Shown piece by piece: positions 1 to 64,000 of a DNA stretch of 64,000 nucleotides (position 1 is its first letter; each line of letters starts with the position of its first letter). Origin of the DNA: Coptis chinensis (lineage: Eukaryota; Streptophyta; Magnoliopsida; Ranunculales; Ranunculaceae); NCBI GenBank assembly GCA_015680905.1, contig CM027385.1, positions 78,265,501-78,329,500 on the forward strand, given 5' to 3'. The notes under the pieces were generated by a model. The model was not told the origin of the DNA. It searched no databases and saw nothing but the letters and a program-made list of their open reading frames with translations. The translations under genes were made by a program, and so were the position numbers.

Positions 1-553
1 GATAATCATCAGCTAAATCCAACTAACTCATTAACTTCATGCAAGGTGTCAAAATTGCTGCACCAATTATTTGCACCTTTGTCTTGACTTGCATGATGAC
101 TCATCAAATCTTATGGGCCCGCCTAGTGGGTCCACGTCATGATGTCCAATTGCAGTCCGGTCTTTTGGCATTTTACAACTTCCGCCTATTTGTAGAGTTC
201 ATCGCGACGATCGATCGTCGGAGAAATTTCACTCGTCGCGATTGAGTCCCTGGTTCAAGAGATATGAGCTTCGGAAGTTTGATGCTTCGTGCATGTAATC
301 CCGTTTCGATTGGATTACGTACTATTTGAGTCTTTGGGCTTTAGTCGAATTTGTTGGGCTTCACATGGGCTTGATCGGAAGGCATGTGTATACTCCCTAT
401 TCCGCTTAAATCTTCGGCTTTATCGTAATTTTACATTAGTTGCTCCACCTGCAAAAGCACGAAGATGCGATTATTTCATGATTATTAAGCACAAAATTGA
501 CCGAAATGTTATGTCTCTACAGGTTTTTATAATACAGTTTTGGGTGCTTATCA
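1..553 (-). repeat. Partial LTR (5' part), TGATAAG family
   Basis: Read on the minus strand from 553, this starts TGATAAGCACCCAAAACTGT and then has a GTAGAGACAT block. The solo LTR at 48151 starts with nearly the same words, so the two belong to one LTR family in opposite orientation. The LTR runs off the left edge of the window, so its other end and any internal region cannot be seen. No coding potential is convincing here; short open frames at 39-245 and 289-579 are LTR sequence. Confidence 0.6.
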
Positions 554-1300
554 CATATCATCATGTCGATGAGTCTTAAGGTTTGGGCTACTATCAACTG
601 TGCGAGTTCCATTATGAGGTCAAACACTCCTTGTTATATGCCGATTTCTCAGAAGTTGAAGTTTTCATCTCTATCATCAAGCTACTCAAAATGATTGATA
701 TGCTCAATATTAGATTCTGATCTACTCAATATAAGATGATCAGAATAAAAATGAGATCTAATCAATATTCTTTTTGCTTGCCGACCAATTAAGTTGAATA
801 AACTTTTTCGAAGTAAAATTGGTTGGAGTGTCAAAATTGAAAAATCAATTAAGACAAAAATCTTCTTGCCGACCATTTGGATCGGGCAAAGTGAAAACCA
901 ATTTTAGATTGGCATTTTTATTTTCTTTTGTGTTAAGGTAGGCAAAATCAGTATCTGCAAATTGTCAATGAAGAGGAGAGCCAACTATGGAGATCGGTTC
1001 TTCCGTATATAGGGTGAACATCTAAAGAATATAGACGGAAGGTTGAAATCCAATCACTCTTTTCGTGGTCCTATGTAAGTGATTCATCTTATACAAAGCT
1101 ACTACCGTCAATTGACATGTTATGTAGAGCATGCCTTAGTCAACTAGAGAGCTCAAAGGTTGGAACTACTATTTGCAAAGAGACCCTCCAGAGACATTGA
1201 ACTACTAAATACTAATGCGTGGTAACTGAAATCGGCATCCTGGCAATAAACTACATGTCGACCCTCCATTTGTGGTCTGTCATGCCTACATGATATAGTG
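554..1300. other. Intergenic, no gene seen
   Basis: AT-rich sequence with no convincing reading frame, RNA gene or clear transposon end. It lies between the LTR at the left edge and the 95-bp tandem array. Confidence 0.5.
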
Positions 1301-1308
1301 GTCCAGAA

Positions 1309-1689
1309 GTCCAGATAATTTCTTCTAGGAGAGAGCCGACCTTTTATAGCTTTTCGGCTATGATCGGCTACACCAACATTATTGTTTTTCATATCTTCGA
1401 TGAGTCCAGATAATTTTTTCTAGAAGAGAGTCGACCTCTTATAGCCTTTCAGCTATGATCGGCTACACCAACATTATTTTTCTTCATATCTTCGATGAGT
1501 CCAGATAATTTTTTCTAGGAGAAAGCCGACCTCTTATAACCTTTCGGTTATGATCAGTTACACTAACATTATTTTTCTTCATATCTTCGATGAGTCCAGA
1601 ATTTTTTTCCTAAGAGAGAGCCAACCTCTTATAGCCTTTCGGCTATGATCGGCTACACCAACATTATTTTTCTTCATATCTTCAATGAG
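1309..1689. repeat. 95-bp tandem repeat, four copies
   Basis: The word GTCCAGATAATT (or a near match) recurs at 1309, 1404, 1499 and 1594, and the next unit is broken off at about 1689. The period is exactly 95 bp. Each unit contains the hairpin ATAGCC-TTTC-GGCTAT followed by GATCGGCTACACC. Copies differ by point changes. It lies on the internal side of the LTR at 2297-3118, so it is probably part of that element. Confidence 0.85.
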
Positions 1690-1811
1690 TTGTCAACCAC
1701 TCCGTTGAGTGATTGGCTGCAAAGTTAACGTGCAAAGTTAGTAGAAGATTTACTTCACGTTTAGACTCGTTATCTTTCGTGAGTTGGTGATGCCTCACAG
1801 GGTGGTCGACA

Positions 1812-2243
1812 TCAAGGTCGGTAGAGAAGTTTGTGGATTCGCTTACGATTACACTGGAAAGTGTTGGCTTTCAGCGTTGCACATTCGGTTTGCACAAAGC
1901 CTTTAGTTTTCGCCGCATTTCTCTTGGTGCGGGAGTTTGTGCTTGGAGTCTTTGACAGAAATGCTTCAGAGTTCAAACGATCCCAAACACTTTTTGTCGT
2001 AGACCCTGAATCATCTTCTTGAAGTTGACGCAGCTGTTTCTTCAAATTTGTATTCTTACCCTCCAATTGTCGAAGACAACGGTCAACTTGAGTTGTTGGA
2101 CCGGCTACATGAATACCCACTCTTTCAATCGCAGATGGCCGAGGACCACCGGACTTGGAAAATGAATTCCCAGCATAAGGTGAGTGCAGAACTTGTGCGA
2201 CAAGAGAAAAACTTTCACCGTATCTTCTTTTTCGAGAAGCCAT
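1812..2243 (-). pseudogene. Gag-like leader ORF of an LTR element (remnant)
   Basis: This minus-strand frame starts at the methionine near 2243, just inside a primer-binding-like site (2281-2294), where gag of an LTR retroelement normally begins. About 144 residues are visible, basic and serine-rich, with a possible coiled-coil stretch rich in L, Q and K in the middle (LEGKNTNLKKQLRQLQ) and then SVWDRLN, a word resembling gag N-termini of plant retroelements. No zinc knuckle, protease or RT is seen downstream before the tandem array. I infer a truncated or non-autonomous element. The gag assignment rests mostly on position. Confidence 0.4.
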
Positions 2244-2280
2244 TGATGTAACTTTTGTTTTGTGGTTGAGGGTAGGAGCA

Positions 2281-2294
2281 CAGATGGCGCCAAA
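2281..2294 (-). promoter_or_regulatory. Primer-binding-site-like motif
   Basis: On the minus strand the bases just after the LTR end read TTTGGCGCCATCTG. TGGCGCC is the usual core of plant gypsy primer-binding sites. The motif sits two bases inside the LTR terminus at 2297. Confidence 0.5.
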
Positions 2295-2528
2295 TATGTT
2301 TTGACAAGATTTGCCAAAACACACCGGTTGGGTTGGAAGTGATCTTTTCGAAAGAGATTGTGAAGGAGATAGTTGTTGGTGAGAGTTGAGACTGGACTTC
2401 GGTTTGAAGTTGCCTACGTACCCAAATATCGTATTGTCTTGGGATCAAGTCTCGATGCGTAGTTATGGAAAAATGACGAAGGTTGGATTGGTGATAGTTA
2501 CTTCCTCGTTCTCCAATATTCCAATCGT

Positions 2529-2808
2529 GGGATGAAGTTGGAGAACTGTCCAATTGTGGGATGAAGTTGGAGAACTGGCGGGAGAAGCGGAGAACTGTCT
2601 AATCGTGGGATGAAGTTGGAGAACTGGCGAGAGAACTGTCTAATCGTGGGATGAAGTGGGATAACTGTCTAATCGTGGGATGAAGTTGGTGAACTGGCGG
2701 GAGAACTGTCAAATTGTGGGATGAAGTTGAAGAACTGGCGGGAGAACTGTCCAATCGTGGGATGAAGTGGGAGAACTATCTAATCGTGGGATGAAGTTGG
2801 TGGAAGTG
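2529..2808. repeat. Minisatellite, 29/41-bp units
   Basis: GGGATGAAG occurs at 2529, 2558, 2607, 2648, 2677, 2718, 2759 and 2788. Spacings are 29, 49, 41, 29, 41, 41 and 29 bp, so a 29-bp core alternates with a core carrying a 12-bp GCGGGAGAACTG extension. It lies inside the LTR. Confidence 0.85.
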
Positions 2809-2914
2809 AATCTTGAATGTGGACAAAGTTGTGGACGATGTGGAAGTTGTTTGACTTTGCAAAAACATAATGCGCAATTGATATTGATTTTACGTGTAGG
2901 TATGTAGGCTTTGA

Positions 2915-3065
2915 GCGTGGGCTTTTTTTGTAGATAAGCTCTGAGCGTGGGCTTTTTTGTAGATAAGCTCTGAGCATGGGCTCTGAGCGTAGGTTTTTTT
3001 GTAGATAAGCTCTGAGCATGGGCTCTGAGCGTGGGTTTTTTTATAGATAACCTCTGAGCGTGGGC
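2915..3065. repeat. GATAAGCTCTGAGCGTGGG minisatellite
   Basis: Repeated units of GTAGATAAGCTCTGAGC(G/A)TGGGCTTTTTT follow the first minisatellite within the same LTR, with unit lengths of roughly 29-47 bp. Open frames across it are only repeat translations. Confidence 0.8.
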
Positions 3066-3324
3066 TTGTATTGAATTGGGCTTTTATTGGGCCACATTTG
3101 TGGTGGCCGGAACAAACAGGTGTGTTGGATTCTCTAGATGTACGCGTGGTCGTGCTTAAAATTCGATAACCATTTTATACAAGATTTGTGCAATTAACAG
3201 TTTTTTTGACTTTTCATGTTCTTCCTTTTTGATAGAAGTAATTGCATCTAATTTAGTTTTTCATTTCAATATAGACACGCAACAATGGAAATCAAAATTG
3301 TCAATAAATATCATTAAATATTTA

Positions 3325-3856
3325 GGGCATCTCCAATGGGGGGTGTAAACCGTATAGAGTGGAAAATTTACACCCCAAGTGTCAAAAAACTCTATCCAAT
3401 GGGGTGCTAAACCGTGGGGGGGGAATTTTTCATCCCGCTATTAGTTGATAAAATAGCTCGGGCGACACTCCAACACACGCCCCAAAGAAAAACAATTAGG
3501 ACGTCACTTGAAATCACGCCTCGAGATTATTTAATGGCTTTGCCCGCGGATCCGGTCCGTCGCTATGGATTTAAGTGAAAATGGAACTCACGGACGTCAC
3601 TTCAACACACGTTTCAACATTTATTAAATATCATTTCGACGGGCCAAGTTTGTTATTCTTCTTTACTTTTAAATGAACGACAATTTAAGTCTGTTGCTAT
3701 TTGTTTTTACACATTTTCTTCCACCTACCATTGGAAGAGCCACAAGGTGTAAATATAGACCTTATTTACTTGGGAGGTAGATAGAGTATATAATCCTAAT
3801 GACACCTATGTGGAGTTTATGTGGAGGTGGGTTTTTACACTCTCCATTGGAGATGA
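3325..3856. mobile_element. MITE with GCATCTCCAATGG terminal inverted repeats
   Basis: The left end GGGCATCTCCAATGGGGGGT is mirrored at the right end by TACACTCTCCATTGGAGATGAT, giving imperfect inverted repeats of about 22 bp. The element is about 530 bp with no coding capacity. It sits at the point where copy A of the local duplication stops matching copy B, which supports an insertion. The target duplication is unclear. The ends resemble short plant DNA transposons of the Harbinger or hAT kind; family not settled. Confidence 0.65.
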
Positions 3857-4395
3857 TAGCAAAAAAAAAAAAAAATCTCTACACTATATGATAGCCGGGT
3901 CTTTAGGAGGTCACACTTCTCAACCGAACAGTGTATTTCAAATCTCTCTATTTTAAGATTTTAGAACCACCTCCCTTAATTATTCTAATCAGGTCCCTCC
4001 TTTTTAAACAATTTACAAAAAACTCTCTCACTTTACTGAAATTAGAATTAACTTCATATTACACTGAAATTATATTTAACCCCTCCTAATGTTTTTATAT
4101 TGTTTTTTAGATTATAACTAGAATTCATAAAATCATACTACCTGAGAGATGTTAGAGCGACATGTTTAAAGACTTAAAACAACACCAATGCGTAGCACGG
4201 TTCGCATACTGGTTTATAAATACAAGGCAACTCGCAGACTCGCCTTTGCAAAACAATAGCAAAAATCTAATAAATGGTTTATGAATACAAGGTTTGCAAA
4301 ACAATAGGAGTGAGGGTTGAACAAAATATGGGTTCAACGGGCTGGGGAAATTTGAAGTTTGACCCTCTTTGGTACAATAACGTAAGAAATAGTTA
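3857..4395. other. No gene seen
   Basis: AT-rich sequence starting with a poly(A) run. Frames at 4152-4472 (-) and 4274-4456 (+) are short, overlap each other and show no known motif. Confidence 0.5.
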
Positions 4396-4592
4396 CTCTG
4401 TAAAATTTGTTCAGTCCAAATTAAGGAGTAAACTGTTGAAGTTAATTTACCACTAAAATGTTCCGATTCCACCCCTTCTTAGATTTTTTTTTCCCTTTTT
4501 CGAGCCAATATCTCATGGATGATTTGATGCAAACTTACACAATTACACATCCCTTCAAACTAAATCACATATCTAAATCCAAAAGCCGCTAA

Positions 4593-5413
4593 GGGTTTGT
4601 TTGGCAGCATGATTTGGGTAGTCTGTATAATGTATAAGACCCTTTATAAAGTGTTTAGTTGTTTGGTCCAGTCCATTTTCAGAATATGGGCCACAACTTA
4701 TGAATAAGGATAACATAAATGACCCGATAAAAAAGATTATGTTATCTCTTGGGAAATGTAAGATAACGATATTCATTCAACTTAATCACGCGAGGAAAAA
4801 AAAACCGAGAACTTGCAGAAGAAAACCTTCTTCTTCACTCACTCTATGGCTTTTTCTTCTCCACCGTCTCTATTCCGATCTTGACCGACCACCGCAAATA
4901 TTTGTCTCTTTTTCCGTTTTAAGTTCTAACTCCCACTATATTTTCTTTTGTGTATTTGAAAAAACTAAAAATCAAAGCATCCATTACCCACAAATAGAAT
5001 TTGGGTATTCAAAGAAGAACCATCTTCACAATTTTCTCCTTTTTATACTTTCAATCTTCTCTCTATCTTCACAATCTAGTGTAGTGTTTTTGAATTATCA
5101 ATTTTTTTTTTGTTGGACTTCAAGTAATAGGGAGATTATGTTGAAATTATGTTGAATTGAAGTTTGGTTGTCATTTTAAAATTACTAATCCAGGTTATCT
5201 TTCGGTTGATTTGTGGTTATTTTTTCTGGAAAATTTGATGTTATTTTCATTCAATTTGGAGAATTGATAAAAAAAAAAAGAGAAAAAAAAATGAAGAACA
5301 ATACCGGACAAATCTGAGAGACCAAACTGATTACTTTTGGGATATCCACCACAAATTATACATAGCCTAAACATGGTTAGGTACTACAGGATTTCACGAT
5401 GCCAAACATAGCC
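4593..5413. mobile_element. Harbinger-like non-autonomous element (TSD TAA)
   Basis: Comparison with copy B (27219-27230) shows an almost empty site in which AAATCC is followed directly by TAAGTAAATT. In copy A the same flanks enclose about 820 bp starting GGGTTTGTTTGGCAGCATGAT and ending CACGATGCCAAACATAGCC, which are imperfect inverted repeats. TAA lies on both sides (4590-4592 and 5414-5416), the target size and sequence preferred by PIF/Harbinger transposons. Eight extra bases (AAAAGCCG) lie on the left. The 151-residue frame inside (4700-5155) shows no transposase motif, so the element is non-autonomous. Confidence 0.75.
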
Positions 5414-5860
5414 TAAGTAAATTATAAGTCTCTAACCTTAAATAAGTAGTCCATATCCATATCAACTTCTCTACTATATTAAGACACCAAACATCAATGT
5501 ATCAAACTAACTCATGGAAAAATCACATGACTGATCACCCACTCTGTTTACATAATCCTTGTATGAGCAACTAAATGGGCTTGAGCAGGAAGGAGAAAAA
5601 AAACAAGGACTTATAGGCCTTCTTTTATGAACTCTTGACCACAAGCCCACTATCTTGTGTGTTAATTAATTTTTAGTGTGGGTTTTAGATAAAAGAAATA
5701 ACTCACAAAGTTTAGTTTGGTTCCGTTTGCTATACAGGTGGCAGTGGATTGGAACCTCTTCAATCAGGTATTGCTACTTTGTTTTGTTTATACATGTTCA
5801 TAATTTGATAATTTTTTGTCACATAAATTATATGTGTCATTTTATTTTTTTGCCCATTCG

Positions 5861-6000
5861 TGCCTTTGGTGATTTGGATTTTGTAGGTTTTATGTTAAGT
5901 ATTCTCATTTGTTGCCTGTGATGACATCATGACTAAACTTTTTAGTTATGTCATCATGATGACACAATTTTGAGGCATAAGTTGAAGTGAATAACTACTA
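5861..6000. other. Short spacer, no gene seen
   Basis: AT-rich spacer with a small palindromic stretch (ATGACATCATGAC and TTATGTCATCATGATGAC). No gene seen. Confidence 0.4.
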
Positions 6001-7181
6001 CCGTCTACTAGGCGAAAAATTTAGTACGTGGGGCATGTGGTCCAATAGTAGATTGCTATGTGTCCACACATATTAACCTTAGTTAATCCATAGTTAGTGA
6101 GAGACTTAGTTATAATGGGAAAGTAAATATGGTGAGTTTTAATTCCAAAATTTTAAGAATATCTCAACAAAACAAAAAAGAAAACAAAAATAAATAGGAG
6201 GAAAAAAATGAGTACGTGAGATTTTAGTATTAGCGCCTTATTTCCCCTCTTTCTCCTTCGTCTTTTTTCATCAATATTCTTGACTCAAGGAAAAAAAAAT
6301 CTCACTCTTTCGTATTAGTGTTAAGATAGATAGAGAAGTCGAAGAAAGCTACAGTAATGTACCAATCAATCTAACTTTTATGGACTTTCTAATAGTTATG
6401 GTCACAGTGATCCTTCAAACACTTCATTGCTCCCTTTTACTGACTCATATCTTTTTCCCCAGGTTAGTCTTGAACAATAATTGAGTATTATACATCCCAT
6501 TTTTTTTTCCCTTTCAAAGTGATAATAATATTGTGTATGCAGGGATTTGTTGAACTTCTATCGCAGCACCCATCAAACATAGTGGCACAACCAAATCCAT
6601 TGAGGGGTCCTGCAAGGCACTTGTACTTTTCAAAACCATACTCTAGCGACCAATGTGATACAATAAATTGGAAAGAACAATGGGATATCGGGAAGAACAA
6701 CGTGATGTACTCCACATTTAGACAAACGTGATTTTGATCAAGCGACAAGAACTACATCTCACGATTTTTGGGCATGCATGATAGTTATCATGTTTAGCAT
6801 TCAATCTTTAATAATAGATCAATTATTTAGTTTGTTTGTCATTACATTATTTTTTTGCCAATAAATAAACCTTATCATAGAAGTTCAAGTGACTAGATTT
6901 TGTTAAGATAAAAGGAGGGAAAATAGGGACGGGAAAAGATCGAGAGAACAAAAAAGAGGGAAAAAAATCTCACGTACTAATTTTTTGCCTCCCATTTATC
7001 TTTGTTTCCTTTTTTGTCGGGATATCCCTAAAATTTTGGAATTAAAACTCACCATATTTACTTTTCCATTATAGCTAAATCTCTCACTACCTATGGGTTA
7101 ACTAAGGTTATTATGTATAGACGCATGACAATCTACTATTGGACCCACATGCCCCACATACTAAATTTTTCGGTCTACCGG
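6001..7181. mobile_element. MULE-like element with ~230-bp terminal inverted repeats
   Basis: The arm at about 6001-6240 is the reverse complement of about 6955-7181 with few differences. Shared words include GAAAAATTTAGTACGTGGGG, GTCCAATAGTAGATTG and GTAAATATGGTGAGTTTTAA. Such long terminal inverted repeats are typical of Mutator-like elements. About 700 bp lie between the arms, with no transposase but an apparent two-exon fragment. A target duplication could not be found by eye, so the family name is an inference. Confidence 0.75.
6391..6731 (+). pseudogene. Spliced ORF fragment carried between the MULE-like arms
   Basis: A frame ending DSYLFPQ stops at a good donor (CCCCAG|GTTAGT, 6462/6463). 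After an 80-bp intron ending TATGCAG it resumes at 6543 as GFVELLSQHPSNIV, running to a stop at 6731. The joined phase is kept. The GFVELL word faintly recalls N-termini of Harbinger-associated Myb-like or plant GST-fusion proteins, but I do not recognise it with confidence. It could be the element's own gene or a captured host gene piece. Confidence 0.4.
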
Positions 7182-7199
7182 ATATATCCCCTATGGACG

Positions 7200-7410
7200 C
7201 GGTGCTTTCTTTACGTTAATTTTGTATTAAAGTTCTTAATATTCCTTATTCTGATGTTGCTTACATATAGGTTAATCAAGAAAAACTGAGAAAGGTATTG
7301 AATCACTTTTGGAGAGAACTCAATGCAAGAAATGAGCATTATTCTTAGAATATGCAAGGTAGAAACATTAAAGCTGAACTAATAAAAGTAAATGTGCTTT
7401 CTACTGTGTA
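7200..7410. repeat. Local duplicate of 19790-19995
   Basis: Shared words in the same order: TTGTATTAAAGTT, GGTTAATCAAGAAAAA, GTATTGAATCACTTTTGG, CTTAGAATATGCAA and CTGAACTAATAA. The two copies lie just outside the Tekay-type element region and differ by small indels. No coding sense is seen. Confidence 0.7.
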
Positions 7411-8671
7411 CACTGTACAGTACGTCGTACCATCTAGATATATAGACAGGAATGCAAGAAGGTTCAAAGGAAAATTAGAAACTGAGATCTGCTAAAACTG
7501 TTTGAAGTTTGAACAAGTATTGCTCGGCGCATAAAGCAACATATTCGAAGGCAGCTTGCTTATGTTTTAGAACCTGGGGGTTGGTTGATTACTAAATGAA
7601 ACCTGTACTGACTTGTCAATGGGGCAGAAGCCAGTAGTAGGATCTGTTATACTCGATGCGATACATCTATAATTAGTTCGAGATCGTATCTATAATTAGT
7701 TCGAGAAGGAGATTTTAGTGATTGTTGGGGTGCAATAAGGGCAAAGTGGCATTGGCATTCAGTGGAAGTAAATAATAGGCAATCTGTCCTGTTTCAGAAT
7801 TAATACAATAGATGCATTCTAGGTTGCATTGAAATGAATTAGGTAATATCCTAAACAAGGCAAGAAATGTACTATTTCTTCTCAATTCAGAATTTAGGCA
7901 AAAATGTCAATTTTGACCAATTTAACGAAAAAATTACTTTTATACCATTCTCACTAGAAGACAAATTCTCTCTCTCTTCAAATTATAATATGACGTGACT
8001 TTGTTTCTTATTTGTGTTACAAGATTATGTGTAGATATGTGTGATGATTTTGGCGAGGAGTGTGGGATTTCACAACAGTTTGATTAGTTTCCACTTATTT
8101 TTGGCAAGCAGGAATCTAATCGCCAACAGTAGAATTGGGTGAAAAGATAGGACAAACATGACAAACATTTGCCCCTCTGCATATTAAAGTTGGCTACCAC
8201 ATATTTGTTTACTACTAAATGACATGGTTATCAACTTCTTAGTTCACTAGTACATCGGTATGGCACATAAAAAATTCTTGAATAGTGGATTTTCAGCATA
8301 TTCAATGAAATGCTCCTTTGATCATTTGATGACTGTAAAATGCTTCTTCCATCCCTAAGTTTTAGGGAAAATTTATGATAGTTGTAATCAAGTTCTTTAT
8401 GCATGCTAAAGTGAAAGATTATCTTGTAAAATATGTTTGTTGTGCACGCTCATTTGTATTCATTTATCTACTTTGCTCATTCTAGTATAGTAGTTGTATG
8501 TACAATTATATAAAAAAAAAAAGGTATAGTAGCTTTACAAGATCATTCCGTTATCGTGCATGCCTTCAGAGTTATGCTCAATGTAATATTAGGGTAGGCG
8601 TAATAGAGTACAATACAGAGGGCGCTAGATCGTCATAGTCGGGATGGACTCATCCCAAACAAGTCCCAAGG
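7411..8671. other. Intergenic, no gene seen
   Basis: AT-rich, without a reading frame of note. It includes a short direct repeat of ATCTATAATTAGTTCGAGA near 7670-7705 and a poly(A) stretch near 8510. Confidence 0.5.
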
Positions 8672-8676
8672 CATAG

Positions 8677-11640
8677 TGTCACAGCCCGAATTTCTAAACA
8701 ATAACAAAGTGAATATTTGAAATATAAATATCTCAAACAACACTAGGTTCACTTGTTTAAAAACCCAGACTATGACGGAGGATACTACACATACAAACCC
8801 TAATAGCCATGTCCTAAAAGAAACAACTTAAAATAACATAATCCCAATAATTATCCGCAACTTCTTTATTAAGATAACATCCTTCCAAATAAAATATCAA
8901 ACAAACTCTCAGAATAAAATTCCTCACTACCATGTTCTCATGCCATGAAAAAGATAAACTACGTTATTACATTCTTCCAATAAATAATCAGACCTAAAAG
9001 AAAACTAACGAACTGCTCCAGGCACGGATCCCAATCACACGCGCGGTTCCATCGCTTTCCACCTATGTTCCTAAGAACACACCCACGTTGCCAAAACAAA
9101 GCAAACATGGGTCGACAAATTGAATTCTTTGGTATGAGTAGACTAAATACATATAAACATTTCAAACTTTACTTATCCAACTAACACTTTAAATCTATCA
9201 TAACCTAATCATTCTCACTTGGAAGGCGGTGTAGTTCCGTCATCTCAACCGCATAGTTTCTTCCCAAGCAAAACTTCCATTTTATTAACTCATTCTAATA
9301 ACTCCTTTTAATATCTAAATAATTGAATTACACTTACCGATATCCGCCGCGGTATAAGGGTAGGACCGCGCCCCTCAGATAAAATATTATTAAGTCCTAC
9401 CCTCCCGAAAAAGAAAGTTAGAACTTGTATATATAACGGATGCAGATATTCTATATGTATTCAAAGGTAAACCCAAGCACCTTCATTATAAACAAATCCA
9501 TTTCTCTTATCAATTAATCAATTATTTTATCTTATACACCTACCCTTTAGTACCTACTCCACGATTTGCACTCCACACATTTGCCAAATCACACATTCCT
9601 GTGTGCCTCTCTCCCACCGAATACCACAATATCATAGCCATCTCTCGGGCTTTCATACATATATTTCACACCTCTTTGGGCACAAAACTCAGTCATTCAT
9701 GGCACATTCAATGAATACCTTAGGTCATTCCCGCCACATTCAAGGAATACCTATCATATCACTAACGGGCCATTCATGGCACATTCAATGAATGCCCCGG
9801 TCATTCTCGCCACATTCAAGGAATACCCAATCCTACATTCCGCATACATTCAAGGAATACAACTAACCCATGGCTTAATACCTTAGTTCCTCTTTAGGGC
9901 GTATCCACTACAATCGGTCATTCATGGCACATTCGATGAATACCGGGTCATTCATGGCACATTCAATGAATAATTTTATATAACACTAACGGGCCATTTA
10001 TGGCACATTCAATAAATGCCCACCTACATATGACATCATCGGGTCATAAAACTCAATTCCAAAACTTTGAAGTGGAGAGTTCTAAAAGGGTGCGGTAAGT
10101 TTTGTTTACGATTATTGTACTTTATTGTATAATTATTTGGAGAGAACGTAGGAATATCTTGATTCAATTAATTTTGGTTTGGCGTTATTAATTTCATGAA
10201 TGTATAAGTGTCATAACGTTGTGTATCGCAAAAGACAGAAAAATCACAAAGCAGTAAATACACGTACACAAGTATATTTATAAAGGTCCTAGCCTAAGTC
10301 AAACATGCTAATAGTCCTAGACTTATCCTAATAGACCGAATCATAATTTTAGGAAAAAGTCAAATTTTCGGGTCAACTAGTCAAAGTCAACCCTGGTCAA
10401 AGTCAAAGTCAACTCTCGGTCGTCGCCGGTCAAAGTCAGAGTCCACTCTGGTCAACAGTCAAAGTCAGAGTCCACAAACTCTTCTAACCCAAAGGCCCAA
10501 AGTCTAAAGCCCATAGTCTAACTTAAGCCCAAAAACTAAAAGTCCAAAAGTTAAAACATAAGCCCATCACGATTTGGCCCAAGCCCAAATCGATTTTGTT
10601 ACTGTTCATCTCCTTCCTCTCCAATTTCAACCAACGCCTCCACCACCGAGGCACCACAACCACCACTCGCCACCACTAGAAAACCACTCGGTTTTAACCC
10701 TCACAGAAAACCCCATATGCCGATACCCTCCAATCTCGATTCTCTAACACTTAAAAAAAACGCATCCCCCGCCATTAATGCTCCTGCGACAGCTTCACCA
10801 TCACTCAAACACTAGCCAACCACGCCGAAACCACTCGGTTTCAATGCCCAACTAAAACCCCAACAATAGTATGTAATCAAACTTGCTTTTTCCCCCACTC
10901 CTCACCATCGCGTTTTTTGATGGCCAGTAATGCTCTGTCAGAGCTTCACAACACTCAAACAACAATCATTCACTAACCATCCTTCCCCGGCAACCCACGA
11001 ATCCTAATCCAACCCAAAACCGCCACCATATAAATTCAATACCACAATAAAAGAGTTCAAACGAAATCCTAGACGATTTCTACTGTTGGGCATACGCCGC
11101 CATTAACAGCACACAAAACTTTACCAATACCATTTCATAGTCTCGCAAATCAATATGATTAACATGTTTATCAATTCGACAGAAAACAACAACGGAAGAA
11201 TATACAGAACAAAAATATTAAGTGGAAAACTAAGTTTTTCTTCGTACCCATAAAACTGTAAAACTCAATGTGAGGTGAAATAGAAAAAAAAATATGACTA
11301 CTCACCGTTTAAAACCGAACAGCTTCCCGAGAGCTAAACCCCGAAAACCCAACGTCTACTGTCGCGTGAAACTGGACGATCTTTCTTGTTCAAACCCTTT
11401 TTTTCTTCCTTTCTGTAAAACTGTCCTTTTTTTTTTTTTTTTTTCTAAAACTCTGCGAGAAACCCTATTTTCTAGTTTTTAAAACCTCCCCGAAAACAAG
11501 GGTTTTAAACCTATCTACTTACTTACGGGCTTTTATCCGAACTACTGGATATCCTATTTCTGTTTTATCTGTTTACATTATTATTATTATTACTATTAAT
11601 ATTATTATAGAAAAAGCAAAATAAAAGACGGGGTGTTATA
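8677..11640 (-). repeat. LTR (3' LTR in coding orientation)
   Basis: It is 2964 bp, bounded by TGTCACAGCC on the left and GGGGTGTTATA on the right, the same ends as the partner LTR. A cluster of ATTCATGGCACATTCAATGAAT-type repeats lies at 9695-10015. The polypurine region expected beside it (11641-11665 read on the minus strand) is degenerate. Confidence 0.9.
9695..10015. repeat. CATTCAATGAATACC repeat cluster in LTR
   Basis: Units GTCATTCATGGCACATTCAA and GTCATTCCCGCCACATTCAA alternate many times, each followed by (T/G)GAATACC. The inner word ATTCATGGCACATTCAATGAAT forms an imperfect dyad. The same array occurs in the partner LTR (about 17435-17755) and in the related LTR at 58680-58930. 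Confidence 0.85.
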
Positions 11641-11674
11641 ATATACACACCTTAAAAGGATCTCGTCCCGAGAT

Positions 11675-14454
11675 TCAAGGTAGCGTGTCAGAGAAGAGCT
11701 CAGGGTGCATCTGTCTTATCTTATCTTCAAGTTCCCAGGTCACGTCATTTTCCCTTTCACTCCACTGCACTTTTACCAAGTTTACAATCCTCCTCCTAAG
11801 GTGTTTCACATCCCTATCTACTATCATGATAGGCCTCACTATAAAAGTTACATCATCGTTCAACTCTAGCTCTGGCAATTTGGACAACCTCGATAGGATC
11901 TTTCACACATTTCCAGTAGCATAGACCGTGGAATACATCATGAATCATCGCCAAGTTAGGCGGCAAGGCAAGACGGTACGCCAAACTACCAATGGAGGCT
12001 ACTATCTCATATGGTCCAATATATCGTGGACTCAACTTTCCTTTCATGCCAAACCTCATAACTCCTCTCATAGGGGAAACCTTTAAAAACACAAAATCGC
12101 CTACAGAAAACTCTACCCGTTTCCTCTTCAAATCTGCATAACTTTTCTGCCTACTGCTGTCTTAATCCTTTCTCTAATGACTTTAATCTGTTTCGGATGT
12201 CTCTCTCACTATCTCGGGCCCAAGCAATACTTTCGGTCTCCCACATCGCCTTCAACAAGCAGGTGATCGACATGGACGCCCATACAAAGCCTCAAAGGGT
12301 GTCATACCAATGCTCGACTCGAAACTGTTATTATATGCAAACTCTACCAAAGGTAAATGTTCCTCCCATCCTCCACCAAAATCCATTACACAAGACCGTA
12401 ACATATCTTCTAATATCCGATTCACCCTCTCCGATGCATCCATGCATGCGGGGATGATAAGCGATTACTCATCGCCAAACTAGTGCCCATAGCACGTTGA
12501 AAAACTCTTCCAAAACTTCTAAGTGAACAAAGGATCTCGATCCGAAAAACAATACTCACTGGAATCCCATGTAACGACCACTTCCGAATGTACAAGGAAA
12601 CCAACTTATCTCGTATTTCTACGATATCGTCAATAGGAATGAAATGAGCAGATTTCGTTAGGCGATCAACAATAACCCAAATAGATTCATTACCTCCGAG
12701 ACTTAGGCAAGCCATCAATGAAATCCATAGAAATGTGCTCCCATTTCCACATCGGTATCTCTAATGGTCGCAATAATCCGTAAGGCCTCGATGCTCGCCT
12801 TTAACCTCGGGCCGACAAGTTAAACACCGAGAAATATATTCTCCGACATCTCTTTTCATTCCTTCCCACCAAAAGGTCCTCTTCAAGTCTTGGTACATCT
12901 TCGTTCCTCCAGGATGAATTGTAAATCGAGAACGATGAGCTTCATATAATATTTCCTTCTTTAACTCTGCATCATCTGGTACACATAATCTCTCATGAAA
13001 TCTCAATCCTCCATCGAGAATCTCCACGCAATCGGACGGACAATCATCTAAAATATCAATGACCAGATCATCCAACCGACTCAAAAGAAATCAGTCTCTA
13101 TGCTGCATGGCAATCACTCTCCTGAATATCACCGGCCTAACCTCCAAACTGCATATATACCCCTCATCTATATCTGGTGTAGTCTGGACGTCATAAGCTG
13201 CTATAGTCTCTAAACTCTTCCACTCTTGCACCATAAGAGTGGTCAAAACACTGTGCAATCGACTAAGTGCATCCGCCACTACATTGTTCTTGCACGGGTG
13301 ATATCTTGAATCTCGAAGTCATAACTACTTATGAACTCCATCCATCTCTCGCTGTCTCATATTCAACTCTTACGTGAATAAAGATACTTCAAACTCTTGT
13401 GATCGTGTAAAAGCTCGAACTTCTCACCATATAAATAATGTCTCCACACCTTCAAAGCAAAACCACCGCCGCTAACTCCGGATCATGAGTAGGAACGCGT
13501 CTCGTGTATCTTCAACTTGTCGTGAAGCATACGACACCACCTTTCGGGTCTTGCATTAACACACAACCCAAACCGGTTCCACTAGCATCGTAAAACCACT
13601 AGCTTTTCAGCCTCTAGTCGGGATTACTAGAATTGAGTCGTAGTCAACCTCTGTTTCAATTCTAGGAAAGCTTTCTCCACAATCATTAGTCCACATAAAC
13701 TTCACATCTTTCCTAGTTAACTTGGTGAGAGGAGCTGCATAAGTGAGAACTTCTCAATAAATCTCCGATAATATCCATTTAACCCCAAGAAACTTCTAAT
13801 CTCTCAGAATGGTTGGTTGTTTTGTTTCCATTCTTTTCTTGCAAAGAACCTTTTCGTGGTCTACGAAAATCCCTTCACTAGATACCACATGTCCCAAGAA
13901 ACGAATTTCTTCTTCCCAAAATGGCACTTGCTAAACTTAGCATACAACTTATGTTCCCTAACGCGTCTGCAGATCACTATCTTCAAATGCATCTTATGTT
14001 CTTACGTGTTTTGTGAATACACTAAAATATCATCAATGAAAACAATCACAAATTTATCCAAATAGGGCTGAATATACGATTCATCAGTCCATAAAGAATG
14101 CAGTGCATTCGCCAACCCAAAAGGCATCACGAGAAAACTCATACAACCCATACCGGAGTCCTAAATGCGACCAAAGGAATACTCTTCTCTTCAACTCCCA
14201 TCCGATAATAACCGGTCCTTAAATCAAACTTAAAAAATATCTTAGCCCCCTTTCAACTGATCCAACAAGTCATCAATCCTAGGAAGCGGATACTTATTTT
14301 TATAGTCACGGTTCAAATCCACGAAGTCAATACACATCCTCAAGGTACCATCCTTCTTGGAAACAAAGATAGATAGTAAAGCACCCCATGGTGAGTTTTT
14401 CGGTCGTATGAACACGGTCATACACACCTTAAAAGATTCAAACCCATATACCAA
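11675..14454 (-). pseudogene. pol of the gypsy element: RT, RNase H, integrase, chromodomain-like
   Basis: Read leftward from 14454. The RT N-lobe is at 14454-14242 with [15 protein letters not shown] and YPLPRIDDL, and the catalytic FIDDILVYS (YxDD box) lies near 14045-14015. An RNase H piece with GCVLMQDPKGG is near 13550. Integrase has an HHCC zinc finger (H..H..C..C within 12960-12820), a core with WVIVDRLTKSAHFIP near 12690, and FAYNNSFESSIGMTPFEALY near 12320. The C-terminal GPYEI(V) module is at 12131-11853, and a chromodomain-like tail (VKVQWSE, TWELEDKIRQMHPELF) is near 11780-11690. Frames change repeatedly, so the product is broken as read. Confidence 0.88.
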
Positions 14455-14842
14455 AAAAGATATGGTTAAGCCAAAACAAAATCATTAAACATTAAACTCT
14501 TTACCCTTCTTCGAGTAATTCCTCGACTTGCACTTTCATTTAGATCCAATAGCTTAGGTGCCAACACGTAAGCCCGACTTTGAAACTGGTGCAGTCCCGT
14601 AGAATAAGTCTATCTGAAACTCCACCTCCCTCTTGGGTGGCAACCACGGAATCTCTGAAAAGCATCTTGAAGTCTCTCACTACTTCCACATGATATCTCT
14701 CGTGGGTATCTCTATAGGAAAACGAGGAAGCTAGACATCACCGAAGTCCTCCTTACTAACACGGGTGTGAATCAACCTTGGCATGCCGGTGTATTCACTA
14801 TAACCTCCCTCCTTGCACAATCCAAGGTAACATGATAGCGCG

Positions 14843-16268
14843 TCAACGGTCCATACCAAGTATGAAATGGAAACCCTCAAACCCCAACACGATCAAGTCT
14901 ACCATAAAGACACGGTCTAAGAAACACAACTTAAAACCTTTGCACTCGTCATATAAGGTAACAGAACCTCCTAACGGTGTCTCAACACACAAGGGCTTAG
15001 ATAAAAGGGTAGTTTTAAAACTTTCTTTCTCAACATACTGACGAGATATAAAGGAATGTGAAGCACCCGAATCAAACAAAACTCTGAATGTAAACTGAGA
15101 TGAACTAAAGGTACCTTCAACATTCCCAGGTCCTGGCATAGCTGCATAGGCTCTAGCACGAGTGGCTGGTGCTGGTGCTCGGTTCTGCTGATTACCCTGC
15201 TTGGTAGGGCAATAACGAGATAAATGCCCCACCTGCTTACACTCCCAGCAAGCCCTTTCAACAGGAACTATGGTTCTGAGCATTGGTGCTGGTGCAGGTA
15301 AAAGTAATGCTGCTGGTCGATACGGAAGAGCGGGGCTTCGACCACGAAGTAGGGACCCCCGCCTGCCATCGATTCCCCTGAGGTCTAAAGCCTCCATGCC
15401 CCGGTGGCCTATAACCACCCTGCTGATGAAATCCTCCCTGGGGTCGGAATACACCCTGCTGATGAAATCCTCCCTGAAACCCCTGGGATGGTGGTCTCTG
15501 AAACGGACCCTCGGGGTATATCATAAAGGCCTAAACCTATTCGGGTCTTTGCTCTCAAAAGGCCTAGGACCAACAATTGGTATCTCACCAAACTTCCTCT
15601 TCCCCTCGACTCTCTTGGGGCTGCATTCTCGCCTCCTCATATCTCGAGGCCAAGTCCAACACACGATCAAAAGTGTCCCCATCAAAGGAATCAACTTTTG
15701 GGACAAGTGACTCTCTAACCCACGTATGAACTTTTGGTTTTCTTCTTGTCGGTATCCACAAGATAGGGAGCAAACCTCGACAACTCATTAAACTTGGTCA
15801 CATACCCCAGTTACCGACTTCCCGTCTTGAGTCAACTTCGAGAACCTGTTGAGCCAATTGCTCTTTCTTCGCCTCGGGGAATAAACTTACTCTCAAATCT
15901 AACCTTGAAGTCTTCCCAAGTCAAAGTTCTAGTGTCGGACTAGGGGTGAGAGCTTCGCCACCAAAACCTAGCGGCGTCATCAAGTTGGTGAGTGCCAACT
16001 CCTCTCCCGAATCTCGGTAAAGTTGATATGCTCAAATACATTTTCACAACTTTGAATCCAAGAGTCCGGCTGCAATCGCATTCCCAACACCAAGAAATCG
16101 CTGCCCACCAAGAGTACCAAACTCCTTATCAAGCTTTAGCAAAGGATCTCCCTGGCCCGGATGGTTATTCTGCATAGCCTGCAACAACTGATTCAACTGT
16201 ACTCGACACATGCATCTTTGGGTGTTCACTGCAGGTCTAGTGGTATTACCATTTCGTGTCTCAACCAT
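14843..16268 (-). pseudogene. gag and protease of the gypsy element
   Basis: The presumed start is MVETRNGNTTRP at 16268, about 135 bp inside the LTR. Gag continues in shifting frames. A CCHC zinc knuckle, CWECKQVGHLSRYC, lies near 15250-15210, preceded by a proline/glycine/glutamine-rich stretch (15500-15300). The aspartic protease follows with LFDSGASHSFIS near 15080-15045 and FHFILGMDR at the end of the open frame (14843). At least two or three frame breaks separate gag from the zinc knuckle, so no complete Gag can be read. Confidence 0.85.
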
Positions 16269-16402
16269 GATCTACAGTTCAAACAAAACTCCCATTAATA
16301 TTCACATATATCCAAAACTCTCAACACTATAACCCATATTCCACATCCGAGGATCACTTAGACTTTTCAACATTAAGCTAACTAGGGCTCGACGATGCAA
16401 AA

Positions 16403-19382
16403 TGTCACGACCCGAATTTCTAAACAATAACAAAGTGAATATTTGAAATATAAATATCTCAAACATCACTAGGTTCACTTGTTTAAAAACCCAGACTATG
16501 ACGGAGGATACTACACATACAAACCCTAATAGCCATGTCCTAAAAGAAACAACTTAAAATAACATAATCCCAATAATTATCCGCAACTTCTTTATTAAGA
16601 TAACATCCTTCCAAATAAAATATCAAACAAACTCTCAGAATAAAATTCCTCACTACCATGTTCTCATGCCATGAAAAAGATAAACTACGTTATTACATTC
16701 TTCCAATAAAGAATCAGACCTAAAAGAAAACTAACGAACTGCTCCAGGCACGGATCCCAATCACACGCCGCGGTTCCACTGCCTTCCACCTATGTTCCCA
16801 AGAACACACCCACGTTGCCAAAACAAAGCAAACATGGGTCAGCAAATTGAATTTGCTGGTATGAGTAGACTAAATACATATAAACATTTCAAACTTTACT
16901 TATCCAACTAACACTTTAAATCTATCATAACCTAATCATTCTCACTTGGAAGGATGGTAGTTCCGTCATCTCAACCGCATAGTTTCTTCCCAAGCAAAAC
17001 TTCCATTTTATTAACTTCCATTTTATTAACTCATTCTAATAACCCTTTTAATATCTAAATAATTGAATTACACTTTACCGATATCCGGCCATGGTATAAG
17101 GGTATGACCGTCCTGGCCTGAAAACAAAATATTATTAAGTTCTACCCTCCCCGTAAAGAAAGTTAGAACTTGTATATATAACGGATGTAGATATTCTATA
17201 TGTATTCAAAGGTAAACCCAAGCACACTCTCGTATAAACAAATCCATTTCTCTTATCAATTAATCAATTACTTTATCTTATACACCTACCCTTTTAGTAC
17301 CTACTCCACGATTTGCACTCCACACATTTGCCAAATCACACATTCTGTGTGCCTCTCCCTCCCAATACCACAATATCATAGTCATCTCGGGCTTTCATAC
17401 ACATATTTCACGACCTCTTTGGGCACAAAACTTCAGTCATTCATGGCACATTCAATGAATACCTTAGGTCATTCCGCCACATTCAAGGAATACCTATCAT
17501 ATCACTAACGGGCCATCATGGCACATTCGATGAATGCCCGGGTCATTCCCGCCACATTCAAGGAATACCCAATCCTACATTCCGTACATTCAAGGAATAC
17601 AACTAACAAGGCGAATACCTTAGTTCCTCTTTAGGGCGGATCCACTACAATCGGTCATTCATGGCACATTCAATGAATACCGGGTCATTCATGACACATT
17701 CAATGAATACCTTTATATAACACTAACGGGCTATTTATGGCACATTCAATAAATGCCCACCTACATATGACATCATCGGTCATAAAACTCGATTCAAAAC
17801 TTGGTGGAGAGTTCTAAAAGGGTGCGGTAAGTTTTGTTTACGATTATTGTACTTTATTGTATAATTATTTCGGAGAACGTAGGAATATCTTGATTCAATT
17901 AATTTTGGTTTACGCGTTATTAATTTCATGAATGTATAAGTGTCATATACGTTGTGTATCATGAAAAGACCGAAAAATCACAAAGTAGTAAATACACGCA
18001 TTACACAAAGTATATTTATAAAGGTCCTAGCCTAAGTCAAACATGCTAATAGTCCTAGACTTATCTTAATAGACCGAATCATAATTTTAGGAAAAAGTCA
18101 AATTTTCGGGTCAACTAGTCAAAGTCAACCCCTGGTCAAAGTCAAAGTCAACTCGGTCAACAAGTCAAAGTCGAGTCCACTCGTCAACAGTCAAAGTCGA
18201 GTCCACAAACTCTTTCTAACCCAAAGGCCCAAAGTCTAAAGCCCATAGTCTAACTTAAGCCCAAAAACTAAAAGTCCAAAAGTTAAAACATAAGCCCATC
18301 ACGATTTGGCCCAAGCCCAAATCGATTTTGTTACTGTTCATCTCCTTCCTCTCCAATTTCAACCAACGCCTCCACCACCGAGGCACCACAACCACCACTT
18401 GCCACCACTAGAAAACCACTCGCTTTTAACCCTCACAGAAAACCCCATATGCCGATACCCTCCAATCTCGATTCTCTAACACTTAAAAAAAACGCATCCC
18501 CCGCCATTAATGCTCCTGCGACAGCTTCACCATCACTCAAACACTAGCCAACCATGCCGAAACCACTCGGTTTCAATGCCCAACTAAAACCCCAACAATA
18601 GTATGTAATCAAACTTGCTTTTTCCCCCACTCCTCACCATCGCGTTTTTTGATGGCCAGTAATGCTATGTCAGAGCTTCACAACACTCAAACAACAATCA
18701 TTCACTAACCATCCTTCCCCGGCAACCCACGAATCCTAATCCAACCCAAAACCGCCACCATATAAATTCAATACCACAATAAAAGAGTTCAAACGAAATC
18801 CTAGACGATTTCTACTGTTGGGCATACGCCGCCATTAACAGCACACAAAACTTTACCAATACCATTTCATAGTCTCGCAAATCAATATGATTAACATGTT
18901 TATCAATTCGACAGAAAACAACAACGGAAGAATATACAGAACAAAAATACTAAGTGGAAAACTAAGTTTTTCTTCGTACCCATAAAACTGTAAAACTCAA
19001 TGTGAGGTGAAATAGAAAAAAAATATGACTACTCACCATTTAAAACCGGACAGCTTCCCGAGAGCTAAACCTCGAAAACCCAACGTCTACTGTCGCGTGA
19101 AACTGGACGATCTTTCTTGTTCAAACCCTTTTTTTCTTCCTTTCTGTAAAACTGTCATTTTTTTTGTTTTTTTGTTTTTTTCTAAAAACTCTACGTGAGA
19201 AACCCCTATTTTCTAGTTTTTAAAACCTCCCCGTAAAACAAGGGTTTTAAACCTATCTACTTACTTACGGGCTTTTATCCGAACTACTGGATATCCTATT
19301 TCTGTTTTATCTGTTTACATTATTATTATTATTACTATTAATATTATTATAGAAAAAGCAAAATAAAAGACGGGGTGTTATA
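16403..19382 (-). repeat. LTR (5' LTR in coding orientation)
   Basis: It is 2980 bp, TGTCACGACCC to GGGGTGTTATA. It matches the other LTR almost throughout, suggesting a young insertion, apart from small indels that cluster at CAG and CTG words. Sequence after its coding-side end (TTTTGCATCGTCGAGCCC on the minus strand) does not match the usual initiator-tRNA-Met primer site, so the primer is not identified. Confidence 0.9.
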
Positions 19383-19387
19383 CATAG

Positions 19388-20330
19388 ATCTTATTATTGT
19401 AATAGTAAAGAGTGTGGGAGGGAAAAGCAGGGGTGTTAGAACAGGCTCGGGTAGGTATCAAAGATGGACAATTGAGCAAAGTGAGTATGGGCACCTTACT
19501 TGATGCAACCTCCAACAAAGTTAATATTTGATTCCGATGCAAGAACGTCGTAATTAAAGCATGAGTTGAGATAAATCGTCCAGAAAGGCGTTTAACTGGC
19601 TTCTGGAGTCATTATCCTTGTTGATAAATCATCTGGAAAGGCGGACATACGCTTCCAGTGCATAAGCGCCTTTTAAAACAATGGGTTGAAGTGAAAAACT
19701 TAAAGGGTCATACTAATACTACTGGATAAACTACTATCGGGGATAACCGACCACTATATGTCTACATAAGGTAGCTTTCTCTACCTATGGACTCAAGCTT
19801 TCTCTATCTCAATCTTGTATTAAAGTTATTAACGTTCCTTTATTCAGTGGTAGAAACTGTTTCTATGTTGGTTTACAAGAAGGTTAATCAAGAAAAAAGT
19901 ATTGAATCACTTTTGGCGAGAACTTATTGGAAGAAAGGAACACTCTTAGAATATGCAAAGTAATATTAAATCTGAACTAATAATAAAAGTAACCACCTGT
20001 TTGAAATGTTTTTTTGTAGATATCCCCCTGTTTCAAAAATCAAGAGCGATACCCTCTAAAAGCATTCTCAATGCAAACAACAACTTGTTATCTCTACATA
20101 GGCGCCACATAAGACTATTTCCCCTTATAGCTATCTTGTTGGTGAAAAGCTATCAGGCGTTAATGCAAATGTAATTTTAAACTTCGGACGGGATGTTTTA
20201 TTTGGTCTGACTATATTTTACACTGAGACGGAATGAAACATCCCGTCGGTAAGGAAAAAAAACGAAAAAATATTGAAAAAATACGAGAGACGGAATGAAA
20301 CATCCGGTTTGGAAAAAAAAATGGAAACTT
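19388..20330. other. Intergenic, includes duplicate of 7200-7410
   Basis: The stretch at 19790-19995 matches 7200-7410. Near 20200-20310 the word GAGACGGAATGAAACATCC occurs twice next to GACGGGATGTTTTATT, making an inverted pair like transposon subterminal repeats. No complete element or gene is seen. Confidence 0.5.
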
Positions 20331-20721
20331 GATTAGCATGGTTTTTAGGAATGCAGCTAAGACTTTTGATCAACACCTTCGTATGGCTCTGCAGGGCATT
20401 ATAGTTTCTGATGGTTCTGGCTTCGGGGATTTGCAGTGACGTTTAGCGACGCTTCCATTACGCCTTGGCGGGTTAGGTATCTATTGTGCATTTAATGTTT
20501 ATGCTTTTGCTTTTGTGGCCTCCCGTTTTCAGACTTTAGAGCTTCAGAACCACATTCTTAGGAGTTGTGGTTCAGTGCCTATGGGTGAGATCTTTGATGA
20601 TGCTACCAGTGCATTGCGTCTATGTCTTCCCAATTTTGACCTTGATTATCTGGCTGTGAATGCTACCATCCCTTCAAAACTACAAAAAAAATTGGCGGAA
20701 ATTTTATACGGTAAGATTGTT
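20331..20721 (+). pseudogene. RT-like protein pseudogene, 5' piece
   Basis: The translation contains AAKTFDQHLRMALQGIIV, a stop, then RLATLPLRLGGLGIYCA and FVASRFQTLELQNHILRS, ending YGKIV at the CACTA insertion. The pattern (GFGD.QWRLATLP..GGLG.Y, FLASR.Q) matches from memory a family annotated in plants as reverse-transcriptase-like proteins. The stop replaces the usual Trp after Q (TGG to TGA). The rest of the frame continues at 24945 after the CACTA. Exact family identity is uncertain. Confidence 0.55.
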
Positions 20722-20754
20722 CACTACACCAGAATGGTCAATTCCTAACAGACC

Positions 20755-20835
20755 ACTTTTTTAATTTCTAACGGATATATCCGTTACCAACCTTCTTACG
20801 AATATATCCGTTACTTATCAAGTTTTTCGTTAGGA
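20755..20835. repeat. CACTA left subterminal repeats
   Basis: TTTCTAACGGATATATCCGTTACC and nearby CGAATATATCCGTTAC copies are palindromic in the core TAACGGATATATCCGTTA. They mirror the larger cluster at the right end. Confidence 0.8.
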
Positions 20836-21033
20836 TATATTCCAAATAAGATATTTTAATTATTTTTTAATATATGTTTAAGCGAGAAAAAGAAAATAAA
20901 ACAAAAGAACAAAAAAAGTGGAGCATCTAAATGGTAAAGTTTTTGCCCGCAACCAAAAAAGAAAGAAAGTAAAGTTTAACGAGGAAGACAATGTTTTCCT
21001 TTTGATCTATCACTCGAAGAGGAAAGGCTCGTC

Positions 21034-21406
21034 CAGGGCCGGCTCAAACCAAAGTGTGGCCTAAGGCGGATTTCATAATATTGTTATATTGAGGCCTTTT
21101 TTTCTCAACAATTTAATAAAGAAAAATGGTATATAAGTAGTAAGAAACTAAGAATTGAGGCCTATAAATTTTGGGAAGTTTTTTTCCCACGTATTATGTG
21201 TGGAGGCCTAATTTTCAGGAAGGAATTTACATGTTAGATTCTTAGTTTTAGAAATTTCTTTTGGGTTTTATGATATAAGCGAAATTAAGGCCTATTTTTA
21301 AGGTGAACTTTGGGGATTTTCCAACAAACCATGCAACTTACGAGGCCTTTTTCAAAGTGAGGCCTTAGGCGGTCGCCTTTTTTCTATAAAGGACGAGCCG
21401 GCACTG
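21034..21406. mobile_element. hAT-type MITE nested in the CACTA
   Basis: The ends are CAGGGCCGGCTCAAAC and GACGAGCCGGCACTG (inverted). The 8-bp target duplication GGCTCGTC is perfect at 21026-21033 and 21407-21414, as expected for hAT elements. The element is 373 bp, with subterminal GGCCTAAGGCGG/GGCCTTAGGCGG words and no coding capacity. Confidence 0.93.
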
Positions 21407-22282
21407 GGCTCGTCATCTGTTAAGAAGAACAGAGGTACTCTACCCTCTGATTTCCTTATTGTTCTTAGATTTAATCCCATGCGGTTTTCTTAAAATAGTG
21501 TTCATAGATTTTAGGGATTTTTTAGGTAAAAGGCGTTTCTTTTATATAGCTTTAATGGTGGAGACAAGGTAAGCTCTCGCTCGATCTGTTTTCTCTCATT
21601 TGTCTAAATCTATTTTTTTTTTTAATTTCACTTCTATTAAGTTCCAGCTATTCAACTTACCGCCATGCGCTTGGAGCACCAATCTATTCAATGGGGTTTC
21701 CTAAAAAATTCTCAATTTGAATTCCTTTTCAATCTCCAAGAGTATTACGGCAAAGAATTAAGTATTACGGCGTTGTGTTCATTGACACTACTTTAAGGGC
21801 ATAATGGGGAGGTCTTCGGTCTTGCTCTTTCAATTGGTAGGATATCGACTCTAATAATTGTATATAATTTGCCTCTAGTTTCTTTTTGATTACCAGGCTT
21901 TGAAAACAAATTAGGGTAATGAAGATGTAGATGGTTTTTTTTTTTTCAGTACTGTAATTTGTTGCTTTAGTTTTATAAAGTAATCAAGTCTTTTAAATTT
22001 TTATCCTATTTCTGAAAATGATGAATAGTTAGGGATGTGATTACTGTGCTTGCTTGAATATATATAACCTGACTTTGAGTTTGAGTTTTGCTCATCAAAG
22101 TTACCGTAGATTTTGTGAACAAAGGATGCGGTGGTGTTGGTCGTTTAACTTTTTTTTTTTTTTTTTTACAGACTGTGAGAGGCACCATGAGATTGATCTG
22201 GGTGATTATAAGGATAACAATTTGTAGACAAAATGAATATTGTGTTGAAGGTGTTGATTTTTTTTTCCTTTTCACTTTTCAG

Positions 22283-23746
22283 GGTGCTGAGTTTGAAGTT
22301 ATTGAAGCCCCATTAGAGGGAGAAATGCTAGTACGACAATCTCCCTTGTTTCTTAGAACTTCAAGTATTCGACACTACAATATGCCACTGGATCATTTAA
22401 CATTGCCAACAAGATTGGTCAGGGAGGATTCGGGACAGTATACAAGGTAAGTTGCAAAACTATGCAGATATAAACATTGTTATTGCAACTTGCAATGGCC
22501 AAAAAACATTCATAAAATTTGAAATAACGGAGACTTTCGACATATCATGAAAACCACTTTTACTGTTGGTGATCAACCTCCTTTTGCTTGACGGGAGTTT
22601 TAGGCCGATGGAAAGAGGTTGCTTTGTTAAGAGGCTTTTGTTAACAACAGACATAGCTGGAGATTTCTATAACTAAGTCAACCTAATCGCCAGCGGTTTA
22701 GGGCACAAAACCCGTGGGGTTGTTGGGTTGCGCTTGTTCGGGACACGAAAGTCTTCAGTATATGAGTTCCTCCCAAACGGGGAGCTTAGATCGGGTTCCT
22801 ATTTGGTACTTTCTTAAACTTCACCTGCCTACTTTTAATTATATGCATGTGAACAAAGATGTCAAAATTCAATAGTTTAACTATGGTATATTCAATAGAT
22901 TGGCCTGACTGCAAATTGTTAAAGTCTGAGATAACTGTGCATAGGACCATACAGAAGCGTGATTCAATGCTTTTTACACTTACCAACAAACTAGATTACC
23001 AATGAAACTACTCTTGTTGCCTCACTTTTGATAAATATTCTTAAAATGAAACTAAGTTTCAATTTTGAATCACATAAACAACAGATACATCGATCCAGAG
23101 GAAAAACATTGAACTGGAAGAAGAGATCCAAGATTATTAAAGGCACAGCTGAAGGGATGATTTACCTGCATGAGAACTCGAAGATTATAATCATTCACAG
23201 AGATATAAAGGCTAGCAATCTCCTTTTGGATTCTAAGCACCGAGCTGAAATTGCTGATTTTGGGTTGGCAAGATCTTTCCAAGATGACAAAAGCCATATC
23301 AGCACCGCCATTGCAGGCACATTGTAAGTGGCATTCACTTTTTCAATTCAAAATAATTTAAAGATATATATATGTCATGATCAGCCTACAAAATGAGTTA
23401 GTTTCCATAGAATCGTGTTGTACCACCTCTTACTTACACTCTCCATATAAAGATCATACATAATTCCATATATATGCATTACATGAAGAAGCAAAGATTA
23501 GCACATCTCCTTTCATATATGTTTACTACGAGAGAATTTATGAACAAATTTATGTTTATAATGAGAACATATTAACTTTTTTTTTATATCTGCAGAGGAT
23601 ATATGGCTCCCGAGTATCTATCACATGGTCAATTAACAGAGAAGGTCGATGTTTATAGCTATGGGGTGCTTCTGATAGAGATTGTTACTAGAAGACAGAA
23701 TAACATGAGCAAAACCTCTGATTACTCGGACATCTTGGTCACCGAG
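22283..23746 (+). pseudogene. CRK2-like receptor kinase fragment inside the CACTA
   Basis: Exon pieces of a cysteine-rich receptor-like kinase are recognisable in order. About 22350-22446 gives NFKYSTLQYATGSF and then the glycine loop IGQGGFGTVYK up to a donor, with an in-frame stop just before NFKY. A degenerate VYEFLPNGEL piece is near 22755-22790. 23085-23323 carries LNWKKR, YLHENSK, the catalytic loop [13 protein letters not shown] and [20 protein letters not shown]. 23596-23746 carries [20 protein letters not shown] and [11 protein letters not shown]. Splice sites are mostly kept. The ATP-binding lysine exon, the whole extracellular part and the last kinase subdomains are absent, so no active kinase can be made. 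It looks like a captured host gene. Confidence 0.85.
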
Positions 23747-24640
23747 GTAAGCTTACTGAAGTCATCATACTAATAAAAACCATCATTATTGAAAACTTAC
23801 AATGCTTTTCCCAACTGTTTCATTCAAGCGAAAGAAAACTAAGTTCAACTATTCAATTTGTTTATCAATTCATTGTCTAATCTGTCAGGGATATATTTTT
23901 GTCCCAACTTGATCTATAACATTTAAGCATAATCTTTTATGTTTGAAGTATTCCATCTGCACCATTAGTGTGTGCGTGTGGTGCTGTGTGTTGGGTGGAG
24001 CACAGCTGGCGGGTGTTGTTTGTCATGTTGGCGCCTTTTGCTTGTTGCCATGGACTCTTGGTGGTGGTTGCTATCTGGCGGTGGTTGCTACTTCTTCTTT
24101 GGGTGGAGTGTGTCTTTGGGTCTTTGTTGTTGGGTACACCGTCTTTGCCGCTGCTTGCCGCCGCCATGGACCTGGCCGCGGTGCTTTGGTGGTGTGGTGG
24201 TGGTGGTGTCACCTTTGGTGCCCTTGGTGTTTAGTTCTTCGTGAAGGGCTAAGTATCAAAAGCCTTTGGTACTTAAGTATTTTGTGTTTGTGTTTGCTAG
24301 TGACTAGAGAACTTTACTTGATTGATAGAATGAGTGTTATATTCTTGAATGAGAATGATGGTGTACTTGTGCATTTTATGGAACTCGTATGTTCTTATTT
24401 GGTCTTATGAATTATATTTTGTTATTTTGGCTTACTTCATTTTTGTTTACTTGCTTTCAATTTTTGCTTGATTAGAACAAGTCTTGTTTCCAACTTTCTT
24501 TTTTTGTGTTGAAAAGAAACCTTTTTTGTTATTCATTTGTTGATTAAGTTTGGGGAATGTGTTCTTTATATCATATTTGCTAAAACTAGATGTGCATGGT
24601 GGACATTATTTGACCTAGGATTTATTATTATTATTTTAGT
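23747..24640. other. CACTA interior, GT-rich stretch, no gene seen
   Basis: Bases 23965-24235 are strikingly G- and T-rich on the + strand (GGTGGTTGC-type repeats), which opens several overlapping frames on both strands. None shows a domain. It may be another captured and decayed fragment. Confidence 0.4.
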
Positions 24641-24649
24641 GGCTACAGT

Positions 24650-24935
24650 TTACTAATGGATATTTCCGTTACAAACAATAGTTAGTAACTAGCATATCCA
24701 TTACTAACGGATATATCCGTTAGAAATGACAAATTTAATCGGGCCATCAACAATTGGCTATCTGTTACAAAGAATTTTAGTAACGGATATAACCGTTACT
24801 AAAAGTATTATCAGTAACGGTTATATCTGTTACTAAATTTGGCCTAAGTGAGAGTGACGCCCCAGAGCTAACGGATATAACCGTTAGTAAAAATATAAGT
24901 AACGGATATAACCGTTAGTAAACGCTTTTTCTGGT
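24650..24935. repeat. CACTA right subterminal palindromic repeats
   Basis: At least ten copies of AACGGATATAACCGTTA/TAACGGATATATCCGTTA-like words in both orientations lie just inside the right terminus. Such arrays are the usual transposase-binding regions of CACTA elements. Confidence 0.85.
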
Positions 24936-24944
24936 GTAGTGGTT

Positions 24945-25160
24945 GTTAGTCTTGAGAGGAAATTTGAGTTATCTGCTCGTTAGAAAGCAGACATGGGATG
25001 CTTGCAGTCGGAATATGCAAAAAAATTTATACTTGCTATTTCGAGTGTCATAATTGTAGGGGCATTAGGGAGTCGAAATAGGGTGTCAAATTTAACGTTA
25101 GGATGGCACCAGGAGTTTTTGCTTTCTACTGTTAATCCTGAATTAATAACCAACAAATCC
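24945..25160 (+). pseudogene. RT-like protein pseudogene, 3' piece
   Basis: Directly after the CACTA and its target duplication the frame continues SLERKFELSAR, a stop, then KADMGCLQSEYAKKFILA. This matches the part of the RT-like family expected after the first piece (SL-R-KxxLWQSQ region). The stop is CAG to TAG in place of the expected Gln. The protein cannot be followed beyond about 25160. Confidence 0.5.
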
Positions 25161-25356
25161 TTAAAATAAAACTTAACCCTGCCAGGGTATGCAAGAATAT
25201 ATCATCTATTCATTTGTACATTGGCTGTCTCTTGCATTTTAAGCTAGTACAATTCTGGGCTTTATCCTTTTCTAAGTATAAGTATAACTATCAACTAGTT
25301 CAGTTTTACATGTGGTGGAAAAAAAATTATTTTCAACTTTGTTGACCAGTAAATAA
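25161..25356. other. Intergenic, no gene seen
   Basis: AT-rich spacer between the RT-like remnant and copy B of the duplication. Confidence 0.4.
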
Positions 25357-25747
25357 CAGGTCTGTTGGATTCTCTGGATGTACGGATTGTACGCCCATAT
25401 GAATAAAATGTGGTCGTGCTTGAAATTCAATAACCATTTTATTCAAGATTTGTGGCAGTTAACATCTTTTTTTTACTATTCATGTTCTTTCCCAAGTAAT
25501 TGCACATATATTTTAGTTTTTCACTTCAATATATAGGCACGCAACAATGGAAATCAAAATTATCAATAAATATCATTAAGTCTTTTGGTATGTAGTGAGG
25601 GTTGTTATTATTGTTTTTGATAGTACCTAAACTACCTATAGTGTAATAAAAAAAATTAGATACTTTACCAAAAAAAAAAAAAAAAATTAGATAGAAAATA
25701 GATAGAGGATTATTGAGGAGCCTTGACCTCCAGTTATGACTGACTCC

Positions 25748-26735
25748 ATATTGTGTTGGGCAGACCCAAAAAAAAAAAAAAATTATTACAAGTGTGCTAT
25801 TGGTTCCAAAAAGTCCAAAAAATAAATAAATATTACAAGTGTGTCATTGGTCCCAAAAAGTTGAATTCGAAAACCCCAAGCTTAAATGACATCTTAGGTC
25901 ATTCATTGTGCAAACCCAACGATATGGCCACACCGTTTGGACTAAGTCCCAAATGACTTGGCCACATCGTTTGAGACTTAGTCCAAACGGTGTGGCCACA
26001 CCGGTCAAGATGCCAAAAAACATAATTTTATATTTTTTCAAAGTTTAAATTCCAAACGGTGTGGCCATATCATTGGGAACTTAGTCCAAACGGTGTGACC
26101 ATATCGTTAGGGACTTCTCAAACGGTGTGGCCACACCGTTGGGGATTTAGTCTAAACGGTGTGGACACACCGTTTGGGGGACTTATCTAAGCGGTGTGCC
26201 ACACGGTCAAGAGCCAATAAACGTAACTTTATATTTTTTGAAGTTCAAATCCCAAATGGTATGGCCACACCGTTTGGACTAAGTCTCCAATGATATGGCC
26301 GTTAGGGACTTAGTAAAACGATGTAGCCGTCAAGAGCAAAAAGCGAACTTTATATTTTTTTAAAGTTCAAATCGCAAACGGTGTGGCCATATCGTTAGGG
26401 ACTTAGTCCAAATGGTGTGACCATATCGTTGGAGACTTAGTCCAAACGGTGTGGCCATACCGTTTGGGATTTGAACTTTGAAAAAATATAAAGTTCTGTT
26501 TCTTGGTCTCTTGACCGGTGTGGCCATATCGTTGGGGACTTAGTCCAAACGATGTGGCCATATCGTTGGATTTGCACAATAAACAACCTAGCTGAGTCGT
26601 TTAAATTTGGGGTTTTCGAATTCAACTTTTTGAGACCAATGACACACTTGTAATATTTGTTTTTTTTTTGACTTTTTGAAACCAATGACACAATTGTAAT
26701 AATTGTTTTTTTTTTGGGTCTGCCTAACACAATAT
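25748..26735. mobile_element. Foldback/MITE-type element with ~150-bp inverted ends
   Basis: The left arm starts ATATTGTGTTGGGCAGACCC and includes ATTACAAGTGTG(T/C)(C/T)ATTGGT words and AAAAGTTGAATTCGAAAACC. The right arm (about 26590-26735) is its reverse complement, ending GGGTCTGCCTAACACAATAT. No transposase is coded. The middle is an array of palindromic repeats. The target duplication is not clear by eye. MULE-like or foldback type is inferred. Confidence 0.75.
25915..26575. repeat. Palindromic AACGGTGTGGCCACACCGTT array
   Basis: About fifteen copies of CCAAACGGTGTGGCCA(C/T)A(C/T)CGTT-like words, separated by GGGACTTAGT spacers, fill the centre of the foldback element. The core is a perfect 20-bp palindrome. 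Larger units also repeat a TATATTTTTTGAAGTTCAAAT word. Confidence 0.85.
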
Positions 26736-27035
26736 AGGGTCTCAATAACAAATACTAAATATATTAGATGATAACATGACTTTTTATATAGAGGCACTTG
26801 ATTACAATATCTAACGTACTCAAAAGAAGTTACAACGTTCACTTCTAGAAGACTAAATCTCCCACTACTAAGTTTACTTCAATTTGGACTCAACAACTTC
26901 AAATACTCCCAAAACCTAAGAGTTACTTAACTGCTGTCAGATTACTTATTGTAGATAATAATAATAATTAGGAAGTGGATAATAATAATAATTAGGAAGT
27001 GATATCTATAGCCTCGTATATCTTTCCTCCCCATA
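26736..27035. other. No gene seen
   Basis: AT-rich, with a 36-bp direct repeat of AATAATAATAATTAGGAAGTG near 26955-27002. Confidence 0.5.
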
Positions 27036-27841
27036 AGTCCTGCAAAATTTGTTCCCTACCCAAATTAAGGAGTAAACACTTAAAGTCATTTTACCACTAA
27101 AATGTTCCGATTCCACCCATTCATAGACTCTCTTTCTTTTTAGCAAGATCTCATGGATGATTTGATGCAAACTTACACAATTACACATCCCTTCAAACTA
27201 AATCACATATCTAAATCCTAAGTAAATTATAAGTCTCTAACCTTAAATAAGTAGTCCTATCCATATCAACTTCTCCACTATATTAAGACACCAAGCATCA
27301 ATGTATCAAACTAACTCATGGAAAAATCACATGACTGATCACCCACTCTATTTACACAAATACACAATCTTTGTATGAGCAACTAAATGGGCTTGAGCAG
27401 GAAGGAGAAAAAAAACAAGGACTTATGGGCCTTCTTTTATGGACTCTTTAGTGTGCGTTTTAGGGCCTGTTTGTTTTGATGGAAAATATATCCAAAATTT
27501 TTTACGGAAAGGAAAAGAGAAGAACGAGAAAAAAAAAAAGCCCCCTCTCCATCTTCCTCTCAAGTCTCATCTCTTGTTTTGCTTCACCAAGCTAAAGTTT
27601 TTCCACACCATAAGGTTTTTTTTTTCTTCCGTTTTTGGATTTGTATATATTTTTTCTTTGACTGCCTCTTCGAGTTTTGAATGGTTTGGGGGCTGGTATA
27701 TATTTTGTGTCCGTGGTGGTGTGGTGTAACATTTTCAAGTGTATCTGTTGTATAAGCAATAGCAGTAGTACTAATACAAATCTGGTTTTAAATATTTTCT
27801 ATTTCCAATTTTCGTTAATACTTGTTTGTTGCCTTCAAAAG

Positions 27842-27947
27842 GGACAAGGATCAAACAATTTCATGCCTTTTGGTGGAGGAATGAGATTATGCGCTGGCTA
27901 AGAAGAGTACACAAAGCTGCAAATGTCTGTGGTGTCACGAAATACAG
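27842..27947 (+). pseudogene. Cytochrome P450 heme-loop exon, broken
   Basis: An acceptor (TTCAAAAG) is followed by GSNNFMPFGGGMRLCAG, the P450 heme-binding loop FxxGxRxCxG with its cysteine, then a stop where Ala or Pro normally follows, then EYTKLQMSV, a deletion of about a dozen bases, and VTKYR at a donor (ATACAG|GTAAAC). The wording (FGGGMRLCAG, KLQM, VTKYR) points to the CYP85 clan. No other P450 exon is seen nearby, so this is an isolated, inactive exon. It lies inside a block present only in copy B of the duplication. Confidence 0.8.
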
Positions 27948-28292
27948 GTAAACTACTTAACTAAAGTGCTCTGTAAAATTGGTCATTCAATGTGTAGTTT
28001 CACATGGCACTACTTTGAACTTGCAAAATTCTTAGGTGGACCAATATCAAGAGAGGAGAAATAGTTTGACGGCGAATATAATTGTATCTGTTCGTTACCG
28101 TTTTGAGTATGAAAATATTGTCGGAAACAAATGTGTTATTGGAAAAAGGAATTTGGTTGGTTTCTTTATGACTGAATCTATGTTGAAACTTATCTAATTT
28201 GTTGTGTAATCTGTTAGTGTAGATTGTCTAGATTTGAACTAGAAAAACAGAAGTAACTCACGGAGTTTAGTTTTGTTCCTTTTTCTATACAG

Positions 28293-28322
28293 GTGGCAGT
28301 GGATTGGAACCTCTTCAAGCAG
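28293..28322 (+). other. Possible non-coding 5' exon of HSCB
   Basis: Thirty bases lie between a good acceptor (TTTTCTATACAG) and donor (AAGCAG|GTATTG). The next acceptor (GCCCATTGCAG, near 28421) opens the exon with the HSCB start codon. The same 30 bases with their splice sites recur in copy A (about 5735-5765). A leader exon is an inference; RNA reads would settle it. Confidence 0.4.
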
Positions 28323-28444
28323 GTATTGCTACTTCAATCATGTACTCTTTTGTTTTGTTTATACATGTTCATAATTTGATAATTTTTTGTCACATAATTT
28401 TTTTTTTTTTGCCCATTGCAGGGAAGTAAAATTGGAAAATAAAA

Positions 28445-31400
28445 ATGTGGAGCAAGAAACTGTTGATCTCAATTCTACGTACCCGGGGTAGTTTTTCATC
28501 TATTTTGGTTCCAAAGCAAAAGTTTTGCAGAGTTTTGTATTACTCTTCTTATAACTTGAGAGAATCCAAGGGCTGTGGAAATAACTTTTTGGAAAACTGT
28601 AGCTATTCCAGAAAGAATTTCTCTTCCAATGTAAGTAGCAGTAGATGTTGGAACTGTAATGCTGTTGCGACGTTGAAGCCTTTTCTTGCTTGTCAGTCTT
28701 GTAGAAGCATTCAGCCGGTTGATCCTTCTGTTGATTACTTCCAGATATTTCACCTGTGAGTGTTCAGTTTTTTTTTTTTGTATTTATTTATTTCCAATTG
28801 TGTTTTCTTTAATGTTTTGATAACTTTATAAGCTTACTTTGATTGAAACAGGGAGAAAATTTATGGCATAGACGATAGTCATCTTGAAAGCAAGTACAAA
28901 AACTGGCAAAAGAAACTGCATCCTGATTTGGTTCATACAAAATCTGAGGTTTGTTTTATTTTGGTGTGTTTCTCTCATTTTTTTTGTTTTTCTTAGTTCA
29001 ACTGACTTTTTTTTTTTTTTTTTATTATTATTGTTATTGTATTTCCCTTAGAAAGAAAGAGAATATGCTGCTAAACAATCGTCTCTTGTCATTGACGCCT
29101 ACCAAACACTGCGGAAGCCGTTGTTAAGGGCAATATACCTTGTAAGAATATACATATACTTTTTAATTTACGGTTTCTCTTTTCTAGGAATTGTTATCTC
29201 CAGGTGTTAGTTGTTGTACCTTAGCTTTTTAGGTCTTCTTGTTGAACATGAATGCTAGGCTTTTGTAGTTTCTTTTCTCTGTTATTGTCTATACTGTCTA
29301 CATTTGGGTGAAGAAAGGATACTAGTTCAAATATTGGTTGCATATTGTATGACTATATATGTATACAATACCCTTTGCTGAACTAAGATGTTTTAGGGGA
29401 GCCTCCGGTTGGTATATACTGCGAATATCCTGGGGTTATCACTGCAAAAATGATTTTTGTGTTTCCCTTGTTTTCCTATTATATTCATCCACTTAATGAA
29501 GAAGAGCACAAGAACTTATTGGCTAATGGATTCTACTAGTTAGGCCTTTATTGAAGAGTGATTTTAGGTTTACCTTTTTTGGCATATAAAGGGCAAAGAT
29601 TGATTGGATCCATGCCAGTACACGCACTTCTTTCCTACATTTTTCCTTTTTTTCCTTTATTGCCTCCTTTCTTTTGATAGATGATTGTGATAGTGGTGCT
29701 GCTGACTTCATGGCTACACCTCCTCTCTGTTGTCCCTTGTTTACGTGTTTTCATTTTCTTTCTTCTAGTTGTTATTGTCATTTAAGGCTTTAATAGTGTC
29801 CAGAATGCTAGTTCTGATGATTTGGTCATTGACAGTTGCAACTGGAAGGTGTTCACATGGATGAAGAAAAAACAGTGTCAGAACCGGAATTGTTGGCTGA
29901 GGTGAGTTCTATAGCTTCTTTCCTGTTCAGTAATGCATCCGTATCTGAATGCTTCTTGTTGATCTTAGGATTAGTAATGATTCTCTGGGCCCCTCTGTAG
30001 TAGCTCTGTCTTCTGAATCCGTTGGCTAGAGATGCTACTTCTCTTTATAAGCCCATTTCTCCCTAGACTAATCTGTAGTTTGAAGACTCTAACGATACTC
30101 AATGCTGCCCATGAAACGAGCTAGAAGCCCATTTCTCCTTAGTTCAATCTATCATTTTCAGACTCTGACGATAGATTATCGCGGAGGGATGTGAAACTGC
30201 TGTTAAACCGCGCTCTACCGGCCGTGTAGCAGTTTTTGCTAGTCTCGTGGATCGAGATCGAGATCCTAGATCTCACACTCACAAGCAAGAAAGAAGAAAA
30301 CCAACATCCTCTCTGTTCCCATCATCTTTCCCCAAAAACAAGATCTGAAAACCCAGATCGATAATCTTTGTATCAGAATCAGGTTCAGATAAATTAATTT
30401 CATATCTAGATCCTACGAGAGATCCCTAAATAGAGCTTATAATGGAAGAAAGCAGCCAGCCCTATCACTGAACACAAACTATAAACTGAAGTTCCGTATC
30501 TTTTAGGCCTACTGGGATTAAAGCGAGAAAGAGAAAGAGAAATTATCCCTTCCCTCCCTCAGAGCGAATTCAATAGCATTGGACTAACTCGCCACGGGAA
30601 AGCACACAAGCAGGAATAGTCAAGCAATCGAAAAGGCACTGGTAACTATCTCCTCTGGTTAACAATCTCCTCTTCTCCTCGCTCTACTAGTTTTCATTAT
30701 GGTATTGAACAGGCACACAAGCAATAGTCAAGCAGGCAGGAAAGCAAGAAATTGTCATAGTAGTTCTAAAACCCTCCTGCTCCTCGTATTAGCAAAAGCC
30801 TGCCAGTAGGAATGCTTTAGTTCTAAAACCCTCCTGCTCCTCGTATTAGCAAAAGTCTGCCAGTAGGAAAGCAAGCAAAGGTTCTGTAAGACCTTTACCG
30901 TCACCTTACCTTCTCGACTCCCCAACCCTCCGTCCTGTTACCTCTGTCATTCTCCTCTACTTACTTTTTCTATTTATCTAATCTTACTGGTGTTGGAGTA
31001 GCAAGCAACTGTCCCCTTCAACTGGCACAACACAAGCAATAGGAAAGAAAGCAGGCACAAAAGGCAAGAGAAGCAACAAGAAAAGAAAGTAGTTCAAGAG
31101 AACGTAGTGTAGTGAAGGAGGACTTCTTCCTAAAAGGAGTCCGACTGAGCGTAGCGAAGCGATAGGGAAGGCTAAGAAGAAGAAAAAGGGTAAAGATCCG
31201 CCCGATTGATATATACGAGAAATTACTGAAGCTTCTCCACTAAAAAACTAAAAAGGAACTGCAGAGGGTCCTCTGCCGGTACTTGTGGATTCAAGGGTAC
31301 AAGAAGGCCCGGTGGTGTGTGTGGTGCTTAAACAGATAGAAGAAAGCCAGCGAAGGTGAGCTGGTGCTCAAACTTATGATGCTAAAGCCCTTGCTTTAAT

Positions 31401-34400
31401 GGATGGATCTGTCTATGCCTATGTACCAGAAGTTGGAAGAGCAGCCCTTGATGAGGGGTACGCTTCTAGGTCTCAATCACGAAGGTCCTAATTCGTCGAT
31501 AACGATCTATAAAGGCGACCACGATCATGAGAAGCATAAGCTCGATAGGGATCTATATATGCGACTTAGTCAACAGCTTCAACTGATGCTCGGCCGCTCA
31601 CTATGCTCCCAAAGAGAAAGGAGATGGGGCAAATAAACTTGAGCTATTAATCCCAGTAGGCCTAAAAGATACGGAACTTCAGTCTATAGTTTGTGTTCAG
31701 TGATAGGGCTGGCTGCTTTCTTCCATTATAAGCTCTATTTAGGGATCTCTCATAGGATCTAGATATGAAATTAATTTATCTGAACCTGATTCTGATTATG
31801 AAGTGGTTGATGAAGATTATTGACCTAGGTTTTCGGATCTAGGTTTATACTTAAAGGCTGCTGCACATGCTGTTTCAGTTCTTAGAAGAACTATTTCTTC
31901 TTCTTCCATTTTATAATTGATTTCTTCATCTTCTTTGTAGAGTAATATTAAACTTCTTGCTATATCACACTCATGAAAATGTAATATACCTGCGCGGTAG
32001 ATTCTACCATGGAAGTCCATGAACGCTGGCAGATAAAATGGATGGTTTTGGTATGCTGTAGCAAGATTGATTACGAATGATTCATAGCTAGCTCGCTGCA
32101 CCCACTTTACTAATTCGTCTAACAAAGCTGATAATTTATACTCCTTCACTTCTGAGTCATTGATGTAACACAACCGACATACGTCCAATGCTTCTTGTAT
32201 AGGGACATCTGCCAGTCTTCCATCTATAAGAATACCAGCTGCTTCTAAATCAATACGATGATTTTTAAGTAGATTCAAGACTTCTTTATCAATCCTAAAG
32301 ACTTGAGACTGAAGTTTATTCAAAACTTCACAAACATTCTTTTTGTTATTCAACTTGATATAGAAATTGTCATAATCCTTAGAAGTAAATAGATTAAATC
32401 GATTATAAATTTCTCCTGTTAGTCTGCATAAATAACCACCTGTTATATCATTTAATGTTTTTGCAATTCCAGCCTTTTTAGATACCCAATCCATTGGCTT
32501 ACAAACCTTGGGAAGATTCAGTTTCATCGGCAACGCTTTTAAGTCAATAGTCAAAGTAGCGACACATTTCCTGTAAATAGAAACATTTTTCTTTGACTTT
32601 TTATCAGAAATTGTAATTATATTGATCAATTTTCTGTCACACAAGAACTCTACCAAGTAGATACCGATATTATAATCTTTTGTTGTACTTTTTTTCTTTT
32701 TCTTTTTTTCTTTGGTTTTCTCATCTTTATTTATTTCCTTGTTGGAATTGTCTTTTTTCTCATCTTTATTTATATCCTTATTGGAATTGTCTTTTTTCTC
32801 ATCTTTATTTTTCGAAGAAACTTGAAATCGAAACTTGAAATCGTACTAAAGATACAAGCTGGTCAATTAAAGTAGATACCCTAACCATGGGTGAGAAAGC
32901 AATATTGTGGAACACAGTCCCAAGTACATAAATCATTACAGCTTCCAGTGTATATGAATCTAAGACATTAATACAATGGTGATCCTCATCAGTTAATTTT
33001 TGCTGCTTTAGATACTCTTTAGCTGTAATCTTATTATCATTTATTACATAATCCATTATATTTTTATGATTCTTATAAATACTTTCCTCTTCAAATATCA
33101 TAGTTAGTCTTTCTATTTTCAACTGTAAGTCTATTTTTTCTTGCTCAGTGTATTTGGAACCATCCTTTTGTAAAATTTGATCATTTTCGGACATTCTTTG
33201 AAATAATATATTGTGATATTGACTCACACTAGATTCTTTTTTCTTTTTTTCAGAAATTTTTCTTTTTTCATCAATTTTGTGAATTATGTTCTTCCAAAAT
33301 CGATCAAGAATTTGTTGATTATTTAAATTAATAATTGGTGAAATCTCATCTTTACGTTCATTATCAGAACTATCACTATCAGAAAAACTACTATAACACC
33401 TAATACTATTCAAATAAATACGACTATAACACCTAATACTACTAAAAGAAATACGACTATTTAACCTAATACTACTAAAAGAAATACTACTATAACACCT
33501 AATACAATGAATATTCAACCCACACAAATTGAGACTCCTTCCATTAGTGACGTTCGATCCTAAATTCAACATCTTAGAAATACCAGTAGAAATCAAATTT
33601 CCATAAATACCAGTACAAGTAACATTAGTTGAATAAGATCTAGCATTTTTAAATGCTACGGTAGGAGTCGTCGGGGTCATTGGCAATTTCTCTATTTATT
33701 ATTTCACCTTACTTAAGAGACTTCGGCACGCTCCTAGTCCGAAGCCCCAGGCATCTGGTATCCTTTTGCGGAACACCTCCGCTTGCTTTTGCGCTATTGT
33801 TACTTATGGCTGTTATGTTTAGGCTTTTTTTAGAATCAATATAAGACTAAAGATTCAACATCCTCCCGTTGCCATACCCTGGATAAAGAAATATCCCTCT
33901 TTCTAAAACAAGGAATGATTGATTGATTATATTGGTTTCTAGAAAGAACCGGCTTTGAGGTTCATATTTCCAGGGAGGAATGCACCTATTAGGGTCAACA
34001 TATTTCCCTAATCCTCTTTATTTAAAATTTTCTAAATCAGAGAAAATCTTGGAATGAAATCCTTTTTATCAGAGTTAATATCTCTTTTTGTGGGATAGGT
34101 TTATTCTTTCTATTTTCTTTGGTTTACCCATCCGCTAGAGAGAAGACAGAAACATACGGCATAAGCACTGGAAGCAAAGGTAGAGGCTAAGGCAGCAGAA
34201 GTGAAGGCAGCAGCTACATCGAAAGGACTTTGTAACTAGAGAATCAGAAACTCTCAATGTAAAGTCTGGAATTAGGAAACTTAAAACAAACTGTAAGATA
34301 ATCTTAAAAGCACTAATGCATACTTTTTGAAGTCAACACTCATTGTTTCTTTCAGTCACTGCCTCTCAATGTATACCTCCCTTCGCCTTTTTGGGGCTAT

Positions 34401-37400
34401 GGGAGGTATACATTGAGAGTAAGTGAGCGAGTGAAATAATGTATGTAGCTCCGGATTGTTCTTGTTCTCTCCGGACTGTCTGTCCTGTTGGACAAATAGG
34501 CATGTGTTTTGAGTAAGAGTTCCACACAAGCCTAGGTTAGGGCAAGAAAAGGATAAGTCAACCCCTAAGGGAAATTCTATCTTAACTTGCCAGTCTAGGG
34601 GTATGGGTTTAACATCACAGTACACAGCAGTGATATCTTGGCTTCGATGCTGGTCGAGGAGTGCCACCGTTTCCGCAGGCTATAGCCAAGAGTTCACGGA
34701 GTCAGGTTACCACATGTCTACGGGCCACGCTCCAATCAATGCCTTCTTGTCCTCGAGTCCAGTAGTTCGATTCATGCTCTTGGGAATACCAGTCCTCCTA
34801 GGCAAGCTACTGTTTTAGGTCAGGAGCTCATCATGCAGCTATCTTTGAGACAGACATGCTTGTCTCAGTGAATACATTGCTTAGCCTGAAATGAACACTC
34901 GGTTTCATTCTTCACTCTACGCAATAAGAATTTGTGTTTCCTTCCTGAAGTATTCTGGGTTTAAGATGAGCTTACCAGTCTGTTTTAAGTTTCCTAATGC
35001 CTTTTCCTATCTTCATAGATAGTATGCACTAACATTCGTTTTCCTATTCCGGAACTATGCATTAGCTCGTAAAGCTTCTCCTTCGGCTTTCTCTTTAGTT
35101 TGACTAGTGGGACTAACACATTGGCTTTTTGAAGTCCTAGAAAACGAATTTCAAGGACACTCCTAGGGTTAAGGACCTTGAAGGTATAAAACCGTGTTCT
35201 AGGCCATAAACTACCATAAACTAATAGGCATTGAGTTCAATAATGTGTGTAGCTTATTAAGTGAGCAAAGCACAGGGGACAGAACGCTAAAGAGAGAAAG
35301 CAAAGTAAGAAGGTGCTGTCCTCAATCACATAAGCCAAGGGTGTTAGCGAAATTCTATTCATTTGTCTCTGGTAATGCAAGGTTCGGAAGAATAGGACCT
35401 GAGACAAGCATTTGGACTGCTCTAAAAGGCTGGCAAGAAAGCCTCTTTACAAGGAAGTGGAAGCTCTAATTTGTGGATTTCATTTCCTTCTGGGGGCTAT
35501 ACTCAACTATGCTAGCCTGCGAGCTTAGTTAATGAATCAAATCCTGCCCTTTTTTCTTAGGTAAGTAAGCAGCAGGTCGACCGGTGGGCTTTGAGCTACC
35601 AGAGCAAGGAGATACAGCTTTTCCTTCCGGTTAAGAATTCCTTATTCAACTACAAGTTAGGGAATGAAGGCAAGATAGAAGAAAATCTTACAGAACACCT
35701 TCTTAGGTAAGATCATACGAGTAGAAGATAGTACCTGGCATACCTACCCGTTATAATTAATGGCAGCTGGCAGAGCTCATTTCAAGGACTCAAGCAGTCT
35801 TAGTTATTCCCAGGCACTACAGAAGTTGCACTTAATAACTACCCATTCGTACGAAATCATGAATCTAATGATTCTCTGGGGAGCCTAGTGACAGATCGAA
35901 GTCAAGAATGCAAAAGCCTGTAACTGGAAAGCTCTTGCTAACGCTATTGTCAGAGATTCAAGACTGAACTGAACGGAGCGCGTGCTCGTGACTTAGACTG
36001 CCTAAATCAGTCTGGCTTATAGAGCCTTTGCTATCAAAAGCAGGAGATGAATAGATGAATCCACGCGGTGTCCAAACTACTAGTTCGGCTGAAACCAGAG
36101 ACGTAGTTGAGTGGGCCAGACCGGACCCTAATAAGTGCTTCTTAATAGTGCTTCCAATCTCGTGTGAGTTGGCCCCTCCATTGATCAATCTTAAGAAAGC
36201 CCAAAAAGAAGAGTCAAAACGGCCACTATTGCTTGAGCACGCTAACTTCATTGGTAGTGGTAATGGATAGTGGGGCTATAAGAGGAATGCCACACTTACT
36301 TGAATCTAGCGGCTATTGCCGGATTCAGTAGATAGATGAGCGACTAGAGCCAGAGGCTCAGGCTCCTCTTATTGAATAGTTGGCGTGATCCATATTCAGA
36401 ATTGCAAACCAATCTTGTGATAGTTGGCATGGTTCCAGACTGAGGAAACCTGGTGCTATCTATTGATGATTATAGCCTGCTGGAGGACTTATTAAGCCAG
36501 CAAGAATCTATATATAGAGCTGGGCTTTACTATTAAGTGGGTGAGTCCGGCCTTATTAGGCCCCACTGTGGAGCTTACTAATCCGGTGACTGATAGTAGG
36601 TTATTCTTCTTCTTATATTTTGCTTATTAAAGAAACCTACTGGCTGGCATATTCATTCGAGCGCTATTCATCTGCGACTATAGTAAGTAGTCTGGCACAA
36701 GATTCAAGTCTCCAGACTATAAGCCGGGCCTGGCTTATAGTCTGGTTAAAGTTTGTGTAACTTATTACCTACGGAGAGAAAGGCACTCCCGAGCAGAGGG
36801 AGGGCCGCCCGTCCTGTTACTCCTCTTCAAGATGTGAGCTGTTCAGGACTCGACTCGGTACAGCCAAGCCAGCCGCTTCTTTCAAAGATAGCTTTCTTCC
36901 TAGGGGATGGCACTACTGAGCTCCCTCCGGGGTAGTGGACTCGAGGAGTGCCTTCCTCTCCTCATGGGTACTAGTGACTTTAAGTTGTTATCAGAAGGTT
37001 AAAAACAAATATGAGATGAAAGCCCTCTCTAGCCCTAAGATAGAACTCCAAGATGTAACACAGGTGCATGATCTGTCTCCCGCACTTTTTGATTCCAGCT
37101 CTGGCTTCACCACCTTCTTCAGATTCTTTCTAGTTGGAAGAGTCGTGGTTGCTCCTTTCGAGTGGCTCTCAGGTGAACCTATTGCTTCAAGATAGGATTT
37201 ACTTAGTTTTCTTTCTTCCTGCCCTTTCCGGACTCTGTCGATGGTATGCTTTGGATGGCTTCTTGGGATGCTGTGTATGGTAGGTTTTCTCCTCTGCCGG
37301 GAATAGTATGCTTTCTTATAGTAAATAGGTTTGTTCAAGGACGAGGACCCGAACGAATCTTTTTCTTGAGAAATAGCCGGAAAGACAATAAAAAAGATTA

Positions 37401-40400
37401 AAAGGGCGAAGCCCTAAACACTCCTTTCTTTAGTAGCCAAGGCAGTAGCCTTTCCTTCCGGCGATATTAGCTTGGGTGGCTGGGGTAGATTGGTTTGGTT
37501 GACCTTGCTTTCTGCTATGCCTGAGATGGTATCCTTTGTTTGGGTGGTATGCTTTCGGGTAGTATGGTTTCTGTTCTGATAGTCAATTTCTTTAGTGAAG
37601 CTAGCCTATTTGATAAAATTATTTTCTCTCCTTCACACTTCACTCCTTAGAGGAAGGGATATGATTAAGGCCAAGGAAAGCTGTCCAATCGCTTCAATCA
37701 CTCCTATGTCAATTTTGTTTGCTGAGATCTTGCTACATTTCCCTCTCCTGCACCTGGGACTCGTACAGTCGTACTCTACTGCCGAAGCTCATGCTGCACC
37801 AACTCCAACTGCCTTCTCCAACGGGCCGTCATCATCTACATCAACTTATGAGAGCGTAGCAATCTCCGAAAGTGAATAAATCAAGTAGAAGTGCAGTAGA
37901 TGCAGAGCTGGGCTCCTTCTGGCACTGCTGTCAGCTTAGTCCTCTCTGTCATTGGTTTTCTCTAATTCAGCATTTTACAAGAGCAGAGGGAAAGAGTTCG
38001 TTTTTGAAGCCCTTCGAACGCTAAAGAGAGAAAGCAAAAGAAAGGGAACGAGGGGGTAGGGCGGACGGGGGTCTGTTTCCAATCTGACCTTGCTAAAGAA
38101 AAGAGAAAGATAAGGCTTTCTTCAAGTGTTTGACTTTCATGTAAGGCGAGTGGAAGGGTATCATTAGCATAGCCAGTTAATAGCCAGTTAAGGTAGCCTT
38201 CTTTTCCTTATAACTTCATACTTGCTTTGCCTGTTCCGGCTAGAAGGGATAAGACCAGGTAAGGACGAACAAAGGAGAACACCTTGCTTTTGACTTTCCG
38301 ACTTCCCTTTCTGCTGGACAGCTCTATCTTGATTCCACTTCAAGTATGGATCCCATTGACTGCTTTTTCTCTAAGATCTGTTTTGACAAATCGATGCTCT
38401 GGTGTACGGGCGGAATTGGGCATTGAGACATCAGATCACTGAGATTTGTTTCATACCAGCTGCGCTAATAAGTCAAATTGCTTTCTACCCACAAAAAGAT
38501 GGGGGTTTGATAAACATAGGTGCTTTCGAAACAGCGGTCCATTCAGCAAAGAAAGTGGATGTCCCGGGTTGAATAAACTTCTTGCTTCTTTGATCCTACG
38601 ATCTCACAAGAAGGCAATGCAGCTGCCCGTATTCGCTTATTTCCCTCCTGTGAAGAAGAGCGGGCTTGACAATCAGTCAGCGGCTTCGATCCGAAGGTCT
38701 CACTCTTCCTTTTCTATTGGTGAAATATATCCTGGCTGACCTCTTCAATGACGGCTCGCTCATACATCGTTGAGATTCAGAATTTGATACATAAGGATCG
38801 AGGAAGCAGCCGTCCTACATGAAACAAGCTACTATACTACAGAAACCTATCGATCGAGTAAGGCCATCAGACTGGTTACCTACCCTTTAGGCTACTTATT
38901 GTTCTTGAAAGGAGACATACCTCTAGAAGCTCTGATTGTGCTGAATCCGAAGCCAAAGAATGAATAAAGTGAAAGTAATAGATAAGAAATGGAACCTCAA
39001 GTGAGTGCGCAGTCCCAATACGAAGAAGAAAGGGGCGAGCTTACGGCATCTCCTATAAATTGGATCATCTCATCAATTCCTTTCTCTTTGATTGATGTTC
39101 AAATCGTTTCTCATGCAACCAAGCAGGCCGAACCAGCCCAGATCTTATCAAAAGCTTTTAGTGTTAGCTTTGGAAGTGTGCAATAAATGTGAATTGTTAC
39201 AGGATGGAATCAACCAAAATACATGTTGTGTCAAAACTTTTATTCAAAGTGCTTCATCATGTTACAATAGTCCCGCTGGAAATCCCTTATCTTGTATGAC
39301 CAAAAACCGAAATATTTGTGCAAGTTCACAATTTCGTGTGAACTTCTGTACCGTGGACAAATACAATTATGACTTTACGAGAATGCTTTTTGCAATCTCT
39401 TGCTAGTTAATATGATCAAATTTAGCCATCAGAAAATTGTAGTCGGATCCATTATACATCTAGACATGTGAGAATTTTATAAAGTGCACTTTTGTATATG
39501 GAGGAGTTCTAAGGAGATAACACTTGGAGAGAAGCACCAAGCCATCCCTCTTATAGTTTTTTTTTTTGTGTCCCAGAGATAAACAAGACATTTGATGGGG
39601 GCATGGGGTGTGCATACATCATACATGTGCCACAACTGGTATGGACGGCTGAATTAAATCAAAGAGAGCCGTAGATATTGTCACTGAGTAGTGCTGTACA
39701 TTTTGAGTGACATCTGCATTTATCTACTATATAGAAATAATAGAATACATACAGCCATATTGATGGTAGCCTGGGTAGTCGAGACCAATATTCTACAAAG
39801 TTACTATCTTGGATGATTGTCAGAGTCTTCCAAACCAAAATTTACCTCTTCTATTACAGTACTCATTTACCTTGTACTATACCTTGATGTTCAAATAAGG
39901 TAAAAACTACACAAGGAAAGAGAGGTGGTGAAGTCCAGTATAGTATGCTGGTCTGCCGTGTTCTCAACATGACCCTAGCATCAGTTTGGAAGAATCCCTG
40001 CAACAACGTGTACAACTGTTAGGATCAACTCTTGTGGAAAATCTCAATGAGTTCTCATTGACGAGGTCAAGAGATGAATTTCCACACTGTTCCGTATGAT
40101 TAACCTTTTTTTCTTGTAGGCCTGGGGTTCTGGTAAGCCCTAGCAATCCATGATCGAATAGGTCTATTGTTGTTATGTTACCACTGTGCAGCAAACCTGG
40201 TTGTGTATTACAAAGTATCTGAATTTTTTATTTTCTTTGGGTAAAAATATTTTTTTACTAATGTGACATTTTACTTCTTGTAATTTCTGATACAGATGAT
40301 GGAATTCAGGGAAGCTGTTGAAGAGGCTACTAGTCCTCAAGCACTTAAGGAAATTGAGTATCAGGTAAGACAACCTGGAAGCTTGCAGATTTGAACCTTT

Positions 40401-40713
40401 GGTTGTCTCTGTATAACAAATGCATATACACACTGACCTCATAAACCTGATGTGCATCGATTTGAGTTTGGATGCGTCTGCTATTGGCAGAAGCTAGTGG
40501 AAAATAGGTGTCCTTGCTGCGTTGTCATATGACCAACTATGTACACATGATTATATTGTATTTTCTTTTTTCAAGGTACAAGAGAAGATGAAAACTTGGT
40601 CTAAATTGTTTGACAATGCTTTTAAGGATAGGAAATACGAAGATGCCATCTCTTCGATCCAGCGAATGACATACTACCACCGCATAAATGAAGAAATTAC
40701 AAAGAAGCTGTGA
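28445..40713 (+). CDS. HSCB: HscB/HSC20-type J-protein co-chaperone for Fe-S cluster assembly
   Basis: Six exons join in frame with GT-AG sites: 28445-28755, 28852-28948, 29052-29141, 29836-29901, 40296-40364 and 40576-40713, giving about 256 residues, the usual length of plant HSCB. The N-terminus is basic and hydroxylated, consistent with mitochondrial import. Two CxxC pairs (C68/C71, C83/C86) form the zinc-binding knuckle seen in eukaryotic HSCB. The J domain follows with HPD at about 127-129 (KKLHPDLVH), and the C-terminal helical co-chaperone domain (MKTWSKLFDNAF, AISSIQRMTYYHRI) ends the protein. HSCB stimulates the mitochondrial Hsp70 and delivers the ISCU scaffold. The fourth intron is about 10.4 kb and contains mitochondrion-like DNA. 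All exons look intact, so the gene may still work if the intron is spliced. Confidence 0.92.
30050..30173. repeat. 76-bp imperfect direct repeat in HSCB intron 4
   Basis: AGCCCATTTCTCC(C/T)TAG and ACTCT(A/G)ACGATA recur 76 bp apart (30050 and 30126). It lies right at the left edge of the mitochondrion-like block. Confidence 0.65.
30341..30521. repeat. Inverted repeat arm 1 (plasmid-TIR-like)
   Basis: Reverse complement of 31647-31840 over about 180 bp with few differences and one indel of about 17 bp. Shared words include CAGATAAATTAATTTCATATCT, AGGGCTGGCTGCTTTCTTCC (inverted) and GATACGGAACTTCAG (inverted). The arms are 1.1 kb apart. Confidence 0.85.
30761..30869. repeat. 57-bp tandem duplication
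   Basis: TAGTTCTAAAACCCTCCTGC through GCCTGCCAGTAGGAA is repeated in tandem with one or two base changes, inside the mitochondrion-like block. Confidence 0.85.
31647..31840. repeat. Inverted repeat arm 2 (plasmid-TIR-like)
   Basis: Partner of 30341-30521. The 3' end of the RNA polymerase frame (minus strand, stop near 31817) runs into this arm, so the polymerase is cut short here. Linear mitochondrial plasmids carry terminal inverted repeats next to their polymerase genes. Confidence 0.8.
31817..33686 (-). pseudogene. Phage-type (T7-like) RNA polymerase of a linear mitochondrial plasmid, truncated
   Basis: The N-terminal frame (33686-32805, 293 residues) includes a serine/arginine repeat region (RCYSSISF, SSIRLNSR units) and EAVMIYVLGTVFHNIAFSPM. 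A second frame (32656-31817, 279 residues), shifted relative to the first, contains LPAFMDFHGRIYRAGILHFH, the conserved DxxGR-Y motif of single-subunit RNA polymerases. Between them three 39-bp repeats (32721, 32760, 32799) encode a KDEKKDNSNKDIN unit. The later catalytic Lys/Tyr and His-Asp motifs are missing because the frame ends in an inverted repeat. Such genes are carried by linear plasmids of plant mitochondria and drift into mitochondrial genomes. It cannot be active as read. Confidence 0.85.
34363..34419. repeat. Perfect 19-bp hairpin
   Basis: CTCTCAATGTATACCTCCC and its exact reverse complement are separated by 19 bases. Stem-loops of this kind mark transcript ends or recombination spots in mitochondrial DNA; no neighbouring gene was recognised. 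Confidence 0.8.
36712..36745. repeat. Perfect 14-bp hairpin
   Basis: CCAGACTATAAGCC and GGCTTATAGTCTGG are separated by six bases inside the mitochondrion-like block. Function unknown. Confidence 0.75.
39081..40295. other. Remainder of HSCB intron 4
   Basis: AT-rich intron-like sequence between the mitochondrion-like block and exon 5. It has no independent gene; frames at 39092-39406 and 39964-40457 lack motifs. Confidence 0.5.
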
Positions 40714-41867
40714 TAGATTTAATTGCTATTAAATCTTTTATTCACCAAGTTACTGAGTCAATGAGAAGATCAAGCTCACCCATTACCCCACTGTCATAGA
40801 GAAGCTGGGATACTTCTGAAAGATGTGAATACGTGCTTGTACTCCTCACCTGGTCTTCCCAAGGATTCTCATGAGGTGTAAAATCAGTCTTTCCAAGGAT
40901 TCTTGTATGGTCACCAAGAGGTATTTTGGGGGCTCACTTGTCATTACTTCAATGATACAATTGATTTTAGATGCAATGAATCTGATCTGGTAGATTTTGA
41001 TACAAGAGGTCTGCAACTTATGCTAGGTATGGCTAGAAAATAAGTGACTATTTAGTATTTACAGGATATTTTTTATATTTTGTAACTTTCACAGCACAGT
41101 GATCGTATAAAATGAAATTAATAAGAAATATTCCATTGTATTCGTGAAGTATAATTAAACCGGTGATTGCAGTCTGATTATTGAGATGTATCCCATCTAT
41201 AAGATGTCATATTGGTGGTATTTAGTAGAACCAGAAAAAAGAAAAGAAATTCAACTAAGCAGTTGGTGATTGGTCAGGGTTCGTTTATTTATTATTATTT
41301 TTTTTTAGTTTTATTTTTTGCAGCAGCATTTAGCTCTATGCCAGCAAAATGCATTTTTGATTGTCTAAATTTTATGTTCAGTATGTCGAGATGTATGTCT
41401 GGTTGTCCAGTTAAGGTGTTGGAAAAACAATATAGAGCTCTAAATCCTTAAAGAAATGATTGTTTTTCATACACTAGTTTCTATATAATGGAGGAGCATT
41501 TGTAGGTCTGCATTGATCAGGCTCCCGATCCAAATAAATATTTAGTCACCGTAAGGGCGGGTTGGGAGTTGGGACCGATACCACCATTTGGTTGCTATAA
41601 TCCAAATCCTCATATGCCTGCCTTTTCTCTGCCCTTCCACTATGAATATTCTATATTTTAGTTTCAGTGTTCTATCAATTAGGAATTTTAGTTATTCCAT
41701 TTTGATAACTTGATAAGGTTCCCCAGTTCCTCTAGCTTTTCTCATTTCCCACTAACATAAAACCACCACACACATCCCATTCTTCTTTTCTCCAGTAGGA
41801 ACCTTTAGATGTTTCTTGGAGCGCATAAACGTAACACACAGTCACTTTGCCCACTTCTAGTTCCTCC

Positions 41868-41875
41868 TATAAATA
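41868..41875 (+). promoter_or_regulatory. TATA box of the small heat-shock gene
   Basis: TATAAATA lies about 83 bp before the ATG, with CTTCTAGTTCC just upstream resembling a partial heat-shock element. Other partial TTC/GAA modules (TTCTTGGA) lie near 41810. A perfect three-module element was not seen. Confidence 0.6.
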
Positions 41876-41957
41876 GTCATGCAAGTATGCAACTCTCTTC
41901 AACTCATCCACAGGAGAAAGAAGTTCGTAGTTACTAGCAGACTGTTTCTTTGGCAAA

Positions 41958-42422
41958 ATGTCCATCATTCCCTCATTCTCTGGTCCTAGGATCAATATCC
42001 ATGACCCATTCGGTTTGGACTCCTGGGATCCTTTTCATAACTTCCCCTTGGAAGGAATTATTCCTAAAGAGAGATCGAAGTTCACTGACAGTCACACTGA
42101 TTGGAAGGAAACACCGAATGCGCATATTTTCAAGGTCGATCTTCCAGGTTTCAACAAGAATGAGGTGAAAGTTGAAATCGACCATCAGAAAGTCCTTCAA
42201 ATAAGTGGACAACGAAACAAGGAGGAGGAGGTCGGAGAAAAGAATGACAAGTGGCACCGTGTTGAGAGAAGCAGTGGGAAGTTCATACGAAAATATAGGC
42301 TGCCAGAGAATGCTAGTGTTGATCAAGTGACAGCCGGGTTGGAGAATGGTGTACTCACAGTTACTGTACCAAAGGAGGAAGAAAATAAGGTCCATGGGAG
42401 ACTGGTTGAGATATCGAATTAA
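41958..42422 (+). CDS. Class I cytosolic small heat-shock protein (HSP17-18 type)
   Basis: A single uninterrupted frame of 154 residues, the usual class I length and intronless as usual. The N-terminus MSIIPSFSG...[11 protein letters not shown] is the class I signature. The alpha-crystallin domain covers about residues 45-140, with [20 protein letters not shown] and the second consensus region ([27 protein letters not shown]). The tail ends LVEISN, the I/V-x-I/V motif that docks dimers into oligomers. These ATP-independent chaperones bind unfolding proteins in the cytosol under heat. A TATA box lies about 83 bp upstream. The gene is compact, between HSCB and the TBL gene on the same strand. 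Confidence 0.95.
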
Positions 42423-42959
42423 TTTGAAACTCCTGATTACTAGTGATTATATGTGTCGGTTATTGTAATATGCACTATGCAGATTGGTCACAGGTGCATG
42501 AACATATATTCAGTGTCATGGGTCGTATAATGGTAACTGGAATAAACTACATGAATCATCTTTCACATCCAAAATATTCCAAGTTTCGGACTCCTTAATT
42601 ATGATCACCGCTCTTTTAAACGATACTTACCAGTATCTGCAGTTCGAACTCCTTGTCAAGCTCATTAATAGGTCACCACAAGAGAAAACTTCATCCTAAT
42701 TTCCCAGAGGTGCGAGTCGACTCGGTCTAGCTGGGACTAGAATGACACCTATGACTTATGAGTTATGACTTATTATAACTGGAACTTCTATTAATGAAAT
42801 CTGTCACAGTTAGTGTTGTTCCTTTCAGATTTCACATCCTATATATACTTAGATATAGGATATGCATTTATTCATGAAATCAAGTCCTGAATGCAAAATT
42901 TTCTTTTAACTTCCACCGTACCCCATCGTTTTCCTTCTTCTATCTAAACAGATCAAAAG

Positions 42960-45900
42960 ATGGAATTCTCATCATCTTACCATTGTTTCTCAGCTATTGC
43001 TGTCCTTATAATATTTATCCAACAAGCAAATGCCAATCTGATGCACCTCAACAAACCAGGAAGGTTACAAACAAGTAGTTGTAATGTTTTCGATGGTAGT
43101 TGGATCTTTGATAGAGCATACCCTCTTTACGATTCAACAAAGTGTCCATTCGTTGAGCGGGAATTCAATTGCCAGAAGAACGGTCGACCAGATAATTTGT
43201 ACCTCAAGTACAAATGGAAGCCTAATGGTTGTGACTTGGCCAGGTACTTCTCATCTTCTTTGAAGGTTCTGCTCATCTTATACATGATGCAGTACCTGCT
43301 ATAGTAGTGTCGTAGTGATGTATAGTAAGTATTTTGCTTATGAGCCAGTGTGAACCATGTGCATGTCTCTGTGTAATTGATAAGGTCTTGTAATAAACTG
43401 TATGAACCAGTAGTGATGTATGTGTTTCCAGACCAAACATCTTGAGAAACTGCCGACATTTGTTATGCAATTAATTATCGTTGCAACTTGCAATGATGTG
43501 GGCGCAGACCTTATCACAAGACCTGCTGGAAATGGTTGTGGGATGTAGAAGTGATAAAAGCACTGGCAACTATACTTGGCTAACTTAACAAATCATCCTT
43601 GTTAGGTATGTAGGGCGTGCACCCGGTTCATCGGATCTATTTAGAGCTGGACTCATCCCCAACACCCACCCTCTGAATCTTGATCGTTATGTGGACAATC
43701 CCAACCTCTGTCGCATTATTTCACACGAGAATTTTAATATGAAAACGCAGTACAGTAAACACATGATCAGTGATGACTAGTTATGGTGATCAACCAAACA
43801 GACATGCCAGCTGACAAAGTGTGGAGCCTATTTGGTGCAGGAAAGTAACCAATAATCAAATAATGTATGATTACAAATCAACCAAAAGTTTGTATGCTAC
43901 TTTTGGTTCTCACGTGACAAAGATTCTTTATGTTCTTGTTAAGAAATCTAAGCAAAAGTTGCACTGAAGAATTTAAAAATGTGAAGTTCTGATTTGTGAA
44001 CACAGTCAACACTAGCTGCTATTGGATTCGGGTCCGGCCATCTTTTTACACTCTTTCGTTAAAGGAAACCCTGTGTAGCTTTTAGCATATTTTGATGTGT
44101 TTTCTTGTCTCTTTTTTATTTTTCTTTTTGGCTAATTGCATCCATCAATGTAGGTTCGATGGTGTAGATTTTTTGAGGAGATTCAAGGGGAAAAGCATCA
44201 TGTTCGTGGGGGACTCACTTAGCTTAAACCAATGGCTATCCTTGATATGTTTGCTTCACAATGCCGTGCCCCAAGCGAACTACACCATGAAGAGAGGAGA
44301 CCCTCTTTCCACATTCACAATCACGGTAGGTGTTAAATATTGTCTCATGACAACAATTTTTTGTCATGACTCGAATAAGACAAAAAAATGTCTCCATTAG
44401 TATTATTGTTGATGGTACTGTTTGACCCGAATTCTAAACCAAGAAAAAAAAATCATAGTTCCGATTCTTATTTTTAGGAACTGTTTAAAAATAGGTACTT
44501 AAAAAACCGAACTATATAGAATTGGAATCAAATGGGTTTTTAAACAAAAAAATCATATCAAAATTGGAACCGGAAGTTCATACTTTTAACATAAAAAATA
44601 TCGAAATAAAAAATATAAAAACTGAAAACATTCATTTATATATTATTAAAATTTATTTATTAGTATAATATATAGTTTTCATAGCATTTATATTTAATGT
44701 TATAAATAATACAAAAATATAGTTTATAACCTTAAATATATGATTTTATTTAACTTATTATCGAATGGCATAATTACTTATATGATCAATATTTAAAAAG
44801 TGACTCGTTCATGCAGTATTTTGTTATTATCGAAAAAAAAAAAATGCAGTATTTTGTGTTTATAGTACACATTTTTTTAATAAAATTAATAAAAAAATGT
44901 ATAAATAGTGAATCTCTTAAGAACCGGAACTGAGAATATCCACTAGAAACCGATGGTTATGGGTATAGTCCCACACTCCCACAATTTTAAGAACCGTAAA
45001 AAACCAAAACCAAATTCTTACAACACTAAGAATCGGACGTATTACGACACTTAGCAGTGCCGACCCTGGGCCTATGCTATCTAAGCCCATAGGGCCCCCA
45101 AAAATAAGCAAAAAAACAAGGTCCCGTTCTATTTACAAAAGCCTACTATAATGTTAAAAATCCAATAGAAATTCATTACAAAAGCCCAATCTACTAAAAA
45201 ATTGGGAACAAAAAGTCGCGAGAACTTCCAGGCATCATGAATCCTCTTTCTTCAGTTTCTACTTTCTAATTAGTATGTGTTTGAAACACTGTATTTCTAC
45301 CGCCAATATCCTCTTCAACTGAATTAAAGGATGCATATACATTGTTAAATTTAACTAGATGAACTAATATTCAGGTTGGTTTCTCTAACATACCTTCATA
45401 TAAGCTTATTTTGGAATTAAGAATTAGAACTGTCTGAATTAACGGAAGTTGTGTGAGTTTTGATGCATGCTTTAAACACATAGAGGTGGCAACTGTTATG
45501 AACAAATTAGGTGCCAGCCCTAACCGCCTTAAAAGAAACTGTTGTGAACAAAATTCACTAGCCACTTTTGTGCAAAGCAAAGTGCACGAATAGTCCTCTG
45601 CACCATGTCCAGTCTGCGAAATTGAGTTGCATCTTCAATTCATTGAAACTTTTGGAGAAATGCTGCCTAACAATTGAGTTATATGCATATAAGATGTGCT
45701 CCTGATATGAGTAAAGTTAGCACTATTTCAGTTGTGTAAAATTATTTGTTACTCGGGACTAATCATAACAAAGCTTGAAAATGGTTTCTAGGATTACGCC
45801 ATATCAGTGATCCTCCTCCGCAACGTGTATTTAGTGGATGTGGTGAGTGAAAAAATTGGCCGCGTTCTTAAACTTAACTCAATAGAGGGCGGCAATGCAT

Positions 45901-46900
45901 GGAGAGGCATTGACACACTGGTCTTCAACACATGGCATTGGTGGAACCGCAGAGGCACTACACAACCGTACGAATTCCTAACACGTGATCGATGATTTTG
46001 AACGATATTAATTTCCTTTTTATGGACATCGTAGAAGTTACAAGTATATGTTGCTCGACTTACAACCGAACAATTTATATTTTTTGCTGCAGATGGGACT
46101 ACATTGAAGAAGGAACAAAGATTTACAAAGACATGAATCGTGTGGTTGCCTTCGAGAAAGCTTTGATAACTTGGGCCAAATGGGTAGATACAAATGTTGA
46201 TCCTACAAAAACCAAAGTATTCTTTCAAGGGATTTCTCCATCTCATTACAAGTAAGCTTCGCTACACACTGTTTGTTTTTAAGACTAACTTTAATCCTAA
46301 TTTCCTATTCAGTTATCCTATAAAATGTGAAATTCTACCATAGCAATATGAAATTGAATAGCACATAGCTTATATAATTAATGTTAAAAGTGGAAATGTA
46401 GGTACCATGTGCATAGGCTGTAAGGACTTGACGTGTTGTTTCTTGTATATGTGTAGATAAAAAAAATTTGAATAAACATGTTTTAACAGATTGGAGATGT
46501 CCCTAGGAAAAAAAATGGCAAAAATTCCTTTGGGGCCATGTAATTACGTTTTTATTCTCGATTTGTTCGTGTGTTCATGCTTAATTTCGATTACTATTCC
46601 AGTGGAAGTGAATGGGACGAGCCGAATATCAAGAATTGTTTGATAGAGAAGCAGCCAGTGAAGGGCTCGACGTATCCTGGAGGTTCACCACCAGCATTAG
46701 CAGTGCTTAAGAATGTATTGAGAACAGTATCTAAACCAGTCTACCTACTGGACGTAACGACATTGTCGCAGTTGAGGAAAGATGGACATCCATCGATATA
46801 TGGTCTTGGTGGACAAAGGGGAATGGATTGTAGCCACTGGTGTCTAGCTGGGGTTCCTGATACTTGGAACCAAATTTTGTACAATGCTCTTCTCCCTTAA
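42960..46900 (+). CDS. TRICHOME BIREFRINGENCE-LIKE (TBL) polysaccharide O-acetyltransferase-like protein
   Basis: Five exons join in frame with GT-AG sites: 42960-43243, 44154-44325, 45792-45967, 46093-46251 and 46603-46900, giving about 362 residues, a normal length for the short TBL members. The N-terminus is a hydrophobic signal or anchor ([14 protein letters not shown]). A TBL/PMR5N domain follows ([36 protein letters not shown]), then the GDS box [11 protein letters not shown] with Ser116, and near the C-terminus DCSHWC with Asp339 and His342, completing the esterase-type triad. TBL proteins act in the Golgi on cell-wall polysaccharide O-acetylation. The wording is closest from memory to the TBL37-43/PMR5 group; the exact member and substrate are not known. 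Intron 2 is about 1.5 kb. Confidence 0.93.
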
Positions 46901-48145
46901 AAAGGGAATGCTGGAATTGGATCAGGAAATGATATATTGCTTAGATCATAATAATTTCAAGGTTGGGTAAATTTTATTTGATACCAATTTTTAACTATAC
47001 TGAGAGTCTCCTGTATTCATTATCGAAAAAAAAAAAAAGAGTCTCTCCTGTATTATATTATGAAATTTCGAATTAATATTATTCTCAAGATGGTCATTCC
47101 AAAGTAAAAGGGTAATTGCCTAATTTGGCCATGATAAAAGCACCTTGTGCTCCAACCGGTGGTGCCTTTTAATTTTGACATTTTCAATGGGTTTTTGACC
47201 TTTTTGCTTTTCCTTACAACACTCTCTTTCCTCCGGCCATACTCTCTCTCCTCTTGTATTTCTGATGTTGACAAGCACATTGATAGTTGCCCGTTAGATT
47301 CTCTTCGCGATACGTTCTGACAATTTTTTACCATTAGATTCAACCCAACAAAAATGAAAACCTAGTAGTCATTTAAACCAATAGAATTACTTATTGTGGG
47401 AATGAGGGAGTAGCAATTTCTTGCTCTATTATCAACAACTGTTTCGTAGTTTTGTTGTACGGACATGAAACAACATTAACCTCGATTTTTGTGCCAAACT
47501 ATAAAAGTTTTTACAAACCTCCAAAACTTCCAGTTTTTTTTACTTAATCTTCTTGATTATCCTCTCCTTCGTGATTTTGGTAAGGTTTTTCATGGAGGAA
47601 AGAACATAAATCTTGATATAGAATTTTTCTAATGTTCATCTTCTTGATTATCCTCTCCTTCTACGGTTCTCATTGTTTATTGATATGTTTTGAACTTTGA
47701 TTTGTTGTATTTAGTATTGGTTTGTTTCTAGGTCGTCTTGGGTTTGTTTTTATGTAGTAGTGTATAGAGTTTTTTAAGGTTTCCATAGTTGTATTTACTA
47801 TTTCCATGTTGATTTTATTATTGTTGCATTGAGTGAAGAAGTATGTAATAGGTGAGATGAAATTGAGAGTGTTTGATGTGTATATTTCCTTAGAAGGATT
47901 CATGTGTCTTGTGGAAGGTTTGTCCAAGCGCATGAAATTGAGTTTTTGTGTGATGTACTTGATGAACAAGTCTCTTTGTAGATTGATGAAAAAATTGACT
48001 ACTTGAATATGATTCAAAAGTAGAAGAAGACAACTGTGCAGTCATTGTGGTGAGCTTGGATTGCCTTTTCAGCTGCGGTTTCACCAGGTTTTAGCAATAA
48101 AGCTAGACTGTGTGGATGCCACCATCAGCTACATTTACATATACC
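46901..48145. other. Intergenic, no gene seen
   Basis: AT-rich. A word TCTTCTTGATTATCCTCTCC occurs twice, near 47548 and 47638. Frames on the minus strand at 47053-47343 and 47670-48017 have no recognisable motif. Confidence 0.5.
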
Positions 48146-48150
48146 GTCAG

Positions 48151-49606
48151 TGATAAGCACCCAAAACTGTAATATAAACCCTGTAGAGACATTACATATT
48201 GGTTAATTATGTATGTAATAAATGCAAATTAATTGTATTTTCATACTTTTTGCAGGTTTCGACACGTAAACGATGAAATTTCAACAAAATTGGCATTTAG
48301 TATGGAAACAAGGTGAATATGCTAATTGGAAACAAAGCTTTTTTATCAAGTCCAAAAGAAGCCCATTGGAAGCTTAAATCAAGCTCATGAAGCCTGGTCA
48401 AAATAGTCAATTCCGGGTCAACCCTGGTCAAGTCTTGCAGAAAATTAACATAACTTCAGAAAATCATATATTTTGACTCCGAACTCCGTTTTGGACGTGT
48501 GACCTGTCAAAACGATCAGCGCGACAAGCTCTACATAATGGTATATAGGTTCTATCAATTTACTGGGCTAGAAATTAAAACAGATCCAAACTAAGACAAA
48601 GTAAAAATCCAATTACTATTCATCATGATATCATTAAGTGGAAGCTTATGTAATCACCCACTTTCTCCACTTAATATTTGCACAAACCACTCATAATTAT
48701 TTATCTTGTAATAGGAATTACTATTCACCCACTTTCTCCACTTAGATTAAATAAATTCTATTATAAAAATAGATTAATTTGTAACCTTTGGATTGAAAAT
48801 GTAAGATGTAATCTTGGCCCCCCATTTCACTCCTTTGAAACTATAAATAGGAGGGGTGGTGCTCTAAATAAACTTGCCAATTTACTTTTGATTTGTGGCC
48901 TTGTATCCTTTCACTCTCTTCTTCTTCTTCTTTTTTATTTTTATTAGTTGTAGCTATCTCACCATGGACTAACTCATCCCTTGTGGAGGGTTAGATAAAC
49001 CCATGTGAGGATAACTCTACTATTGAAGATGTAACTCAATTGCTTAAAATTTAACAAGTTTGATTTTTGCTTCAATTACAAAATAGTTAGAAGTGGAAAA
49101 CAAACTAGAGGTTGAAGAAGTGCTCTAAAGATAGGGTGCTAATTTAATCTCTCATACTAGTAGAATCTCTTTAGAGATTTAGAAATTCTATTAGGGATCA
49201 AATTAGTTTAATTATTCACTTTGATTTGTCTATGAATCAAAGTGAATATGAAAACTAACAATTGAAATATGCCTTTCATTAATAGTAGTTTGAATTACAT
49301 GGTAAATCAATCCTCCACACTTCTCTCTATTCTATCTTCTTTAGTCATTTTAGAATAAATTTGTTATTAGTAAATTTTGTAACTTATAATTAAAAAAAGT
49401 AAAGTATAGTGTAAAAACTTCCACCTAAAGCCTTCTCTCATTTAAGATTTCTCTTGAGTAGTCTAGCTAGCTAAGTTGTGAACCAAAAGTGCTTCAATGT
49501 TAGGCATGAGACGATTCCTTTACTCGAACTATATTTCAACATGAATCGAGAGTAAGGTAATTGATATAAGTGTGAGTTGGAGTAACGTCCAATTTAATAC
49601 TTATCA
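48151..49606. mobile_element. Solo LTR (TSD GTCAG)
   Basis: It starts TGATAAGCACCC and ends ATACTTATCA, with the 5-bp duplication GTCAG at 48146-48150 and 49607-49611. It is 1456 bp with no internal region, primer site or coding capacity, so it is the product of LTR-LTR recombination. Its start matches the LTR at the left window edge. Confidence 0.92.
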
Positions 49607-49611
49607 GTCAG

Positions 49612-50872
49612 CAACTTGGTTTTTTTGGAAATCCCATTTCCACTTCACAGATCACCTTATGGAGTTTTGGAAGCACGTTTCACTATATAAGTTTGGGAAT
49701 GAATCAATGTAATGGTATTTTGTGGTTTGTGAAGCGGTCGGTTCAGTGTGCTTGAGTGTCAGCACAGTAACTGTTAATGTTCACATGTTTTGTTTGTGAT
49801 TATATCAGGGGTACCCTTATATCAGTGTTGTTGTTTATAAGGAGATAAATGAGAGAGAAAACTGTATGGAAACTCAATAAGAAAAGATGTATTTAGCATT
49901 CACAAAACTGGGCTGGACGTGCCATTCTAAACTGAGATAACTGACAACCTATAATGTATGATACATCAGCAACTGAAGCCATAAACAAGAACACAATTAA
50001 AACTATCAGGTTGACTTTAATATACACCTATAACTTATGTACAAAATAGTATTATCCAATAACAAGTTAAACAAAAGTTAACTTTGATAAGTTTATCTAA
50101 TATCAAATAAAACAAAAGTGTAGCATTTAATAACACATACTGAAGTTAAGAAGTAGTAACTAGCATCTCAGTGCCATATTTCACCATTGTTCCCACCCAA
50201 CTCAGTTACAGCTTGTCCATTGTTCAATATTTAAAAAAAATTCTTATTCAAATTTAAATAGCCAAAATGTTTTGAAGTCCCACCCTTTGTAAAATTGACC
50301 AGGATTAGAAGTTGCTAATGGTTAGTACCTCAGAATATGTTTGTACGTAGATAAACTGGTGAGATAAAGAATCTAGTTTGCGGGGGGGGGGGGGGTGGGG
50401 TGGGGAGGATTTTTGCCACATGTTAGGAACGATACGAAGTGAGTCTTCTCTTGCCATTCTTAACATATACCAAATGTAAGCAAAGAACTATACTATTATG
50501 CCAAACTCAACAATCAACACTTGAAATGTCAATATTGCAATATGGAACCAAGGATGCAAAGCTATTGTACGTATGCTTCCAGAGAAAGAAAATATGAAAA
50601 ACAACCTAACTCAACAGAGTACAAAGGTATAAGCTTTACTGAAGATGTTGCCCAAAGCAAACTCAAAGAGACAAACTTTGATATCAAACTCAACCAATTA
50701 CGAGATATTCGACGGGTTTCACTATCAATGAACGAGAAATAAGAAACTCCCACAAACTCATTTTTGTCTATTTTTTATGGGGATAGGGAGCCATTATTGG
50801 ACTTAGCTTTACAAGGATATCACTAACTCACTATACATGTATGTTAAGTGTTTGTTGAAGATGTGATTAACT
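49612..50872. other. Intergenic, no gene seen
   Basis: AT-rich. A run of 14 G (50382-50395) followed by TGGGGTGGGGAGG stands out. The short frame at 50521-50742 has no known motif. Confidence 0.5.
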
Positions 50873-50964
50873 ACTCCCACAAACAAAAGGATTAATGTTT
50901 AAGATCAATTTCCTTGATCATTTCCTTGATCAATTTCCTTGATCATTTATCAAACTGAGTTTAG

Positions 50965-53050
50965 ATGGCGCGACGACTAAGACAGTTCGCTAGAGTGGAT
51001 AAGAAGTCTTTCGAGTTTGAGAAGGTGGGTGTAAATGATAGAGAAGCTACTTTTTGGATCACTGAAAGAAGTAGAAGTAGGGTATTCAAATCCTCAATCT
51101 CTGAAGCAGGTGGACTATGGTTTGGGAAGTTGTTATGCCAGTGGAGATTTGAGATGGTATAATGATTCGTATTTTACGCTTAAAGCTACAAGGAAGAAGA
51201 ACATTTGGGGTGATTACATCCAACTGATGGTCTCCCCTAAGAGAAGAGTTTCAAATCATAAAGTTCTAATCTTTCTGGCCAGCGAAGATAGTCAAGGCTG
51301 GGCAGGATGTGGTCTCTCACTGCTTGATTTTTTCTTCCCAGGGGTGAAGTTTGGCGGAAGAGCTCAAGATGTTGAAAAGTTCTTTCGATCCCATAATCCC
51401 AACCTTGCTATAAACAATCCTTTGGAGTTCCCCAACCTACTAGAAGATGTTGTCTCACATAATGTGAAGGTGTCAATTAGATCAACAGGTATGGTTACCA
51501 ATGCCAGTTGGTGGATCAATGCAGCTACATGTCATGCGTCTTCCGGAGACGTGGATTCGGGGTGGGTTGGCAACAAGATCAAAGACCACCTTGGTTCTTC
51601 TGAGCTTAGAATCGTGGACAAGAAAAGAGCAGTTGTTTTTTTTTTCAGTCGGAAGAGAAAGTTTATAAACTTATTAAGTTAGGCACTTTGTGGTATAGCC
51701 AGACCTTAGTGAAGTTTAAAACATGGAGGCCAGATTGGCTATCTTTGGATGCGTCTTTACTAGAGAAGAAGAATTGGATGGTTTCTTTAATTGGAATTCC
51801 CCCTCATCTGATGGCGAAGCACACTGCAGAGAAAGTTGTTAAGCAATTTGAACAAGATTTTCAGATTGACGAGCATACTCTTGCCGTTGGGTCTTCAATC
51901 AAGTTTAACCAATGTGAAACTCTCTCATATCCCTAGGTTGATCATATTGGAAGAGAAGGGGTACAATTTTCCGATCAGAATCGAAGTCGTCAAGAGGGAC
52001 AACTCTGACCGGAATTCGGCCACATCTCAGTGTGACTCGGCATGTCCGGATCCAGGTGGATCACCATATCACGTTTCTCCTGCTTCTGTTGCTCAAATGG
52101 TGGATAATGTGACATCACCATCATCTACTTCACTGCCACCTGGTTTTGATAACATACAAGAAATGGCTACGTTGCAGGTTCAACAGTCAGATGGTCAAAA
52201 TGACAGTAACATTTTTGTGGACAATCCAGCTGTATTTCTTCATAATTCTTTTCAAGCACTGGAACCAATAGAAGAGTGCACTGAAGTGGGTATGTCATCA
52301 AGTCCGATCCCAGGATCCTCAAACCCAGCACCCCATTTACATACGGAAAATGAGCGGTATATAGGGCCCAATAGCCCACGACAGACGCAAATGACAAATG
52401 GGAGGCCCAATAGTAAAAAGAGGAACGAGGCAGGACCTATGGGCCTATTTCCTTGGTCGAATATTGCTTTAAGGTGGGCTCACATGGCAAGACAAGCACA
52501 TAGGCCTAAACCGAAAAGAAGGCACCATCGTTGGCCCATGTCAAATCCAAGTTCTAGAGAGGAACATATTCATCTCAGGTATATGGGAATGCTCAAACCC
52601 AAGTCCAGACTGGCTCAGGTATATGGGAATGCTCCTCTTTCTCAACAGGCAAACATGTTAGAGTTCTCTAGTACTTCAACCCCTGCTCTGGCTTTCAATT
52701 CAAGTGATGACAACAATCATGAGGTCTTTTCTGCTCCTTATTCTTCTAGTCGAGGTAGATACGTGCCTTCTCCATTATGCTCACATGAGGTGTCTTTATC
52801 ACATATTGCCGGTAGTATTCATAGAAATGAGAATGAAGAGGACATTAGTAATTGGATTCAATGGCTGGCAATTCCTTTAGTTGAGCAGCTTGGTTTAACT
52901 GAGGAACGAGGGAGACAGGCTCTTTTTAATTCTTTCATGGCCCTTGATAAAACAAACAGAGCAAATCATGTTACAGATGCTACACTGGCTTTTATTCAGG
53001 AAAGCTCAGATTCGGAGAGGCTTACCAATAGTGATGTTGGGTTGACGACG
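50965..53050 (+). pseudogene. LINE ORF1 (nucleic-acid-binding, DUF4283-like)
   Basis: Starts MARRLRQFARVDKKSFEFEK, then shifts frame near 51070-51110 and again near 51680 and 51900. The region WRPDWLSLDASLLEKKNWMV and GIPPHLMAKHTAEKVVKQF resembles the DUF4283-type domain of plant LINE ORF1 proteins. A long low-complexity linker with many Ser, Pro and Asn follows up to the start of ORF2. A copy of CTCAGGTATATGGGAATGCTC is repeated at about 52574 and 52614. Not translatable as one protein. Confidence 0.75.
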
Positions 53051-53056
53051 TTCTTA

Positions 53057-56000
53057 ATGAAGATTAAAATTGCTTTGTGGAATGCAAGGGGAGTGGGAAA
53101 CCTGACAGCTTGTAACAACATTCGGAGGTTGAGATAAAAACACAAGCCGGATATTATTGTTATTCAAGAAACTAGGTTACAAGATGGAAACATCACTAAG
53201 TTTCATGCCCTTTGGAGACACCCTTGGCGGCTTGTTTTGGTTCCTTCTTTGGGTTTTTCTGGTGGGATTGCTCTTACATGGAACTCAAGCAAAATTACCG
53301 TGGAGGACACGCTATGCGGAACATATTCAGTTTCGGTAGTGTGTACAAACTCTAATGATAGTTTTAAATGGCTGTTTACTGGTGTTTATGGTCCTCCACA
53401 AGTTAGGTGGAGGGATCATTTTTGGGAGGAGCTGGAGAATTTTAGAGCATGGTCCCAACTTCCTTGGTGTCTTGGTGGCGATTTTAACGTTATTCGGTTC
53501 CCTCACGAAAGAAAAAGGGGTGGAAGGTTCGATACAGGCATGCGTGAATTCGGTGAGTTTATTAATAGCCATGCTCTTATAGACTATCCTCTGAATGGCG
53601 CCCTTTCCACATGGTCAAATGGACGAGAAGAACCCCGAATGTCAAGGGTTGACCAATTCTTAACTTCAACTGCTTGGGATGAACACTACCACCACGCTTC
53701 CCAAAGACCACTTTCAAAATACTCCTCGGATCATCAGACAATTATGTTACTGTGCGAAGATCGATTAAGTGGTCCTATTCCCTTTCGGTTAGAATTAATG
53801 TGGTTTGAAGACTAAACTCTTGTGACTAAGATCGAGGAATGGTGGAATTCTTTTCACTTTGAAGGAAGGCCTAATACTATTTGGTGGCGTAAAATGAAGG
53901 CACTTAAAGAAAGGCTTAAGACATGGAATAAAGAGGTCTTTGGCCAGGTGGATGTGCAAATTGATGATCTGCTATGTCGCATCGAGGTCCTTGAAACTAA
54001 GGAAGAAACCATGCCACTCTCACAAGAGGAATTCTGTAACAAAATTATTTTGAAGCAATCACTTAAAAGTTTACTCAAGAAGGAAGAAATTAATTGGAGA
54101 GTCAAGTCCAAAAGCAAGTGGCGCTTTGAAGGGGATGAATGCACTAAGTTCTTTCATGGCGTAGCAAATGCAAGAAATAAAGTCAAAAGCCTCAAGAGGA
54201 TGGTCATAGAAAGGGTGGAGGTTAGTGATCCGTAAGCTATCAAAGATCATGTGATTCAATTCTATGAAAACATGTTCACAGAAACGATGGAGGGTAGACC
54301 GAAGTTAGATGCACTAGAATTTGGCTGCATTTCGGAGGACACAAGGACACATCTTGAAAGAAGTTTCACTGAGGAGGAGGCCAAGCTTGCTCTCGACAAC
54401 CTGGGAGGTGAAAAGTCCCCGGGTCTAGATGGGTTTTATATGGCGGTGTTCAAGAAATGTTGGCACATTTTAAAGGACGACATTATGGCAGTCATCAAAG
54501 ATTTTCAGGATACAGGATTTTTGGACAGTAGAAATAATTTCACCTTCTTAACCCTGATACCAAAAAAGATGGGTGTCTAACATTATTAGATTACAGGCCT
54601 ATTAGCCTTATTGATGGAATCTACAAGATCATCGCAAAAGTACTTTTTAGAAGACTGAAATTGGTGCTCCCAGAGATCATCTCCATTTCTCAAGGCGCCT
54701 CGGTAGATGGAAGACAAATACTAGATAGCTCACTCATTGCAAATGAACTTATTGATTCAAGATTGACATCTAAGGCACCGGGTGTAATATGCAAGCTGGA
54801 TATCACCAAAGCTTTTGACCACGTCAATTGGACGTTTTTGGACTACTTGTTGGAAAGAATGGGTTTTGGTATTGTGTGGAGAATGTGGATTCATACCTGC
54901 ATATCAACAGCCTTTTTTTCAATCATATTGAATGGTACACTAGCTGGTTTCTTTAGAAGCAAGAGGGGACTTCGACAAGGTGACCCTCTTTCACCTCTTT
55001 TATTCACTATTGTCATGGAAGCTCTCACTAGGCTGTTCCATAGAGCCATGTCCTTGGGGTATATCAAAGGCTTTCAAGTGGCACAGAACTCTCATGAAGT
55101 TGGTATTCTACAATATGTCGATGATACTCTATTCCTTCTTGAACTGTCTAGTTCTCAACTCTTCGTGCTCAAAGCTATTTTGTTAATGTTTGAAGCAGTT
55201 TCTGGTCTAAGAACTAATTTGGCAAAATCGTCATTGCTGAAAGTGGGACAGGTGGATAATATGGAATATTTGGCTTCTATTTTGGACTGTAAAACTAATT
55301 CGCTACCTTGCAAATACCTGGGCCTTCCTCTTGCCGCTTCTTATAAGAAGAAGGAATCATGGGACTCAGTGATAGAGCACTTTCATAAAAGGCTAGATGG
55401 GTGGCAATGTAATTACTTGTCTAAGGGCGGAAGACTTACACTTGTAAAAAGTACTTTATCCAACCTTCCGGTGTACCAACTTTCACTTCTCACTATCCCG
55501 GTGAGTGTCGCAAAATTATTAGAAATACTAGTCCGAAATTTTCTTTGGGGGACGACGGAAAATAGGTGCAAAATTCATCTGGTCTCTTGGGAACAACTAT
55601 GTTTTCTTAAACCGTATGGGGGTCTTGGCATTCGCTCTTTGACGATCTTTAATAAAGCTCTCCTGGGTAAATGGATATGGAGATATGGCATGGAAATTGG
55701 TGGTCTTTGGAGAACAATTATTGAAGCGAAATATGGGGCAGATGAGTCGGGATGGTGGCCTAAACCAATTTCTCAACCACATGGATGTAGCCTATGGAAA
55801 GGTATTTTGGCCTCTTTGCCGCAATAATTGAGGCGAAGATAAAGTACAAAGGTCGGGTACCGGAAAAAGAATTCAGTTCTAGCATGATGCCTGGTGCGGT
55901 GACTCCTCTCTTTGCACAAGATTTCCTACTATTTTCAGATTTGCTTCCAAGAAAATAGGTGTGATTTCATACCACTACAGTCCAGCAAACTTACAAGTAG

Positions 56001-56605
56001 TTTGGAACCTCCACCTACGAAGGGCTCCTCGTGACTGGGAGTTGCCTGTCATTGCCGAACTATTTAGTATGATCCATGGGGTAACATTTTTAAACGAGGA
56101 AGACGAGTGGGCATGGAGATGGTCGCCAAATCGTTTTTTTAGCATTAGCAGTTTCTATGAGCATTTAGAAGCGAGTAGAAGGCAAGAAAGACAGGATACA
56201 ATTCAGCCATTCCCTCACACTTTAGTTTGGTCAACCCCAATACCTTCTAAAGTTAAATTCTTCTTTTGGTGTGCCTTACTCAACAAGATTCAAACTAGAG
56301 AGCAGCTCACCTCACGAGGTATGGACGTGTCAACTGAATGTCCTTTATGTGGTAACTTTGAGGAAACAACTTCTCACTTATTTCTCGTTTGCGACACGGT
56401 GAAATTTGTTTGGACCAATCTAGTGGGCAACATCTTTGATATCATTGAGGTACTGTCAAACACATATTCTTTAGAAAACTTACTTCAACAGTGGCCTCAC
56501 GTGAGAGGGGGGAACTTTGGGAAGAAGCTTTGGAGAATTTTGGCGTACGCAACTACTTGGATCATATGGACTACTAGAAATGAGGTGGTTTTCAGGCAGA
56601 AATAG
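53057..56605 (+). pseudogene. LINE ORF2: AP endonuclease, reverse transcriptase, zf-RVT
   Basis: Starts MKIKIALWNARGVGN, the typical endonuclease opening, with a stop soon after (53137), then VIQETRL, FTGVYGPP, GGDFNVIRF, SRVDQFL and SDHQTI, which are the AP-endonuclease motifs. The RT follows: EKSPGLDGFYM, LIPKK, a frameshift near 54580, DYRPISLIDGIYKIIAKVL, KLDITKAFDHVNWTFL, RGLRQGDPLSPLLF and the catalytic QYVDDTLF, then KYLGLPLA. A C-terminal zinc-binding RT-associated domain (55961-56605) has VWSTPIPSKVKFFFWCAL and CPLCGNFEETTSHLFLVC. At least three stops and two frameshifts make it dead. Confidence 0.93.
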
Positions 56606-56827
56606 GTTAGGAGGGATCGCATGTGCACTAATGTAAAGGCTTTGGCATGGTACTGGGTTGGCGAAGCGATCAGAAATTAAGAGTATCAGTTTGAAGACTT
56701 AATGGTACACTAGGATTCACTTTTTAGAGTGTCCTGATGACTTGTATGTTTTTGTCATGTTATGTATTGGTGTGAGCAACTCTCTCACCCAATAAAATTT
56801 AACTTATCAAAAAAAAAAACTCCCACA

Positions 56828-57084
56828 TCAACCTGTATGCTCCGATACCATGATAACATATTACTTATTACAATATGAACAAGTGAACTTACGAAGGAGA
56901 AAACTAAGGCTTCTCTCAGAATCCAGAATAAAAAACAGGGAACAGTTTAGATGTGGCTTATAAAGCCTTACAGATGAAATACCTAGACTACCCTTAGATG
57001 GTATTAGCTAAACATGCTACATACTCTAATAAAAACGATGGAAGAAAACTTGTGTTGTATGAACCAAAAGTTCAAGGATTAATT
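56828..57084. other. No gene seen
   Basis: Short AT-rich spacer between the LINE and the LTR fragment. Confidence 0.4.
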
Positions 57085-58679
57085 TGTCACGCCCCAAATT
57101 TCCAGACAATATTTAAAACAATGATATTCAATCATCTGGAAACCCGGGGTGAAACAAAACCCAATACCCTGTTATCAAACACGATATAAAAAAACTGAAA
57201 TCAAAAGAAAACTAAAAGAAACAACTCTTCATCACATTATTAAACTCTAAAGAAACTAACCAACTCTATTACACTTGTCTCAAAACAAAACCGTACACTT
57301 CAGAAAAACATAAACCAGAAGACTCCAAGAGCAACTCCAAATCACGTGTCCTCATCCACTGCACTCCACCATCTATGTTTCCAATAACACACCCACGTTG
57401 CAAAACAAAGCAAACATGGGTTAGCAAATTGAATTTGCTGGTATGAGTAAGACAAAAAATAAAATAGCAATACGTTCATATATTTCGAATAAAGAAATAT
57501 ACTATTCAATCATTTCAACTTGGAAGACAAGTTAGTTCCGTATTCTCAAAACGGCATGCAGTTTCTTCCCCAATCAAATTTCAACCCCCAATATACATTT
57601 CCAAGAAATCTCAGATAACAATATTCATCATGCTCACTTTCCAAAATAACTCACAATATAATTTCCACTTACATTCAACTTATTACATACACATGATAAC
57701 TTATTTAAATATAAGTGTGATACACTTTACCTTTAAGCCAGCACGTCGTCTAAGGGTAGGACAACGTCTTTGCATAAAAAGTTAATAAGTCCTACCCTCT
57801 TGCAAAACAAAGTTAGATTTTCCAAATGTAATCATATTTATAGTATACATCTATTTCACTCTCACTGCAACCATCATGGATATATATAATCTGGCATAAT
57901 ATATCGCCAATATTAACTAACATTCATATCACACCACCATATCCATCATATCACGTTAACCATATTCATATTTTTTCGTAAGAAATTATATGCATCATAT
58001 CATAATATATCACCAATCGTATCCAACAACTCGCTCATACTTAAAACTAATATTTTTCTTAAAAACCACTCGTCTATTGATGAGAACGAGGAACTATATC
58101 ACAACTAGGGAGTACATTTATCCCTCGTGAGTATCAACTTACACAAACCACGTATACATTTCCTTGTAAGAAATAATGTACATCATAATACATAAATATT
58201 CATATACAATAACTCAGTCACATGTAAAATCAATGTTTTACTTTAATATCACTCGTCTACTTATGAGGACAAGGAAAAAGTCACAACCAGGGAGTACATT
58301 CATCCCTCGTGAGTATCAACTCACACAAACCACATAAACATTTCTCATAAGAAATCATATATATCATATGCAATAGCTCCATCACACGTAAAATCAATAT
58401 TTTACTTTGCTTATTAATTATCTCATTGACTCATTTATTAAAAGACACAGCCCAACCTTTAGTTCCTACTCCACGATTTGCACTACACACATTTGCCAAA
58501 TCACACATATCCGTGTGCCTCACTCACACCGAGTACCACTACAAGACATATGTCCCAAGCGGGATATCGCCTCCAGGAAACATACTTTCATCTTGTAAAC
58601 TCGTAACTTGTGAGTCACAGCCATCTCTGGGCTTCCCATATACACAATCACAAAGCCTCTTTTGGGCATAACAAAATAT

Positions 58680-58930
58680 CAGGTCATTCATGGCACATTC
58701 AATGAATACCTTGGGTCATTCCCGCCACATTCAAGGAATACCCATCATAACACTAATAGGTCATTCATGTCACATTCAATGAATACCTTGGGTCATTCCT
58801 GCTACATTCAAAGAATACCCATCGTAACACTAACATGTCATTCATGACACATTCAATGAATATCTTGGGTCATTCCTGCCACATTCAAGGAATACCCACC
58901 TACATTCCTGTACATTCAAGGAATATAGCC
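58680..58930. repeat. CATTCAATGAATACC repeat cluster
   Basis: GGTCATTCATGGCACATTCA and GGTCATTCC(C/T)GCCACATTCA units alternate, as in the intact element's LTRs at 9695-10015 and 17435-17755. Confidence 0.85.
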
Positions 58931-59619
58931 AACCCGCACGGCGAATACCTTAGAGAGGTCACATGACATCATTAGTCATAAACATTTATTTTCATCAAAG
59001 AGGCGTGGAGAGATCTAAAGATGTGAGCGACACATTAAATTTTCACCGGACATTTTTACACCGGATTTTAACACTCAAGAGTTCTCAGTTATTATAATAT
59101 TTTCATTACAAAACAAACATCGTCTCAAACAATAATTCATTACTAAATATTCCAAATACAATAACTAATGAACTCACCTCATTATCAATTATATAAATCT
59201 TAGATATCAAAAAATTCAATCAGGAATAACACATTAGTTAAATGTCTTGTGAATACATTTTAAACAACCACAATCACGTACACAATTAAGTACTAACATT
59301 GTTCACATATAGTTATCACAATAACGAATAACTAATAACTAATATATAATATTGTGTAGTGTAGTGACGGCGCTTTTCCTCAAAGCTGCCTACGTATCCA
59401 AATATTTCAAGATTGGAATCAAGCCTTCGTAGTTCTTATCAGCCACATAGTCAATGCTATAGTTTTTCCTACATTCATCTAAATGACATGTAACTTAATT
59501 ATTTAGAAACTAAGGTATGTAGATATACTTTTTCATGTAGAACTCGAAGTCCCAACCTCATCCCATCTAGAAGAAAACTTAGGTTGAAAACGGTAAAAAT
59601 CCTAATTTTAGCAAACTCG

Positions 59620-60110
59620 ATTTCTAACGGACTATCTTCCAAATGACACAACTCTTTTCACAGGTATCCAAACGCATCGAGGCTTTTTGTGTTGCAAATC
59701 TGATACACAGAACTTAATTTATCATGTTTTACAAAAATACTCAATCTCATTCTAAATGTGCCAAACCTAGGCTCGAACACAGTGCGCAGAAACTGATTTC
59801 TGACGCACTATTTTCTGCCAGTCAAACTTTCATATACTATAATTAATTCCACAGGGCTCGGAATGCAATGAGGCCAATTGTAATAGAAAGAAGACTTCCA
59901 AATCTTACTTTTTCATGTTTTCATAAAGTCTAGTTCAAACTCTAACTAAATTAAAACTGGACTTGAACACAATGCGCAGAAACTGAATTCTGACGCACTG
60001 TTTTCTGTCAACAAAACTTCCAGACATCATATCTACCACGACAGACCTCGGAATGTGACGAGGCCAATTGGGTTAGAAAGCAGACACATAAAACTTATTT
60101 TTTCATGTTT
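59620..60110. repeat. ~175-bp degenerate tandem repeat in the LTR
   Basis: The words GCGCAGAAACTGA(A/T)TTCTGA, CTTTTTCATGTTTT, and CTCGGAATG(C/T)(A/G)A(T/C)GAGGCCAAT recur about every 175 bp in three diverged copies. Confidence 0.6.
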
Positions 60111-60410
60111 TGGCAAAAGTTTGAATCTGACTCTAACTATGTGAAAACTCGATTCCAAACCAGACACAGATCGGATTTCTGCAGTCAGAAAATTTTGACA
60201 TGCTAACTTCCGAAGGGTGTAACTCCTCCTACATAAACCAAAATGCTATGGGGATTTTTGAGTTTCAAAGAGGGCAGATAACACTTACTTAAAATACTTT
60301 AAAGAAAACCAAAATCAATCTCTAAACACACTGAAATTCGTTTCCAAATCAGACAAAATTGCTGACTCGAACATGAACAAAACAACACCAATATTGGAAC
60401 AAAGTGTACG

Positions 60411-61031
60411 CCCATGTCAGTACTTATAAATATGATTAATAGAAGGAAGGGTTCTTGCTCAAGTAGGATCAGTACAAAAATTAATAGATAAGTTCTAAAC
60501 TAATATACAAGTGAGGCACATGCCCATTAAAGTCTGACTTAGCCTTAGCCTTAGCCTTATATAATTATTAAGTGATCAAAAATTCAAGGATGTGAGTACC
60601 TACTATGTACTCGATCAAAAACCATATATTCATGTCTTCTTATCTTAGAAATATTTGTGACCACAAGTTCCTACATCCTTAAATTTAGGGACCAAACCTT
60701 AGACAAAAAGAAATAAATTACTAGTATGGCATAATCTGTAGGTTTGATCTATATAAAGAGAATCCACCATCAATCTAGTATATTAACACACATGAATTTA
60801 AACAACATGAAGCTAACGTCAATATATTCATACTAGTTGCTACCCATAAAACCATACTAAACAATACCCGTAGTATCTATTCTAACCATACCTTGTCAAT
60901 CCACATGACAATGATTTCCACAAGAATAAACTCTTAGGTGCTAACACAGTATCACAACTTCACTAGTGCCATACTACCATCTGGTAGATCAAGTCAAATT
61001 TAAGATAACATTGAATAGATTCATGGAACAC
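60411..61031. other. Intergenic, no gene seen
   Basis: AT-rich with no frame, RNA gene or transposon end that I can support. Confidence 0.4.
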
Positions 61032-61445
61032 CACTATAAGAAAGTTGACTTTTAGCCACGGACCAAAACTGTGGGTAAAGGGCTTTAGCCACGGCTATCG
61101 GATGTCGCAAGTCCATGGGGTTTTGACCTGTCGGGAAAATGTTAGCTAAAGCGAATGACCGTGGGTAACTGCGACGGTCCATGCAACAGCTCAAGCCGTA
61201 GGAACTTGCCACTGTGAATGACCGTGGCAAACGCCGCAAGTGCCATAGATAATGACCGTGGGAATAGTCGTAGCAACTATCACAGCACTCGACCGTGGCA
61301 AGTGCCATAGATAATAACTGTGGCATAATCCGTTGCAATTATTTTTGTGAGAGATAAAAGTTGTGGCATAATCCGTGGTAAAAGTACCTCTGCAACACAC
61401 ATCTTTTTGCGTTATCTACGGACATTGGCCGTGGCTAAAAAGTTT
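61032..61445. mobile_element. CACTA-like terminal fragment
   Basis: It begins CACTATAAGAAAGTTGACTT, close to the CACTACAAGAAA-type CACTA terminus, followed by many (A/C)CCGTGG(C/G)(A/T)A and TAGCCACGG words typical of CACTA subterminal arrays, ending GGCCGTGGCTAAAAAGTTTTA. No second terminus is seen in the window, so it is a fragment or a very long element. Confidence 0.55.
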
Positions 61446-61450
61446 TAGAA

Positions 61451-61459
<9 letters not shown>

Positions 61460-61481
<22 letters not shown>

Positions 61482-61482
61482 C
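61460..61482. repeat. AT dinucleotide microsatellite
   Basis: Uninterrupted (AT)n run of about 11 units directly after the CACTA-like array. Confidence 0.85.
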
Positions 61483-62955
61483 TAGTTTTATCCACTTTTG
61501 CCTTTCAATCCAACTAATAACCCATCCATCTTAATAACAATATTACAAAGAAACCACATTCCTAATCAAAATTCCTTTGCCGAAAAATAGATAAAGAGAC
61601 GAATATTCATACAAGTAAAAAAAAAAAGTATGTAGCATTTATTACCACAAACTCAATATAATATAAATTTCCAAATATTTTTCAATATATTTCATCACCC
61701 CGTACAAGTAATAATGCCTTAGTTCACCTCGCACATGTTTTTCCGTTACGTTTTATCATTCCCTTGCACTTGAATACTTTCGAAAATGATTTGAAGTCCT
61801 AGCTTCATAGAACCCTAGCCTTAATAACCTTTTCATGAGCATCCACCTGCATACAAATACCTACATACAAATGAATCACAAGGAAATGATATTAAAGTCA
61901 AAATCCCATAAGTCTAAAAGTCGGAACCTAGATGAATGGAGAAAAGTCGTAGCACATAGCAAGAGCATTTCTATGTGCTACAATTAAAACTTAAATTAGC
62001 ATCTCACTTTGCTTTTACTTGCTCTAAAAAAATACCATCTAAAGGAAATTAAATTAATCAATGGACAGTGGTTTCCACTAACTTAGGCTTGACATCTACT
62101 CTGCATAACTCGTTGAACTTGGGCTGCTCTACATTGCCTAATTGTATCCAATCAAGTCGCATTCATCATGTGTAAGTGCGTAACATATATTTCTAATTTC
62201 TATAAGCTATGTACAGAAACTCCAGAGAAAAAATGCCACATGTTCTACTAATGTACGTAAAAAGATGAGATGATGGAGATTCTTACTGAGAGAGTGGTTG
62301 GACCAGCATGAGAGGTGAGTTGCTACTTCTAAGGCCCTCCTAAACTTCAGTATTGAAGGAATTTTGGTACTTGTCGTCCACCTACAGAAAGTTATATTTG
62401 TGTAAATAAAAATCACTAATTGTACTATCCAAATTATACAGAGACCATCTTATTGTATGTCGTGATCATATTGATTACGATTGAATGGTTACACTATATG
62501 ATCGATCTGTTGAAATTGACATAATTCCCATACATTCCTGGAGGACGCGGGCACTCTATATCAGAATTAGCGTTTGCTTCCGGGCAAGGACTGCATTTTC
62601 TAAGAAGTGGCAACCCAAAGGAAATAACCGAGGTAATCACGAAAATAAGACATATCTCAATTACCTGATAGTAAAGAGATTAACCAGATAAGACAAAACA
62701 CATATACACAACCATAAATATAAGGAAGTTCGCCATAAGGCCGATTAGAAAATTTCTGAAAGTATAAGTTCGTTACTAACCTTAACTCTATTTCCTCTTT
62801 TATGTAAATACTAAGGTATGCCCATGCCTACGGCCCGCGAGGCGTCGACGTGCCTGCGGCGCTACTTCGACGCTCAACGAGCCTTACGGTCGGTCTACGA
62901 TATACATATATAATAAATATAAAAATGACAAAAGCAAATAACATAATTTCTGTAC
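61483..62955. other. No gene recognised
   Basis: AT-rich sequence. A GC-rich patch (about 62825-62895, many CG dinucleotides) stands out. Frames at 62207-62416 (-) and 62485-62691 (+) show no motif. A decayed continuation of the TauE-like fragment could lie here, but I could not see one. Confidence 0.4.
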
Positions 62956-63481
62956 CATAGGGAACTGAAAAACGTTTTAGAAGGTTGTATTCCACGATTG
63001 ACATCGATGAAGAGAACGTCATGGCAAAAGTTGTTGTAGCACTTGAGACCTGCAATTAGACCCTCACATTAAGTCTAGCAAAAATAAGTAAACACGTAAC
63101 TGCAATCATTTATTGATTTATTTTATGAACAACAAGTTGGGTTTTACGAAGGGTCAACAATTTTATTTCCTGGATGTGCACTGAACTGACGAGAACATCT
63201 TGAGATGGTGATAGGGTGATCTATTCTCCCAAACCCAGCAAATGTAGATATTGGCAGCAATTGTGGAGGCAAACTAAAGACGGGAAAGAAGTAGGGGTGA
63301 TCCATAGTTCCAATTAATATTATGCCCTCTCTATCTCTCGTACAAGTTCTAGCTAATGTAAGAATGGTGGCCGATACACACCTGGGGAGGAATGCCAAGT
63401 TCCAAGAATAGAGGACCCAATATGAATCCACCACCAAGACCAAGGAGCCCGCCGACCACACCAACTAGTATACCACAAGCG
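62956..63481 (-). pseudogene. TauE/SafE sulfite-exporter-like membrane protein fragment (two exons)
   Basis: On the minus strand, exon 63481-63382 encodes CGILVGVVGGLLGLGGGFIL and then GPLFLELGIPPQ, ending at a donor. Exon 63050-62956 encodes VSSATTTFAMTFSSSMSIVE and YNLLKRFSVPYG, ending at CTATG|GTACAG. These are the glycine-rich membrane segment and the following segment of plant TauE/SafE-type exporters. The exons before and after (N-terminal helices, cytosolic loop, first-half repeat) are not found on either side, and upstream on the same strand lies an unrelated hydrolase. So this is an internal gene fragment, probably moved by a transposon. Confidence 0.8.
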
Positions 63482-63534
63482 CTGTATAAAATCTAGTATA
63501 CCATTCAAAATTAGAAGAGGGCGTGGTGCAATGG

Positions 63535-64000
63535 CTGGGATGCTAGACCAGGAGCTATCCTATCCCAAACCTGCTCAAAAGTAGGGCTCGTCATTTTCAT
63601 CACAGTTACATGGTGAAAAATGACAAAGCTGGAAAATTTTGAGATAGGTTGCACAAGGGATTTCCATTAGTACAAGTCTTATTTAACTAACCTCCAAGGG
63701 ATTCACCAGTAATCCCGATCTTAGAATGGTCTATATCCTCTCTTTCTGTAAGGTAATCAACCAGTTTTATCAGATCCCATACCTGCCACAACTATTTCTT
63801 TAATAGAGAGCTCTTCATAAACCACAATAGCAGGACACTGGCCAATATGATCTGACAGTGTAATTTGCACCTCCAAAAATGACATAACTACAACAAGTAC
63901 AGGTAAGGCATCACAAATTTAAACAGGACATGCATATTACCGTATCAAAAATGAAAGGCATTGTATCACCAATTTTCCAGGATTGTATAAGCGCCTGCAC
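63535..64000 (-). pseudogene. Alpha/beta-hydrolase fragment, runs off the right edge
   Basis: On the minus strand from the edge, 64000-63941 encodes VQALIQSWKIGDTMPFIFDT up to a donor. 63782-63692 encodes VWDLIKLVDYLTEREDIDHS and then KIGITGESLGG, with the nucleophile elbow GxSxG, up to a donor. A piece at 63570-63535 reads VWDRIAPGLASQ after an acceptor and then stops matching. In homologues about 60 residues lie between GESLGG and VWDRIAPG, and these are missing here, so the gene is internally deleted. It then leads into the TauE-like exon on the same strand. The 5' part is outside the window; a working gene is unlikely but not excluded. Confidence 0.75.

Follow-up and report, generated by a model that had tools for sequence, protein, structure and literature searches.

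The window analyzed here, a stretch of 64,000 nucleotides from Coptis chinensis, carries on its plus strand the gene HSCB, whose product serves the mitochondrion. Its six exons join to a coding sequence of 771 nt in which the sole stop is the last codon, and all five introns are of the GT...AG type, as expected from a previous sequence-only reading that had the six exons reading through with good splice sites. The gene identity proposed there was borne out as well: the protein matched HSCB_C (PF07743) with an E-value of 2.8e-17 and 63.3 bits (cut-off 22.1) and contained the HPD motif, and a weaker DnaJ match (4.8e-5, 23.8 bits) stayed below its cut-off of 27.8. Intron 4, which the same reading had placed at identical coordinates and put at more than 10 kb, indeed spans 10,394 nt, and most of it is a foreign block.

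28445-28755, plus strand: HSCB exon 1, ATG at 28445; two CxxC pairs, found by eye
28852-28948, plus strand: HSCB exon 2, contains the J-domain HPD motif
29052-29141, plus strand: HSCB exon 3; its acceptor is AT in the paralogue on contig C7
29836-29901, plus strand: HSCB exon 4; holds, at 29857, the single coding difference to the twin gene on contig C9
29902-40295, plus strand: HSCB intron 4, 10,394 nt, or about 1,240 nt minus the block
29979-39145, no strand: inserted block of mitochondrial type, 9,167 bp; site empty in C7, block common to the C9 twin
40296-40364, plus strand: HSCB exon 5; in the C7 paralogue this exon ends in the codon TAG
40576-40713, plus strand: HSCB exon 6, includes the stop codon

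Searching the genome with the HSCB_C profile gave no match, a failure that we think is due to introns splitting the domain, and the HSCB protein was used as query instead. This placed HSCB at three sites only: two copies on C9 (C9a and C9b) and a broken copy on C7. The latter is a pseudogene with a destroyed exon 3 acceptor and a stop at codon 211. On C9 the region is present twice, approximately 328 kb apart, with the block in both copies, and the two C9 genes are thus the only intact HSCB genes found. One might argue that both have ceased to work and that another, unseen gene serves the cell, given the swollen intron 4 and possible assembly gaps that could conceal such a gene. We consider this very improbable because all six exons and their splice sites are whole in both copies, which differ at one of the 771 coding positions, and because the protein search revealed no further candidate. 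The near-identity of the two coding sequences does not constitute a test of selection, since the sequence adjoining the exons is nearly identical too.

The edges of the block were defined by comparison with the C7 paralogue, in which the counterparts of positions 29978 and 39146 lie only 13 nt apart. These 13 nt (C7:12,626,951-12,626,963) stand in place of the C9 block and represent the empty site. Hence, the insertion cost 13 bp of the old intron, and a target-site duplication was not visible in this comparison. The insertion of roughly 9 kb into intron 4 that had been proposed for 30180-39080 is therefore real, but its edges are wider (29979-39145). Nuclear flanks continue on both sides of the block in both C9 copies, and the two versions of the block are collinear with indels, showing 202 substitutions in 9,181 alignment columns. 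All these observations go back to one assembly, which raises the question of whether mitochondrial reads were wrongly joined into the HSCB locus. Such a chimera is extremely unlikely: two copies that differ by about 2.2% both contain the block, the left junction is identical in both and the right one lies inside a single aligned stretch (36745-47107), the differences acquired after insertion are of nuclear type (transitions/transversions (ts/tv) 139/63, or 2.2), and 13 bp are missing at the insertion site.

The two C9 copies may also be read as two haplotypes of one locus that the assembler placed serially. Their differences are uneven (0% over 42000-44000, 2-4% elsewhere) and include insertions that are present in one copy and absent from the other, as haplotypes would show. 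On the other hand, at least three other segments of C9:78.02-78.36 Mb match window positions 49000-50438, one of them in inverted orientation (among the best 40 of 593 candidates scored), which rather fits a cluster of duplications. Part of 49000-50438 is a dispersed repeat. We give the haplotype reading a little less than an even chance; it would leave our main explanation unaffected.

The following features were delineated within the block.

30372-30521, no strand: left arm of an inverted repeat, 150 nt, 99% complementary to 31647-31796, the arms 1,125 nt apart
31647-31796, no strand: right arm of the inverted repeat, adjoins the RNA polymerase piece where the latter is cut off
31817-33695, minus strand: 5' part, itself broken, of a gene for a phage-type RNA polymerase like that of mitochondrial linear plasmids, split over two frames with ORFs at 31817-32845 and 32805-33695
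33811-34050 and 34293-34378 (within 33811-34378), no strand: pieces that the plasmid copy on C6 also has, upstream of its RNA polymerase
34395-35303, no strand: piece common to nuclear repeat family A, whose listed matches lie on at least eight of the nine large contigs, plus C71 and C100
37418-37907 and 38017-39114 (within 37418-39114), no strand: pieces also present at C8:52.66 Mb in changed order and orientation
38304-38706, no strand: piece common to nuclear repeat family B, one copy of which adjoins an RPL5-like fragment

The RNA polymerase piece was recognized through its relatives. Its own ORFs gave no significant Pfam match, and 15 of 18 and 15 of 19 weak PDB matches were single-subunit RNA polymerases (E-values of the polymerases 0.63 and 0.19 or worse). 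Related sequences were found on C6 (83%) and C3 (87%). The C6 relative continues into an RNA polymerase (PF00940; E 9.3e-5, just under the curated cut-off) and then into an organellar B-type DNA polymerase (PF03175, DNA_pol_B_2, 'organellar and viral'; best E 6.4e-15, three of four pieces above the cut-off). RNA polymerase and B-type DNA polymerase are the gene pair of mitochondrial linear plasmids. A B-type DNA polymerase was searched for in the block and not found, so the block contains a plasmid fragment and not a plasmid. The arms of the 150-nt inverted repeat had no match in the C6 stretch compared. Among viral contigs, neither a relative of the RNA polymerase piece nor an exact match of a 23-base repeat was found. 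An AlphaFold2 model of the piece was set aside owing to its pLDDT of 32.5.

The block yielded no significant Pfam match; ARAGORN detected no tRNA in it, Rfam searches at gathering score came up empty, and a canonical mitochondrial gene was not found in it. ARAGORN and Rfam (gathering scores) likewise detected nothing in the window or the other loci given. Pfam scans covered locus L022 (whole, minus strand), L021 and L034 (plus strand), L004 (both strands), the first 4.8 and 4.5 kb of L031 and L032, respectively, and ten single ORFs (nine from the L022 plus strand, one from L019); the parts of the neighborhoods of block relatives scanned in this way held no mitochondrial gene. Genome-wide profile searches gave three COX1 matches, all fragments, and 24 Proton_antipo_M matches, which represent scattered organelle-type gene pieces; by eye, none of them lay within 0.4 Mb of a listed block relative.

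Composition was compared in 1.5-kb pieces, six from the block and 36 from the rest of the window. AG/GA/CT/TC steps were enriched in the block (1.23 vs 1.005, P 1.5e-6) and TG/CA steps depleted (0.95 vs 1.12, P 3e-4), and GC and CpG did not differ significantly (P 0.15 and 0.30). The same shift was present in stretches of several loci with block relatives and also flagged two 2-kb stretches in L041 that are not part of the block. Counted over the RNA polymerase piece, ts/tv was 53/74 between block and C6, 40/67 between block and C3 and 19/57 between C6 and C3; five nuclear comparisons together gave 287/206 (P 1e-3, 1e-4 and 6e-8, the pairs not being independent). When the baseline was restricted to the C7 flanks (96/86), block and C6 differed at P 0.06 only. 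The ratio for this piece was 0.3-0.7 before insertion and 2.2 afterwards. A low ratio was also seen between the block and C5:83 Mb (21/33, P 0.009). Ratios were nuclear-like for C8 (60/30) and family B (13/7 to 17/3), and mixed for family A (27/31, 45/32, 37/42). The mitochondrial reading is thus supported indirectly: composition agrees with it, the substitution pattern for the plasmid piece but not for every piece. The earlier description of the block as mitochondrion-like appears to stand through the plasmid RNA polymerase piece and composition, and only in part through substitutions. That reading did not mention the overlap with nuclear repeats, the second copy of the region or the fact that the paralogue without the block is broken.

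Pieces of the block recur in the larger nuclear repeats of families A and B, which invites the view that the block is a composite of several transposable elements, one with a plasmid-like polymerase. The position of 34395-35303 and 38304-38706 within these families, the nuclear-like ts/tv of the C8 and family B pieces and the failure to find a canonical mitochondrial gene in the block would fit. In contrast, the C9 twin is the only other place where 35330-38010 is present at length, all further occurrences being fragments no longer than about 490 bp; the pieces of the block resemble one another in composition and differ in it from most of the window, the polymerase is of plasmid type, and a single clean insertion with a 13-bp loss is seen. 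We therefore regard such a composite as unlikely. Most likely, the block is a nuclear copy of mitochondrial DNA (NUMT), a known kind of insertion.

In our preferred account, the nuclear chromosome would have broken inside HSCB intron 4, and repair, probably by end joining, would have joined in about 9.2 kb of linear mitochondrial DNA, as one stretch or a few joined stretches. The incoming DNA would have brought along, in degraded form, part of an integrated mitochondrial linear plasmid with its RNA polymerase gene, and its non-plasmid parts would be mitochondrial, too. The sequences themselves show the empty site and the edges, the loss of 13 bp with no target-site duplication in sight, the gene piece of plasmid type and the presence of the block in the twin. 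We hold this account as a whole to be highly probable. Since no intact HSCB gene other than the C9 pair was found, the whole 10.4-kb intron 4 is presumably still transcribed and spliced out. The simplest view of organelle DNA lying inside a gene that serves this organelle is coincidence; nothing found makes the link causal.

In C7, the 3' part of the gene is tandemly triplicated from a point 9 nt away from the insertion, and repeat units 2 and 3 retain nearly the same 13 nt. At C9:83.5 Mb, a copy of an intron piece starts at the right edge of the block. Speculatively, the roughly 24 bp of former intron 4 sequence surrounding the insertion point might form a recurrent break point, and the block might tune HSCB splicing; we rate this combined idea as improbable. 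If true, a fragile site would explain the capture of organelle DNA at this point, and splicing of a gene needed by the mitochondrion could be tuned by mitochondrial DNA carried in.

The insertion represents an ordinary kind of DNA transfer and overturns nothing. Its value lies in being a well-bounded organelle-to-nucleus transfer with an empty paralogous site and a measured junction loss, present in every intact copy found of a gene that is probably important. The plasmid pieces at a minimum of three places (C9, C6, C3) suggest that a selfish mitochondrial plasmid travels to the nucleus with such DNA. Like plant NUMTs, the block is intronic, lacks a visible target-site duplication, cost the site little sequence, is mosaic and decays in a nuclear-like manner; unlike them, it contains a plasmid gene piece and pieces common to nuclear repeats. 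This likeness is based on insertion features and mitochondrial-type sequence. According to one review, most plastid and mitochondrial insertions (NUPTs/NUMTs) are located in introns or untranslated regions; it also describes how integration proceeds via end joining at double-strand breaks (PMC7037861). In Lactuca saligna, unit S, a linear plasmid of the mitochondrion in integrated form, has a phage-type RNA polymerase and a B-type DNA polymerase as well, the latter seen here in the C6 relative; the present block differs in being nuclear and broken, with the first part of the RNA polymerase only and no proven terminal repeats (PMC6742443). In Ustilago maydis, a mitochondrial homing endonuclease gene, likewise a selfish mitochondrial gene, entered a nuclear gene and truncated its host (PMC7593156), whereas the block described here is intronic and leaves the HSCB coding sequence whole.

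The HSCB gene of the window has the six exons with good splice sites that the sequence-only reading had described: they join into an open frame of 771 nt, every intron is GT-AG, and the protein matches the HSCB C-terminal domain (E 2.8e-17). Intron 4 was likewise placed correctly to the base (29902-40295, 10,394 nt); it would measure 1,240 nt if the block of mitochondrial-type DNA at 29979-39145 were removed. A passage in PMC2764847 locates Arabidopsis HscB to mitochondria and cytosol and reports complementation of a yeast jac1 mutant. Just 3' of HSCB lies a small heat-shock (HSP20)-like ORF (41958-42422), named by eye only, and upstream the stretch 27040-28397 is repeated piecewise about 22 kb leftward (4398-5826, identity 84-94%).

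Searched with the HSCB protein (21 candidates, all scored), the genome yielded 19 exon matches, confined to three places.

The window (C9:78,265,501-78,329,500): HSCB copy C9a
C9:77.966-77.979 Mb: twin copy C9b, about 328 kb away
C7:12.617-12.628 Mb: paralogue on contig C7

For comparison, the C7 HSCB was composed of exons 1-4 and of exons 5-6 from the second repeat unit. It is a pseudogene: AT replaces AG at the exon-3 acceptor, codon 211 (the final codon of exon 5) is a stop, and non-synonymous and synonymous rates against C9a are about equal (21 changes/619 sites and 6/152 sites). The block is also present in C9b. As the C7 copy is broken, every intact HSCB gene found carries the block. In C7 (C7:12612001-12632000), a region that begins in intron 4 and extends in the direction of the HSP20-like gene's start forms a threefold tandem whose units bear deletions and insertions, two of them sharing one start junction.

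We searched the 935.6-Mb assembly with positions 28400-41200 (38 of 243 candidates scored) and found that in C7 the stretch ending at 29978 adjoins the stretch starting at 39146. Base by base, C7 reads GGATTAGTAAT, 13 nt (C7:12,626,951-12,626,963) and TATCAAAAGC, whereas C9 reads GGATTAGTAAT, 9,167 bp and TATCAAAAGC; this comparison revealed no target-site duplication at the block edges. Since the same 13 nt are nearly preserved in two more C7 repeat units, the state without the block is most simply read as ancestral, and 13 bp would thus have been lost from C9 on block entry.

Across the block, 202 substitutions in 9,181 alignment columns separate C9a from C9b; across the 771 nt of the CDS there is a single one (Met/Val at 29857). 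The surroundings of exons 1-4 (28500-30000) differ by just 0.4-0.8%, so the quiet CDS alone is no proof of selection. At 42000-44000 the difference is 0%, and a 57-bp direct repeat, present twice in C9a (30761-30872), faces a 57-bp gap in C9b, hence probably a single unit. The two copies may represent either a duplication or two haplotypes; further matches to 49000-50438 inside C9:78.02-78.36 Mb (40 of 593 candidates scored) speak rather for a duplication cluster.

The block contains a broken gene of the mitochondrial linear-plasmid type, with two open reading frames.

31817-32845, minus strand: ORF of the phage-type RNA polymerase piece
32805-33695, minus strand: ORF of the same piece

Neither ORF, nor the whole block in six frames, had a significant Pfam match. 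Among non-significant PDB matches, single-subunit RNA polymerases made up 15 of 18 (polymerases at E of at least 0.63) and 15 of 19 (at least 0.19), and fell on one common chain stretch. Relatives of the piece occur on C6 (83%) and C3 (87%). The C6 relative extends beyond the truncated end of the copy in the block; it matches RNA_pol at E 9.3e-5 (21.8 bits, below the cut-off of 22; second piece E 0.0093), followed by DNA_pol_B_2 ('organellar and viral') at 43.7, 40.8, 25.6 and 55.4 bits (cut-off 25.8). Such a pairing of a phage-type RNA polymerase gene with one for a B-type DNA polymerase characterizes mitochondrial linear plasmids, unit S of Lactuca saligna being an example (PMC6742443). The C6 locus itself (C6:100170001-100180000, 3565-9159) is a decayed nuclear copy of such a plasmid, with pieces of both polymerases.

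Transition/transversion counts over the polymerase piece were 53/74 (block-C6), 40/67 (block-C3) and 19/57 (C6-C3). Against 287/206, pooled over five nuclear comparisons, these gave P 1e-3, 1e-4 and 6e-8, in pairs that have sequences in common; when only the C7 flanks (96/86) served as baseline, P was no lower than 0.06 for block-C6 and 0.015 for block-C3. A block relative at C5:83 Mb gave 21/33 (P 0.009). A transversion-rich pattern suits plant mitochondrial DNA. From the low ratios among plasmid copies and from 139/63 for C9a-C9b over the block, the plasmid-copy divergence seems to stem mostly from a transversion-rich regime and the changes after insertion to be nuclear. Block-C8 (60/30) and five comparisons of nuclear repeat family B (13/7 to 17/3) are nuclear-like, and three of family A are mixed (27/31, 45/32, 37/42). 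Of the earlier reading, the observation is confirmed and the interpretation supported in part: the insertion of about 9 kb by the C7 empty site, its mitochondrial type by the plasmid polymerase piece, by composition and, for some pieces, by the substitution pattern.

Positions 34395-35303 recur within the larger repeat of family A (a pair of copies could be aligned over about 4.4 kb, one with a gag domain farther along) and 38304-38706 within family B, in the copy inspected beside an RPL5-like fragment. The repeats may have captured pieces of mitochondrial origin, or parts of the repeats may already have entered mitochondrial DNA beforehand. The middle of the block, 35330-38010, recurs at length only in C9b; no fragment elsewhere exceeded about 490 bp (34 candidates, all scored). 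Family A copies on C2 and the small contigs C71 and C100 are broken at one common point by an inverted-end element with an 8-bp duplication, CTTGGGAA, judged by eye. The window also holds an LTR retrotransposon-like element (8671-19386; terminal repeats of about 3.0 kb at 8671-11643 and 16397-19386, identity 95.1%), with related sequence at 57-59 kb.

Among 42 pieces of 1.5 kb, the six block pieces were richer than the other 36 in AG/GA/CT/TC steps (1.23 vs 1.005) and poorer in TG/CA (0.95 vs 1.12); GC and CpG did not separate them. With a cut picked post hoc from window values, 2-kb pieces with this signature occurred in block-relative loci on C8, C6, C5, C4, C71, C100, C2 and the C9 twin, in one C7:18.37 Mb piece and in two pieces of locus L041 outside the block; they were absent from the C3 locus and family copies L024, L026 and L033-L035. 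Block GC is 40.8% overall and 43.8% over 34050-39145; set against the 45.7-45.8% stated for Coptis mitochondrial genomes in a passage of PMC10258346, it is only suggestive of origin.

The C7 tandem units start at ATTAGTAAT, 9 nt to the left of where the block begins in C9. Positions 39146-39600 also have a dispersed copy in two places near C9:83.55 Mb, probably one event because the left flank is the same; it starts at the block's right edge ±3 nt. Three rearrangements inside about 24 bp, a pattern noticed after the fact, could reflect a fragile site or chance. The insertion itself would have begun with a double-strand break in the HSCB intron, at which organelle DNA would have been joined in as filler, to be carried along and removed by splicing. 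Most likely the block is a neutral passenger, nothing more. According to the cited part of PMC7037861, nuclear integrants of plastid and mitochondrial DNA in plants lie mostly in introns and untranslated regions, and end joining is a described route; the block is most likely a case of this familiar kind, with a before-and-after record better than usual.
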